DNA from: Daphnia pulex
Taxonomy: Eukaryota; Arthropoda; Branchiopoda; Diplostraca; Daphniidae
Direction of reading: 5' to 3'
DNA: 64,000 bases
Assembly: GCF_021134715.1 (NCBI RefSeq)
Contig: NC_060025.1
Span: forward strand, 1,054,001 to 1,118,000
The translations under genes and the position numbers were made by a program. Under the pieces are notes generated by a model. It saw nothing but the letters and a program-made list of their open reading frames with translations. It was not told the origin of the DNA and made no database searches. Of this stretch, positions 1 through 64,000 are shown in pieces. The first letter of the stretch is position 1. Every line of letters starts with the position of its first letter.

Positions 1-2
1 CC

Positions 3-539
3 AAGAGTGGATTTACAGTTTCTTTCTCTGGCCTACAAGCTATCATCAAACGAAACAAGACGACCATTCTAACAGCATCCCGGTTTGGGGAGACTCTATA
101 TCGTGCTGAAGCTACTCTTGCTCCTCTCACTGACGTCCGCCTTGCAGCATCTCCTGCTACCGTCGCTACTATGCACCACATTCCTTACTGCCAACTCGTG
201 GGGAGTAACATGTACGCGGCTCTCAAAGTTCGACTCGAAATTCGACCAGACGTCATCTTCATGGCAAGTCAACTTGCTCAGCACCTTCATAATCCTACCA
301 TAATCCACTGGAAAGCTGCTAAACGTATTCTTCAATACCTCGGCACAACACGCTACCATGGTCTCGAGTTCGGCAGTAAGGGCCATGACAACACCACCGT
401 TGTTGCATTTTCGGACGTAGACCACGCTGGGGATGCGGATTCAAAACGGACCACCACTGGATACATTCTCGCTCTTAACGGAAGGGCAATCAGCTGGTGT
501 TCTCAACGTCAACCCGTTGTCGCCACATCTACCATGTAA
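3..539 (+). mobile_element. Ty1/copia retrotransposon remnant: end of reverse transcriptase plus RNase H
   Basis: The frame is open from the window edge to a TAA at 537-539. It contains the copia signature YCQLVGSNMY, then IRPDVIFMASQLAQHL and HWKAAKRILQYLG from the end of the reverse transcriptase, followed by the RNase H start FSDVDHAGDADSKRTTTGY and ISWCSQRQPVVATST. In intact copia elements the last block continues into STEAEY. Here a stop codon falls at that point and the frame resumes after it (SEYFAASDC), then shifts within about 20 bases. The element is therefore dead, and its 5' part lies outside the window. Copia polyproteins normally carry gag, protease, integrase, RT and RNase H, of which only the last parts are visible. 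Confidence 0.9.
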
Positions 540-1127
540 TCGGAATATTTTGCTGCTAGTGATTGCTCAAGAAATTGGTGTACGTGGGGATTAAACTTCG
601 ATGGGGAGATACGTTAAATTAAGCTGTTGAATCCTGTGCCGATTGAGAATTTTGTGTAAACTGAATTCAATTTTTCAAATCAAAGTTTCTGTTCTTGTTT
701 GAGATATGAAACACTTGGATTTATCGTTTATGTCAAAATTAATCTTCAATCATTTTTATGTGTTTATATTGATGGTGACTTTATCTGAGTTCTGAATGAG
801 AGAGAGTGTTGAGGTTTGTGTTGAACTCATTCAGCACTAGATGGCAGTGTTTGTGTTTTACTGAGAAAACATTGAAGACAACGTCGGTGGAATGACGCTG
901 TGGGTCTCGACGTTGATTCAGAGAAGTTAAAAGATACTTCCTTCTCTTTCTGTGTGGATCGTGTGACAAGGAGCGGGTGTGTTGAGGTGCTGTGTGGATT
1001 GAATTGATGTATTTGGTGGGACTGATGTGCAGCTTATCTCCTATGCTAATCGGGGGTCTGAATGTGCACTCTGCGCGAGTGTTCAGACTGACAAAGCTCT
1101 TCTCTGATAATTTGTGTCTTAACAGTT
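540..1127. other. No gene; possible 3' flank or LTR of the copia remnant
   Basis: This stretch is T/G-rich and broken by stops in all frames. It follows the RNase H end directly, so it may hold the rest of the element and its 3' LTR. No second LTR is in the window to prove this, and no clear TG...CA boundary could be fixed. Confidence 0.4.
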
Positions 1128-1500
1128 CCTCATGGTTTGTTTTATTGGACATCATATCCCTACAACTATGTTGTCGTTTGGACATTTGCTAAATTGATTT
1201 AAGAAAAAAATTTGAATAGCATTTACACAGTATGTTTAACATAACATTTTTGCAGCTTTTGAGAACTTATTGACCGATAAAAGAGGTGTCTAATAAGGCT
1301 TAACTGTGTGCACATCGTGAAATGAATATGGATTGATCATGTGTTTGAAATTTAGATAAGGTTATTGCAGAGGAATATTTTCAAAAAAGCCAACTGTCCT
1401 TCAAACGATTCGAAATAGAATATTCATTCACCGAAGAAACGAGTCAAATGACTTAAATGTCAATTGGTTTAAAGTGAGTAAAGTAAATAATAACCATAGC

Positions 1501-2020
1501 CATAACCATTTGATATTCATTTTGATATTGGTTGTTTGTAGACTCATCCCCCAGCAACGTCAAAATGCAGAAGGAAAGGCCAGTTTGCATGTCTTTCATA
1601 ATCGAAGGTCACGGAGATCATTACGTAAAACGTGCCATGCAGTGGTGTAGAGGTTGGGTGAGAACGGAATGTGTTCATAACCATTTGGTATTCAGTTTGA
1701 CATTGGTTTTTGTAGACCCATCCCCCAGCAACGTCAAATTCAGAAGGAAAAGCCAGTTTTGCCTCGCACGTCTTTCATAATCGAAGGTCACGGAGATCAT
1801 TATGTAAAACGCGTCATGCAGTGGTGTAGAGGTTGGGTGAGAATCAAAACCATTTGGTTTTCATTTTGATATTGGTTGTTTGTAGACCCATCCCCCAGCT
1901 ACGTCAAAATGCAGAACGAAAGGCCATTTTTCATGTCTTTCATAATCGAAGGTCACGGAGATCATTACGTAAAACGTGCCATGCAGTGGTGTAGAGGTTG
2001 GGTAAGAACGGGATGTGTTG
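1501..2020 (+). repeat. Three tandem upstream repeats of about 170 bp, left arm
   Basis: Units start near 1501, 1677 and 1846, each with an AACCATTTG block followed by TTGGTT...GTAGAC. Each unit contains CATCCCCCAGC, a GTCACGGAGATCATTA block and CATGCAGTGGTGTAGAGG. The first and third carry TTACGTAA, a palindrome of the type bound by PAR-bZIP factors; the second reads TTATGTAA. They end about 65 bp before the TATA box of the repeat-protein pseudogene, so they may have been its regulatory array. That role is an inference. Confidence 0.8.
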
Positions 2021-2085
2021 CTTCATCATCAATTTGGTACAATAGCCGCAAGGCTTAAAAGGTGGGTCAGGGTGAGAAAAAGTCG

Positions 2086-2119
2086 TATAAAAGGAGAGAG
2101 AAAAGGCGATAGAGATCAG
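2086..2119 (+). promoter_or_regulatory. TATA box and TCAGT initiator of left-arm pseudogene
   Basis: TATAAAA lies at 2086-2092 and TCAGT at 2115-2119, so the initiator A is 31 bp from the first T of the TATA box. This is standard arthropod core-promoter spacing. The start codon follows at 2200. Confidence 0.75.
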
Positions 2120-2199
2120 TCGAGTGAGCATCTCCGACACGGCAACACCTGCAGCGCACTATTGGTGCCTTCATTATCGTATTACATCAGTTCGCAATC

Positions 2200-3296
2200 A
2201 TGGGTAAATATTCGTTTTTATTTCCAGTCGTGAATAAATTCTAACTTGTTTCTAGTTGTTGATAAGACACGTTAAATTAGAAAATTAATTTGCAAATTGT
2301 TAATTGTGTAGTTAACTATGGCGTTGTGCTGATGTCGGGTGTTGTATCGTTGATGGCTGCGTCGACCACAGGTGTACTAATGTCTCCTGGGTATGGTGGA
2401 TACCAAGCAACAGCACCGAAAGAAGACTACACCACGTCACCGCCTCACTACAAAAAAATGTTAACGTACGCAACACCTACTTACTACACCGAGGCCCCCA
2501 ACTAGTACACCACCGAGGCTTCAGAGTATTACACGAAAACTTATGCTGCCCCGAGCTACTACGTCGAAGCCACCAAGTATTACTCTGCCCCGAGATGCAT
2601 CACCAAAGCGCTTGAGTATTACATTACAACTTAAGCTGCTCCAGCTTACTATAATGATTATAACTACTATTCTGTTCCCAGGTACTATACCGAGGCTCAA
2701 GTTTATTACACCACTAAAGCTGTCGAATACTACACCGAAGCGCCCAAGTACTACAATGCAACATAGACTGCCCCAGCTTAGCACACGGGAGGCACCGGCG
2801 AGCACCGGAGTACTACTACACCACCCCCGAGGCACTGAAGTACTACTACACCACCCCCGAGGCACCGGAGTACTACTACACCACCACCGAGGCACCGGAG
2901 TACTACTACACCACCACCGAGGCACCGGAGTACTACTACACCACCACCGAGGCACCGGAGTACTACTACACCACCACCGAGGCACCGGAGTACTACTACA
3001 CCACCACCGAGGCACCGGAGTACTACTACACCACCACCGAGGCACCGGAGTACTACTACACCACCACCGAGGCACCGGAGTACTACTACACCACCACCGA
3101 GGCACCGGAGTACTACTACACCACCACCGAGGCACCGGAGTACTACTACACCACCACCGAGGCACCGGAGTACTACTACACCACCACCACCGAGGCACCG
3201 GAGTACTACACAACTACTTACGCTACTCCGACCTACTACACCGAAGCTCCAAAGCACTACTCTACCCCGAGTTACTACACTACTAAGGCTCCTTAA
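2200..3296 (+). pseudogene. Dead secreted YYTT/EAPE-repeat protein gene, left arm
   Basis: Exon 1 is ATGG (2200-2203) with donor GTAAAT; exon 2 starts at 2312. Together they encode a signal-peptide-like start (MVNYGVVLMSGVVSLMAAS) followed by Tyr/Thr/Pro/Ala repeats such as YYTEAP. The frame is broken by TAG at 2503, TAA at 2632, TAG at 2764 and TAG at 2779, and by a frameshift near 2806. Beyond that the original repeat frame (EAPEYYYTTT) continues to TAA at 3294-3296, ending YYTTKAP. An AATAAA lies at 3390. Intact relatives would be secreted, Tyr-rich, cuticle- or mucus-like proteins. The same lesions occur in the right arm. Confidence 0.85.
2800..3200 (+). repeat. 30-bp tandem repeat coding EAPEYYYTTT, left arm
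   Basis: About 13 units of GAGGCACCGGAGTACTACTA plus CACCACCACC run nearly without change. The first few have CCACCCCCG or CACTGAAG variants and the last has one extra ACC codon. In the original frame each unit gives ten residues, EAPEYYYTTT. Long open frames on both strands here are by-products of the period-30 repeat. Confidence 0.95.
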
Positions 3297-3769
3297 TACT
3301 TGAGTCGAAATTTCTATTATCATTTAAATTCGTCGGTTATCTTCATGGTTACTAGTGACTATGAATTGATTGTTGATCTTAAACGAGAAAATAAAAAATA
3401 CTAAAGAATAAGACTTTTATTAATACCTACCTTTTCGACATTTCGACAGGCGTTTCTATTTGTGTTGACTTCTTCAATGTTAGTATGCTGTGTTATGATT
3501 TGTTTGTTTCATGTATTAGAGATGACTACTGCCTTAGTTGCTTGGCATACGGACATTCTTCTGCTTTGACGATTGTTTTAGAGTAAGTTGCGAAAGAAAG
3601 GTGCTGCGTTAAGTATACTCTAAATTTTGATTTTGAATTGTATCTTGAGCATTTTTTCGATAAGGGAATTCATTTTCAGAGGGAAAATATTCCAAAGTTG
3701 TGATTGTTGATTTCGTCAAGTCTTACAAGTAATAGGTAAATGGCTGATAGATTTTATAAATAAGGAAGA
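3297..3769. other. 3' flank of left-arm pseudogene; no gene
   Basis: AT-rich DNA with a polyadenylation signal at 3390-3395 and no coding frame that can be supported. It separates the pseudogene from the dispersed repeat. The mirror stretch is 8028-8500. Confidence 0.6.
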
Positions 3770-5907
3770 CTTTGAATTTGTAAGAAATATATTGATACAA
3801 TTCCTAAACAAGACTTGTTATAAATTAAAAGACAATCAACAAAAACTTATAAAAAGAATTGCTTTATTGTCCCACCTCCACCCACAATTCCACCACATTT
3901 TACAATCACATAGTCATACATACATACATACACTTAAGTTAACCTGTTGGCTGCCACGCCATACAACCCGTAGGTTGTTCTCTACTCTCTACGCGCCATG
4001 TCTGAAGGATCCATGACCAAGGTGGGACTTGCCATTGCTGACAAGTCCGGGCTGACAGGGAAGATGGAATGCACGCATTTAGGAGGCCTCTAGGAGGCCC
4101 GTGCTAAGGAGGTAGGGGGGAACAAAGGCGTGGCAGACAACGGATTAACTAACACAAATATTACCAACAACAAATGATGATCCGCGCTGACATTTTGGAG
4201 ATAACGGAGATGTTTTGGTGTCCATCTTCTCGACGTCTCCTCTGCATTACCTGAATAAAGACAAAACAATTGTTATTAAGTTACATGTAGGTACATTGAT
4301 CTGGTTTTTTTGCTCAAAACTTTACAGGCGCTTGAAATTTTTGCTTAGAATTAGCTTTCAATATTAAGAACTGTACACAGAACAAAGCTCACTTGCTACT
4401 TTTATGAAAAAAAATTCCGGAAGTAAACCGGAAGTAACCACAGCGCCTCAACCACTGAGCTGTCGTCAAATTAAACCACATATTCGTGATCTCCATGAAA
4501 TTTGGGGTCGATTAGGTGTGATTTAAACGAAATCCAAAATTTGGCCAAAATCGAGAATTTTCCTGGACTATATAGTTCAGGAAAATTTTCAAAACCGGAA
4601 GTACGAAAACGTACAAAACAAAACATGAACTTTACCACAAATTTGACGAGGATCACGAATTTGTGGTTCTTTTGTGCGACGAATGATTATTTACTGAACT
4701 ACTGACTGAAATCATAAAACCGGAAGTAGAAAAAAAAACACATTTTTTAAAATCTAACAAGTGAGCTTTGTTGGGGGAATAGTTATCGTCAATTTTCACT
4801 AAAAAATTTCCACACAACAGCTGCCCATAAATGTTTAAAGAGATTTGAAAGTAACTGAAATTGACTGTTTTGACATCTGACAATTATCGAAAAGCCATCT
4901 AGCGTTAGAAAAAGAAACGTCTAAGTAACAAGCTAAGTTGCGCGCTGATTTTGAAATTATTACACAGACAGAGAGTTTAACGCAAATAGATTACTAGTAG
5001 ATAATCTACGAAAATAAGTCAATTGTCCGGTACCTGGCCATAATCCTGTTGTGAGTGACTGCAGGTGTGTCACAGCAACTGAAGTGAACTAACTCGCCAG
5101 TGAAGCAGCAAAGAAGACACTTGAAGGATGAGCGTACGTCTTGAAGATAAGGATGGAGCAGAACGTTGGTGGAAGTCCCTCTTCTATCATGGACAAAATC
5201 CAGCATTCAATTGCTCAAGGATGTCCGTGGGGATCTTGCATGCTCTGTAAAAAAAATGTGTTGCAATGAAAATATAGAAATTAAAAAAGCATTTTAAGCT
5301 TTACCTTTTCTAAGAAGCACACTGAAATGTTCATGATGAAAAACCATAATAATGGAATTACAGCAGCCAACAGCATTACTCCTCAGGTGGGATAAATTTC
5401 CTGACGATAAAGAAATTGTCATGAAGTATTGCAGTAGCGTGGTGAAAGGTGATGTTGATGCTTACCTTTATCATTTGGGTGATGATTTAGTAAGGCATTT
5501 GACGTAGTGTGGTTGGTGTGGTAGCAGTAGTGGGAACATACCTTATCTCCTCACATTTGTATTCCACTCTATGTGGGCTTCAAACAGGAGTTTTAGGCTT
5601 TTGACAGCATGAGGATCTAATAGATGGAAAGTGACTGAGCGCTAAGTCAACTTGTTGGAATGACTGACAGCAGCTATGCATCTAAATTTGAAGAAATAAG
5701 TTGGTATAATAGAAAAATAAGGAAACTAGGTCAAGATATTAAACCTGCATAAGATACGAAGTTCCATTTGGTATTTGAAATCACATAAATATAAGTATTA
5801 ATTAACTGCAATTTGTTTCGCCATTTTCGACTCGTTTCACGATGTAACAATAACAAGGGCGACACTAGCGACATCTAGTAATGAGTTTTGAATCTTTTGA
5901 AAGTTGC
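3770..5907 (-). mobile_element. Unrecognised dispersed repeat, copy 1 (minus orientation)
   Basis: Read on the minus strand it begins near 5907 with GTGCAAC...AGATTCAAAACTC and the block ATTACTAGATGTCGC. It runs through splice-like signals to a conserved 3' part holding CAGTCCCACCTTG-type unique sequence, GTATGTATGTATG and AATAAAGCAATTC, and fades near 3770. It matches copies at 5915-8027 and 54784-57214. No long protein is encoded. No terminal repeat or target duplication was found, so its class is unknown. Confidence 0.75.
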
Positions 5908-5937
5908 ACAAATACTTGTTGTATGTTGTTCCTATGT
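5843..5937. repeat. Palindrome spacer built from repeat 5' ends
   Basis: The two arms stop matching at about 5842 and 5938. Most of the spacer, read on the minus strand (GTGCAACTTTC...ACTCATTACTAGATGTCGC), matches the start of the third repeat copy at 54784-54835. The right edge (TGTTGTTCCTATGTCATG) resembles the next part of that copy. The centre is therefore two 5' ends facing each other, with the right copy slightly truncated. Confidence 0.7.
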
Positions 5938-8027
5938 CATGAAACGAGACGAAATGAGCGAAACAAAACAAATTGCTGCTAATTATATTTATATTCCTGT
6001 GATTTCAAATACCAAATGGAACTTCGTATCTTATGTAGGTTTATCTTGACCTAGTTTCCTTATTTTTCTATTATATACCAACTTATTTCTTCTAATTTTA
6101 GATGCATAGCTACTGTCAGTCATTCTAACAAGTTGACTTAGCGCTCAGTCACTTTCCATCTATAAGATTCTCATACTGTCAAAAGCCTAAAACTCCTGTT
6201 TGAAGCCCACATAGAGTGGAATAAAAATGTGAGGAGATAAGGTATTTTCCCACTACTGCTACCACACCAACCACACTACGTCAAATGCCTTACTAAATCA
6301 TCACCCAAATGATAAAGGTAAGCATCAATATCACCTTTCACCACGCTACTGCAATACTTCATGACAATTTCTTTATCGTCGGGAAGTTTATCCCACCTGA
6401 GTAATGCTGTTGGCTGCTGTAAATCCATTATTACGGTTTTTCATCATGAACATTTCAGTGTGCTTCTTAGAAAAGGTAAAGATTAATATGCTTTTTTAAT
6501 TTTTATATTTTCATTGCAGCAAATTTTTTTTTTACAGAGCATGCAAGATCCCCACAGACATCCTTTAGCAATTGAATGCTGGATTTTGACCATGACAGAA
6601 GAGGGACTTCCACCAACGTTCTGCTACATCCTTATCTTCAAGACGTACGCTCATCCAGCTTCACTGCTTCAGTTCTTCTTTGCTGCTTCACTGGCGAGTT
6701 AGTTCACTTCAGTTGCTGTGACACCTGCAGTCACTGACAACGGGATTATGGCCAGGTACCGGACAGTTTACTTATTTTCGTGGATTATCTACTAGTCATC
6801 TATTTGCGTTAAACTCTCTGTCTGTGTAATAATTCCAAAATCAGGCCCTTCTTGCGCGCAACTTAGCTTGTTACTTAGACGTTTCTTTTTCTAACGCTAG
6901 ATGGCTTTTTGATAATTGTCAGATGTCAAAACAGTCAATTTCAGTTACTTTCAAATCTCTTTAAACATTTATGGGCAGCTGTTGTGTGGAAATTTTTTAG
7001 TGAAAATTGACGATAACTATTCCCCCAACAAAGCTCACTTGTTAGATTTTAAAAAATGTGTTTTTTTTTCTACTTCCGGTTTTATGATTTCAGTCAGTAG
7101 TTCAGTAAATAATCATTCGTCGCACAAAAGAACCACAAATTCGTGATCCTCGTCAAATTTGTGGTAAAGTTCATGTTTTGTTTTGTACGTTTTCGTACTT
7201 CCGGTTTTGAAAATTTTCCTGAACTATAGTCCAGGAAAATTCTCGATTTTGGCCAAATTTTGGATTTCGTTTAAATCACACCTAATCGACCCCAAATTTC
7301 ATGGAGATCACGAATATGTGGTTTAATTTGACGACAGCTCAGTGGTTGAGGCGCTGTGGTTACTTCCGGTTTACTTCCGGAATTTTTTTTCATAAAAGTA
7401 GCAAGTGAGCTTTGTTCTGTGTACAGTTCTTAATATTGAAAGCTAATTCTAAGCAAAAATTTCAAGCGCCTGTAAAGTTTTGAGCAAAAAAACCAGATCA
7501 ATGTACCTACATGTAACTTAATAACAATTGTTTTGTCTTTATTCAGGTAATGCAGAGGAGACGTCGAGAAGATGGACACCAAAACATCTCCGTTATCTCC
7601 AAAATGTCAGCGCGGATCATCATTTGTTGTTGGTAATATTTGTGTTAGTTAATCCGTTGTCTGCCACGCCTTTGTTCCCCCCTACCTCCTTAGCACGGGC
7701 CTCCTAGAGGCCTCCTAAATGCGTGCATTCCATCTTCCCTGTCAGCCCGGACTTGTCAGCAATGGCAAGTCCCACCTTGGTCATGGATCCTTCAGACATG
7801 GCGCGTAGAGAGTAGAGAACAACCTACGGGTTGTATGGCGTGGCAGCCAACAGGTTAACTTAAGTGTATGTATGTATGTATGACTATGTGATTGTAAAAT
7901 GTGGTGGAATTGTGGGTGGAGGTGGGACAATAAAGCAATTCTTTTTATAAGTTTTTGTTGATTGTCTTTTAATTTATAACAAGTCTTGTTTAGGAATTGT
8001 ATCAATATATTTCTTACAAATTCAAAG
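5915..8027 (+). mobile_element. Unrecognised dispersed repeat, copy 2 (plus orientation)
   Basis: Same repeat as copy 1 in opposite direction. Intron-like signals include donor ATGTAG/GTTTATC near 6030 with acceptor TTCTAATTTTAG near 6102, donor AAAG/GTAAGC near 6320 with acceptor TTTTTTACAG near 6537, and acceptor TTTATTCAG near 7546 before a 28-codon open frame at 7550. An AATAAAGC polyadenylation-type signal lies at about 7930. An A-box-like block GCTCAGTGGTTGAGGCG sits at 7337-7353. It could be a transposon-derived transcription unit or a duplicated noncoding gene; the sequence alone does not decide. Confidence 0.75.
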
Positions 8028-8500
8028 TCTTCCTTATTTATAAAATCTATCAGCCATTTACCTATTACTTGTAAGACTTGACGAAATCAACAATCACAAC
8101 TTTGGAATATTTTCCCTCTGAAAATGAATTCCCTTATCGAAAAAATGCTCAAGATACAATTCAAAATCAAAATTTAGAGTATACTTAACGCAGCACCTTT
8201 CTTTCGCAACTTACTCTAAAACAATCGTCAAAGCAGAAGAATGTCCGTATGCCAAGCAACTAAGGCAGTAGTCATCTCTAATACATGAAACAAACAAATC
8301 ATAACACAGCATACTAACATTGAAGAAGTCAACACAAATAGAAACGCCTGTCGAAATGTCGAAAAGGTAGGTATTAATAAAAGTCTTATTCTTTAGTATT
8401 TTTTATTTTCTCGTTTAAGATCAACAATCAATTCATAGTCACTAGTAACCATGAAGATAACCGACGAATTTAAATGATAATAGAAATTTCGACTCAAGTA

Positions 8501-9597
8501 TTAAGGAGCCTTAGTAGTGTAGTAACTCGGGGTAGAGTAGTGCTTTGGAGCTTCGGTGTAGTAGGTCGGAGTAGCGTAAGTAGTTGTGTAGTACTCCGGT
8601 GCCTCGGTGGTGGTGGTGTAGTAGTACTCCGGTGCCTCGGTGGTGGTGTAGTAGTACTCCGGTGCCTCGGTGGTGGTGTAGTAGTACTCCGGTGCCTCGG
8701 TGGTGGTGTAGTAGTACTCCGGTGCCTCGGTGGTGGTGTAGTAGTACTCCGGTGCCTCGGTGGTGGTGTAGTAGTACTCCGGTGCCTCGGTGGTGGTGTA
8801 GTAGTACTCCGGTGCCTCGGTGGTGGTGTAGTAGTACTCCGGTGCCTCGGTGGTGGTGTAGTAGTACTCCGGTGCCTCGGTGGTGGTGTAGTAGTACTCC
8901 GGTGCCTCGGTGGTGGTGTAGTAGTACTCCGGTGCCTCGGGGGTGGTGTAGTAGTACTTCAGTGCCTCGGGGGTGGTGTAGTAGTACTCCGGTGCTCGCC
9001 GGTGCCTCCCGTGTGCTAAGCTGGGGCAGTCTATGTTGCATTGTAGTACTTGGGCGCTTCGGTGTAGTATTCGACAGCTTTAGTGGTGTAATAAACTTGA
9101 GCCTCGGTATAGTACCTGGGAACAGAATAGTAGTTATAATCATTATAGTAAGCTGGAGCAGCTTAAGTTGTAATGTAATACTCAAGCGCTTTGGTGATGC
9201 ATCTCGGGGCAGAGTAATACTTGGTGGCTTCGACGTAGTAGCTCGGGGCAGCATAAGTTTTCGTGTAATACTCTGAAGCCTCGGTGGTGTACTAGTTGGG
9301 GGCCTCGGTGTAGTAAGTAGGTGTTGCGTACGTTAACATTTTTTTGTAGTGAGGCGGTGACGTGGTGTAGTCTTCTTTCGGTGCTGTTGCTTGGTATCCA
9401 CCATACCCAGGAGACATTAGTACACCTGTGGTCGACGCAGCCATCAACGATACAACACCCGACATCAGCACAACGCCATAGTTAACTACACAATTAACAA
9501 TTTGCAAATTAATTTTCTAATTTAACGTGTCTTATCAACAACTAGAAACAAGTTAGAATTTATTCACGACTGGAAATAAAAACGAATATTTACCCAT
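8501..9597 (-). pseudogene. Dead secreted YYTT/EAPE-repeat protein gene, right arm
   Basis: Mirror copy of the left-arm gene: start ATGG at 9597-9594, exon 2 from 9485, in-frame stops at 9292-9294, 9163-9165, 9031-9033 and 9016-9018, the same frameshift, and the same number of 30-bp repeat units (8597-8997). All predicted translations in the two arms agree. The damage therefore predates the arm duplication, or has been copied between arms since. Its promoter and upstream repeats are mirrored at 9678-9711 and 9777-10296. Confidence 0.85.
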
Positions 9598-9677
9598 GAT
9601 TGCGAACTGATGTAATACGATAATGAAGGCACCAATAGTGCGCTGCAGGTGTTGCCGTGTCGGAGATGCTCACTCGA

Positions 9678-9711
9678 CTGATCTCTATCGCCTTTTCTCT
9701 CTCCTTTTATA
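9678..9711 (-). promoter_or_regulatory. TATA box and initiator of right-arm pseudogene
   Basis: Mirror of the left-arm promoter: TATAAAA on the minus strand at 9711-9705 and TCAGT at 9682-9678, spacing 31 bp. Confidence 0.7.
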
Positions 9712-9776
9712 CGACTTTTTCTCACCCTGACCCACCTTTTAAGCCTTGCGGCTATTGTACCAAATTGATGATGAAG

Positions 9777-10296
9777 CAACACATCCCGTTCTTACCCAAC
9801 CTCTACACCACTGCATGGCACGTTTTACGTAATGATCTCCGTGACCTTCGATTATGAAAGACATGAAAAATGGCCTTTCGTTCTGCATTTTGACGTAGCT
9901 GGGGGATGGGTCTACAAACAACCAATATCAAAATGAAAACCAAATGGTTTTGATTCTCACCCAACCTCTACACCACTGCATGACGCGTTTTACATAATGA
10001 TCTCCGTGACCTTCGATTATGAAAGACGTGCGAGGCAAAACTGGCTTTTCCTTCTGAATTTGACGTTGCTGGGGGATGGGTCTACAAAAACCAATGTCAA
10101 ACTGAATACCAAATGGTTATGAACACATTCCGTTCTCACCCAACCTCTACACCACTGCATGGCACGTTTTACGTAATGATCTCCGTGACCTTCGATTATG
10201 AAAGACATGCAAACTGGCCTTTCCTTCTGCATTTTGACGTTGCTGGGGGATGAGTCTACAAACAACCAATATCAAAATGAATATCAAATGGTTATG
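9777..10296 (-). repeat. Three tandem upstream repeats of about 170 bp, right arm
   Basis: Mirror image of the array at 1501-2020, with the same three variants in the same order relative to the pseudogene. Confidence 0.8.
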
Positions 10297-10669
10297 GCTA
10301 TGGTTATTATTTACTTTACTCACTTTAAACCAATTGACATTTAAGTCATTTGACTCGTTTCTTCGGTGAATGAATATTCTATTTCGAATCGTTTGAAGGA
10401 CAGTTGGCTTTTTTGAAAATATTCCTCTGCAATAACCTTATCTAAATTTCAAACACATGATCAATCCATATTCATTTCACGATGTGCACACAGTTAAGCC
10501 TTATTAGACACCTCTTTTATCGGTCAATAAGTTCTCAAAAGCTGCAAAAATGTTATGTTAAACATACTGTGTAAATGCTATTCAAATTTTTTTCTTAAAT
10601 CAATTTAGCAAATGTCCAAACGACAACACAGTTGTAGGGATATGATGTCCAATAAAACAAACCATGAGA

Positions 10670-11521
10670 AACCCAACCCATGAAGGACCATGAAATTTAG
10701 ACTAAAGTACTAAAGGTCATCAATTCAGTTATCTCAAGTCCCGGGTTATTAGGTAGGGGATACTGAAAGTGGTTTTGAATAGTCACTAATAATCATAATA
10801 AATAAATTTGAATAGTCGAAGTCTGTTTGAAACCTTGGTGATGTCGCCAAGAGCCCGAGACAAGTCGTTCTTCAAATTTCGATTCGTTTCCGAAATGATA
10901 TTTTCATATTTCAAACTATGATAACATAAGCAGATGAATAAACTTAATACCATTTTCACCATCTGTTGTTCTATAACTAGTAGAGACTCAAACTCAAACA
11001 ATCACAATCACTGAATCACATCAGTCACAGTATCACAGTATTACAGTCTCAACTCTCAACTTAACACTCAACACACACAAACACATTTTCTGTAAAACTA
11101 GCAGACGAACTTAACTTTCATATGTGACATTGCCAAATAAAAAAAAACTCTTTGTGTGTGTGATGATCTCAGCAAATCCGGGAACCGCCGAACCGGGATC
11201 TTTTTTTTTCAAATTTCGATTCATTTCCGAAATGATATTTCAAATTATGATAGCATTCAGCAGACAAATAAACTTAACACCATCTTTGATATATGTTGTT
11301 CCATAAGCGTGAGCACCAGTTGAAATTAAATAACTAGCTTACGTACTAGAAGAATTCAGGAGTTAGTAATTGTATGTAATTGATAAACTCTATTTTTCAA
11401 TTGCGAATCATATAACTCTGCAAATAACAAAATTCTCACATAGCGCAGCCACCTAGAATGAATAAAATTGAATCTTCTCCAAACATTAGCTAAATGTTGT
11501 CAAAATATTCAGCATTCGAAC
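10670..11521. repeat. Non-palindromic flank with a 100-bp direct duplication
   Basis: Two similar direct copies lie at about 10873-10976 and 11205-11305, sharing TTCAAATTTCGATTC, TTTCCGAAATGATAT, AATAAACTTAA and CACCAT. On the minus strand the first copy holds a 71-codon frame starting at 11001 with a hydrophobic stretch (MVLSLFICLCYHSL); the second has an equivalent MVLSLFVC then a stop. This may be a decayed duplicated exon. Nothing else was recognised here. Confidence 0.5.
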
Positions 11522-12749
11522 TTAGACAAACAGAGAAGAAGGGCCATAGAAGGAGGGGACGGGAGCCAGTTGTTGCTGGTTGTGGCCGACCTGTTGCTGA
11601 TACGATGGGGCCGCTGACGACTGTTGCTCCTGATGAAATGGACCGGATGGAGCCGCTGGAGCTTGCTGCTGCTGATAGGCTGGAGGAGCAACTTGCTGTT
11701 GCTGGTAGGATGGAGCCGCTTGGGTCGGCTTTTGTTGAGTTGGGGTGGCTGGAGGAGGTTGTTGATAAGATGGAGCGGCTGGAGACTGCGGTTGTTGTTG
11801 TTGATATGATGGAGCTGGAGCTGTTGGAGTCTGTGGTTGGTAGGTTGGAGCTGACGGAGCCTGTTGTTGATAGGAAGGAGCTGAATGCTGCTGCTGGTGA
11901 GAAGGAACCAATGGAGTCGGCTGTGGCTGGTAAGATGGAGCGATTTCATTTTGCTGTTGGTGAGACGGGGTCGGTGGCTGCTGAGCCCCACCGTAGGAAG
12001 AGGAAGCTGGAGCCTGTTGTTGGTGCGATGGAACCGCTGGGGCCGATTGTTGTTGATAAGATGGGGCCGATGGGGTTTGTTGCTGGTGGGATGGACTTGC
12101 TTGGGTCGACTGTTGGTAGGTTGGGGCTGCCGGAGAAGGTTGTTGGTAAGACGGAGCGGCTGGCGTCTGCTGTTGTTGGTACGATGGAGCTGGAGCCGTT
12201 GGGGCCTGTGGCTGGTATGATGGTGACGGGGAAGCCTGTTGCTGGTACGACTGAGGCGCTGGAGGATGTTGCTGAGATGGGGCCGATGGAGCAGGTTGCT
12301 GATAAGAAGGAGCCGATGAAGCTTGCTGCTGGTAGGATGGAGCCGCTGAGGCTTGTTGTTGGTACGGTGCTGGAGTTTGTTGCTGAGGTTGCTGATAAGA
12401 AGGAGCAGGTTGTTGGTAGGCTGGAGGAGCGACTGGGGCTTGTTGCTGGTAGGACTGATAGGTAGGTGAAGCAGCTGGTTGTCGATGGCCTGGTTTTGTA
12501 TTTGATGAATAACAAATTTTATTCGTTACTGGTAAAATTCAACGTCAAAATGAATAAACATATTAGGAAATTTACTAACGTTTTCCTTTAGTTGCTTCTG
12601 AGCCTTGTTGCATAAGCACCAAAGCAATCACGAGCGCACATTTGATCGAGTTCGTTACCTGTTGAATGAAAATAAAACATGGATGAATAACAAAACTTAT
12701 CATTTAAAGTACTAGACAGCGAGTTTGTGATTTTCGTTACCTTCCACAT
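11522..12749 (-). CDS. Secreted Gln/Pro/Ala/Tyr-rich repeat protein A
   Basis: Three exons on the minus strand: 12741-12749 (ATGTGGAAG), 12580-12658, and 11522-12528, joining in phase to give 364 residues ending at TAA 11522-11524. Residues 1 to about 25 (MWKVTNSIKCALVIALVLMQ) look like a signal peptide. After a short spacer the rest is imperfect repeats of the type APSYQQQ, APSHQQQ and TPAAP, with almost no charged residues. Such proteins occur in arthropod cuticle, silk, cement or mucus; the exact role is not known. The 3-codon first exon is common for secreted arthropod proteins. Gene B at 14664-15525 has the same exon plan and repeats, so the two are tandem duplicates. A long plus-strand frame over the last exon is a shadow of the repeats. 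Confidence 0.85.
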
Positions 12750-12794
12750 TTTAAGTTGAACTACCTGTAGGAGTGAAGAACAATTCGCAACTGT

Positions 12795-12827
12795 GACTTT
12801 TTATCGCCTACAGAAGTCGTTTATATA
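12795..12827 (-). promoter_or_regulatory. Core promoter of repeat protein A
   Basis: On the minus strand TATATAA lies at 12827-12821, and a CACAGTTGCGAATTG initiator follows about 30 bp downstream, at about 12795. Gene B has the same CACAGTTGC block at the same distance. Confidence 0.65.
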
Positions 12828-14663
12828 TCAGTCAGCTCGTGTAGTAGAAAGTCTACTTTTGGTGCAGCAATGTGCACCTTGATGTACAACTATAGCAGAC
12901 ATTTTCTCCTATTCTGTAAATACATATTATTTCTGCTCATCAACGGGAAAAAAGAGAACCAAAAGTATACATCTTCGTGGCTTTGTGGTAGACCCAGTAT
13001 CTTCCCTTCCAGCCCCGACTCTGGAAAAACCCGTCCTCAGCTCCTCACATTCTATCGTACATACATTTACCACGCGTCCCATTCCTGCTGCATTATTACT
13101 TATTTATTAAATCGGGTTTTCGAGGCGTTGTGAGAAAACTATTTCTTTTCGACAGTTGGTTAACAGTAGGCTATGGGGTACAAAAAACACGGTAAAACCC
13201 GTTTTCTTCCTATCTCTCTTTTAAATTAATGTTTTAGAAAGTCAAAATCTACGGTATTTCACTATAAAGGAAACGCGCAATTAGGGCCGTACGAAAAAGC
13301 CATTACCGTATTTAATCAATGTCATGGCGCTTAAATTAGAAAACTACTAGTTATTTGGTTACAAAAATGATAAATAGGGAACGAAGTGTGGACATTTCCC
13401 ATAGCAGCTCCATCGTCCTACCAGCGCAAATCGTCAAATCCAAGTGGACACTAGCGACAATAATTTACTTATAACTAAATTTTTTAAACTGAACCATTTT
13501 CTCCTTCTATCCACTGGGCAACGACCAACCAGCCATCCTATCGAAATAAATTAAGTTGAAACGTGACAAATGCCATTTCGCATGACGTGTGAAATCTCTA
13601 AACCACACTCCTTGACGTGTGTTGTGGGATATAGTGGCCATATAGTGAGTGAAAGTGGACAGACTATAACAACAAACTTTCAAACGTAGAGCGAGCTCAA
13701 AGAATATCAAAAACATCTTTAATTGATGTGTTATGCTTCTCTGTTTTAGCAGACTAATTATTTCAAAACGGCTGTAACAAGGAGGTATGGCTGGCAGTTC
13801 CTCTTTGTCATTAAATTCTCTAGTTGTACAGTTGCCTCCAAGAAAACTAGAATGTTTAAAAATTTCAAGCAAAACAGCTTAACACTAAACAGCTTAAAAA
13901 TAAACTTGCATGAATATATGAAAATGTTATGTTTACCATGTTTTCTAATAAAAAAACGATTGTTTTTCACTTGTGATATTTTCCTGCAGGAACAGCACTG
14001 GATTGATTTGCCCACAAACAACCTGTTTGTTTCACAATGAAGGTGGTTGAATGATACCTGAATACAAAAATGTTTCAATTTTAACCTCTAAAAGCAGAGA
14101 GCAAGTAGAAAATTTTCTGTCTAAACCATGTTTTCACATTGCAACACAATTGCTTTGACATAGCAAAACTTTAACTTTACTTATTGATCATTTCAACTTG
14201 TATTTTACCATTTTACCATCTTTCAGCTGAATTTCAAATGTTACCATTCAAATTTCGTCTCATTTTTTTTTTAAACTAGTAAACAAAATGAAAGCAGACG
14301 ACATTTTCTTAATACTGCCATCTCGAGGAAATCGACAGAAACATAAAAATGGAGCCCATTCAAAAGCCAAACCGCTCAAAAACGATCAAAGTGGCTTTCT
14401 CACCCGCGCTCGACAAACTTTAAAAACTAGCCAATAAAAGATATGCGAAGATTTGTTACATCATTTCCTTTCTTTAACTTTGTTCAGTTTTCCATATCGC
14501 TGGACAGTAAAGGGAATGAAAAGTCATCACTTGCTGTAAGTCAATATATTCTCTATATAATTTCTGGAAGTATCATTTCAACAAATCTTTTAGCTTACAT
14601 TTAAGATGCTAAAGAGGATAAAGATCTAAAGTTTAACTGGAAATGTAAATGTTCTACATTTTT
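12828..14663. other. Intergenic region between repeat genes A and B
   Basis: AT-rich, without a supported gene. Sequence at about 13880-14040 (AGCTTAAAAATAAA, ACCATGTTTTCTAA, CGATTGTTTTTCACTT, CCTGCAGGAACAGCACTGG) recurs in inverse orientation at about 40235-40395, so it belongs to a dispersed repeat. A 121-codon minus-strand frame near 13507-13872 has no recognisable motif and is not called. Confidence 0.55.
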
Positions 14664-15525
14664 CTAGTAAGCTCCTCCGGCCTGAGGAGAAGCCCCGCCG
14701 TAGGGAAAGGCAGCTGAAGCCTGCTGCTGTTGATACGATGGAGCCGCTGGAGCCGATTGTTGCTGATAAGATGGGGCCGATGGGGTCTGTTGCTGTTGGT
14801 AGGATGGAGCCGCTTGGGCGGGCTGTTGGTAGGTCGGGGCTGCTGGAGCAGGTTGTTGGTACGAAGGAGCGACTGGAGTCTGCTGTTGCTGTTGATAAGA
14901 CGGGACTGGGGCTACAGGGGCCTGTGGCTGGTATGATGGTGATGAGGAAGCTTGTTGCGGGTATGACTGAGCCGCTGGAGCTTGATGTTGCTGTTGGTGA
15001 GATGGAGCCGATGGAGCAGAGTGTTGGTAGGATGGAGCAGCTGGTGCTTGCTGCTGGTACGGTGAAGTTGCTGGAGCTTGTTGCTGATAAGAAGGAGCCG
15101 AATGGGCCTGCTGCTGGTGAGACGGAGCAGGTTGTTGATAGGCTGGAGGAGCGACTGGGGCTTGTTGTTGGTAGGGCGAAGCAGACTGCGAATGTTGCTG
15201 GTGAGATGGACCAGCTCCTGAATGAGTTCCAGTATTCGAACCACCATAATTTGAGCCGGAAGAGGGTGATGGTTGAGGGGGAGCTCCGTAACCGCCGCCT
15301 AATAAAAGAGGCAAGAATTTTATTTCAAAGCAATAATGAAAAAATATGTTTTAACTTCATGCTGTATGTGTAATGTTATTGAAATACTTACGTTGTGCTT
15401 CAGTTCCATGTTGATTTAGCATCAGACCCAACAACACAATACATTTAAAGGTATTCACGATCTGAAAAACAAAGAAATTCAAGATTAGCCTAAATAAAAT
15501 AAGATAAGACAGTTTGCTTTACCAT
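14664..15525 (-). CDS. Secreted Gln/Pro/Ala/Tyr-rich repeat protein B
   Basis: Exons on the minus strand: 15523-15525 (the ATG alone, donor GTAAAG), 15392-15461 and 14664-15298, joined in phase to 235 residues ending at TAG 14664-14666. The start MIVNTFKCIVLLGLMLNQ is a signal peptide, followed by a Gly/Tyr/Ser segment (GGYGAPPQPSPSSGSNYGG), then repeats such as APSYQQQ, APVAPPAYQQ and TPSAPSYQQQ, and a Gly-rich tail GGASPQAGGAY. It is a shorter paralogue of gene A, 2 kb away in the same direction. It probably forms an extracellular Gln/Tyr-rich material; function is inferred from composition only. Plus-strand frames here are shadows. Confidence 0.85.
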
Positions 15526-15576
15526 CCTGTTAAATTGTTGATACTACTAGTCGAAGAAGAGAATGTTTTGCAACTG

Positions 15577-15609
15577 TGCTTATGATGGTCTCAACAGGTT
15601 GCTTTTATA
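15577..15609 (-). promoter_or_regulatory. Core promoter of repeat protein B
   Basis: On the minus strand TATAAAA is at 15609-15603 and CACAGTTGC is about 31 bp further, ending near 15571. The arrangement matches gene A, which supports joint expression of the two genes. Confidence 0.65.
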
Positions 15610-16596
15610 CCTCCAGGTCGCACTTAGAAAGTCAGCTTGTATGTGCGAATTGCAAAAGATTATTTTCTCCTTTCTTTTCAAATTGTTTTATCCTTTAACA
15701 CAGCGCAAAATGAGGCGCACAGACGATCGTAAAAACGTCAGATTGGTTTATTCTATCCCGCTATACACCGTTTCCTTTCTTCTCACTTCTGGTCGTCAAC
15801 CCGTGGAAAAACTGGGAAAACCCGTGCGGTTTCTTTTTCAATCTAAGCATTACATTTATTGCTCTCGCCAATGAGTGCAACAGTGTAACATAACGTCAAC
15901 TTGCCCTTAAAACCGAAAGTTTTTTTTTCTTTTTTGTCTGAAGAGTCTTAAGTAGGCTAATACTTGGATACGAAAGCATTTAATCTTAAATAGGAAAATA
16001 TTGAGTCCCTTGCGATTAATCAGTTGGTACGTGGTTCAATCACAAACAGCATTTTCATGGACCCATCTAGGTGATGTTTAAGTGAGCTACTTTATACTGA
16101 TGACTCAGCAATGGCACGGCGCGGTATCGCAGTTTCGTAGAGTGTAGGAAACTTTACCAATCTCAATTTTCAACAACGAGTCGACCCAAAAAGTTATCTT
16201 ACTGATCCAGACCAACCAGGAAACTCTAAATGGTTAAGATACACACAGGCGTGAGGCACTAAAATCTAATGCTCTGTGCGCTACAGGTATATCCTTACCC
16301 AATGGATGCAAAGCCTCTTCGACCTCCATTGAGCTCGCTGCCTGTAAATTAAAATAATAGTTTTATCACAGTCATCACATGGAATGAAATTAGACTCTAT
16401 ATTACGGGATTCCAAATATACAATCACACTCAAGGCAATTATTCAGAAGCGAATTATTTTCGGGTTCAACCAATAACAAGATGTTCCTTGAATCTTATGT
16501 AAATCACCCCACCGGCGATTTGATGAACTGTAGTAGGAAGAACAATTTACTTAAGCGTAGACGTTAATAACGACCACCAAATGGCTATTCTTTAGT
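15610..16596. other. Intergenic; tRNA-Ser-like fossil and an orphan exon-like segment
   Basis: At about 16225-16300 (plus) the order ATGGTTAAG, GGCACTAAAATCTAATGC, GCGCTACAGGT, ATCCT resembles the D-arm, anticodon arm, variable arm and T-arm of a tRNA-Ser, but the B box is spoiled (GGTATATCC for GGTTCGATCC). On the minus strand 16299-16341 has a strong acceptor (TAATTTACAG) and donor (GTAAGG) around ATGGAGGTCGAAGAGGC; no partner exon was found. No other feature is supported. Confidence 0.35.
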
Positions 16597-17887
16597 TTAA
16601 TTTTTGATTTGTTTCCTTAAGCTCTCAACGAGCCTTTTTTGTTCTTCCAATTCCTGCTTGACCATCGCCAACTGAAACTCTACCTCGCGAAGATCCTTTT
16701 TCATCTCCATACAAGTGGAACAACTCTCATCGATTACGACGGGCTAAAAATCAAACAAACAATAAAATTACTGGTTAGGAACTCGTTTTGCAATGTTCAA
16801 TTTGAAAATCACTTTTGGCTTTTCTGGGTATTTTGACTTTTTGTCTTTGATGAGGTCGACGATGATTATATTTGATATCCGCTTCCGGGACTCGGTCGTC
16901 TTGGTATCAGATTCCTTCATTCCGTATTGCAATCTTTCGTGCCCATAGTCCATTTCGACCGCAGATTGGTCTGCAATTTCACTTTCCGTCAGCTTTTTCA
17001 ATGATAAATTCAACGAAGGTACAGCATTGGGTTTTAACAACTTTTTGTCTAAAATCAAAAGTTTTCTTTTTTTACAAAGTTAATTCACGATAGTATTTCT
17101 GAAACGCTATTATACTTGTTTCTCTGTAATCATCCATATCAAAGTGCATGGAGCAAACCTTGCCCTTTTCTTTGGGGATCCAATCGCCATTCGTTAAGCT
17201 CTAAATTAAGAAAGAATGCTTGAGTGTTTGCTGTTTGGTGATAGAATAAACATTTTGTTGTCTACCTCTATCCAGAGTTTCTTCCTTGCTGGATCTGCTG
17301 GAAATTCATGGAAAGAAAGTGGCTCAGGCCAGAGCTGGGCCTCCCTGTACTGTCTACAATTCATGGCAGAACACACATAGTATGCTTGTGCTGTAGAAGT
17401 GGATGAGGCCACAACACCTGATGAGTTTGTTGCTCTTGCTGTATTGGCTGCTTTGGTCAACCCACTCTTAGGCAATGGCTCCAGGATGAGATGTAGTGAT
17501 GGAACTGCTGTTGCATTAAGACGTTTGACTGCAGATGCTAAAATAAAATGAAGTGTAACAGCGTCCAATCTCTCATTTTATTTTATATTGCAGTTACCAG
17601 TTGCCTCTCGATAGCATTCAGGAGTAAAATGCATGGCACATATTTTCGCTTTGTCTCCTGGCACCCAGTCTTCTCGTTCTATTATCTAGAATATTAAAAA
17701 TTATTAGTTTTCAGAATCTCCCACTTGTTGAATTATATGTAAATCTTACTTCTAACCACAGTTTCCTCCTTGCCAAGTCTGCTGGAAACTCATGAAAGGT
17801 CAATGGCTCTGGCCAACGATTAGCCTCTCTGTATGATCTGCAGTTATTGACTGAACAAATATTCCTCTCTCGTTTTTTATGCAACAT
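16597..17887 (-). CDS. Protein with two THAP zinc-finger domains and a C-terminal coiled coil
   Basis: Six minus-strand exons join in phase: 17750-17887, 17598-17685, 17266-17537, 17116-17200, 16813-17048 and 16597-16743, giving 321 residues. THAP domains are C2CH zinc-binding DNA-binding folds. Domain 1 has C11, C16, C62, H65 and the AVPSL box at 86; domain 2 has C131, C136, C182, H185 and AVPSL at 203. Both are cut by introns at equivalent places (after KLW(L/I)E and after YRE), so the pair arose by exon duplication. The last exon (MKKDLREVEFQLAMVKQELE) is a predicted coiled coil, as in many THAP proteins. It needs a weak donor GTGATT at 16812; reading on instead ends at TAA about 16768-16770. 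ATG 17887 was chosen because it lies just before C11; an upstream in-frame ATG at 18001 exists. Confidence 0.8.
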
Positions 17888-18862
17888 TTTCAAATCATCG
17901 GTCGATGAACGATTTAAAACACAGAAGTAAAACTCTCCAAGGCTTCGGATGTAAAGGCATTTGGATCCGCAGACACACACCAACAATATGTAAATATTCA
18001 AAAGTAGACAAATACGTTATTAAGTTCCAAGTAGTTTCCTAAAGTGTTTTGTCAACAAACACATGTGACCAAATTAGTCTACAATTGAAAATATTTCTTT
18101 CTCTGTTAGAATACGAAGTACCTCTAATGTTTGGAATTTCTGTTCTCTGAATGTGCAGTGTGAGATATTAATCTGAGGCGATACACAGACGCCATCTATA
18201 CTGCATAGAACATTTTTGTAAACAACGAATATCCTGCCACAAGCAATCTATCTGTAATTTTGTGGCATAATAAATTGAACTAAATACCGTTTTCTAATGA
18301 TTGATAGATAATTTTCAGGTTTCATAAAGTAATCGCTATTCGAGTTTTTTCCTTTTTTTTTTTATTTCTTAAATTTTCTTTTTGACGATAGATGTCTCAT
18401 TAGAGGACCAGGTGGCAAAGGGTAATTTTTCAAACTAGGCTAGGCCCTAACGCTGTTTCTGGCTAGTAGGCTATACAAATAACTAATTACACGAAATTTG
18501 AAGACGGGAAATTCAAACTCCCACAACGAAAATAAGATACTATCTCGAATGAGAATTTCAGATATGCACTGCATCTTTCACGGAATCAGTTACACAAAGT
18601 ATAAAGAGAAAAGACGGTCGAAGCAAAAACTCATTCCTTTTAGCCAGAGAAAACTTAGTATAAGCTAATGGAACGAATGGCGAGGAATTCCATAAATATA
18701 AAGATACTACTGATCAATGATAATTAAAATTAGAAATCAAAATTTTAAATGAATGAATTACAAGTGATGAATCATGGTTAATAGTAATAGCCTCATGTAA
18801 AACGAGTAAGCAAGTTACATCGATAATAATGGGCACAATTCATTGTTTCAGCATTAAATAAA
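17888..18862. other. Intergenic between THAP gene and Fen1; nothing recognised
   Basis: AT-rich sequence holding the 5' side of the THAP gene and the 3' side of Fen1. No coding exon or repeat could be supported. Confidence 0.5.
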
Positions 18863-20486
18863 TTATTTTGCACGCTTAAATTTGGCTCCTCCTTTGCTTC
18901 CCTTTTTCGGTTCCTCGGCCTATTAATAAAAAATGGCAAATTAATTTTAAATGCATCATGCGGTAAAAAACAAACAAACAGATAATACAACCAACCTTGC
19001 GCTTTGAAGCCGGTGTGGAAGGCGTAGACGGTTTGCTAGAAGGAAGAACTTTGAAAAACGAATCAAGTCGGCCTTGCGTCTGCCCTGTTTTCGCTTTACA
19101 CAATTTCTTGGCGCCTGAGCGAATGCGCTCTTCGTTGAAGTTTTTGTCACCACACATAAATTTGACTAGACCTTCTTCATCTGGCTGTGTCCATTTCAAC
19201 TATATATGGAAAGAGGAGGCAATGGGACAGTGCGATTAGGTTGTGATCTGACACGTAGTAAGTTTAAGGCTTACGTCAAGGGTCTCTGCATCTGTAACAT
19301 CAGGCGTTTTGAATAGTCGTCTTGCTTCTTGATAAGGCCAATTTTCTGGGACGGTGTACTTTTTGGTATCAAGGTTTTCGATCACCTTTTCAATGCATCG
19401 ATGTTTGTCTATGAGTTCCTTGGCTCTTTTGGCGCCTATTCCTTTTATCGTGTCACAATAATCGCAGCCCAACATGATGCATAGATCGATGAACTAAGAA
19501 ATTGAAAATTTAATAAGACAAACATTTTAAGATTTTCTTCGAGCATTTTTACTTCATCCATTGTGTACGACAGTCCGTCCAAAATTTTATCCAAATGGAA
19601 TTCCTTGATGGGCATTTTTTTGGCTTCACTGTATGTCAAGTATCTCAGCAGGACATTGGAACCAAAGGTCAATGAATCCATGTCTTCAGTTGCAGTTGCA
19701 TAAACCTTTCCTGCTTTCACCAAAGCTGCACACTGAGCTTCAGCTTCACAGGGTGCCTAGACAGATGAAATGGTCATGCTGAAATGTTGCCAATGCAAAA
19801 ACGGCCAACCAACCTCAACATAAGGTATTCCCATTAAAGTAAGTAGTTGTTTGCATTCATCAGTGTGTCCTTTGTTTACTTTTACCAGACGCTTGTTCAT
19901 TTTTTCCATCTCCACTGCATCACCTATTGAAGATAGATAGATAGATAGATTAAAAACCAATTTTCGTGTAACCATAAAATTCTGCACAGAACAACCATAA
20001 AATTCTTGTAAATACCTGCATCTGTGGCAAGAACCAGTTGCTTTGATGCTTCTTCTCTTTTCTCTGCTCTTTTGGTCAGTTCACCCCCTTTCATGTCAGG
20101 TGGTTTTCCATCAAACACATAAACAGGCTTGATTCCATTATCAACCATCCGAATGGTCCGGTAGAAAATACCCATCAAGTGACTGTATGAAAGAAAACAT
20201 TTCAATATACTTGTTTAGGGATGGAAAATATGTAAAACTGAACCTAGTAGTTTCTCCATCGGCAGAGGTTAGCATAGCCCCTTCAGATCGTACAGCTATA
20301 AGAAACTGGTAAATGCTCATTGAAGCATCAATGGCAACTTTTCTGCCTGAAAGAACACAAATAGGGTTACAGGTATTTACATGATGAATTATTTAACAAG
20401 ATACCGAAATAGTTCTTAATTTCATTTTCTTTAATGGCAGTAGGAGCAGTATCTCCAATCACTTGGGTCAGCCCTTTAATACCCAT
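18863..20486 (-). CDS. Fen1: Flap endonuclease 1
   Basis: Eight minus-strand exons join in phase: 20405-20486, 20244-20346, 20016-20182, 19814-19923, 19553-19756, 19275-19493, 18996-19199 and 18863-18919; 381 residues, the normal eukaryotic length. FEN1 removes 5' flaps in Okazaki-fragment maturation and long-patch base excision repair in the nucleus. The protein starts [12 protein letters not shown], and all metal-binding acids fall at the human positions: D34, D86, E158, E160, D179, D181, D233. The helix-hairpin-helix follows (GIGAKRA). The PCNA-binding box QGRLDSFF is at 337-344, and the tail is basic ([14 protein letters not shown]). The intron after 20016 contains a short GATA microsatellite. 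The protein looks fully functional. Confidence 0.97.
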
Positions 20487-22871
20487 TCTGAGCAGTGAGA
20501 ATCGAATGGTGAAACTAGGATTTAAGAACTATTATGAAACTTCAATTCTGTTTTCTCTAAAATCAAACTGATGCCAGTATTTTCAACAGACGTTTTTTTT
20601 TTTTTTTTTTTTTATGATTGATGGGGCTCCGAGTCAACAGACGTTATGAAATTGTATGTGTATCTTAAATGAATAAATAAGAAAGTAGCTCCGGAAGACT
20701 GCAGAACACGAATTGTGTCACGGAAAAGGCGCCAAAAAGTAGACGAAGCAGCAAAGCTGAATGCAGCGTTGCCAAACCCAATAATAATACCGCCTCACGG
20801 ACGGCATCTAGCGGCGGAGATAGAACCATCTGCTGGCTAGGCGGGCTAGCGCAAGCGATTTAACGGCTGAAAGCGACTTTCCCGTCTAAATTTCTCTTAA
20901 TTAACCGTTTCTATAGAATATTATACCCTAAATAATTAGCATGTCAGACTATTTTATATTGTCATTTGCCTAGTCGCCTAGCCTAGTCGTTGATTTGGCA
21001 TTTTTGATTTTGACATGATTTTGACATTTGAATTTCGCAACATCGATTGAGTCGATATTTCATTTGTTTAGACTTACATTAACATCACTTGTCGCAGTTA
21101 TTAATATGCAGGAACGCTTCAAACAATTAAAGGTTTCATCGCAGCTATTATATAGACATTTGGTTAAATAAAAACGTATAGGTATATTCATGACGCTCCT
21201 AATGAGTTCTTGACAGGCATCTTTTCTCGTTAGGGTGCTGGGGGATGCGCCTCCCTCCCTGGTCCCCTCCCATAACGCTTGACGCCAAATAAATGCAGAA
21301 CAGCGGAATCAAGACACACTTAACTCTCCAGTCTCTTTCCACCCGACGTGTATACCGCATCCGCCATCCGCCAGCAGCCAATGCGAGCCAATGCACAGCA
21401 GCTGTGGTGGTCAAAATCGATTCGTTCATTGACATGCAACTGACGCTTGTGATATCTTATCTAACCGACGTCAACGGAGAGAGAAAAGAAGAAAAGAAGC
21501 TGTTCAGCGAAAATCCAATTGGCTTTTTATTTTGCATAACTAGTAGAAAAGGGATTTTTAGACTTTTTATTTTGACAAATCCGCGGGCCCACGACCACTG
21601 CGCTCGCACCCAAATGGCCGCAAAACGGACGAAAACTGTCGCAGCAGCCAGACCATGTCAAAATGCCCGTCAGACATCAGCACAGCAGCAGCATAAGCTC
21701 TGGGCTGTTTTGCATCGGTTGATATTTATTCATGGCAGCGCAGAGCACGAACGGGTTTCAGCAGGAGCGAATATAACGGGCGTTGCCGCTTTTCACGTTA
21801 TAATCTACGGCGAAAGCTTTTGCATAACGAAAATCGATCTGAGCATATCTCAGCACCAGCATCAGCAGCTCGCTCAACTTTATAGGCTAAAAGTATAACC
21901 TATACATGTTTAGACGCCTGGCAGCTCTCAGGGTGATCAGCACTAGGCTATATAGCTATAAGAACGAGATTGAGTCAATCACAAGTTTCCTTTCCAGCTT
22001 CTAATCTTCTCATGTAAACGGCAGTAGTTATAAATAAATTCTATTTTGAAATCAAATGTCAACTGTTTCAAAGAAGCCCTTTTAAATGCTCGGATAGGTA
22101 AAGTACCTCGGCAATTAAATATTCGGACGGAATAGCCCTGCTGAGCTGTCGTCCTCTAATCTATTCGTCTAACAGCACATCAGCACATGTCACATTTATA
22201 TATGCTGTGCGCCGGACTCTTAAAGACCGACGGAGCGCGTACAGGATCGGCGACGTTTTCTTCATGTTCCGTCTAAAATCACGATGCTGAACACACCGTT
22301 TCCCATCTTCAAGACGTTCTCTACAGAGCATCCAGCAGCATCCAGCAGCGCTCCTAACGTTTTACTTATATTTCCCCGAATGCGCGTGATGAGAATATCC
22401 TATAAGCTTCTCTGCTGCTGCTGCTGCTGTGCATCAGAACGGCGGGTACTTATCGCTTTTGAGTGGCGGTTAAAGCGGCCGACATCAACGCGCTCCTCTT
22501 CTCAATCCAGCTGTCGTTTCATTCCCACTCCATTTGAAACAGGCTGACGGCAGCAGCACACACACGCAGTTGTACATATTAGAGACAGCACCATCATATA
22601 TAACCGGGACAGCAGCAGCAGTAGCAGAGAAGAGAGAGGACGAAAGCACGCACTGTATCTAATCTGTAGAGACACTCTATCTGTATAACAGCGATGAGCT
22701 GATATACATTCTAGGAGATATAATACACGCACTTGAGTTGAAATGGCGAACATCATGCGCGGATATTATGTACGACGATGGCACAGTCATTAAAATATCA
22801 GGAGACCGTTTGTTACCATGGCAAACATATAAGTAGTAATCAATAGTCATCTCTAAAAGCTGGCTATACAT
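20487..22871. other. Intergenic upstream of Fen1; no gene seen
   Basis: Contains the Fen1 5' side, a poly-T run of about 20 at 20594, and CAG/CTG-rich stretches around 22320-22440. A 201-codon frame at 21293-21898 has no motif, no splice partner and ordinary non-coding composition, so it is not called. Confidence 0.5.
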
Positions 22872-23363
22872 TAGTGTTTCACCGTTGTGCTTTTTTTAAT
22901 TCGTTATCGTTATCGTTAATCGTTATTTTTTCAATTTTTCATTCGTTTCGTTCTTCGTTTCGTTAATTTAAACGTGTCGCATTTTTCTCTTTTTGCGACC
23001 GTTATCGTTTACCTTACAATTTTTTTTTAGAACCTAGTTTTCTAAGGCCTGTAAGGCCAAATGATGTAGCGAAAATAATGACGTAATTCCTCGCTAGGGG
23101 ATCGCTAAGTCGCTAGTAGGTGGTCATCCCAAAATTGAAAATTCCAAATTTTGAGGGAAAAAAAAGTTTCCCCTGGTGGTCAAAAAATTTGAAATCTCTA
23201 CGGTTTTGATACGAAAAATTTAGCAAGAAATTAACGAAAACAACGAAAAAAACAGCCATTTCGTTATCGTTAACGAAAAAAACGAGCATTTTCCAAAAAA
23301 GTCGATAACGAGGCTCGTTAATACGTTATTTTCGTTGTCGTTATTTAAACGAGTGAAACACTA
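22872..23363. mobile_element. hAT-like MITE, 492 bp, with 8-bp target duplication
   Basis: The ends are inverted copies, TAGTGTTTCAC at 22872 and GTGAAACACTA ending at 23363. Both flanks are CTATACAT (22864-22871 and 23364-23371), an exact 8-bp target-site duplication. Eight-base duplications with TAGTG/CAGTG ends are typical of hAT DNA transposons. The interior has no open frame and is full of CGTTATCGTTAACG-type repeats in both orientations, which gives extra secondary structure. It would need a transposase from elsewhere. Confidence 0.9.
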
Positions 23364-23371
23364 CTATACAT

Positions 23372-26180
23372 GTGTGTACAACCCCGGTACAACCCTGTGT
23401 ATAGCCAGCATCATCTAATATACCGGTGTGTATAGTATATAGCGATCGATAAAACAGCGACAGCACAGCCCATCAGTCTTGAGCGCCAATTTCTTTTTTT
23501 CGGTGTTAATTCACAACACAGCAGTTGCTCCTATAAATAGACACAAGTTAAAATAAACATCAGAGACGGCGAGAAGAGAGTCTATAAGGTTCAAGATGCT
23601 GGCGGTTGACGTGGTATATAGACGCGAGTTTATGTATACATACGGCGGCGCTTGAATGTCTAAAAGTTGCGGTCGTCCGTTTGTATATAATCTGCGCTGA
23701 TGGTGTCATCGCGCGACACGAGTCGAAGTGTTGCGGGAGTATAAGTTTTTTTTTTCTTTTCGTGTAAACGATTCTGTATATAGAGATTGCAATCAGTTCG
23801 TTTTTTTTCGCTGGGTTGCCATAGGGCCAGATGGAAGAGGGGAGGGGGAAACGGAACAGGAAAAAGTTTAGAACGAACGAACGAAATAATAAAAAAAACC
23901 GAGGACTTGTATTACGAAAATCCCGGGGCAAATTGCAGTCGACGAATTCTAACTTTTGGGAAGAGGCGGGGAAGAGGAAAACGACGGGGAATATAAGTTT
24001 GGCGACAACAGCGGATCGCCCAGTAGGATATATTCAGCATCCATCCACCAATGAGAATCTCGTGCAACCCAAATGGAGTCGAGAGCCCCAGTCTCATTCG
24101 TATGTAATATAAACTGCACCTGACAAGGGGGATGAAAATAGACCAGCAAACTGAAACTTGACAGAGATTTTAAAATTCAATTATAAAGAAAGCGAAAAAA
24201 TTTAGAAGAAATCAGTTTTGACGGATGTATTCCGGCCCTCCGCTGTCGTATTTAGTATATTAGGAAATGGTATATATTATTATATCCTGTGGGGGTTTTC
24301 GTCCATGTGCTGGGGCTGTAACAACATCACAATCTGGGTCGATTCGCCGGGAAATGTGGAACGCGGCTACGACGACGACAGTTTGTTGTGACTGCAGAGC
24401 GTTCGGTATATATACATATATATAATTGCATTTCTATGTTTATTTTTTCTGGTCGTTTTGCCTTGGTTCGTCGCTTTTTCGTCTAAAATGCGAGCAGCTA
24501 GCGCGGCGGACGACCGGCTATAACTTCGTTCCTTTTCAATCACAGGTGCCACTCTGAATTTTGATCGAGTCCATCCGCCCGTGTGATACCAAACAGTCTG
24601 CATCAAAAGGATGGAAGGAAGAGAGCGAGGTTTTTATAAAAATAAAAAAAAATAGAGAAGAAATGATGAATAAATTGCCAGATTAGTTGCTGGGGGGAGA
24701 AAACTCGTTTGCCATGCCCTGTCACCGCGCAGCGCTCTGATACTGGCTATATGCTTTGCAATATTCACAGTTTGTTTAGGCGCTTCTCGTTTATTGTCCA
24801 ACTTTCGACTCAAATAAGGCCAGCCCTATATGTAGCGCAGCTCTCACACGAAAACGACGTCAAGATTATATAACCAACGCGGGTCTGGGCAACGGAGCAT
24901 GGTGCCATGACAGCAGAAAGAGAGCCCCTGCTGCTCGTGCCTTCTTGTATGCACAGTTCCTTATGTCTGGAAACAGAAAAAAACAAATAGACAAGATGAA
25001 AATAGACCAGCAACGTGCCAGTTAGCCTACAAAATTGAAGCTTAACCCCAAAACAAAAAGAAGCTGTACAACGGAAAAAGTTCGCCGAGTGCAAAAGTGA
25101 TGAATCGACAAATGAATAATTATTTATTGCGCCAATGTATATTAGTCGTTTCTCCGAATCGTTTTATATAACAACGCACGTGCGGGCTTTTCTTTTCTTT
25201 CTAGATGGCAATCGATGAGTCACAGCACGACCGCGATCATTAGTATTACGTATAGAGTGTGCCAAGAGAGCGCTGTCTCGAATGGGAATTCACGATCATC
25301 CGATCGTGAAAGATATAGAAGCGATCAATTTCCCTCCTATTGTTGAATTTTTTTTAGTTTAACAGAGTTATTATATACGATTGCGCATTATAATACATTT
25401 TCAAAAGCCAAAAGATCGATGTGCACCCAGCGAAAATTGTCTATTGACATTTGGACAATTGATTCAAAGTTAATTCGTCGATAAATGTAAGAATAAAAAA
25501 AGGAATAAACGTGAATAAATCGGCAGAATAGAGGGGGGAAAGTGATATATTTCTTTTGCATAAGTGATTTTGTGATGTAGACTATATTGATCACCGAATG
25601 TCGTGGCCGGAGCTCATGCATTATAATTCAAGCGACGAAATAAAAGCCCGCGTGGAATCTTTTATTCATTATATTCGGCCCGGTTCTATTGCGTGACTCG
25701 AGTCAGATTGGGTCAACTGTCCATCATCAGCTGACAGGTCCAACTTGGTCTTTATTAGCCCGATCTGTATAGTATAGGCTATAACGTGACTACCGACGAT
25801 TATTACATACACACCGGCAAGCATAAATCATACATAACTATCTACAACAACAGTTTGTCGATTATTTAGACACACTAAGTACATCACGAAGGACGCAATT
25901 AAGTTTTTCGTGTCACAAAAAAAGTATACAAGAAGTTCTACAACAGATATAAAAGACGTGCTGTAACTCGCAAAAGTCCAAGTTATTATATCCCAACTTG
26001 CGCGTCACATCATGTCCTTCGATAAGTTCATACCGCAAGTAATTATAAATATTTAAAAAATCTGAACATTTCGCGCCCATTTTGCGGCGCACAAACAAAT
26101 ATGAACCGATTTATAGAAAAGCAATCGACGATCGAGGATTGATAGACAGTAGCTCCCAGGAGCGCCAACCGATCAAAAGG
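23372..26180. other. Intergenic region upstream of the first ammonium transporter
   Basis: No gene, RNA or repeat recognised; many short TATA-rich stretches. The transcription start of the downstream transporter was not located. Confidence 0.5.
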
Positions 26181-28800
26181 ATGGATAATAGTACGGAGGA
26201 GGTTCTCAACAGCAGCTCCTTGATCGGCAGCAGCGATGATAACAAAGAACGTCAGGAGCCAGTAGGCCTTCGCAGCAACACTAATAACTTGACGGAGCAA
26301 TTCGTTCTTCTCCTGTTGGAGTACAATCTCGGCCCTTTGCGACGCAACTTGGACGACTTTTTCCTCGTTCTACTTGCCTTGATCACTTACGGTAGATACA
26401 AATAAAAGATGTAAACATATAATAACGAGGAGAGAGATCTATATTCTTTTTATATTCATATGCCAAAAAACAAAACCAAATCGATTATTGTTGTGTAATA
26501 ATAATATCAAAGGCCTACAAATGGGATTCCTCTTCTTCGAAGTTGGATTGGTGCAGAAGAAGAACGTGACCAGCGTCTTGTTCAAGAGCATTCTCGATGG
26601 ATGTAATAATAGACAAATTTCTTTTTCAATTGAATACATATTATATCAGCAGACATCAACAAACTGATGTAAATCGAATAACCGCCATTTTGTTTTTTAT
26701 TTGTGTGTTCTATGTATTACCCAGACGTTGGTTGTGTTTCGTACTGGCTATTCGGTTACGCTCTGGCTTGGTATAGTATACATAGGCTAAATAACTCACC
26801 ATGTCGATTGACGTAATACGACTATATCTGCAAAGTCCTAATTCATTTATGTCTATTCCATCTCAAAATAAAGGGGAGATGGCAACTCTTTTGTCGGTTG
26901 GAACCACTTTGCCTTCGCCCATCTGCCCGGAGAAAAGTATGTACACAAAAATCAATTGATGCGTCAGTTTACCTTTTGAACACGAGCAGCGAGCCGCTTT
27001 CATCCGCATTTTCTTCTTTTTTGGGGGGGAGTTCCGTTTGATTCAATTGATAACATGGCAGCGCTGGCTGTGTTGTTTTTCTATACAGATTGGCTTTCGC
27101 CCTGTACCAAATGATTTTCGCCAACACGGCCAGCACTTTCGTGGGCGGCGGAATGGCAGAGCGGATGCACCTCCCCTGTTATTTCACCTACGGAATCCTG
27201 CAAACGGGTATAATACGAAGAGAAACAATCCGGAATTATTTGGTAGATGGGAAATTCGGTTGACATTTTGATTGACGCGTATAGGAGTGGCCTATCCGAT
27301 CCTGAGTCGATGGTCCTGGAACCAGGAAGGATGGCTCAAGGCCATGGGCTACAGCGACGTCTCCGGCTCGGGTGTCATCCACCTTTATTCCGGCGCTTGC
27401 GGTTTCGTATCCGCCTGGGTGATTGGACCTCGTTCCGGCCGCTTCCCTTCCGCCCAAGGTGATCCTCAAGGCTCCAGCATCTTACCAGCTCACTCATTAC
27501 CGGTACCACACAATTATTTGATGATTTTCATTTTTCCCAGGAATCCATTAATGAATTTTCCTTGAACTGGATGTAATTAGTTAGTCAACATTGGCGCCAT
27601 GTTGTTGATTTTTGGCTTCGCTGGATTCAATGCCGCTTCTCAGCTGACCATCAGCCATCCGGGAGACGGATTCGTCGTTGCCCAGGCCACTTTCAACAGT
27701 TTTCTAGCCTGCAGTTCCGGCGGGATAACATCCGTCCTTTTATCCCGATTTCTGCCATGGTTCGGCCATCGCTCCTGGAATTACGGAAATCTGGTCAACG
27801 GATCCCTAGCCGGAATGGTAATCCATTTCATCCGAAAAAAAAATGGAGCGGATGATTATAACGGATCGATATTATTTTTATAAAAAAAGGTGGCCGTTTG
27901 CGCTGGATGCGGATCTTTGGCTCCTTGGGCGGCGTTCGTGACCGGCTCCTTGGGCGGTTTATCCTTCCTCTGCGGCCGATCCATCGTCGATAAACTCAAG
28001 GGTATTACTATATACTTAATACTTTCATATTCTTTAAATAGTTGTAATATTGTTTATATATAACTCTTAGTGGACGATATGCTGGACTCGTTCGCCCTCC
28101 ACTACTCGGCCGGACTGGTGGGACTCATAACGGCCCCTTTCCTCGTACCCAACGGCCTCTTGTTTAAACCGGACGTAGCCTCGTCTAAGGTTCGTGTCGA
28201 ACATAAATATATATACATCCAGCATCCAGCCGACAGCAGTCCATAAAAGATTGATGTCCGGCCAGTATCAGCAGCCGAGAAATGTGTGTAACATTTGCGC
28301 AAGTTCTCAATTGTTTATTAGACGCTTGGCGTCAACTTGCTGGGCGTCCTAGTCATCACCGGATGGGCCGTCGTGTGGTGTCTGCCGCTCTTCCTGGGCC
28401 TGAAGCAGCTGGGCGTCTTGCGGGTTCCCTTGGAGACGGAATCACGCGGGCTGGACGTGACGGAGCACAGCGGCGAAATTGCTTATCATCTCTCAGACTC
28501 GGAGGACGCGGACATGGACACGTCCGGACGTGTTTCCATTCCCAAGGATTCGCTACTAGAAGCTAACCGACTGCTGCTGGATCGGCTCGACTGCAAGGAC
28601 CAGCAGCAGCTGGCCATAAGTATGGACGTATATATGTACAGTTGTCGTTATAATGTCAACGGACAACAATGGCCAAACTTGTGTGTGACGGATGAATAAT
28701 GGAATGTGCGCATTTAGGGCGGAGGAGGGCAACGCTGTTCAGCCGGCGGAGGTACTCGTCGGTGGTCGGCATCCATCCGGATGTGTTTTATCTGCCGTGA
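26181..28800 (+). CDS. Amt: Ammonium transporter, Amt/MEP/Rh family (copy 1)
   Basis: Eleven exons join in phase: 26181-26391, 26513-26602, 26725-26770, 26874-26936, 27089-27207, 27285-27502, 27581-27817, 27890-28001, 28071-28189, 28322-28619, 28718-28800; 531 residues. Amt proteins are trimeric plasma-membrane channels for ammonium/ammonia with about 11 membrane helices. Hallmarks seen: EVGLVQKKN, YWLFGYALAW, FVGWNHFAF, YQMIFANTASTFVGGGMAER, the pore His in SGSGVIHLYSG (H209), FGFAGFNAASQ, VCAGCGSLAPWAA and the second pore His in LDSFALHYSAGLVG (H376). The N-terminus is extended (about 50 hydrophilic residues from MDNSTEE), and the tail ends with a run of arginines (RRRR). In-frame codons extend upstream of 26181, but no ATG. 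Copy 2 lies 0.9 kb downstream in the same direction. Confidence 0.93.
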
Positions 28801-29672
28801 ATAGAACCCATTCCATTCCATACTCGACATTAGAGAGAAAAGCGAGTCGATCCAGCTGCGGATTTGAACTAACAACAACAACAGCAGCCGGACCCGGTGC
28901 TGCTGGATGAGTTGGACTGCCCCCGGGCGGCGGATGGAAATAAATATAGAATAGCGCGTGCTGTGTGTTTTTTGTCGGACATTTATTTCGGTCGCCTTTT
29001 GTCATTTTTAGTTTTTTGGCCAACTCAAACAAATAACTTGGCGAGCTCTATAGTTAACTTTCATAATCAGCGCGCGTGTTTTCAATTGTTTTTCTGGTTT
29101 GGTTTTTGGACAATAAAAATAGAAAAGTCATGGGATTTTATTTTTCTTTGAAATGCGGCAATTTAAAACCCAATTAAAGGGTTTTAAATTGATTAGATTT
29201 AATTATTCTTTCGTACCATATGACCTTTATTATATACGTCTGGCGTCTGGCTCATAGTCCTTCCGGCCATTAATTATTAGCCGCCGGGGAAATTCAGATT
29301 TTCTCACCAATTGACAAACAAGAATTGGAGGAGGGGCGACAATCCCGCGCCAAAAGGTCAATTCCCTTTTACTACAAAATGTTACCTAGGTAACAAAGCG
29401 ACGATGTCATTATTTTACCTTTAATTTATTTTTTCCAAAATTTAATTTAAAACTAATTAATCCAAAGATATTTAATTATTTTCCTCCAAAAAGAAAATCT
29501 ACAACAAATTCCAAATTTGGTTTCGTTTCGAATTTTATGTAAATTTTTCCTATACCCCGGAGGGGTGGGGGTATCAAATCGATAAGTTTCCCCGGTAGGT
29601 GTAAATAGAGGGGGTTGGGTAAGGTAAATGAAACTACTAGGGGGAGGAAAGGTGAGATTCGACAGTCGCCAG
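28801..29672. other. Intergenic between the two transporters
   Basis: Holds likely polyadenylation signals of copy 1 (AATAAA near 28938 and 29112) and AT-rich spacer. No additional gene. Confidence 0.55.
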
Positions 29673-29677
29673 TCAGT
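29673..29677 (+). promoter_or_regulatory. TCAGT initiator of transporter copy 2
   Basis: TCAGTTG at 29673 fits the arthropod initiator and lies 43 bp before the start codon. No TATA box is visible at the expected distance, so this assignment is tentative. Confidence 0.45.
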
Positions 29678-29715
29678 TGAGAGCTCAGTGCCCGGCCGTC
29701 CACCACCTGACGAGA

Positions 29716-31962
29716 ATGGAGTCAGCCGTGTCAGCCCTTGTCAACAACGTGTCGAGCCTCGTTAGTAATAACGTGTCCAATTTCAACGAAAGCCGAGTAG
29801 CAGGTCGAGCGGCCGCCATCATCACAGCGAACGACGTTGCGTCCAACACGTTCATGGAATTCAACGCGGCACTCATGGCCGACTTTCGCCACGTGGAGAG
29901 GACACTGTTCGCCCTGCAACGCAATCTGGATGATTTCTACTTTGTCATTCTCACCGTCATCACCTTTGGTAAGATTTTTCTAATTAAAAATTAAAGATCA
30001 AATCCGCCATTTTGAATGTTTTGTCGTGATAGCCATGCAGTGTGGATTCGCCTTTATGGAAGTGGGGCTCGTCAGGACCAAAAATACGACCAACATTCTG
30101 CTCAAGAGCACCATTGACGCTTGTAAGTTTTAATTAACAAAAAATGTGTAGACAAATGTTTAATTAGTTTTGGAATTTTTCAATTAAAAGTTGTAGGATG
30201 TTTGTCTTATTGGCTGTTTGGGTACGCGATTGCCTGGAGCCAGGGCAATTCGTTCGTCGGCTGGAATCACTGGGCCTTTGCCAATTTAGCACCTGAAAAG
30301 TATAAAATTTAAAAATATCAATGTAAAACTGAATTAATTTAATTTTGTGTATGACAATTCCCAGGTATTCCGAGGCTTTTTATCAAATGATTTTTACCAA
30401 CACGGCGGCCACGATCGTTAGCGGAGCCGTTGCCGAGCGTCTCAATTTGCCCTGCTACTTTGTCTACGGTTTCCTACTCTCAGGTGGGTGGTTGTTGTTG
30501 TTAACGATGTTTAATTATCTGTTTTAATAATTGCTAATGAGTCTGTTGTTATTCCAGGATTTGCTTATCCTGCTTTAAGTCGATGGGGCTGGTACGATGG
30601 CGGATGGCTCAAGTTGATGGGCTTCAGGGACTTTGGTGGGTCCGGATTGGTCCACATGTTTTCTGGAACTTGTGCCCTAGTGGCGTCTACCATTATTGGA
30701 CCCAGGGCCGGCCGTTTTGACCCTCCAAGAGAAGGAGGACCCTCACACGGCCAGCACATTCCTGGCCATTCTTTGCCGGTAATCAATTAGAATTTAATTC
30801 AATTCCAACTGTTAAAAATTGAAATTGTTTAGTTTGTCGGTCTGGGGGCTCTGCTGTTGATTTTCGGCTTTTTGGGTTTCAACGCGGCGTCTCAATTGTC
30901 GCTGAGTAAACCTGGCGACGGAATCATCATCACCTACGCCACTTTGAACACTTTGCTGGGCGCCAGCGGCGGTGCGCTCACGGCTCTTTTCCTCAACCGA
31001 TTTTTACCTTTCTGGGGTAATTATTGGAGTTACCTGACGATGGTCAACGGTTCGGTCGCCGGCATGGCCGCCGTTTGCGCCGGTTGCGATTCCTTGGCAC
31101 CCTGGGCGGCCGTCGTGACTGGAATTCTGGGAGGAGCGGCCTTCATGGCCGGTCGATCGATGCTGGAAAAATTGGAAGGTATAACCATTCAACCAAATTG
31201 CCTGTTGTTTAAAGTTAATTGACCAATTATTCTACAAAATTTATGGAAAAGTGGACGATCCTGTCGATGGATTTCCCATCCATTTTTGCGGCGGACTGGC
31301 CGGCTTGCTCTCAGCTCCGTTTCTCATTCGTGAGGGAATCTTTTTCAAACAGGACGCTCACTCAGCTGTGGTATAAACGTTATTAATTTAAATTATCTGG
31401 AATTAATTCAATTAATTGCTTTAATTTCATGTGATGGATTAAAGGGATTTGGGTGCAGTTTGCTGGGCTCTGTCGTCATTATTTGCTGGGCAGTTATTTG
31501 GTGTTACCCCATTTTTAGCATTCTGAAATGCCTGGGCATTTTGCGAGTTCCACTGGAAATGGAACTGGCCGGAATGGACGCTGCCAAGCACAACGAATTG
31601 GCCTATCCGGCGTCTGCATGGAAGGAGGAGCAACACGCTTTGCTGGACAACAAGATCCTGGGCAATAATTGGATGCCCCGAGAAACCAAGGGCCTCTCTT
31701 CGCTATCCAACAATTTGACTCTGAGTAATTTAACAATTAGATTTACCTAATTTGGTGGTTATGATTTGACCGAATAATTTTTTCCTGTCCAGGACGACGA
31801 GACTCTCACGTCATTGATTCCACCTGCCCGTCTTCTTGCACGACACCCACATCGGAGCCGGCCTCTTTGCTGTCCGTCAGCTCGTTGAATCTGGGCGAAA
31901 ACAACGCCGGACTGGACGTCTCGGTCAAAGTTTCCACCATCAAACGGTCGACAGCTCTTTGA
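29716..31962 (+). CDS. Amt: Ammonium transporter, Amt/MEP/Rh family (copy 2)
   Basis: Nine exons join in phase: 29716-29968, 30033-30122, 30191-30299, 30365-30483, 30558-30778, 30833-31178, 31252-31370, 31445-31724, 31793-31962; 568 residues. Same family and motifs as copy 1: EVGLVRTKN, YWLFGYAIAW, YQMIFTNTAATIVSGAVAER, RDFGGSGLVHMFSG with pore His 223, FGFLGFNAASQLS, VCAGCDSLAPWAA and second His 390 in GFPIHFCGGLAG. Several exon lengths equal those of copy 1 (90, 119, 119), so they are tandem duplicates; two introns of copy 1 are missing here. The N-terminal 60 residues (Asn/Ser/Ala-rich) and the cytoplasmic tail (RRRDSHVIDSTC then Ser/Thr-rich) are unrelated to those of copy 1, which suggests different regulation. 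Confidence 0.93.
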
Positions 31963-34900
31963 TGGAATTCCCAAATTTCCCCAAAAGGTTTTCTTTATTC
32001 TATTTTTAACGAAATTAAGTCAATGAAAATGTTTTTATAAATCAGTGACGTGTCGGCGTTCGCCTACTTTTTAAAAAGAGAGCTCAAATTAGCATATCCA
32101 TTCAATTTTCTTTTAATATATTTTAAAATTTTGTCTGCGCATGGAAAGAATAAACTGGACACTATTTTTCGACGAACGATTGTGGCTTTAAATTATCTCG
32201 GACGACTCAAAAAATCGATTTGCAATTTAATCGCACAGAATAATTTCTGATTTTTCCTTAAGGGTCGACGAGTGGTGATGACGGGCTGGTCTTTTTGTGG
32301 CTGTCGTAAAAGCGCCGAGGGGTTGCAAAATGTTCAACCAGCAGACCCAATTAGAGGGGAGCCCTGAAAAGGATTTGAACATGCACGGCTTACAGTTCCG
32401 CTCCGTTTTCTAGATGCTGACTGGGCCACCATTCACGTAAGTCTTTTTTTTTTTTGAAAAATAATCTAAGGCGCTGGCCCTTGGCGGCCGATGGCAAAGG
32501 GGGAGGGAGTCATGCCTTAGTTGGCTCAATAGTGGCGTCGAGCCTCTCGTCGGGAAAGAAATCGTCGAATATAATAACACTCGAGACGCCCGGCGTCGTC
32601 TCATTTGCCACCGCCGACACCCACCACCACCCCCAACCCTTTGATGATTCCCGTGTTTACTCTATCCAATTTTTTTCTATTATTTTTGGCACATTTTCAA
32701 ACTCCCGGGCTATCATTTATTGCCCCCGTTCGGTGGGTGTATCAATACTACTACGAAAGGCGCATTGTTCCATTGACGCCGATGATTCGACTGTGACGTC
32801 GCGATGGCCGGCCAGATTTTTCACTCTCCATTTCCCTCGACATTTTTTCTGAAGGGCGTGGGTGGAATTCGAATAAGAAAAAATGCGGGTCGCCAAAATT
32901 GACATGGCGATATAGACGCCCACGCGCGCGCAAGTTTCTTATTTTTATTACGCAGAAGAAGAAGAAGAAGAGGTGGGATCGAGAGATTTTCAATGGCAAA
33001 AGGCAAAGTTCCAAAGTTTTGATGCCAGTCACAGCTTTGCTGACTGTATAAATAGCGCAGGGGTAGAAAGGAGGAAAAAACCAGACCATTTCGTATTGAC
33101 GTACATTTTTTCTCTTTTTTTTTAAAGTTCTTTTGCAATTTCAAAAAAAGAGCGGGAAATAAATAGACATTTTTTTTTTTAAACACGGAAAGCCTCTGGC
33201 TGTATACATCAACCGTATGTATACACTAAAGCTTTCTCTATAAAAAGAAAAGTGTCTAGTCTAGAAGTATAAACGGTGCGATTATATATACGGCTCAAAA
33301 TGAAAAACATTTCAAATGTGTGTGCCTATAGCGTTTCTCCCGCCCTTTCAACCTCTTTATACCGTCGTCCGCGTTCGTGTTGAAACCTCTTTATTGTGCA
33401 CTGACCGGTCTACAAATAAGAACCAAAAAAATGGATCGATAGATTTGCATAAACAAACAAGGTACACACATTTTTTATACCTACGACTCGGTTGGTCATC
33501 CATCTCGGACGTGAGTTCATCCCCTTTTACTTTTAAAAAACACGCCAGAACATGTATATCAAGATATTACGAGGCGTCGTCTTGTGTGTGTGTTTATTAC
33601 GTGTTTTCACGCGTGCAACACACACACAGTTTCATTCTCCTCCGGGGGGGTTGAAGAAAGAAGAAAAGGTTTTTCCGTTGGTCGGGCAGGTCTTCACGGC
33701 GCATTCGCCATCGCACACGTTATGCGAAGGTGGGGTGGGGAGGTGGAGTGGAGTGGGGTGGGGTTGGGAGAGCTCCTAGAGATGCTCCTGTCGCTCCTGA
33801 TGCTGCACCAGTTGGTGAACGCACCAGCATCACTGACGGTCGTTTCTCAATTCCTTGTTGTTCTTTTCTCTTCGTACTTTTCTCATTTCACCATCGGCAA
33901 GTCTGTTTTTCCAACCTTTGTTGTTTTCACGCTCTTATTCCAACCGGAATCGGCAGCCGGGCAACGTCAAGAAAGGAACAATTGACGTACACACAGCAGA
34001 CATTTTTCGCTGTATTAAACATTTCGGGGGTTTAGACAATTGAAACCAAAAAATCGTTTGTTACTGGTGGTGGTGTCGTCTGTTTTATTATTATTTTGTT
34101 GAGCTTCCGCTTGATTTCATCCGCCCATCCGAGTGGAAGAGCCGTAACAGCAACAGTACAACCGCACATCGACGCCAACAACAGGACAAAAGAGACCCGA
34201 GGTTATACAACGATAGTTCCAGGTGAGCGGCGCCATATGGTCGATATTGTCCCTCGTGTTTGTCTATTTATTCTAGTTGGCACAGTGAATTTTTGTGTTT
34301 TCCAGTTTGCGTCTCTACATGTGTTAGACATCTTTTCTTTTCTTCTGTGTTAGAAGAAGAACCCAGCCAACTCTCCCGTCAGCTCATTTATAGAGTTGGG
34401 GTGTGTTCCACTTGATAGAAGCGCCCAGGCAAATAAGAAAGAATCGATTTATCTGCCAGAGGGGGTTTTTGTAGATAGATAGATGTACAGGGGTTAGCAC
34501 CTATAGAAAACGCTTGTAGACACAACCACAACAACAACACGGTGTTGTTGTTGAAAAAGAAGACAACACGACCGCGGGATTTTTATTCCCACTCGATCGC
34601 GAGCTCGATTGTATTTTGCTGGAGAGGTCCAGTCAGATGGAAATCAAATATGTGCGTATAGACTATAGAGACGTCCAGGCAAAAAAGTCACTTGTATTTA
34701 TATATTGGGTAGAATTTCTTGGAATTAATTGAAACGAAAAAAAAAGAAGTTTGGAGGACCTTGTGTGGTCATCGGAGACATCACGTTCTTCCATCGAATT
34801 TTTTGGAGTAGTGAACCATCGATTATAGATGGAGACACACTTTTGACACTGTACGTCTGTTGGGCAATGCATCGATACACATGGGAAATTTGTATGTGCG

Positions 34901-37900
34901 CAGGGAAGAAGAATTTTCGCCCATTTATCTTGTACACAATCTGATATAACGGGAATACATAAGAAAAGGGACCAAATAATTCAAACCAGCGGACAATGGG
35001 GTGGAAAAGAAGAGTCTAGCGCTCTCTCGGCACCAGCTGCTGCTACCCGGGCAGCAGCACTCAGCCCGGGTAAACATATAGACTCCCGTACTTATATAGA
35101 CATATCAAACTCCTAGCGTCTAACCAAGTCTCAATTTAATTTAAAAAAAAGGCGCGAAATAAAAGTTTAAATTTTTTTTTAAAATAACCCCAAAAAATCG
35201 TTTGACAACCAATCAATTGAATGTTAAAGGCCTATTGTACGGCGGGAAATTTTAAAAAATCAAATGGGAAAAAAAATGTCACATTGAACCCGGCTTTGAA
35301 GATGTTGGTTGTTTCCTCGTTGACGAGCTAGAGAGATAAACACAACAACAACATGGGCGGGGGGTGTATCAATTCACTTGTCAATCGACACACACACACT
35401 ATATAGCTACCTACCCATCCCCCGTTGCTCTTTGTTTCAGGTTATGCAAGTCGGGAATATATCGTCGTCTAGCGGCTGGGGCGGGGGGTTTTGTTTGCGT
35501 GTTAACCCGATCCCGACGCTCACGTCGGAGGGCTTCAATTAGTCGACTGTGAGGAACGGAGAGGAGCAGCACAGCATCACTTTCCCTTCATTAGGCGAAC
35601 TTATTCCCCTAAAAAAACAAGAGCTGGGGAATAAGAAGAACATCAATGGAGGGGGGTGAATAAGAATCAAATTGTGTAAAAGATGATGGCAACTTATTTC
35701 AGTGGCAATCGAATTTGGCGGGTATTATATTGGGTGGGAAAATAAAAGCCAATAGGTTCATCAACAACACAATCGCGTCTAGAGAGTCGGTGGCGGCCGT
35801 CGGCGCTTATTTGCGGCTATAAAGAAATGGACGGCCGGACTGGTAATGAAAATAAATCGACCGCGTCCCGAATAAAGAAGAAGAAACTACGTAACATTTA
35901 GAGTTGGGGGGGTCTGCTGTTGTTGGACAGGCCCAACAACATATACAGCAGGGACTATATAGCTATACCAAATCAAGAAAAGATAAGAAGAAGAAAACCT
36001 GCGCAACTTCAAAAGCACGTAATGACAACGGGCGGCAGGGGGGACTAGAGTCGTCAGTCGCGTAGACAAGCGACGTGCTCGCTGATAAGAAACTCTTCAT
36101 TGATCTGAATGTGTGCTGCCTTCGTATAGCTCCTACTCCTCCTACCCAAGTTCACTTTATTCTCCATCTCAGCTACTCTATAACGTTAAATCTATATTTA
36201 TTCAGAGAATAGTAGCTCAGCAGGCTATATAAGATACAAATGGGGACTGCAGCTGCAGCAGCTCCTGTGCTGTGTTTCCTTCCAGTCCGTATGGCGGGCA
36301 ATTCAATTGGCTCCCGTCTATCCCTCACGACTAGGGGGAACTAGATGGTGTGCTGTGTGTGTGCGGGTGACGGCGCTACTAACTAGCTGATCAAAGTTAG
36401 TAGCGAAGCGCAGCACGTACTATTCCCTCCTTCTTCTTCTTCTTCTCAAAGTCATTTATCCGCTGGATATACTCGTGGGGGGGAACTTTAAGAAGAGAAA
36501 AAAGGGTGGGGTGGATGGGGGGTGGAAGTGTTGGGAGTGACAACTGACAACGCTTCATCAAGCGCACATAATATTGACAGAATCCACTCACGAAAAAAAA
36601 AGAAAGAAGATGAACGTTGGCCGGGTTCAAGTCTCTGTTGGCACTACTAGCAGGTTGAAGGAAGAATAGAAAGACGGTGCTACTTATATAGGAGCTAATA
36701 GCCCGAGGGGCATGATATTTCTGTTTCGTCGTGAATTTTTTAGTTTTTTCGTTTTTTATTTAGTAGGGGGGAAAGAAGATGAGCTGTCCAGAAGGGTATT
36801 GTAGTCGTAAGTCGACTAGATAATTAGAAAAGGGAAGAGGGGGCTATTATTTATTTGAAAAGTTATTAATTTTAAAAAGATGCAACTACTTATGGAAGCG
36901 CGGGATTTTTGAAAATGATGGATCGGCCGATTTTTAAATTGGAATTTTTTTTCTTTTTTTGCTCCTACGCATCAGCAGCAGGTGAACTATGTCGACTCTT
37001 TTGAGAGAAATGAACTAGACGACATGTTAAATAGTAACACACGCCGAACAAATGTTGTCATTTTCTCTCTCCTAGTGAAAATTTAAAAAGATAAAATCTT
37101 GGGCTATTTTCGTGAGTTGAGTCGGGCTGCTGGAAAACGCGCTGTGGAATCCGCAGCGCGGCAACCACCCATGTTTTTACGGTTATTATGATGTGCGCGT
37201 ATCCGTGAAACCCCCCAACGAAAAAATAAGAAAAACAACATATGCGCCGTTTGGTTGTCATCTGCTATCGCCTTTCAAGAGTTATTTTCCCTTTTTCAAT
37301 TCTTCTTCTTTTTGACATTGTCGGGATAAAATGGCCGTTGCCTGTGGTTACCCCACCAACGTCTACACCTTCCATTGGCTTCGTTTTGCGCCATTCCGCA
37401 GCACATATACACCGACTTTCGTGTCGTAATAATCTTATACAGCCAGGGAAAAATAAACGATGGGGTCGACTGCTGTTGGCATCGATATAACCTATAGCTC
37501 TGTCCTAACAGCCTGGGCTGGCCTGTCTAAATAAAAATGTGTATGCCGAGTCACGTTCGTCTCCTCCTCCCCCCACACACAGTCGTGGGAATGGGAGGGG
37601 GGTGAACTAGAAAAAATGTTGTTTGTTGTTGATGGCGACCTATATTTAAACCTTGTCGCATACACACACACACAGAAGGCCAGTCTCGACTGCACAATAA
37701 CGTGCGACTGTGTCAATAGTTGACAACTCCATCAACGGCCCAGGCAGGAACGCGGGAGGCCCAACAACAACAACAACACTTACAGACGAGGGTGGGGAGG
37801 GAGGGAGGGGACTAAAGTGGCGGAGCTGAAAAGAAACTGATGATGTAACCAGATTCACGCCTCATAAAATCCCAAAGCGCTTGCGTTGTATAAAGAAAAA

Positions 37901-40900
37901 GTAAATTTTTTACTTTTTTTAAATTTCCCGCGATAACATTTTTTTTTCGTTTTTCAATGGCGGCAAAAACTGGCAAACTTCAATTTCAATTTACTGCTTT
38001 TTTTTTTTTTTTTTTAAATCTTTCGTGTACACGATTTTTCATGTCGCCCCGTCCCATTTAAGCGGCCCAACCGACCGTGAACAGTCGCTCAACGTCCGCT
38101 TCGTGAAAAAACAAACAAAATAGAAACGACGTCGAGCGACGCGCACCGCGAGTTACCCCATTGTTTTTTTCCCCTTTCCTTATAGAGAGGCGCTATTCAA
38201 TATTGCATCCGACATTCTTTTGTTTCCCGATGGAAAAAATAATAAATTCAATAAAAATGAGAAAAAGAAAAACATTTCACAAAGTCTTCCAGGGATGCGG
38301 GAGCGCATATTAATAAGCGGATGCCATGACGACGTCGTGTTCCAAATAATAAAAAAAAAATAAAATAAAAAAGCCAACGGTCTTATAATAAGCTCTGCTC
38401 GGCTGGATCCGCCATTGCGCGCGAAATCTAAACGATATTGAAAAAAAAAAATATTTTTTTGAAGGAAGAAATAGCGACAGAGTCCGTCCTATACATGGTA
38501 TAACAAATTCGGTCTTATAAGAAGATGATTGAAAGGAGGAATATATGATTATAGGAGCTAGCGATTAGACGCCTAGAGTATATAGAATAGGACTGGGGTA
38601 TTAAAAAAGACAAAACAAACGTGGCTGATTAGCATCCACCAGGGAAAAAGAATGCTGCAAGGGGGGAGACACAACTTGGATGCAGCACACAGCATCATAG
38701 TAGTTGTAGTTGTAGTAGTACACACATCACATCTAAATAGGGGAAAAAAGAAAAAAAAAAGTTTTTCCCAGAGTCTCAGGGGCTCGGAGAGAGGAGAACT
38801 CATCATAACTTTTGGCGCATCAAGTATCGATCCAAACCTCCTCATATGCGCCGGTGTATGTACACACAATGCAACGAGACGACGGGCTGCTTTTATATAT
38901 TTTCTAGGCGCTTATATTATAATATAAGACTCGTTCTAAAAATGTATATAGTAGAACAAGGGCGCATATGTGAGTTTTCTTTTCCCTCGTTTGTGGCTTA
39001 TTAGCCGGAATATCAAGACGGACAGAATAAAAGGGAAAAAAAATTGAATGACTGGGCGGATAAAAGAAAAAGAAAGACAAAAAGAGTTTGTGAAAATTCC
39101 CTGTTGGTTACACACTCGACAGTTCAGATAATGTCGGCCGAACGATACAACTGCGCTAAAGGCAATAATACAAATAAATAGCAAGTTAGATATATATTAT
39201 AGCTATATAAAATGGATATCAATCCAGCAGCAAAAAGGATCAAAAGCGTTCCGGATGACCACCACACGACTCCGGGCGGAGCCCAGGAGCTATACGTGTG
39301 TGTATTGTTACGTGTTTTTTTATCTAGACACACACACAGACATATATTGTGTGTGTGTACCCAGAAAGTTGTGTTCATCAAGCACCATTGGGCGGGTGAA
39401 AAAAACATGTGTTGTTGTAGTATAGTAGGACACACAGTCCATTACACCGAGTGTGTATACACTGTATAGAGATGGACCCAATTTAGCACAATCTTTTCTT
39501 CTTTTATGATTATTATAGTCGGAAGAAACTCTACGTCTATATACTTTGTTGGATAGACTAATATAGTATACACGCCCACACTTTCTGTATTAAAGCAGCA
39601 GCGGCTAAAGTGCTCAAGGGGATGAAACCTGCGGCTATTTAAAGTGGATCGACTTTGATAGGATTAACTGGGGAAAATATTCTGTCCACTTAACTCTGCT
39701 GGAGACAATAACAGAGTTATAATGTTATTCCTGCAGGTTTATGGTGCACATTTTTGCTTTTTAAACTTGACTGTGGTAGAGATTAAATTTTAAAGATGAA
39801 CGATTTAAAAACTAAAATAATCCGCCAAGTGAATATGTACGAGCGTGGGGTGAAAATCGCTTTTATCGTTTTTGAACGATTTGCATATTTTAAAATGGGT
39901 TGCTATCGATTTCTTAGAGGCGACTTATAAGAAAAGAAAAGTGTCGTCTGCTCATTTCAGTTGGTTTTACAAGTTACAAAAATGACAACACGAAATTTAA
40001 GATTACAAACAAAACGGAATGATAACATTCGAAATTCAACTAATGGACGGTAAAATACCATTTAAAATGATTCCATAGTTTATTAGTAAAGTCTTTTTAT
40101 GTTTACAATCGATCTGGAAAGCAAACGTGTTGATATGCAAATACGTGGGGAACCCAGCATTTTCCTATTTTCCCTTTGTTTTCGAGTTTAAAGTAAAAAC
40201 ATTCAAGAATCTAAATTATGTGATACAAAAAGGCAATATGTTTGTGGGAAAATCAATCCAGTGCTGTTCCTGCAGGAAATCCCAAAAGTGAAAAACAATC
40301 GTTGAAATTAGAAAACATGGTATAGACATGTAAATTTGCATCTTCCCATGCAATTTTATTTTTAAGCTACTTCGTGCTTAACTCTCAATCATTGTAACTT
40401 CAACAGATTTTTCAACAACACAGTCTTGCTTGTAAATTTAAATGCTCTGATTTTTTTGGATGAACAGCCCTGGAATGATTTTCCGACTAAACCTGTGCTT
40501 CACAATTCAGATGATGGTAGAATATGATTATCACATTTAAAAAATGTTTAAACTTTGAACACTGTGAAATCAAAGTGCAGCTAGAAAATGTTAAGACCAC
40601 CAGGGACCATCGTCTCGTTCATCGTCGTTTTTCCCTGGAAGTCTGGAACCGAATTTAAATACATTTTTCGCTTTTGCGCCGGACTACATAGCATCTCAAT
40701 ATGTATATAGGCGTGCCATTTACACGGTTATAAAATACGGAATAAATTGGTGTCGTTTCGTAACGAGATTCCCACAACCCCACCCCGTATATATAAATCG
40801 TACAGGATTTCTCCCCTTTTTTCGTGTCACTTTTAACAACCTCCTTTTTTATTTATTTCTTTCTTTTTTTCAGCTGCAGTCGACATTCGATGAATGCAAA
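31963..40900. other. Gene-poor region of 8.9 kb before the macroglobulin gene
   Basis: No coding exon was recognised on either strand. AATAAA near 32146 probably ends transporter copy 2. The region holds G-rich tracts (33730-33775), CAA/GTT and CA/GT microsatellites (for example 34526-34555 and 39300-39350), and a dispersed repeat at 40235-40520. A TATATAAA near 40788-40797 and a splice-acceptor-like CAG at 40871-40873 precede the next gene; either a short 5' UTR or an upstream noncoding exon is possible. Several frames of 100-130 codons lack motifs and splice logic. Confidence 0.5.
40235..40520. repeat. Dispersed repeat related to 13880-14040, partly folded back
   Basis: About 40235-40395 is the reverse complement of 13880-14040 (shared GGAACAGCACTGGATTGAT core and ACCATGTTTTCTAA). 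About 40455-40520 (GATGAACAGCCCTGGAATGA, then TTCACAATTCAGATGATGG) resembles the same core in the forward direction. This gives an imperfect inverted pair. Confidence 0.55.
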
Positions 40901-43900
40901 ATGAAGGCGTCGCTACTACTTCAATCGGCATTTGTCACGGTCCTCGTAGGCCTACTCACCCTCGAGCGTTTCCTCGACGCCGCGGCGCTGACTCAGCCGC
41001 CGGCCTTTTCTCCCAACTCGACGTCGCCATCGTCGTCGTGAGTTGCCTTTTTGATTTTCTTTTAAAAAAGAACATTTGAATTAAATCGAGCGAATTATTT
41101 AATCATAAAAAGGACATGGAACGTCGTTTGGCCTAGGGCCGTCATCTTGGGATCGACGACCGTCATGTGGATCGATCTGGAAGGATCGCAGCAGACGACC
41201 AACGCCATCGTGACGGTCCGTCTGGCCGACTCTCGACGCACTTACGAGCAAAAGACCCTGACGCTCCATCACGGCGAGGCAATCAGTCCCGTTGAGCTGA
41301 CCATCCCGATGAGTTACGACGGCCAGCTGACGGTCCGCCTCGGCTGCGGAAGCCCCGCTAATGCCAGCAGCAGCGGAAATGGAAGCAACGTCGTCGGCGG
41401 TGGTGGCTGCCAAAGTGAAGAGTTCCCCGTTCATCCATTAGAGGCGATCCAATCTCTCAGTTTGCGTCTGGAGCGCACCGTTTATCATCCGGATGATGTT
41501 GGTAATTTATAGTTTCTCAACAACTTTCTATATTTTCTCTTTTTGTTAAATATCTCCGCCCGCCATTTTGGAGATTGTTTTTCCTTTTGTCAAAAGAGAA
41601 AAAAACCGCAACTTTTTCTTGTAGATGATCCATTTGATGGATCTATTCCGGGCCGTCCCAAGAATAACAAAACATTTTGGGAATTTGTTTTTTGTTATTG
41701 TCTATAGTGTCTATCTGGTTGGCTTGTTTGGATCAGCACGGCCAAATCATCGCCGGGGCCGACCCGGAGCGCGGGCCGTCCAGGACGGAACAGGCTGCCG
41801 CCATGCATGACGTGGCCTCGTCTGTCCAGGTGGCTGCTCACGATCCCAACAATGTCATCGTCCACTACTGGAGCGTTTCACTTGTCGGCTCCGGTCTCAA
41901 GAATTTGCTCTTCCAGCTGAGCGATCTGCCGCAGCAGACGGGAATGTGGACGATCCGGGCCACGGCCGGAGGATTGACGGCCGCCCAGAGTTTCCGCTTG
42001 ATCCGGCGACAGCATCAAAGCCGCCAGCAGATGGACAGGAATGCGACCGAGCCGGAAGAAAAGCCCATCGATCCCTCACCAATGGTCGAGTCCCATTTCG
42101 TCGAGCTGGATTTCAGCCCGAGGACGGCGTCGGTAATCCAGCAAGGATCGCCATTCGCCGGAGAAGTAAAAATACATTCCAACATCGCTTCCGGCGGAAT
42201 TGTGTGTTTGATTGATTTATGTCATTTGATCGTTGCAGTTGATTGCTGGGACGTCGGAGCGGGGCATCACGGTTGGATTGGACGTGCTGGACCAGCACGG
42301 AGCTTCGCTCCACCACCAAACGATCCACTTCAACCGGACGACGTCGACGATAATCTTCACCGTTCCGGCCCTTTCAAACCTGACGAGCAACGCAACTTTG
42401 CAAGTAAGGGGATGTTTCTTTGACGGAATATGTAAGCATCCGTCAGCCCGGCAGCTTATTATTGATGGCTTTTAACGAAAAAAAAAGCCTGTGCGGATTA
42501 AATGCCCTCCAGCATCAGACTTGAATCATTGATAACGAGAAAAGCCCGTCGGCGGCGGTGGCGGCCGGAACTATAAGGATTAGGCGTTCATACATTCATG
42601 GAATGGAAAATATAGGCATCAGCTATAGTATATAGATTGTTTGTACATAGCCCCCCCCCCCTAAAAATAGATAAACCGGAAGGAAAAAAAAAAGCTGAAA
42701 AACTTTGAAATTGAATTCCGTCGAATTCCATTTCAGTTCGATCCGTTGGCGGTCGACATTTTATTTTTAAAAAACAGTTGGGTAGTTTTTGATCTCATCC
42801 AGACGTGAGGCTGGACGTCATCTTAAGGATTAAAAAAAGGGAGCGCGTATTACCCGTCCAGCTGTCAAATTCCATGCTGGACAATTCAAATGTAACGAGA
42901 GTCGACGTCGGAGGATATACACGTAAGAAACTTGTTCTTGCGTAGCCCATAGTCTCAGACGTGATGATGACAAAGGCCGAAAGGATTTTCCCGAATCATT
43001 CCGGCATCCAACCGGAAAACGTTGAACTGTGGGCTAGGGGGGTTAACTTTCATCTCTTTCTCAGTGTATACACTGAGCAAACAGAAGTCGCTCAAGCGAG
43101 CTGGGCCGGCAGTGCATGTATACCAGCGCAAATGGGCCTAAGCTGCTTTGAGTTTTCCATCTCTCTCTAAGACTTTCCTTGCGGGTAGGATGGAGAAAAG
43201 CGGATGCCTTCCATCGGAACTCCTTTTGTTTCAACGTCGACAACTTCCTTCCCCCTCGACGGACTTTTTAGTGTCATTAGCATGTGAGGAGGAGGAGTGT
43301 ATGTGTGTAGAGGAAAGATGGCGGTTGGGGGGAGAGAGCGGAAAGGATTGTTTTCTCGGTGTCTAACGATCGAATCCTTTTTGCCGGCGGGCGACATGTA
43401 TGTATGTGTATATCCATCGTCCTGATGGGAATTCCGCCCGTCTCCTATATAGTATACATGCAGAACCGGAACAACTGTGTGTGTGACTTTGCTGTCAAAA
43501 AGAAAAGAAAGAAAAGAACGAACGAACACACAAAGAGTGAAAAAAGAAAGATAGAGACGACACAGTAATGCCGAATCCCCCCGGAGAGTATGGACGGTCT
43601 GGTTTTTGCTCGAGTTCGACAGCAGGGACCGCACGTAGTGAATATATATGTCTAGGAGACCCGCCGCACTTTATATATTCCTTTTTTCGTTAGACTCCGT
43701 CACGAAGCGCGTAATAGGGAATTATAACTTTTGGCCGATCCTATTTCTTATTAGATTCGTTTCGTGCCCTTGTTCATTTTCCATCCTGTCCTCCCTGGAG
43801 TTTTATTCGGGATTCTATATATCTTTTGTACACGTGAAACGTATAGAGTAGCTCCGGGTATATATATATGGAGAGTCTGAGTGAGATGGGGATGGATAGA

Positions 43901-46900
43901 TAGAAACAAATGAGCTTATACACATTCGGCTGCGTAGAGAGAGAAAGCCATTCCCGCAGTAGTTCCGCCCCTTTTTTCTCCTTCCATCTAGACAACAACT
44001 TGACAGAATGAGATAGAAGCTATATAGAGCTAGCTACACGAATATAAGCGGCTTTCTCAACTTAACTTTTTTTTCGTTCGGGTTCTCAGTATTTCCTACT
44101 TTTTTATTTTTAAATAAAAAAGGGAAAATTAAAACTAGGAGGAAATCCATATGCTGTGATGTTGGTGGTCTTTTTCTTCCGGTGTTTTCTGGCGCAACAA
44201 TCTCCCGCCCGGAAACCAGTCGAAACTCCTCTTTTCCCAGCTGCCCGTGGAGCAGCCAAACTGATTGATTTATACCAATCTAAATCTCAAAAAAGTACTA
44301 TATGGGATTCTGGGTCGCTGGTTGACAAGGAGAAATTACTGGCACAACTTTGAGACAAAGATGAACGAGCTGTACGTGTCCCGCGGTACTTACTAGACCA
44401 ATTTTATACTCCCCCCGCCCTATATACCTGAATCTTTGCTTTTTGTTTTTGCGTAACTATATATCCATTGAAATGGATGGCTGATCGTAAATATTGTGCC
44501 AGACATTTGGGTCGGTGGCAATCGCGTAGGAACAAAAAAAAACAAGAATTTTTAATTGGATGCAGTCAATCTTTCACGAGGACGACGACGACGGATGGCA
44601 CATATTTCTCAATCTAAAGGCTATTTGAATTACCACCGTTTCGGGTTTCCAGCTCGCTGGATACATATGTTACTATTTGTTTTAATATATTATAGACAGA
44701 AATACGACCGCATATTAGATTTCTGCCGGGGGGAGGTTATATTTTCTACTTTGCTTGCTCAAGTATTTTTATCTTGTAACGTCTGTGGAGGAGGACAGGA
44801 TTGCGGGAATGTCATCCGCACAGCACACTTCAAAGAAACTCTGAAAGCCCCGCACTCCAAGTTGAAACGAGACTCGCATTTCGACCAGAGCTCACAAGGG
44901 CGGGAAATAAATCAAAAAAAGTAAATGACGTACGGAAAAATAAAAAAGCGGATTGCATCCATCCGATAATATGAAGATGGGAAATATATATCCATTGACA
45001 AGTGCATCAAAGATATACGTAATAATCCTTACCAACCATTTCCTTTTGGGTGCTGCCCAGCTGTGCTTATAGACGTGTATCCAAGTTGTACATCTCTCAC
45101 CAACTCTGTCCGCCAGGATTTGGATGGACGTCTGTATTGATAGAGGCCCAGTCTCAGCTTGTGTCGGGGGGGAAAAAAGCAATCACAGCGGTTAGATAAG
45201 CCGGTTAGATAGAGGATTCCATTCGAGCCCAGCAGCACATTGTGTCTATAGAAAAAAAAAAAATGGGCCGGTCATCCAGAAATGTCCAGCCGAAGAAAGA
45301 GAAAAAAGGAGCCGACACAACACAAACACAGTAGCTGTACAGCGGAGAGAAGCGCCTCTGATAAGAAGATTACATCGTGTTGTTCACGTCTTTTCTGGCC
45401 GGATTTCTTTTTATTGCCGGATCGCTGATTCAACAAGTATTGATAGATATATAATAAAAGGACTGGGAATGTATTGGCCGTCCAATATAAGGAGGGGGGA
45501 AAGAAAAAAATGCTGGGCAAACCCTGAAAGGCCAATAACACTGTCATCACCGCGAGTGAACAAACGACGTGATCGCAATATTATATAGAGATCCTCAACT
45601 ATTTTCCTTTTATATTTCTTTTTTTAAAATACAAATCAATGTGTGTGTCATCTCTGCAGGGCACTCTGAAATCGATCGAGGGACAACCGCTGGATAGCCA
45701 ATTCGTCTTGGCATCCCATTCGTTGGGTGTCAGCACTTGGCCGGAATCGGGCGACAGCAGCGGCAACTGTAATGTCCAGCTGTTCAGCCAAAATGGCAAA
45801 TATCGATTCATGGTCAGTTTTGATATTCCTTATTCCATTTTTTGACAAGAGTTTTAAAAGAAATATAAAATCCTTTTTCTGGGGGTTGATAACTCTCGAC
45901 AGGAAGGAGAAACGCTGCACTTGAGCATCTATTCCGGATGCAAGTTGGTGGGAAATCGCATCAACTACGCCGTCATCTCGCGATCCTCGGGCCATGTCAT
46001 CTCCTGGGGCCAAGAGTACTTGGTAGCGATGACTGCGGGATCGATCGTTCAAACTGGAAACCAGAGCGAAGGCGGCGACGAATCCAAATGGGCGGCGGAA
46101 TTGAATCTGAGGTAATCAAAATACATAAAGAATGTCTCCAAAATCATTCCGAACGTTTAAAATTTTTGGCGGGATTTTTTTGAAATTCAGCATTCCAGTC
46201 ATTTACGAGATGATCCCGCGTGCCATTGTCACCGTCTTTTTCTCGCACGACGACGGCCAGCATTTGGCGTCCAGCTCGCTGGACGTCCAAGTGTACAACA
46301 ACGTTGAAACCAAGGTTCTTTTTTTTTTCGACAAGAAGATTCAATTAAGTTAATTCATTCATGAAAGGACATTCTGTTTGGGGCTAACAGGTGACAGTTG
46401 TGGGAGTGAAAGGCAATAAAGTTCGGGTGAACATGACGCTCAAACTAGGATCCTACCATTGTCTTTTCGGCTCGTGGGCTGATAAGGAAATGGCCAACTC
46501 GGCCGAGGTCCAAAGTCCAAACTTGCTGGGCCCATCCATTGAAACGGACAGATTCCTGCGACTCTTGCCAAAGTTCCAAGCGCCGCCGACTCCGTGGCAA
46601 CTTTTCGGCCAGTCCAGCGAACTTTGGTTTGTCCAGTGCTTTGATCCGAGGTAAGGAATTTTTGTTTAAATATTCCCGAGTGATGTAAGTGTAAATGTTC
46701 AACTTAAAAAATCAGCGAATCGACGACGAAAGAGATGGACCTGGTGGTGGCCAGCGGATCCGATCCGCAGTTGACGCTCCTGACGGTCGATCGAAACGGA
46801 AGAGTCCGCCAATCGAGTCCCGTCACCATCCCGATCAAACCCGTCGACTGGACCATCGATTTCCAGTTGCCCGAGAGCGTCCGTGTTGGCGAAGAGCTGG

Positions 46901-49900
46901 TCGTCGATGTGACACTCACCAATCGTTTTCAAAACTGTTCTCAAGTAAAAAATCCTAAATTAAATTTTTTGGCACAACTAAACAAATTATCTCTAAAATA
47001 AAAATATTTGAATTCCAAAAACTCAGACTCAGTTGCAAATGGCGCTGACGGGCGGGGCCGGCTTCGTAGCCAACGGCAAAAAGTATCTGCAGCAGCCGGC
47101 CTGTCTGGCGCCCAAATCGAGGGCCGTCTACCGTGTCGGCATTCTCGTCAACGAGCTTAGTCCGCTCGTCACGCTCACGGTCCAACTCAAAGGGTCCAGT
47201 TCGGGGGCCTGTTGCGCTCCCAGCCAAGTCATTAACCTGGACGTCCATCTCGAGCAAATGGAGACGTTGCCCGTCTCCAAATCCGTCCGCGTTTCCAGCA
47301 CCGAATTCCAGCACTCCCAATCGGACAGTTACCTCTTTTGCTTGGAAGGTATTTACGCCGTTTTTCTTATTTTAAAGGTGGTTAATTAAACTTTAATTTG
47401 AATTCAATTCGATATTGTTTAATTGAATTATAGAAAACGTTTTTGTGTCGAACGCTTCGTCCTTCAAGTACGAAGTCTTGCCACTGGGAAGTCACGTCAA
47501 AACAATCGTGTTCCAGGCTTCGGCGCCGGCCGATTTGAGAGTCGTCCTGGGCAGTTCAGACAAATTTGATGATGACGAAGCCATTTCTTACCACCTGGTC
47601 ATGGGCGGCGAGGATAACATGTACTCTTGGATATCCAAACAAATGAATGGTAGGATTTTTTTGAATATTGAAACATGAACTAAAGGTTTAATGTATTGTT
47701 TAATTGACTGGACAGGTTTGTCGGAGATTAAAACTAAAATAGCGACGCCGAAAATATTGCGTCAGGATCGGCTGCAGACGTTCTGGATCAGCTGGGATCA
47801 AATCAAATTAGGTGAGCTGGATTCGGTTATTTATTGGCCTAGACTTGGGATGTAACGTAACATTTCAATTCATTAGGGAGGAAGAAGAGGAACAAGCCAT
47901 CCATCCCACTTGCCGATCAAAATCGCTGGCTCCTGTCGTTTGGCAAAGGATCGCATATTGGGGTTCGCCCGCTCGCGTCAATCCCACTAGAAGCCGGCGA
48001 CACTCCGTTCCGCTACATTGGATTTTCAACCAGCTGGGGATTCCGAGGATTTTTCAGAGTGTGGGGTGCTGATGGAGCCATCGATCAGACGACCAGGACT
48101 CTGAGCGTCCCCAAACCGGTTCCTGGCCGTGTTAACGAAGAACAAGCCGAAATCACCGTCAAAGGTTCATCAAGTTTAATGAAATGAAATTTGAAATTGT
48201 TTTTTTTTTTTATAATTTACTTTTATCAATTCACAAGGTGGAATAGCGTCAAGTCTAGACGATATGTGGAGCGCCACTGGCTCCACCGATCCGTCGACCC
48301 TTGTCACCGTGCTGGAACGCTTCCATCACAATCAGTACGCCAAAAAACCCGCTGGCAAGGAAGACACCAGCTGGAACGGAATTCTACAGAACATTTTGAG
48401 CTTCAGGTCAGCCGACGGATCCTTTCACGATGCCGACGGGCCGTCTGATCTCAGGTATTCCGGTTATTTATCTGCCGGAAAAAAAGAAATGATGAAACAA
48501 TTTCCGCAATTTCTTCTAGACTAACGGCGCTGACAGTTCACGCCCTGTCTTCCATCACCCTGCAGAGATATTCCGATCCTGATTTGCTCAAGTCCGTCTT
48601 GACTTGGATGCACGGGCAGCAGAACGATGACGGAAGTTTCGCCGACGGACCGAATGTCACCCAACGTCAAAGGATCGAAACCACCGCGTTCATTCTAACG
48701 TGTCTGTCAGACGTCCAGCACGACGACATCGTACGTGATTTATTAGTTCATTTTTATTCATTTGATTTATAGATGAAAACTTATTGATTCATTTTTATTC
48801 CGTTCAGGTGTTGTTCCAAGTGAGTTCGGCCGCCCAGCGTTTCTTGGAACGTGAATTGGCGGCCAGTCGTGAAATGAAGACGATCGTTCCAATTGCGACG
48901 GCCGTCCTTGTGTCACATTCTTCCGCCTGGCCGGAAACGTTGGCCAAACTAGATAGCGTCTACGATGAACTTATCGATTGCTACTTGAACGACCGCAAAC
49001 GTAAAGATAACAAAAACTCAGCTACAACAACCAAATTAAATAGCTGATTACTTAATTATATTTTAAACGCAGAATGTTTAAACGAGATGACGTACGCCCT
49101 AACAGCTTATTCTCATCAGAACAAGCCCGGCAAAGTTTTGGAAATGGTCAGGATTTTAGTTTCGGCACCGTGGCATATTCTTCATCCTTTGGTAACAAAT
49201 TAAGAAAATCTATTATAAAATAGAATTTAAAACAAAATGTAATGTTTTTGGGCTCACTAGGACAAATTGAGAATGATGAAAGCTTGGAGCAAATACAGCC
49301 AGGTGCTCAACGATCCAGTGCGTAATCTCAACATGCGACTAACATTCCAGAACGGCGAAGTCACTTTGATCCAATCCCATCATCTGTCTAACGTGAGTTG
49401 GCTTATAATTATTTTTACTTTAATTTGTTTCACATATTTATTGATTTTGGTTATGTTTCACGCTTTAGGAGTCGGCGTTAGGCAACGCTTCCACGCCTCC
49501 GCAGATGGATTACGACGATGAAAATGTCATAGCCGGAACCAGTGACAACGAAACACGTTCAGAGTCCCAGGAGGAGCAGCAAAACGTGCGGATGCACACT
49601 CCGGCGCTTACGTACGACATTCCAAGTCTCCCGCAGAACGTTGAAGTAACCTTATCCGGAACTGGATGCGCTATTATTCAGGTTAAACTCTTTTTATTAA
49701 CGGATTAAATAAGAGTTAACTCATTTTTAAAAATTTGATTATAGACTAAAGTGTACTGGAAAACAGTGGAGCCACCTATTGTTGATGGATCTTTACTCTC
49801 CCTCTACACCTCAGTCGAAAGTGCCGGACTGGATGAAAATGAAGAGCCGCCAATGGCGCTGAACGCTACAATTTGTGTCCAGTAAGTTTTTCTGCCAATG

Positions 49901-50383
49901 GTGTTTCAAAGCATTTTAAAATTATCATTTTGTATTTGTATAGTTGGAACGGAACAAGTTCGACTGATTTGAAGATTCGCTTAGAAATGTTTTCCTCGTA
50001 TGTGGTTTCGTCATTGGATGCCGAAGATAATTCGAGTGAGATTGGTTTTAAAAAATTACCAAACGGTGAAGTCGTCGTGGATATTGCCCAGGTAGATAGG
50101 ATACGTTAAAAACTTCTTACGATGTTTCATTCTTCAATAACAATTAATGTGACAGGTCAACCCGAATTGTGGTCGATGCTTTCGATTAAGAGCGGGACGG
50201 ACGGGATTGGTAAGAAATATCCAACCTGGAAGGATTGATCTGTGGGAAAAGAATCGCCCACAATTTCATCATCACTGGCTTTTACATGGCCCAGACAATT
50301 CGACGTTGTGGGCTGGTACAAGATCTTCAATCGACCACTCAAACAAATGGCTTGCAGCGAAGCCGCAAACTTGCAGCAGCTAA
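40901..50383 (+). CDS. Alpha-2-macroglobulin/TEP-family protein without thioester, with FAMeT-like domain
   Basis: Twenty-two exons join in phase: 40901-41037, 41113-41501, 41708-42165, 42239-42403, 45660-45812, 45903-46111, 46191-46314, 46391-46650, 46716-46944, 47027-47348, 47434-47649, 47716-47811, 47877-48164, 48238-48454, 48520-48730, 48808-49000, 49073-49191, 49261-49392, 49469-49681, 49745-49881, 49944-50091, 50156-50383; 1547 residues. A signal peptide (MKASLLLQSAFVTVLVGLL) is followed by macroglobulin-type beta domains. Residues about 810-985 resemble the Methyltransf_FA domain (YHLVMGGEDNMYSWI, FWISWDQIKLG, RYIGFSTSWGFRG). An alpha-toroid region from 1016 keeps SADGSF, LRLTALTVHALSSI and QNDDGSFADG, but the GCGEQ thioester is absent. 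A receptor-binding-like C-terminus with CGRC follows. RKKR at 921-924 could be a furin site. Relatives act in innate immunity or protease control as secreted or surface proteins; covalent opsonisation is not possible here. Confidence 0.88.
42404..45659 (+). other. Long intron 4 of the macroglobulin gene
   Basis: This 3.26-kb intron separates phase-0 exons (donor CAA/GTAAGG, acceptor CTCTGCAG). All other introns of the gene are under about 210 bp. No internal gene or repeat was recognised; it could house regulatory sequence. Confidence 0.7.
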
Positions 50384-50795
50384 AGGAATAATATCAAATC
50401 GAAGGATTGAATCATTTAAAGGATTTCCTATTTCCGCTTTTCCCGTTACTTTTTCTTGTTTCATATTGGAATTCTTGAACGAAAAAAACAAAACAAATTT
50501 TGAATCATGTTTTGACGAAATATTCCTAAAGCGAAGCAAATCGATAAATTTTCTTTGTTGTTATACGAAATATCCTAACTGTGGAATGTTCCCTACTCCC
50601 CAGATGACAATACATAGACTCACGAAACTCAAGAATTTGATTGCAACAAGAATTGGTGTTTCTTATTCAATACTAACGATGCCTGTGCATGTTACCCTCT
50701 AGGACCGACCCGCAAGTTATTTTTATGAAAAAACATGTGTTTTTTTTTGGGGGGGGGAGGAGGGATTTATTTAGTACTAGAGTTATTATGAGTTG

Positions 50796-51025
50796 CTGAC
50801 AGTAGAACTCCAAAGACATAAGAACTCCTTTTTTAAATATTATTAAAAATACCCGACAACAGAACTCCAGTGCCCGACACTAGAACTCCACTACGCGACA
50901 ATAGAACTCGATTTAAAATTCAATTGAGTTCTACTGTCGGGCATGAAATTTTTTTTAAAATCGTTGGAGTTCTATTGTTGGACATTTAAAATATTTAAAA
51001 TTCAATGAAGTTCTATTGTCAAACA
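50796..51025. repeat. Fold-back array of TAGAACTCCA units
   Basis: Four forward units of GACAxTAGAACTCCA lie near 50796, 50857, 50876 and 50898. Three reverse-complement units (GAGTTCTACTGTCGGGCAT and variants) follow near 50925, 50964 and 51005. The array folds on a centre near 50915. It lies about 400 bp after the macroglobulin stop codon. Confidence 0.75.
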
Positions 51026-54000
51026 TGAAAATAATTAAAGAATTTATTGGCTTATTTTATTATTTATTGAATTTATTATTCTCTTCATACCCCTGTCATG
51101 AGTCTACCCTTTTCCTTTTCGAGTTCATGAAAAATTGTTCAATTCGAACAATTTGAAGTCGGTGCTTACTAAATTCGGGTTTTCTGGGTTGATAAATTGG
51201 CCGCAAGGTGGCTTGATTGAGACAGCATGAGCACTTGGGCAGAGCAGCTGATACCTGCTTGGCTACAGGATGCTGTGGCTGTACAAATATGTGTGAATGT
51301 GCCACGTCGAAATTCTGATTTTGATTAAAAAAGAAAATGGAAGAAGCTCAACATTACCATCTAATGAAAAGGTAAACAGCTCTTTTATTTACATAAATTT
51401 CAGATTATCAACGAATGTTGTCGTGACATGATGCGATGCCCATGACAATTTATATTAGTATCTTTATTTTTTTTCATTCCTCAGTGCTGTCGAACATGTT
51501 CGTGGTTTTGTTGCAGCAAGCAGGTGAAAGGTGTAGTTAAATACAGTTTAGCTGTTGCATGGAGTCTGTGGTGCCTATGCTATCCTGGAGTGTTTAGTTG
51601 TTCTGACTGGTTCTGACGTATGGCTTTCTGACTTTCTCTCAGCTGCTAAGTTCTCAGTTGAAGAATTCTGTTGAACTGCACATGATCTGAAATGATGAGC
51701 ACTTGACACTTGTATTTCATCAGAACTTCTTCTTTGGATTAGCTGAGGTATAGTTATCAGTCTGATTTTAACTAGTCATTAATTAATTGTTTACACTGGG
51801 TGATTTTTAAATAGGATACTTCACTAAAAGGAATCATCTTGCAAGGAAACTTGGTGCAGAAGTAGCTGATTGACCGTTAGTTTATTCTGGTTCTGAGAAA
51901 CACATGACAAAAATTTGGAGAAGAAAAACAATCTCTCGGATTCATCACAGATTTTGCAGAATCCTAACAGAATAAGAAGGGAGTGTCCTACAGCTGAAAT
52001 TGTGCCCCATTTTACCAAGTATTGCTGGCTCCGGTCAACATTTGGTCTAGTTGCGTAAGCATTTTTGCCAGTGAACAGTCGGAATATCGAAAATCTTTAA
52101 GTAATACGCAAAAATCTTATTTTTGTTTAAGCTTAAATTAAATTAAATTTCCAACTCGTTTTTACAGCAGTAATTGTAACGTGCCTTACCTGAGATCGCG
52201 AGTCATCCCATCCAGTTCATCCCAAGACCGCTATTTCATATGACTTGACATGCAGGATACGGCGAAAAAAACCATCGAGCGAATGATGTTGGACAGCAGC
52301 AACGCGAAGCGGCTTACCTCTGAAATATATGTCGAACGATAATGAAGTGGAAGTGAATGCTGCAGTCCTTTCCGTTTTCTCCTCTACAAATCAGTCGCTC
52401 TGCTTAAAGCCAAGTTAGTATAATCAAGTCCTCCTGAGTCCAGGCCTGTACACAAGTCCTTATAAACAAGGTGACTTTTATTTTTTTAATTTACAGGTTC
52501 CAAATTAAATTACAGGTTTCTAAATTGGCATGATAGACTTAATGATAAGTACCTTTCCTTTCAAGAAAGATAACAAGACAACATTTAAGAAAGACAACAA
52601 GGTCCCTTGTTTAGCAACTAATGGCTGCTACTCTTGAATCTCCCTTTTTACTTCCTTAAACGGGCCCTCTTGATATGAGGTAATGTTTTCTGTCGCTACA
52701 ATGTTATTAAAAATTTTTTTCATCCAAATAAATGTTCGTTCTGCTTACAGGGTAATCCTTCGCTACTTATCGTGGACTTCAACCATTGCTGGAAACCAAC
52801 CTTGAGAGCATGCTGTCATTCAAGAATGATAAATTGTATTGTTAGTTAAATTACTAGTGCATATCTGGGCTCCCTTCTTTTCTGTGGCCCCGTTTCCCTA
52901 ACTAAACACTAACCAACGCCCGCCGGTGGTCACTCGCCCGCTGTGAAACCAGGAGGAGGGGAGGGCTCTGGTCGAACGGGGACTTGGAAGGCGCATGATC
53001 CGATGAAAACTTTTGGAGGGTCATGAGTCTAACCCGGAAGCCTAGTATGACTACATCTCCCCGGAAAAACTTGCCTCGTACTTCTCTCTTCTTCTCGGTC
53101 CAGATACTATCTCTGGGGGCCGTAGACAAAACCTATAACAGCATGTGCGAGTTTATAAGATGCAGCCCACTACCCAATGAAAGAAAAAGCCGTGGATTTG
53201 TTTTGCGGACATCTGCGTCAGTCACGCAGATTTCCGTACAAATAGTCCATCGTTTTTTGTCTCATTGCCGCAGCGGTGGTGGCGGGTTTGCAATAAACTC
53301 GTACAGTAGAAAAACGTCTTGAACCGGACGCTCTGTTTATTGAATTATTGAAATAAAAATAAAAAAAAGTTGTATTGAAATATAACTTTTTTATTCATTA
53401 TGACATTACATTGTTTTTGGCTTAAACATTGGTTTATGTGGTTTAGGGTATAAATTTGAGGATTAAAAGGTGTATGTTTGTGGGGCTTGAAGAATTGGAA
53501 GGTGTAAGTTTGTGGGGTTTGGAGATTAATTGGTAGGGAAAAGTTTGTAGTTTTAAATTAACTTTTTTATCCAAACTTGAATTACCCCCTCCCTCCAACA
53601 TCCTCCACTTTCCTTTCCCAATCCCGAAAACATGTTTATTACTTGTGGACATAAACAATTAAGCATCCCCATATTTCTTTTTTGTTCCTTCTTAACAAAT
53701 TAACGGTGAACTACATTAAATAATTATGTAACTTTGGTAACACGACAGCAGCACTAAGGAACGGCTAATTGAATTTGATGCAGAAAGATCTATCACCAGC
53801 ATAGGCTGAAACAACGTACCACAGCGGACAGCAACTACGCGAACATACAAGATAAACCTGTAACCGAAATGAAATGAATTAAATCTTCACTATCAATGGA
53901 AATGCTGTCTGAAAAGACAAATTAATGACACTAGCTTTAGTGGTTTTAGTTAAACAAAAAAATTCTGAAAACAATATCTGATCATTGCTATTGTTGAAAC

Positions 54001-54249
54001 TTAACAAGATGTGTGATTTAAACTACAACAAAGAAGAAAGAGAAGCTAAAACTTAAACGGGATGTTAATTCTGTTTTTAAAAAATCAATTACTTACAAGC
54101 AGTGAATTCTCATGTGACGATAACAAAAATTACACAAGTAGAACTATAGCCTAACTATGAAACCTCAGATGAACCTCAGAGTCAGTTCAAAGCAAGCTTT
54201 TTGAATCAGCAATACCTTAATCTATCAATCTTAAATCTGTCAATCTTAC
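51026..54249. other. Intergenic with dispersed-repeat fragments; no gene
   Basis: About 51488-51600 (GTGGTTTTGTTGCAGCAAGC, GGTGAAAGGTGT, TATCCTGGAGTGT) matches about 57830-57960 in inverse orientation. The remainder is AT-rich with a G/T-rich tract at 53430-53540. Frames of 65-100 codons carry no recognised motif. Confidence 0.5.
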
Positions 54250-54396
54250 CTTGTCCTAAATTAGAACAAAGTGGTGACTGGTGGTAAGTGGTAACCATAA
54301 AATTATGAGTAGCAGCATTTTCTTGCTGTTGTCGCAAAATAGATAGCATCAAAGAATTAGATCTGGCGAAGGCATCAATATCTTGAAGATTTACAA
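54250..54396 (-). other. Orphan exon-like segment
   Basis: On the minus strand an acceptor (TTTTCCCTTTCAAG) and a strong donor (CAAG/GTAAGA) bound 147 bases with one open frame containing DIDAFARSNSLMLSILRQQQ, an amphipathic, helix-prone segment. A second donor-bounded stretch (…TTGCAG/GTTAGT at 54475) lies just upstream. Phases do not let me join them, or join them to the gene at 57842-58422, so this may be part of an interrupted or decayed gene. Confidence 0.35.
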
Positions 54397-54783
54397 CTTG
54401 AAAGGGAAAAATTAATGTGAACATTATTGTCTTGAAAAACAGTAATTCAAAATATTTTTGGTAAAATAACTAACCTGCAACAGAAATGATTTTGCTTCAG
54501 AAGACATAGGTTGTGAGCTTGCATTTTTGGATTAGACCATTTCATTTCTATTGTCACGAGCAGTTGTACCTAGTTGGCCAGGTACATGAAAGTCAAGAAG
54601 TAGTAAAAGTTAGTCAAGAATGCAGTAAGAATTTTTAGCTGAAGAATGTTTTATCTATTACTTAAAAACAGTTAACTTGTTATCCGATCTCCGTTGTTAA
54701 ACTTTTTAAGTAACTTATGAAAGTTACGACGTGTAATCACTGTAATGTAATGTCATGTGACTCATGTCTGTCTGTGATTGACT

Positions 54784-57214
54784 GTGCAACCATCTTAAGA
54801 TTCAAAACTCATTACTAGATGTCGCCAGAGTCGCCAATGTTGTTCGTTCCTGGTGAAACGAGGCGAAATGAGCGAAACAAATTTTTGCTTATATTATACT
54901 TATTCCTGTGATTTCAAATACCAAATTGAACTTCGTATCTTATGTAGGTTTACATGGTTTATCTTTATCTAGTTTTCTTATTTTTATATTGTACCAACTT
55001 ATTTCTTCAAATTCTAGATGCATTACTGACAGTCATTCCAACTCCAACAAGTTGTCTAAGGGCTCAGTCAATTTCCATCCATTAGATCTTCATGCTGTCA
55101 AAAGCCTAAAACTCAGATTTGAAGCACACACATAGTGGAATACAAATGTGCCGAGATAAGGTATTTCCCCATTACTGCTACCAGACCATTACAATTAAGA
55201 TTTTCATACAACATAGGTATTCTTGCTTATGACGAACCATAGGATTTTTTCTGAATCTCGCAATTTTGGTGATGTACCCTGGAACAGCATGTTTGTTGTT
55301 ATGGCTGTTTTTACTTCAGTTTAGAAGGCAGCCCAGCTAAGAGATAGGTAGAGTTTAATTTCTTATAGGTAAATTTGTGTAAATTTGTAAATAACATAGA
55401 GAATTTCCTTGTCCCATTTCCACTTAAGAGTTTCAGTGACATGAAGAGTGTGAAGTGAACCACCTATCACCTCCTACTGCAATACTTCATCACACTTTCT
55501 TTAGCATCAGGAAATTTATCTCAACATGTGGAGTAAGGCTGTTAGTTGCTGTAAATTCCAATTATACGGTTTTGTCATCATGAACATTTCAGTGTGCTCA
55601 TAGAAAAGGTAAAGATTGATATGCTTTATTCATTTTTATATTTTCATTAATGTAAAACATTTTTTTTTACAGAGCACGCAGTTTCTTTGTGGAATCGTGT
55701 GGTCCTCTAACGGGTATTCTTGAGCCAACGCTGGCTTTTGTCCATGACCAACGCTCCATCCTTATCTTCCCGACGTAAGCTCATCCAGCTTCTGCTTCAT
55801 CGCTTTGTACACAAAAATACAACTTGTCTTTCCTCACTGACGAGTTGGAACACTTCAGTGGTCGCTTCCGTGCCGCTGTTACACACCCGCAGTCACTCAC
55901 CACGGGATTATGCCCAGGTACCCGACAATTTACTTATTTTCGTAGATTATCTATTCTAATAGTATACTTACTTGTGTCTGTAATAATTCCGAAATCAGGC
56001 CCTTCTTGCGCGCTTAAGTGTTACTTAGACGTTTCTTTTTTCTAACGCTAGATGGCTTTTCGATAATTGTCAGCTGTTGACAGTCAGTTTCAGTTACTTT
56101 AAAATCTCTTTAACCAATTATCGGCAGCTGTTGTGTGGAACTTTTTTTGTGAAAACTGACGATAACTATTCCCCCAATAAAGCTCACTTGTTAGATTTTT
56201 AATAATGTGTTTTTTTTTCTACTTCCGGTTTTCTGATTTCAGCCAGTAGTTAAGTAAATATTCATTCGACGCTCAAAAGAACCACAAATTCGTGATCCTC
56301 GTCAAATTTGTGATAAAGTTCATGTTTTTTTTTTGTATGTTTTCGTACTTCCGGTTTTGAAAATTTTCCTGAACTATAGTTCAGGAAAATTCTCGATTTT
56401 GGCCAAATTTTTGATTTCGTTTAAATGATACCTATTCGACCCCAAATTTCATGGAGATCACGAATATGTGGTTTAATTTGTCGACAGCTCAATGGTTAAG
56501 GCGCTGTGGTTACTTCCGGTATACTTCCGGAAATTTTTTGAATAACTAGCAACTGAGCTTTGTTCTGTTTACAGTTCTCAATATTGCAAGCTTGATTTAA
56601 AATTTTAAAAAATGCAACTTTAAATCTTTGAGCTAAAAAAACCAGATCAATGTACCTACATGTATTAAGTAACTTTTATTAGCATGTAACTAAATAAGAA
56701 TTGTTTTCTCTTTATTCAGGTAATGCAGAGGAAACGTCGAGATGATGGACACCAAAACATCTTCGTTATCTCCAAAATGTCAGCGCGGATCATCATTTGT
56801 TGTTGGTAATGTTTTCGTTTGTGTTAGTTAACTCGTTGACTGTCACGCCTTTGTCCCCCCCCCCTACCTCCTTAGCACGGGCCTCCTAGAGGCCTTCTAA
56901 TAGCGTGCATTCCATCTTCCCCTATCACCCCGGACTTGTCAGCAATGGCAAGTCCCACCTTGGTCATGGATCCTTCAGACATGGCGCGTAGAGAGTAGAG
57001 AACAACCTACGGGTTGTATGGCGTGGCAGCCAACGGGTTAACTTAAGTGTATGTATGTATTTATGCATGTATGTGATTGTAAAATGTGGTGGAATTGTGG
57101 GTGGAGGTGGGACAATAAAGCAATTCCTTTTAAAGTTTTTTGTTTGCTGTGTCTTATAACTTAAAATAAAATCATGTTTAGCACTTGACTGGTATATTTC
57201 TTACAACTTTAAAG
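54784..57214 (+). mobile_element. Unrecognised dispersed repeat, copy 3 (plus orientation)
   Basis: Matches the two palindrome-centre copies from GTGCAACCATC...ACTCATTACTAGATGTCGCC through AATAAAGCAATTC to ATATTTCTTACAA. It carries scattered substitutions and about 250 extra bases near 55190-55440. Its 5' part is intact, so it shows what the palindrome centre is made of. The same acceptor (TTTATTCAG) and 3' block with GTCAGCGCGGATCATCATTT are conserved. There is no long open frame. Confidence 0.75.
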
Positions 57215-57841
57215 TTTTATATAAGTTATAGGCAGAAGTGACTGATGTGAGTGACTATCTGCAACTCCTGTGGCACAGCATTTCAGAACACCAGCACAGC
57301 TACTTTCTTCAATCGTGTATCAGCTGCATAATCAGATCTCTCAACTGGAAATAGGCTGCAAAACCACTGCAGATTGAACAGCACAGGCATAGTTTAAGTA
57401 TCACCAAATCCTATGGGGAAAAAGGAATATTATTTTCCATGATCAAACTTAAGATGCAAAAGAAATTGTGTAAAACAAATGACAGATTTTTTTCCAAGAT
57501 AAGATTCCATTCATTGGCAAATAAAATTTTAAATGAAGATTAAATCCCATGAAAAGAGAATTCTGTTTAAGTGTTAGAAAAAGTTGATAATACAGAGTGG
57601 AAATTTTTGTTCTAGTTTAATCAGAATAAAATTGTTAACTCAAAGGAAGCTGATCACTATATGATATCTTTCACGGAAACTATTATTTGGAAGCAAGAAA
57701 TAGCACCACTTATTGTCTACATCAGATCAGAGTTTACTTGTCAGTTGAATTAAAAAAAAAAAAGATGCAAGACTTCCCAAGTTGCAACCAATAAATGCCA
57801 TTTCAACTTACCATTTCAAAAAGTCTTCCTGCAATGACAGT

Positions 57842-58422
57842 TTATGACACTTCAGGATAACACAAGCTCGATAAACTGCATGCAGCAGCTGCAGCTCAAC
57901 TTGACTAGATCACACCTTTCACCAGCTGGCTGCAACAAAACCACTGTGGCCATCATGTCAGCCATGGAGCTCAGAATTTGTTGAGTTCTCACATTCTGCA
58001 ACAGTTAAGCAACGGGATCTCCAACCTGAACACCAACTAATAAAATCCATAGCATCATTGCAGGGAAATTGATCAGCAAAATTACTCTAATACCTCTGTA
58101 GTGTTTCTGTGTGAGATGAGACGTACATCCGAACAGGTACAGCTAACAACGGACAACGTTTCGGCAAAATGGAAAGCAGTGTCCACGTGATCGTTTATTT
58201 GGCCAAGTGGAAATGATATGCCAGATTGCCTGTAAATTCACACAGCAACATCTAGGTTTTATTACATTGAGAAATCCAAACTAGAATTTACCCATTAAAT
58301 TTCAATGCTGAAAATGTAGATCGACAACGCAATTCCGTAACAAATTTGGAATACCTTTTCACTTGGCGTTTCGGAACCAAAGTGGCGAAAATTTCGTCCT
58401 CACTCAAAGAGACTCGCGTCAT
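57842..58422 (-). CDS. Small unrecognised gene, four exons
   Basis: Minus-strand exons 58355-58422, 58094-58229, 57916-57995 and 57842-57875 join in phase to 105 residues. It begins MTRVSLSEDEIFATLVPKRQ, continues with GQINDHVDTAFHFAETLSVV and SCTCSD, then an amphipathic segment ending MADMMATVVLLQPAGER. The first two exons have clear splice sites and coding-like composition. The last two are less certain, and the true 3' end may lie beyond, possibly past the repeat at 54784-57214. No signal peptide is seen, so it is probably intracellular. The family is not recognised. Confidence 0.5.
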
Positions 58423-58770
58423 CTGGCGGCTGGGGGACAACTTGATTTTAGCCACCTACTGACGAGCCAACAGATTCCTCCGCGATCACCACGTTTGACT
58501 AAAAATCGAAAACACTAAAAAGTAAAAACGAACACAACGCTCTTGAAAGCATCAGTTTTCATTTTTGTAAAAATGTGTCGCTGGACGATATTGGTGATTG
58601 GCAATTGCTGGCTCGCCAAAATAATTGGAAATTGAGTTTGGAAATTAAAAATTCTGACTTAAGTTTGAGATATACTTAATGAATTTAATTCCATTGGTAA
58701 CCTGTATTTTGAATAAGTTGAATACAAATACTTAGTAAATTTCATTAAAAATAATGTATTATTTTCCTAT

Positions 58771-59658
58771 TTAGTTTTTTTTTGGGTAAATATCGATAGG
58801 AAAGCGCTGCAACAATCCACAAGTAGGAGCACGAGGAGGGACGTAGGCAGGACGGGGTGGTGCCCAGTAGACTGGTGCAGACGGGACTTGGTAGGCCGGG
58901 ACCGAATATGAAGAGTACGATGGCTTGTATTCAGGGTATCTAGCCTCAGCTGGCGTTTCTGAATTTAAAATATAAGTCAGTAAGTTTTCAATGCCAAGGC
59001 GTTTGATTTTTAGAGATCCGCGCAACTTCGTTTTATCTCTACCTTCATAAAACTAATGAAAGGGAGCGAGCAGGTAATAAGTGCGGTAGGAACTAGGAAG
59101 GATAACTAAAACACGGCTAGATAACCTTTTGCCTTCGTTGCTTATCTAGTTATCTTCCGGAGCACTAATCAAGACACGAAACGGAAGCGGAAACGTCAGC
59201 TGTTCACCAATTTGATAGCCCATTTCATTTTTGAAAAGAAACGATTGGTCGATTGCTCCACACTTCCTTCTGCCGTTTCCGGCAACGCACGTCACAACCT
59301 ACGCATGGGAAAAATTATTTGCATTAACAGAGAGTCGATTTTAGTTTCCATTTTTCTTGAATTTTTGTTCCGATTGTTCAACACAGAATAGCTTAAAATG
59401 TCATTATCAAATGAACTTTGAATTGAGATGTGAGGGGAAGCATTGGACTTGGTTACTTGTTATTCATTAAACAAAACCTTATAAAATTTGTAAGTGGTGC
59501 TGAACCACACCTTATCGATGGTTAAACGGGGACGAAACATTTGTTGATACAAGTTTCCGTTGTTGACTGAAATTCCGGGAAATGGGCATGGACTGATTAA
59601 AATAAAATTTCAAAGAAAATAGAAACATACGTACGCACCAAGAAATTGTGAAGGTCAT
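58771..59658 (-). CDS. Small unrecognised gene with two possible 3' ends
   Basis: Minus-strand exons 59639-59658, 59511-59592 and 59146-59298 join in phase: MTFTISCPCPFPGISVNNG, then QQMFRPRLTIDK, VVTCVAGNGRRKCGAID and a tail ending PEDN at TAG 59146-59148, 84 residues. Alternatively, a GTGAAC donor inside exon 3 (after GYQI) splices in phase to 58771-58960, a Pro/Tyr/Ala-rich exon (PEYKPSYSSYSVPAYQVP) ending CGLLQRFPIDIYPKKN at TAA. Cysteines in CPCP, VVTC and RRKCG suggest an extracellular disulfide-bonded protein, but the first exon as read lacks a clear signal peptide, so the true start may be further upstream. Function unknown. Confidence 0.5.
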
Positions 59659-60122
59659 TGCCTGTCTTAAATAGATGCGTGTTGTGTTTCAGCTCGTTAC
59701 GCAGGTAAACGCTTCAGGTGCTTTTTCTTTTACAAACGTGTTTTTTTTACAGATTGTCATTTTAAAAATACTCAAAGGTATTTTTAAAACTGCTTAAATA
59801 AAAATAGCTCCTCCCCTGCCCCAAATGCAGTATTCATTTCACAATTTTAAAAATCACCCTAAAATAATAGTTGCCGATAGATTATTCCCGCCCGGGGCTC
59901 CTGTGATGGTTGATTTTGAAATTACATCTCTTTTACTTCCCAAGTCCGTATCTTTTATTTTCTGCGGTGCGTGTCTGCGGGGATTTTTTTTTACTTTTAA
60001 AGAAACCTGTTGCGTCAGTTCCCTTTTGCTCGACAACCAAAACAAAAAGAAGTTCATTCACTTCACCTGCGAGACGCGTGCAGTGGAGAAGTTTCTTGTG
60101 GCTCGGCAACACATAAACACCA

Positions 60123-61773
60123 ATGGTCATCCTGTTAGTTTTTCCCTGTGCCTTGGTGATTGTCGGCCTGATTAAATTCTCGATGCTGCAACGACCAAAT
60201 TTTGCATCAGGTACATTTTTTTCTTCTGTATTTCGACCTATTGAAACAAGTTAAATTAATTTGGTAACACATTTTACACACCACTAGAATGCTGCAAGAC
60301 CTCAGAGGGAGACGAATCGTCAAAGACCATTCACCCAAACTCGTGCCCCCGTCTCAAATATATTCGGAAGGTGAAAATTGATAAAAGCGAAAGACATACC
60401 CAAATCAACCAATACTCGCTAAGGGAATTTATCGGCCAGGTAAGTTCGCTGTATTCCAGATAATCTTGATTTAAAATAAAACTAACAGTTATCTACATCG
60501 TCTAGGGATCCTATGGAATCGTCCAGTTGGCTTACAACAAATTCGACAACCAAAACTATGTATAGATTTTATCACCAAGTGAAATTATTGGAAAATCTGA
60601 CTGGACATTAATTAATTAAAATTCCACCTTTTTTTAAAATAAGGCCATGAAAATCCTTTCCAAGAAGAAAATGTTGAAAAGGGCCGGTTTCTTTGGTCGA
60701 CTAGCTCCGCAAAGAAAAAAATCTGATAAAGGAAGCACTGGATCGACATCTCATCCGCTGGATCGCATCTATCGTGAAATCAACGTTCTTAAGAAATTGA
60801 GCCATCCTAACATTGTCAAATTAGTGGAGGTGTTGGACGATCCAGTTCAAGACAATCTTTACTTGGGTATTAGTATTGGCAAGCACTTAAAGTTAAGAGT
60901 AAATTATAATTACCTTATTCATTTGGAAAAATTGCAGCTTTTGAATTACTTGATCTGGGAGCAGTTGTGTCGGATGAGCCGAACGGAAATCCGATGGAAG
61001 AAAATCAAGCCAGGATACACTTTCGGGATTTGTTGTTAGGAATTGACTACCGTAATAAAACAAATTTGTTCATTATAATTATTTTGAAATTAAATTGTGT
61101 AAAGTTACTTACGTAATTTGTATTTGTCAAATGATCAGTGCACCGCAATCACGTCGTCCATCGTGACATCAAGCCAGCCAATTTGCTTCTCGGCTGTGAC
61201 GGAAGGTTGCGCATTGCCGACTTCGGTGTCAGTTGCGAGTTCCACGGAGCGGAAGACATTGTGCTGGAAACCGCGGCCGGAACGCCGGCTTTTCACGCTC
61301 CGGAAGCACTGGCGGGCTCGGGTCAATTTCACGGCAAGGCAGCGGATGTTTGGGCCATGGGGGTCACTCTCTATTTTCTCGTCTACGGAGCTCTGCCCTT
61401 CAGTGACTCCAACATCTCGGCCCTGCAAAAATTAATTCAACATAAAGAATTAAGATTTCCGGACGAATTAATCACCTCTGACCAACTGAGGGATTTGCTT
61501 AGGCGCATGCTGGACAAAGATCCGAGCCGTAGGATTACCGTATCAGAGATGAAAGAGCATTCGTGGGTGACTTGTGACGGGACCTGGCTGTTTCAAGAAG
61601 AGGAAAACAATTGCAATATCGATTGTTTTGATAATATTGTCATCGACGAATCTCCGCTGTATCCACCAGTTTTCTCTGTTCCTTCCATCCCGTACCTCAG
61701 TTCGCTGACTCGTCTAATGAAAACAATGTTTCTCAAACACTCTTTTCATCTTCCCTCTTTCAAATTCAGTTAA
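60123..61773 (+). CDS. CaMKK-like serine/threonine kinase with N-terminal hydrophobic anchor
   Basis: Exons 60123-60210, 60288-60439, 60506-60559, 60644-60866, 60938-61051 and 61139-61773 join in phase to 421 residues. CaMKK kinases activate CaMKI/IV and AMPK. The kinase domain is complete: Gly loop IGQGSYGIVQ (78-87), Lys 101 in AMKILSKKK, HRDIKPANL (218-226), ADFGVS with D238, GTPAFHAPE and DVWAMGVTLYF. CaMKK hallmarks are LSHPNIVKLVEVLDDP and a short basic insert (RAGFFGRLAPQRK) where family members carry the RP-rich insert. Residues about 391-414 (VPSIPYLSSLTRLMKTMFLK) resemble the autoinhibitory/calmodulin-binding segment. Unusually, it starts MVILLVFPCALVIVGLIKF, a signal anchor; known CaMKKs are cytosolic with a longer N-terminus. 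An alternative upstream start was not found. Confidence 0.88.
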
Positions 61774-62376
61774 TTCATTATGGCCACTATTAGAGAGATG
61801 TCGCTGCTCCTGGTGGGTATCGATCGTACAAATATACATACATACAGAAGCTTCGGTGTTATTATGGAATTGAAATTCGTTCTTTATAAGGAATAAACAA
61901 ATTCAACAGATAAATATAAAAAAGAAATCGTTTTCATGCATGTACGCCAGCCAATGAATTTACCTTAAAAAAAATGACAGAAATGCTTTCGGATCCCGAT
62001 TAATCAACACATAACTAGCACAAGCTGGAATATAAGTTGCAATTGCGCAAAAGATACAGTCACGAATTTTGAAATTCTTTTACCCACCCTCCACAACAGT
62101 CTAATTTATGTGGCTCAACATAAATGACACTTTCACCCTTACACCCATGTGACTTTTACTGGTTCCGACTTCCATTCACCAGGTGCTCCAGTTGCCGTTG
62201 ACGAGCTGAGATTGAAAGCACCGATTTAAGAGAACTTTTGGAATTATTGGGCAACTGAAGTCAAACTGGTTCCCGTCATACAACGAGAACCATTGCGCTT
62301 TCTCAAAAATCTCATTTCGAATGTGAAATATCCTTTTATCGTAAAAACGAACCCCCCACTATAATGGGTGGCTCTG
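61774..62376. other. Intergenic; nothing recognised
   Basis: 3' side of the kinase gene (AATAAA near 61891) and 5' side of the acidic protein gene. No coding frame is supported. Confidence 0.5.
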
Positions 62377-62412
62377 TATAAAAGACGGCACAGTCACTGT
62401 CAAATGCACAGT
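62377..62412 (+). promoter_or_regulatory. Core promoter of the acidic secreted protein
   Basis: TATAAAA at 62377-62383 and CACAGTC at 62407-62413, about 31 bp apart. The initiator resembles the CACAGTT of the PSYQQQ genes. Confidence 0.65.
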
Positions 62413-62460
62413 CAAACCGATTGAACTATCTTCACCAACTCGCAGTTCTTATTTTCCAGT

Positions 62461-63412
62461 ATGAAGGTAAAATTAAATAAAATTTATTCCTATACAGTCG
62501 TATAACCGAAAAAACACAATTGAATTACGTCGTCTAACTGTTAAATTGGTAATTTCAGTTCGTTATCCTCGCTGCTTTGTTGGCTGTATCTGCCGCGTCC
62601 TATAATAATAATAAAGCGCCGGTTAACTTTGGTTCATTGGCTTACTCCGACTCAGCCAACTCTGCACCCAATTATCTCACATCAGTTAACTCGGTTAACA
62701 CCGAAACGGTTCGATAAACATTTCAAGACTACATACTTTCGTCTAATAAATACAAATAAGATCCTATTTAACCAATTCTCATGAATCGTAGGTTTATTCC
62801 ACGCCGATTACCCCCGTCCTAACTTATTCTGAGGTTGATAACGTTTCGCCCGTCTCTGAACCAGCAGACTACGAAGTAACTACAAACAAATCGAGAAATC
62901 TAACAGTAATTTAACGTGTCACTCTTTTTCGCATGCCATAATTTCAGACTACTGAAGCCGGTGCAAATGAAGAAGAAGAAGAAGAAGAAGAAGAACACGA
63001 CGAAGAGAATGAAGATGATGACGATGAGGATAGTGAGAGTAAAAATGAATCAGAATCTACCGATGGCCAAAACAATGAGGATTACGGTGATGGAAATGTA
63101 AACGCTACTTCGACCGTCGGTGGTGGTGAATATGAGCATACAACTGCCAGCACTCACGTTATTACCTCGGCTTACAAGGAGCCCGAGTACAGCACAACGT
63201 CCATCCCCGTCGTGGTTGTCTCTACTCCGGCCTACCAAACTCCATCTACCACCGCCGTTCCGGTTTACAAGGAGCCCAAGTACAGCACAACGTCCATCCC
63301 CGCCGTGGTTGTCTCTACTCCGGCCTACCAAACTCCATCTACCACCGCCGTTCCGGTTTACGAAGCAAAAGATAAATTCTTGCCTTATTGGCTGCGCCAG
63401 CGTAATTACTAG
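62461..63412 (+). CDS. Secreted acidic Thr/Pro-rich repeat protein
   Basis: Exons 62461-62466 (ATGAAG), 62559-62708, 62792-62875 and 62948-63412 join in phase to 234 residues. A signal peptide (MKFVILAALLAVSAASY) is followed by a Ser/Asn/Thr-rich region (SVNSVNTETVYSTPITPV), an acidic block with eight consecutive Glu and many Asp (from 62969), and two 31-residue repeats starting KEPEYSTTSIPVVVVS and ending TAVPVY. The tail is FLPYWLRQRNY. The layout fits an O-glycosylated cuticle or mucin-like protein; this is inferred from composition. AATAAA at 63548 probably ends the transcript. Confidence 0.85.
63176..63361 (+). repeat. 93-bp tandem duplication inside the acidic protein gene
   Basis: Units 63176-63268 and 63269-63361 differ at only a few bases (GAG/AAG and GTC/GCC codons). 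This points to a recent in-frame duplication of 31 codons. Confidence 0.9.
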
Positions 63413-64000
63413 AGTTCATTTTAACGAAGAAAAAGTCTACACGTCTTCATTTGAACGCTAAATTTCCTACGGCCAAACTAATCTTGTGCTACTTATTGTA
63501 ATTGTAATATTCCTACTAAATGAAAGAGATATATCAGTTTTGCTAACAATAAAGAATTTTATCCAGACGTAACGTATTGCTGCATATTGCCCAAAGAGGA
63601 GGTGCCGGTGTGGTGGCAGGTACCTCTTTGTCATAAAAATTCAAGTCGCACTTCGCTTGAAGTGTTAAATCAGACAATTGAAGTTCAAATATGGGGCCTG
63701 ATCTCTAGTCGTTCTACAAAGATATTTAACGAACCCTTACTGAGTATAAGCAAAAATAGCAAGAGAAAACAGTTTCAGTCAAACGCAGAGCTCAGGAATC
63801 GTATCGTACTCAGAGCTAACGATTTATAATAAACGCCCCCAAATAGTCGAAAAGGAAGAATGATGACAAATTCGTCCTACCTTTGAGCCTGGGAAATACG
63901 GCAAGGCATACACAGATGCTCCGTCCTCTGAAGAGTTGAATCCACCAGGCGGAATAAGGAAAAGGGCGTCCTCGTGAATACACCCACACTCACATGGGTG
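63413..64000. other. 3' flank; no gene recognised
   Basis: Contains the polyadenylation signal AATAAA at 63548-63553. The 80-codon frame at 63587-63829 starts with TTG, has no motif and is not called. Confidence 0.5.

Follow-up and report, generated by a model that had tools for sequence, protein, structure and literature searches.

Recurrent gene conversion probably keeps the outer arms of an old Daphnia pulex palindrome alike and seldom reaches its centre

Why long palindromes persist, and whether copying from one arm to the other is even along the arm, is an open general question. It is raised by a 9.5-kb palindrome at 1125-10672 of a 64,000-nucleotide stretch of the Daphnia pulex genome (NC_060025.1, positions 1,054,001 to 1,118,000; hereafter the window, in whose numbering positions are given). 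BLAST of the window against itself returned 1125-10672 against 10672-1125 as one inverted match (E = 0), and the palindrome is confirmed as real and far beyond chance. Its outer arms, a homogenised tier of 3.76 kb delimited by self-BLAST and two-sequence alignment (1128-4888, plus strand; 6911-10669, minus strand), carry three differences in all, namely C/T at 1128, A/G at 1168 and a 2-bp indel at 4569-4570, and the longest identical run between them extends over 3400 bp (1169-4568). At 4889, about 1 kb from the centre, identity falls abruptly: of the 944 aligned bases in the unconverted inner tier (4889-5842, plus; 5938-6910, minus), 50 are substituted (5.3%), by 26 transitions and 24 transversions, and the tier also holds ten indels, which range from 1 to 10 bp and include two single-base ones. 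Counted by distance from the centre, the arms mismatch at 67 of 980 positions within 1 kb, at 1 of 998 between 1 and 2 kb and at 2 of 2766 farther out. Between the inner arms lies an asymmetric spacer (5843-5937), which has the same layout in two related palindromes, L009 and L010, when the junction sequences are compared side by side. The first-pass annotation had described near-identical outer and divergent inner arms with equal counts of 30-bp repeat units, and had proposed plotting identity against distance from the centre; the description holds, and the plotted profile is non-uniform.

Each arm carries a decayed copy of a Tyr/Thr/Pro-rich gene, and the two copies are convergent. The left copy (2084-3296, plus), delineated from the sequence and stop-to-stop frames, has by eye a TATA-like box near 2084, a short exon 1 at 2200-2203, exon 2 from 2312 and a signal-peptide-like start; in-frame stops ending at 2505, 2634 and 2766 are followed by a frame change, and the right copy (8501-9713, minus), placed by mirror coordinates and by open pieces identical in both arms, shares all these lesions. 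The related copies in L010 retain, in each arm, an open frame of 311 codons. Pfam gave no match for that frame and, for a piece of the window gene, only an extensin-like match far below the cut-off; ARAGORN found no tRNA. Tandem-repeat finding placed a 30-bp array of 13.5 units (APEYYYTTTE) in each gene copy (2802-3209, plus; 8588-8995, minus) and three units upstream of each (1501-2019, plus, ~165-179 bp; 9778-10296, minus, ~165 bp). Tyr/Thr-rich repeats are typical of Daphnia. The gene in the arms is host-like, an observation that bears on any reading of the palindrome as a foldback transposable element. Elsewhere in the window, a frame at 1-600 presumably belongs to a copia-type retroelement, and a dispersed, non-palindromic single copy of the gene-downstream block (54783-57215, minus), which is homologous to ~3769-5910 of the arm in pieces of 84-87% identity, served as a comparison sequence.

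The window palindrome belongs to a dispersed family, with at least seven more palindromes in the 133.19-Mb genome and thus at least eight in all. The family has at least as many copies as those listed, from which 20 regions were compared: eight have long near-identical inverted arms (L009, L010, L020 and L024-L028) and 12 do not. The eight palindromes pooled here lie on four contigs, three on C9 (the window, L009 and L010; the C9 trio), three on C7 (L025, L027 and L028; the C7 trio) and the others on C8 and C2; a ninth, P020 (L020 with L037), has a 3.3-kb non-palindromic middle and stands outside the pooled counts. Daphnia is not known to have sex chromosomes. With gaps excluded, the pooled arms mismatch at 987 of 7791 positions (12.7%) within 1 kb of the centre, a figure inflated by a heterologous stretch in the inner tier of L010, at 113 of 7986 (1.4%) between 1 and 2 kb and at 71 of 33412 (0.21%) beyond 2 kb. 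Seven of the eight palindromes have a divergent centre and a two-tier profile, with differing step positions; the exception, L026, has 7 mismatches in 999 positions within 1 kb, a spacer of ~24 bp and a divergent tract 1.09-1.38 kb out. In L028, the arms differ by 2-8% in five of the six bins at 1.25-2.75 kb, and the outermost bins are at 92-98.6% identity. Among 15 sequences (14 dispersed copies and one window arm), the best pair is 99.2% identical and the median is 88.8%; homogenisation across the whole family was rejected on the ground that the compared dispersed copies differ by a median of 11%. GC content of the core block is 0.370 in the window arm and 0.355-0.382 in the other 14 sequences.

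The history of the arms depends on which part of them is compared. Outside the inner tier, the arms of each C9-trio palindrome are 100.0% identical in 150-bp windows (gaps ignored; all in one assembly, where polishing could render nearly identical arms fully identical), whereas between palindromes most windows differ by ~2-14% and two by 27% and 32%. A tree of 1025 outer columns clusters the C9 trio by palindrome with support of 100, and the innermost 93 columns separate, again with support of 100, arm type A (the left inner arm of the window and the right arms of L009 and L010) from arm type B (the right inner arm of the window and the left arms of L009 and L010). Six sites distinguish all A from all B arms, and L009 and L010 repeat, arm type for arm type, nine of the innermost window differences. 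The C7 trio behaves likewise: 998 outer columns cluster by palindrome (support 100), 830 inner columns unite the three right arms (support 100), and 42 sites set right against left arms, all of them no more than 1.23 kb from the centre. Grouping by arm type at the centre and by palindrome in the outer arms implies that the palindromes were present before their loci split and that homogenisation of the arms followed separately at each locus, and least at the centre. A higher intrinsic rate of change in the inner block was rejected as a cause of its divergence: between C9-trio palindromes this block has diverged about as much as the outer one, apart from the heterologous stretch in the A arm of L010. 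The inner tier of the window is itself composite. Its arm-type differences are confined to the last ~250 bp (5608-5859), whereas of the 31 differences at 4889-5500, 29 are peculiar to a single arm of the window, so that this part either was once homogenised or diverged after the locus split; a tree built from columns 4950-5500 joins the two L009 arms (support 100) and places the window arms on the same side of a split supported by only 82. The earlier proposal that the old copies at the centre keep their divergence thus stands for 5608-5859, and the private differences farther out speak against it.

We conclude, with a probability of roughly 0.8, that the palindrome in the window is old, consists of two convergent gene copies, belongs to a dispersed family and has its arms kept alike by recurrent gene conversion. 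Two observations carry this reading: the arms are far more alike than their age predicts, as judged from identity within and between palindromes and from the trees, and the palindrome arose before the compared loci diverged, since arm types are common to the centres in both trios. Recombination between the arms would repeatedly copy one over the other, leaving near-identical arms at each locus while the loci drift apart. Such conversion would seldom reach the first 0.25-2.75 kb beside the centre, where differences could accumulate, older ones lying closer in, and arm-type differences from before the split would persist in the final few hundred bases, or over as much as 1.2 kb in the C7 trio. 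Copying would reach the outer border and at times overrun it into flanking DNA, creating a new symmetric flank. The shared centre, the locus-specific homogenisation, the divergent centre in seven palindromes and symmetric flanks unmatched elsewhere are all seen directly; the agent is presumably recombinational repair, and the centre may be spared either through the folding back of breaks that occur there or through better survival of palindromes whose centres are asymmetric. Old heterology, rather than position, could account in part for the sparing. Conversion limited to the outer arms had been the annotation's second choice, and it is the one that locus-wise clustering of the outer arms and the arm-type centre bear out.

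The outer edges bear on the direction of copying. The family-shared core starts near 1242 in the window arm, where the outermost match to other compared loci begins (it ends at 10555 on the right); beyond it, junction alignment shows segments 1125-1241 (plus) and 10556-10672 (minus) mirroring each other. Mirrored flank with no match to the other compared loci amounts to 117 bp in the window, 207 bp in L010, ~1.67 kb in L009 and 1.3 kb or more in L026; the short extra flanks, of 84-207 bp, may be homologous DNA that has diverged past detection. L024 was left unscored in this respect, its outer arm holding a stretch that matches the C9 copies. Two flanks, U and V, are distributed unevenly: L028 has U on the left and V on the right, with no mirrored flank beyond the core, L027 has V on both sides, and L025 has a short U on both sides, mirrored over 84 bp. 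Movement of V by one inversion between L028 and L027 was rejected, as this would yield U/U and V/V rather than the U/V of L028; the combination of V/V, U/V and short U/U agrees with outward overrun, although exchange between palindromes could also account for it and U is only ~170 bp long in all. In the five palindromes with both ends known, mismatches affect 30 of 1500 positions over the outermost 300 bp and 352 of 1439 over the innermost 300 bp, a count that omits L024, L026 and L027, whose arms reach or approach the edge of the examined DNA; the last 300 bp examined in L027, inside a tandem repeat, contain 15 mismatches. A symmetric edge effect of conversion tracts was rejected on account of the nearly intact outer edge.

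Arms that continue beyond the shared core into flank peculiar to their locus are consistent with outward copying, and we posit that the copying is often one-ended and directed away from the centre, a proposal we hold at somewhat below even odds. In its full form, repeated one-ended copying akin to break-induced replication (BIR), rather than two-ended conversion, would maintain and lengthen the arms. The much weaker edge effect outside than inside, the mirrored flanks of the window, L009, L010 and L026, U in L025 and the two-sided V of L027 all point this way, as does the report, in the part of PMC6103520 used here, that inverted repeats near a break steer repair into BIR in yeast; yet arms end at limited distances, so that copying must stop or switch, ectopic exchange between palindromes could move flanks as well, U is short, and L028 lacks a mirrored flank beyond the core. 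Conversion may instead be even throughout, with centre-homogenised palindromes unstable and lost, so that mainly those with asymmetric centres are left. Indels in the inner tiers suit this account, and PMC1803023, in a passage citing others, states that mammalian long inverted repeats were stabilised only after central asymmetry arose by deletion; we nonetheless consider it unlikely, given that L026 persists with a nearly perfect centre and that the inner tiers differ by many substitutions and not by deletions alone.

Two further explanations would make the outer arms recent or unreal. The first-pass annotation preferred a recent one-off fold-back, or template switch, between two pre-existing head-to-head copies, which should leave identical arms outside the primer repeats and a sharp outer limit. 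The window has just this appearance, with its abrupt step at 4889, near-perfect identity up to sharp borders and mirrored flank beyond the shared core, and the outward direction that the annotation proposed agrees with the border and the overrun. A single-copy arm would then be expected at related loci, but L009, L010 and other sister palindromes have both gene-bearing arms and the same centre, and the two-tier profile recurs in seven of eight with differing steps; the outer arms are old and re-copied rather than newly made, and a one-off event is very unlikely. An assembly or polishing artefact, by way of a fold-back read or collapsed arms, is scarcely credible. All data come from a single assembly, artificial palindromes made in scaffolding are a known problem (PMC7953838, whose screen, in the part used here, does not include D. 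pulex), and the inner differences of the window are mostly private to one arm; against this, those differences are mainly substitutions, 1-bp indels making up only two of ten, innermost arm types recur at independent loci, the eight palindromes are spread over four contigs, and loci stand several percent apart while their own arms agree. For the centre, raw-read error and a fold-back read were rejected on similar grounds, substitutions outnumbering indels and the innermost differences recurring by arm type at L009 and L010.

Palindromes maintained by conversion are already known from the human Y chromosome and Caenorhabditis, and the comparisons made here draw on parts of each source. The Caenorhabditis inverted paralogous gene pairs (PMC1803023), which include divergent and convergent ones, are similar in that conversion is proposed, that arms are closer within a genome than between species and that pairs duplicate as units; at F44E5.4/5 the genes are 100% and the arms 95.7% identical, and inner intergenic arms can trail genes in identity. 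The evidence there is between species, whereas ours is between loci of one genome, and the sections drawn on do not present lower inner identity as a rule, whereas here a divergent centre was measured together with mirrored flank specific to each locus. Human Y palindromes such as P6 (PMC3723533) share conversion-homogenised arms, kilobase tracts (reported mean 2068 bp) and rare inversions, and GC-biased change is reported for the P6 arms; they lie on a sex chromosome, however, with ~100-kb arms and a large spacer, in contrast to the ~4-8 kb arms and palindromic unconverted zone found here. Flanking DNA also joins the palindrome in the expansion of human Y P8, for which NAHR, BIR or MMBIR was suggested (PMC6790999), but as a copy-number variant among men rather than as 0.1 to ~1.7 kb of mirrored flank in a comparison of loci within one genome. 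Fold-back inverted duplications (PMC3907307, PMC10622511), with fold-back priming as their proposed origin, resemble the Daphnia palindromes in having inverted arms and differ in being listed as chromosome rearrangements, whereas the old centre here is common to other loci. A limited literature search on Daphnia palindromes and conversion found, by title or abstract opening, no paper describing these palindromes. New here are the replicate palindromes in one genome, the unconverted centre in seven of eight and the outward overrun.

Eight related palindromes in one genome provide replicate profiles, and several of their arms outgrow the shared core. They make two points testable in Daphnia, the distance from the centre at which conversion sets in and one-ended outward copying, and they indicate that a two-tier palindrome alone is poor evidence of a single recent fold-back event. 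Tentatively, and with the odds against it, we suggest that palindromes such as these may be self-extending units, in which breaks in an arm are repaired by one-ended copying from its partner, invariably in the outward direction, and that the divergent centre may reflect a position rule for long palindromes rather than the relic of a single event. The outer arm would thus be kept identical and the centre hardly touched, while occasional copying of unique flank onto the other end would lengthen the palindrome.

A BLAST comparison of the window with itself returned one long palindrome, at 1125-10672, whose geometry the first-pass annotation had described accurately to within a few bases. In a two-sequence alignment, the left (1128-4888) and right (6911-10669) outer arms show three differences, at 1128, at 1168 and in a 2-bp indel at 4569-4570, and the inner arms (left, 4889-5842; right, 5938-6910) show 50 substitutions over 944 aligned bases together with ten indels of 1-10 bp each. 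Each arm carries one gene pointing toward the centre, whose exon limits and TATA-like box were read by eye and whose product is a secreted-looking Tyr/Thr/Pro-rich repeat protein. Both window copies have decayed in the same way, the left arm showing in-frame stops that end at 2505, 2634 and 2766 and, after them, a frame change; in L010, a sister palindrome, both arms hold a 311-codon open frame. Near the left palindrome border, a frame at positions 1-600 resembles a retroelement RNase H, which we take to be of the copia type. Elsewhere in the window lie two paralogous minus-strand genes for Gln/Pro/Ser-rich repeats of the PSYQQQ type (11490-12540 and 14626-15350; 79.5% identity across a 488-bp alignment), two open frames with a common RNLDD motif and then a hydrophobic stretch, which have the appearance of exons from a duplicated gene for a membrane protein (26049-26405 and 29656-29994), protein kinase exons with a visible HRDIKPANLL motif (60638-61773), and a 93-bp tandem repeat inside a Thr/Pro-rich reading frame (63168-63361).

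A search of the genome (13 contigs, 133,188,837 bases) with the left arm gave at least 170 matches on many contigs. Long near-identical inverted arms are present in 8 of 20 matched regions examined and absent from the other 12. Seven of the eight palindromic regions share the window geometry, in which the gene-downstream block runs as far as the centre (arm position ~5818-5910) and is mirrored there: L009 and L010 on C9, the contig of the window; L024 on C8; L025, L027 and L028 on C7; and L026 on C2. At L020 (C9:8228000), ~3.7-kb inverted arms with 99.6% identity enclose 3.3 kb of non-palindromic sequence, which contains part of the family block in one copy; on account of this middle, L020 was kept out of the pooled counts. 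At L012, a further region with a family copy, a separate self-palindrome of ~1 kb (6321-7297, 95.8%) lies just outside the block. Among 15 sequences compared over ~1 kb (14 dispersed copies and one window arm), the best pair reaches 99.2% identity and the median is 88.8%, so near-perfect identity over kilobases belongs to palindrome arms and not to the family as sampled.

In the window and the seven like palindromes, most outer 250-bp bins show 99.6-100% arm identity, and in seven of these eight (window, L009, L010, L024, L025, L027 and L028) identity falls within the innermost 0.25-2.75 kb. Pooled over the eight with gaps excluded, arm mismatches amount to 987/7791 (12.7%) over the first kilobase from the centre, 113/7986 (1.4%) at 1-2 kb and 71/33412 (0.21%) beyond 2 kb; L010 supplies 213 of the 987 owing to a partly heterologous inner tier, and without it the innermost count is 774/6800 (11.4%). 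The exception is L026 (C2:897000), a nearly perfect palindrome centred near 6722 with a spacer of ~24 bp, which has 7/999 mismatches within 1 kb and 33/999 at 1-2 kb, all of the latter 1.09-1.38 kb out. At L028, five of the six bins spanning 1.25-2.75 kb have arms 2-8% different, and the outermost bins show 92-98.6% arm identity. The step in identity is not unique to the window and both arms are present at sister loci, which argues against a single fold-back replication event, the cause preferred in the first-pass annotation.

In the C9 trio (window, L009 and L010), the arms of each palindrome are 100.0% identical outside the divergent inner tier (150-bp windows, gaps ignored), and different palindromes are ~2-14% apart in most such windows; two reach 27% and 32%. 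By maximum likelihood, 1025 outer columns yield a tree that clusters the arms by palindrome (bootstrap 100), whereas the innermost 93 columns split type B arms (window-right, L009-left, L010-left) from type A (window-left, L009-right, L010-right), again at 100; at six sites every A arm differs from every B arm, and the asymmetric centre junction has the same layout at all three loci. In the C7 trio (L025, L027 and L028), 998 columns at 2.9-4.15 kb from the centre group by palindrome (bootstrap 100), 830 columns at 0-1.2 kb bring the three right arms together (bootstrap 100), and all 42 sites that set right against left arms lie at most 1.23 kb from the centre. Since inner sequence groups by arm type and outer sequence by palindrome in both trios, the palindromic centre predates the split of the loci. 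The outer arms were made identical after that split, separately at each locus, a result that supports conversion limited to the outer arms, offered earlier as the alternative to fold-back replication. The companion idea to fold-back, that the whole inner tier consists of two untouched old copies, holds only in part: with the L010 A arm excluded, 29 of the 31 arm differences at window 4889-5500 are private, each to a single window arm, and those of arm type (9/28) are confined to 5608-5859. A five-arm tree of columns 4950-5500, with the same exclusion, pairs the L009 arms (100), and a partition supported at 82 keeps the two window arms on the same side. Judged from these comparisons, the 4889-5500 part either was homogenised once and then drifted or diverged after the split; the last homogenisation is older the nearer one comes to the centre, forming a gradient and not a simple relic. 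A conserved stretch of the GGCGACACTGGCGACATCTAGTAATGAG type, found in the window at 5858-5890 at the centre-side end of the gene-downstream block, occupies the same spot in most of 31 block ends read; in the C9 trio, all three arms of type B lack it.

Fast evolution of the inner tier is ruled out as sole cause, since divergence between C9 palindromes is about the same in the inner as in the outer block, the heterologous stretch in the L010 A arm apart. Raw-read error there is unlikely, as the differences are mostly substitutions, with two 1-bp indels only, and those nearest the centre are seen again at other loci, following arm type. The centre could have been spared because conversion fails there, or because palindromes with asymmetric centres are the ones that survive; either would yield the pattern, and L026 speaks mildly against the second. 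Excerpts of a yeast study (PMC6103520) describe fold-back structures formed from a break near inverted repeats with a short spacer, and inverted repeats near a break that disturb gene conversion and channel repair into break-induced replication; a passage of PMC1803023, citing mammalian work, has long inverted repeats stable only once a central asymmetry forms.

Evenly placed conversion tracts should blur both arm edges alike. In the five palindromes with both ends in hand, mismatches number 30/1500 in the outermost 300 bp and 1/1500 in the next 300 bp inward, against 352/1439 in the innermost 300 bp and 178/1471 in the adjoining 300 bp. The arms also extend beyond the family-shared core into mirrored flank without a match to the other loci compared, for 117 bp in the window, 207 bp at L010, ~1.67 kb at L009 and at least 1.3 kb at L026; comparison with other loci gave no mirrored flank past the core at L028, and L024 could not be scored. 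The clearest case of arms outrunning the core is the C7 trio. The L028 palindrome is bordered by flank U on the left (~170 bp recognised) and by V on the right; at L027, which by its inner sequence is a close duplicate of L028, V lies on either side, and L025 mirrors U over ~84 bp. From these combinations, U/V would be the ancestral arrangement, with V and U each copied to the opposite side in a single lineage. The flanks may alternatively stem from exchange between different palindromes: L027 (C7:1740000) and L028 (C7:1613500), ~127 kb apart, have matching arms 97.8-100% identical to ~1.5 kb from the centre and are 4-7% different beyond 3.0 kb, each palindrome's own arms being identical there, and L025 and L028 have a 100% stretch in common near 3.0 kb, a pattern that suggests such exchange. 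From the edge counts and the flanks, we tentatively posit one-ended, outward copying along the arms, at somewhat less than even odds; it would retain, in modified form, the outward sense of the fold-back idea without its single event.

Daphnia is not known to have sex chromosomes. The window family resembles the human Y palindromes in its conversion-maintained arms, as excerpts of PMC3723533 describe them, and also the Caenorhabditis inverted gene pairs, whose arms passages of PMC1803023 report to be more alike within than between genomes, one example there showing lower inner identity (genes 100%, intergenic arms 95.7%). Unlike either system, it occupies dispersed loci in one Daphnia genome with replicate profiles, its divergent centre is itself palindromic, and its mirrored flank is locus-specific.
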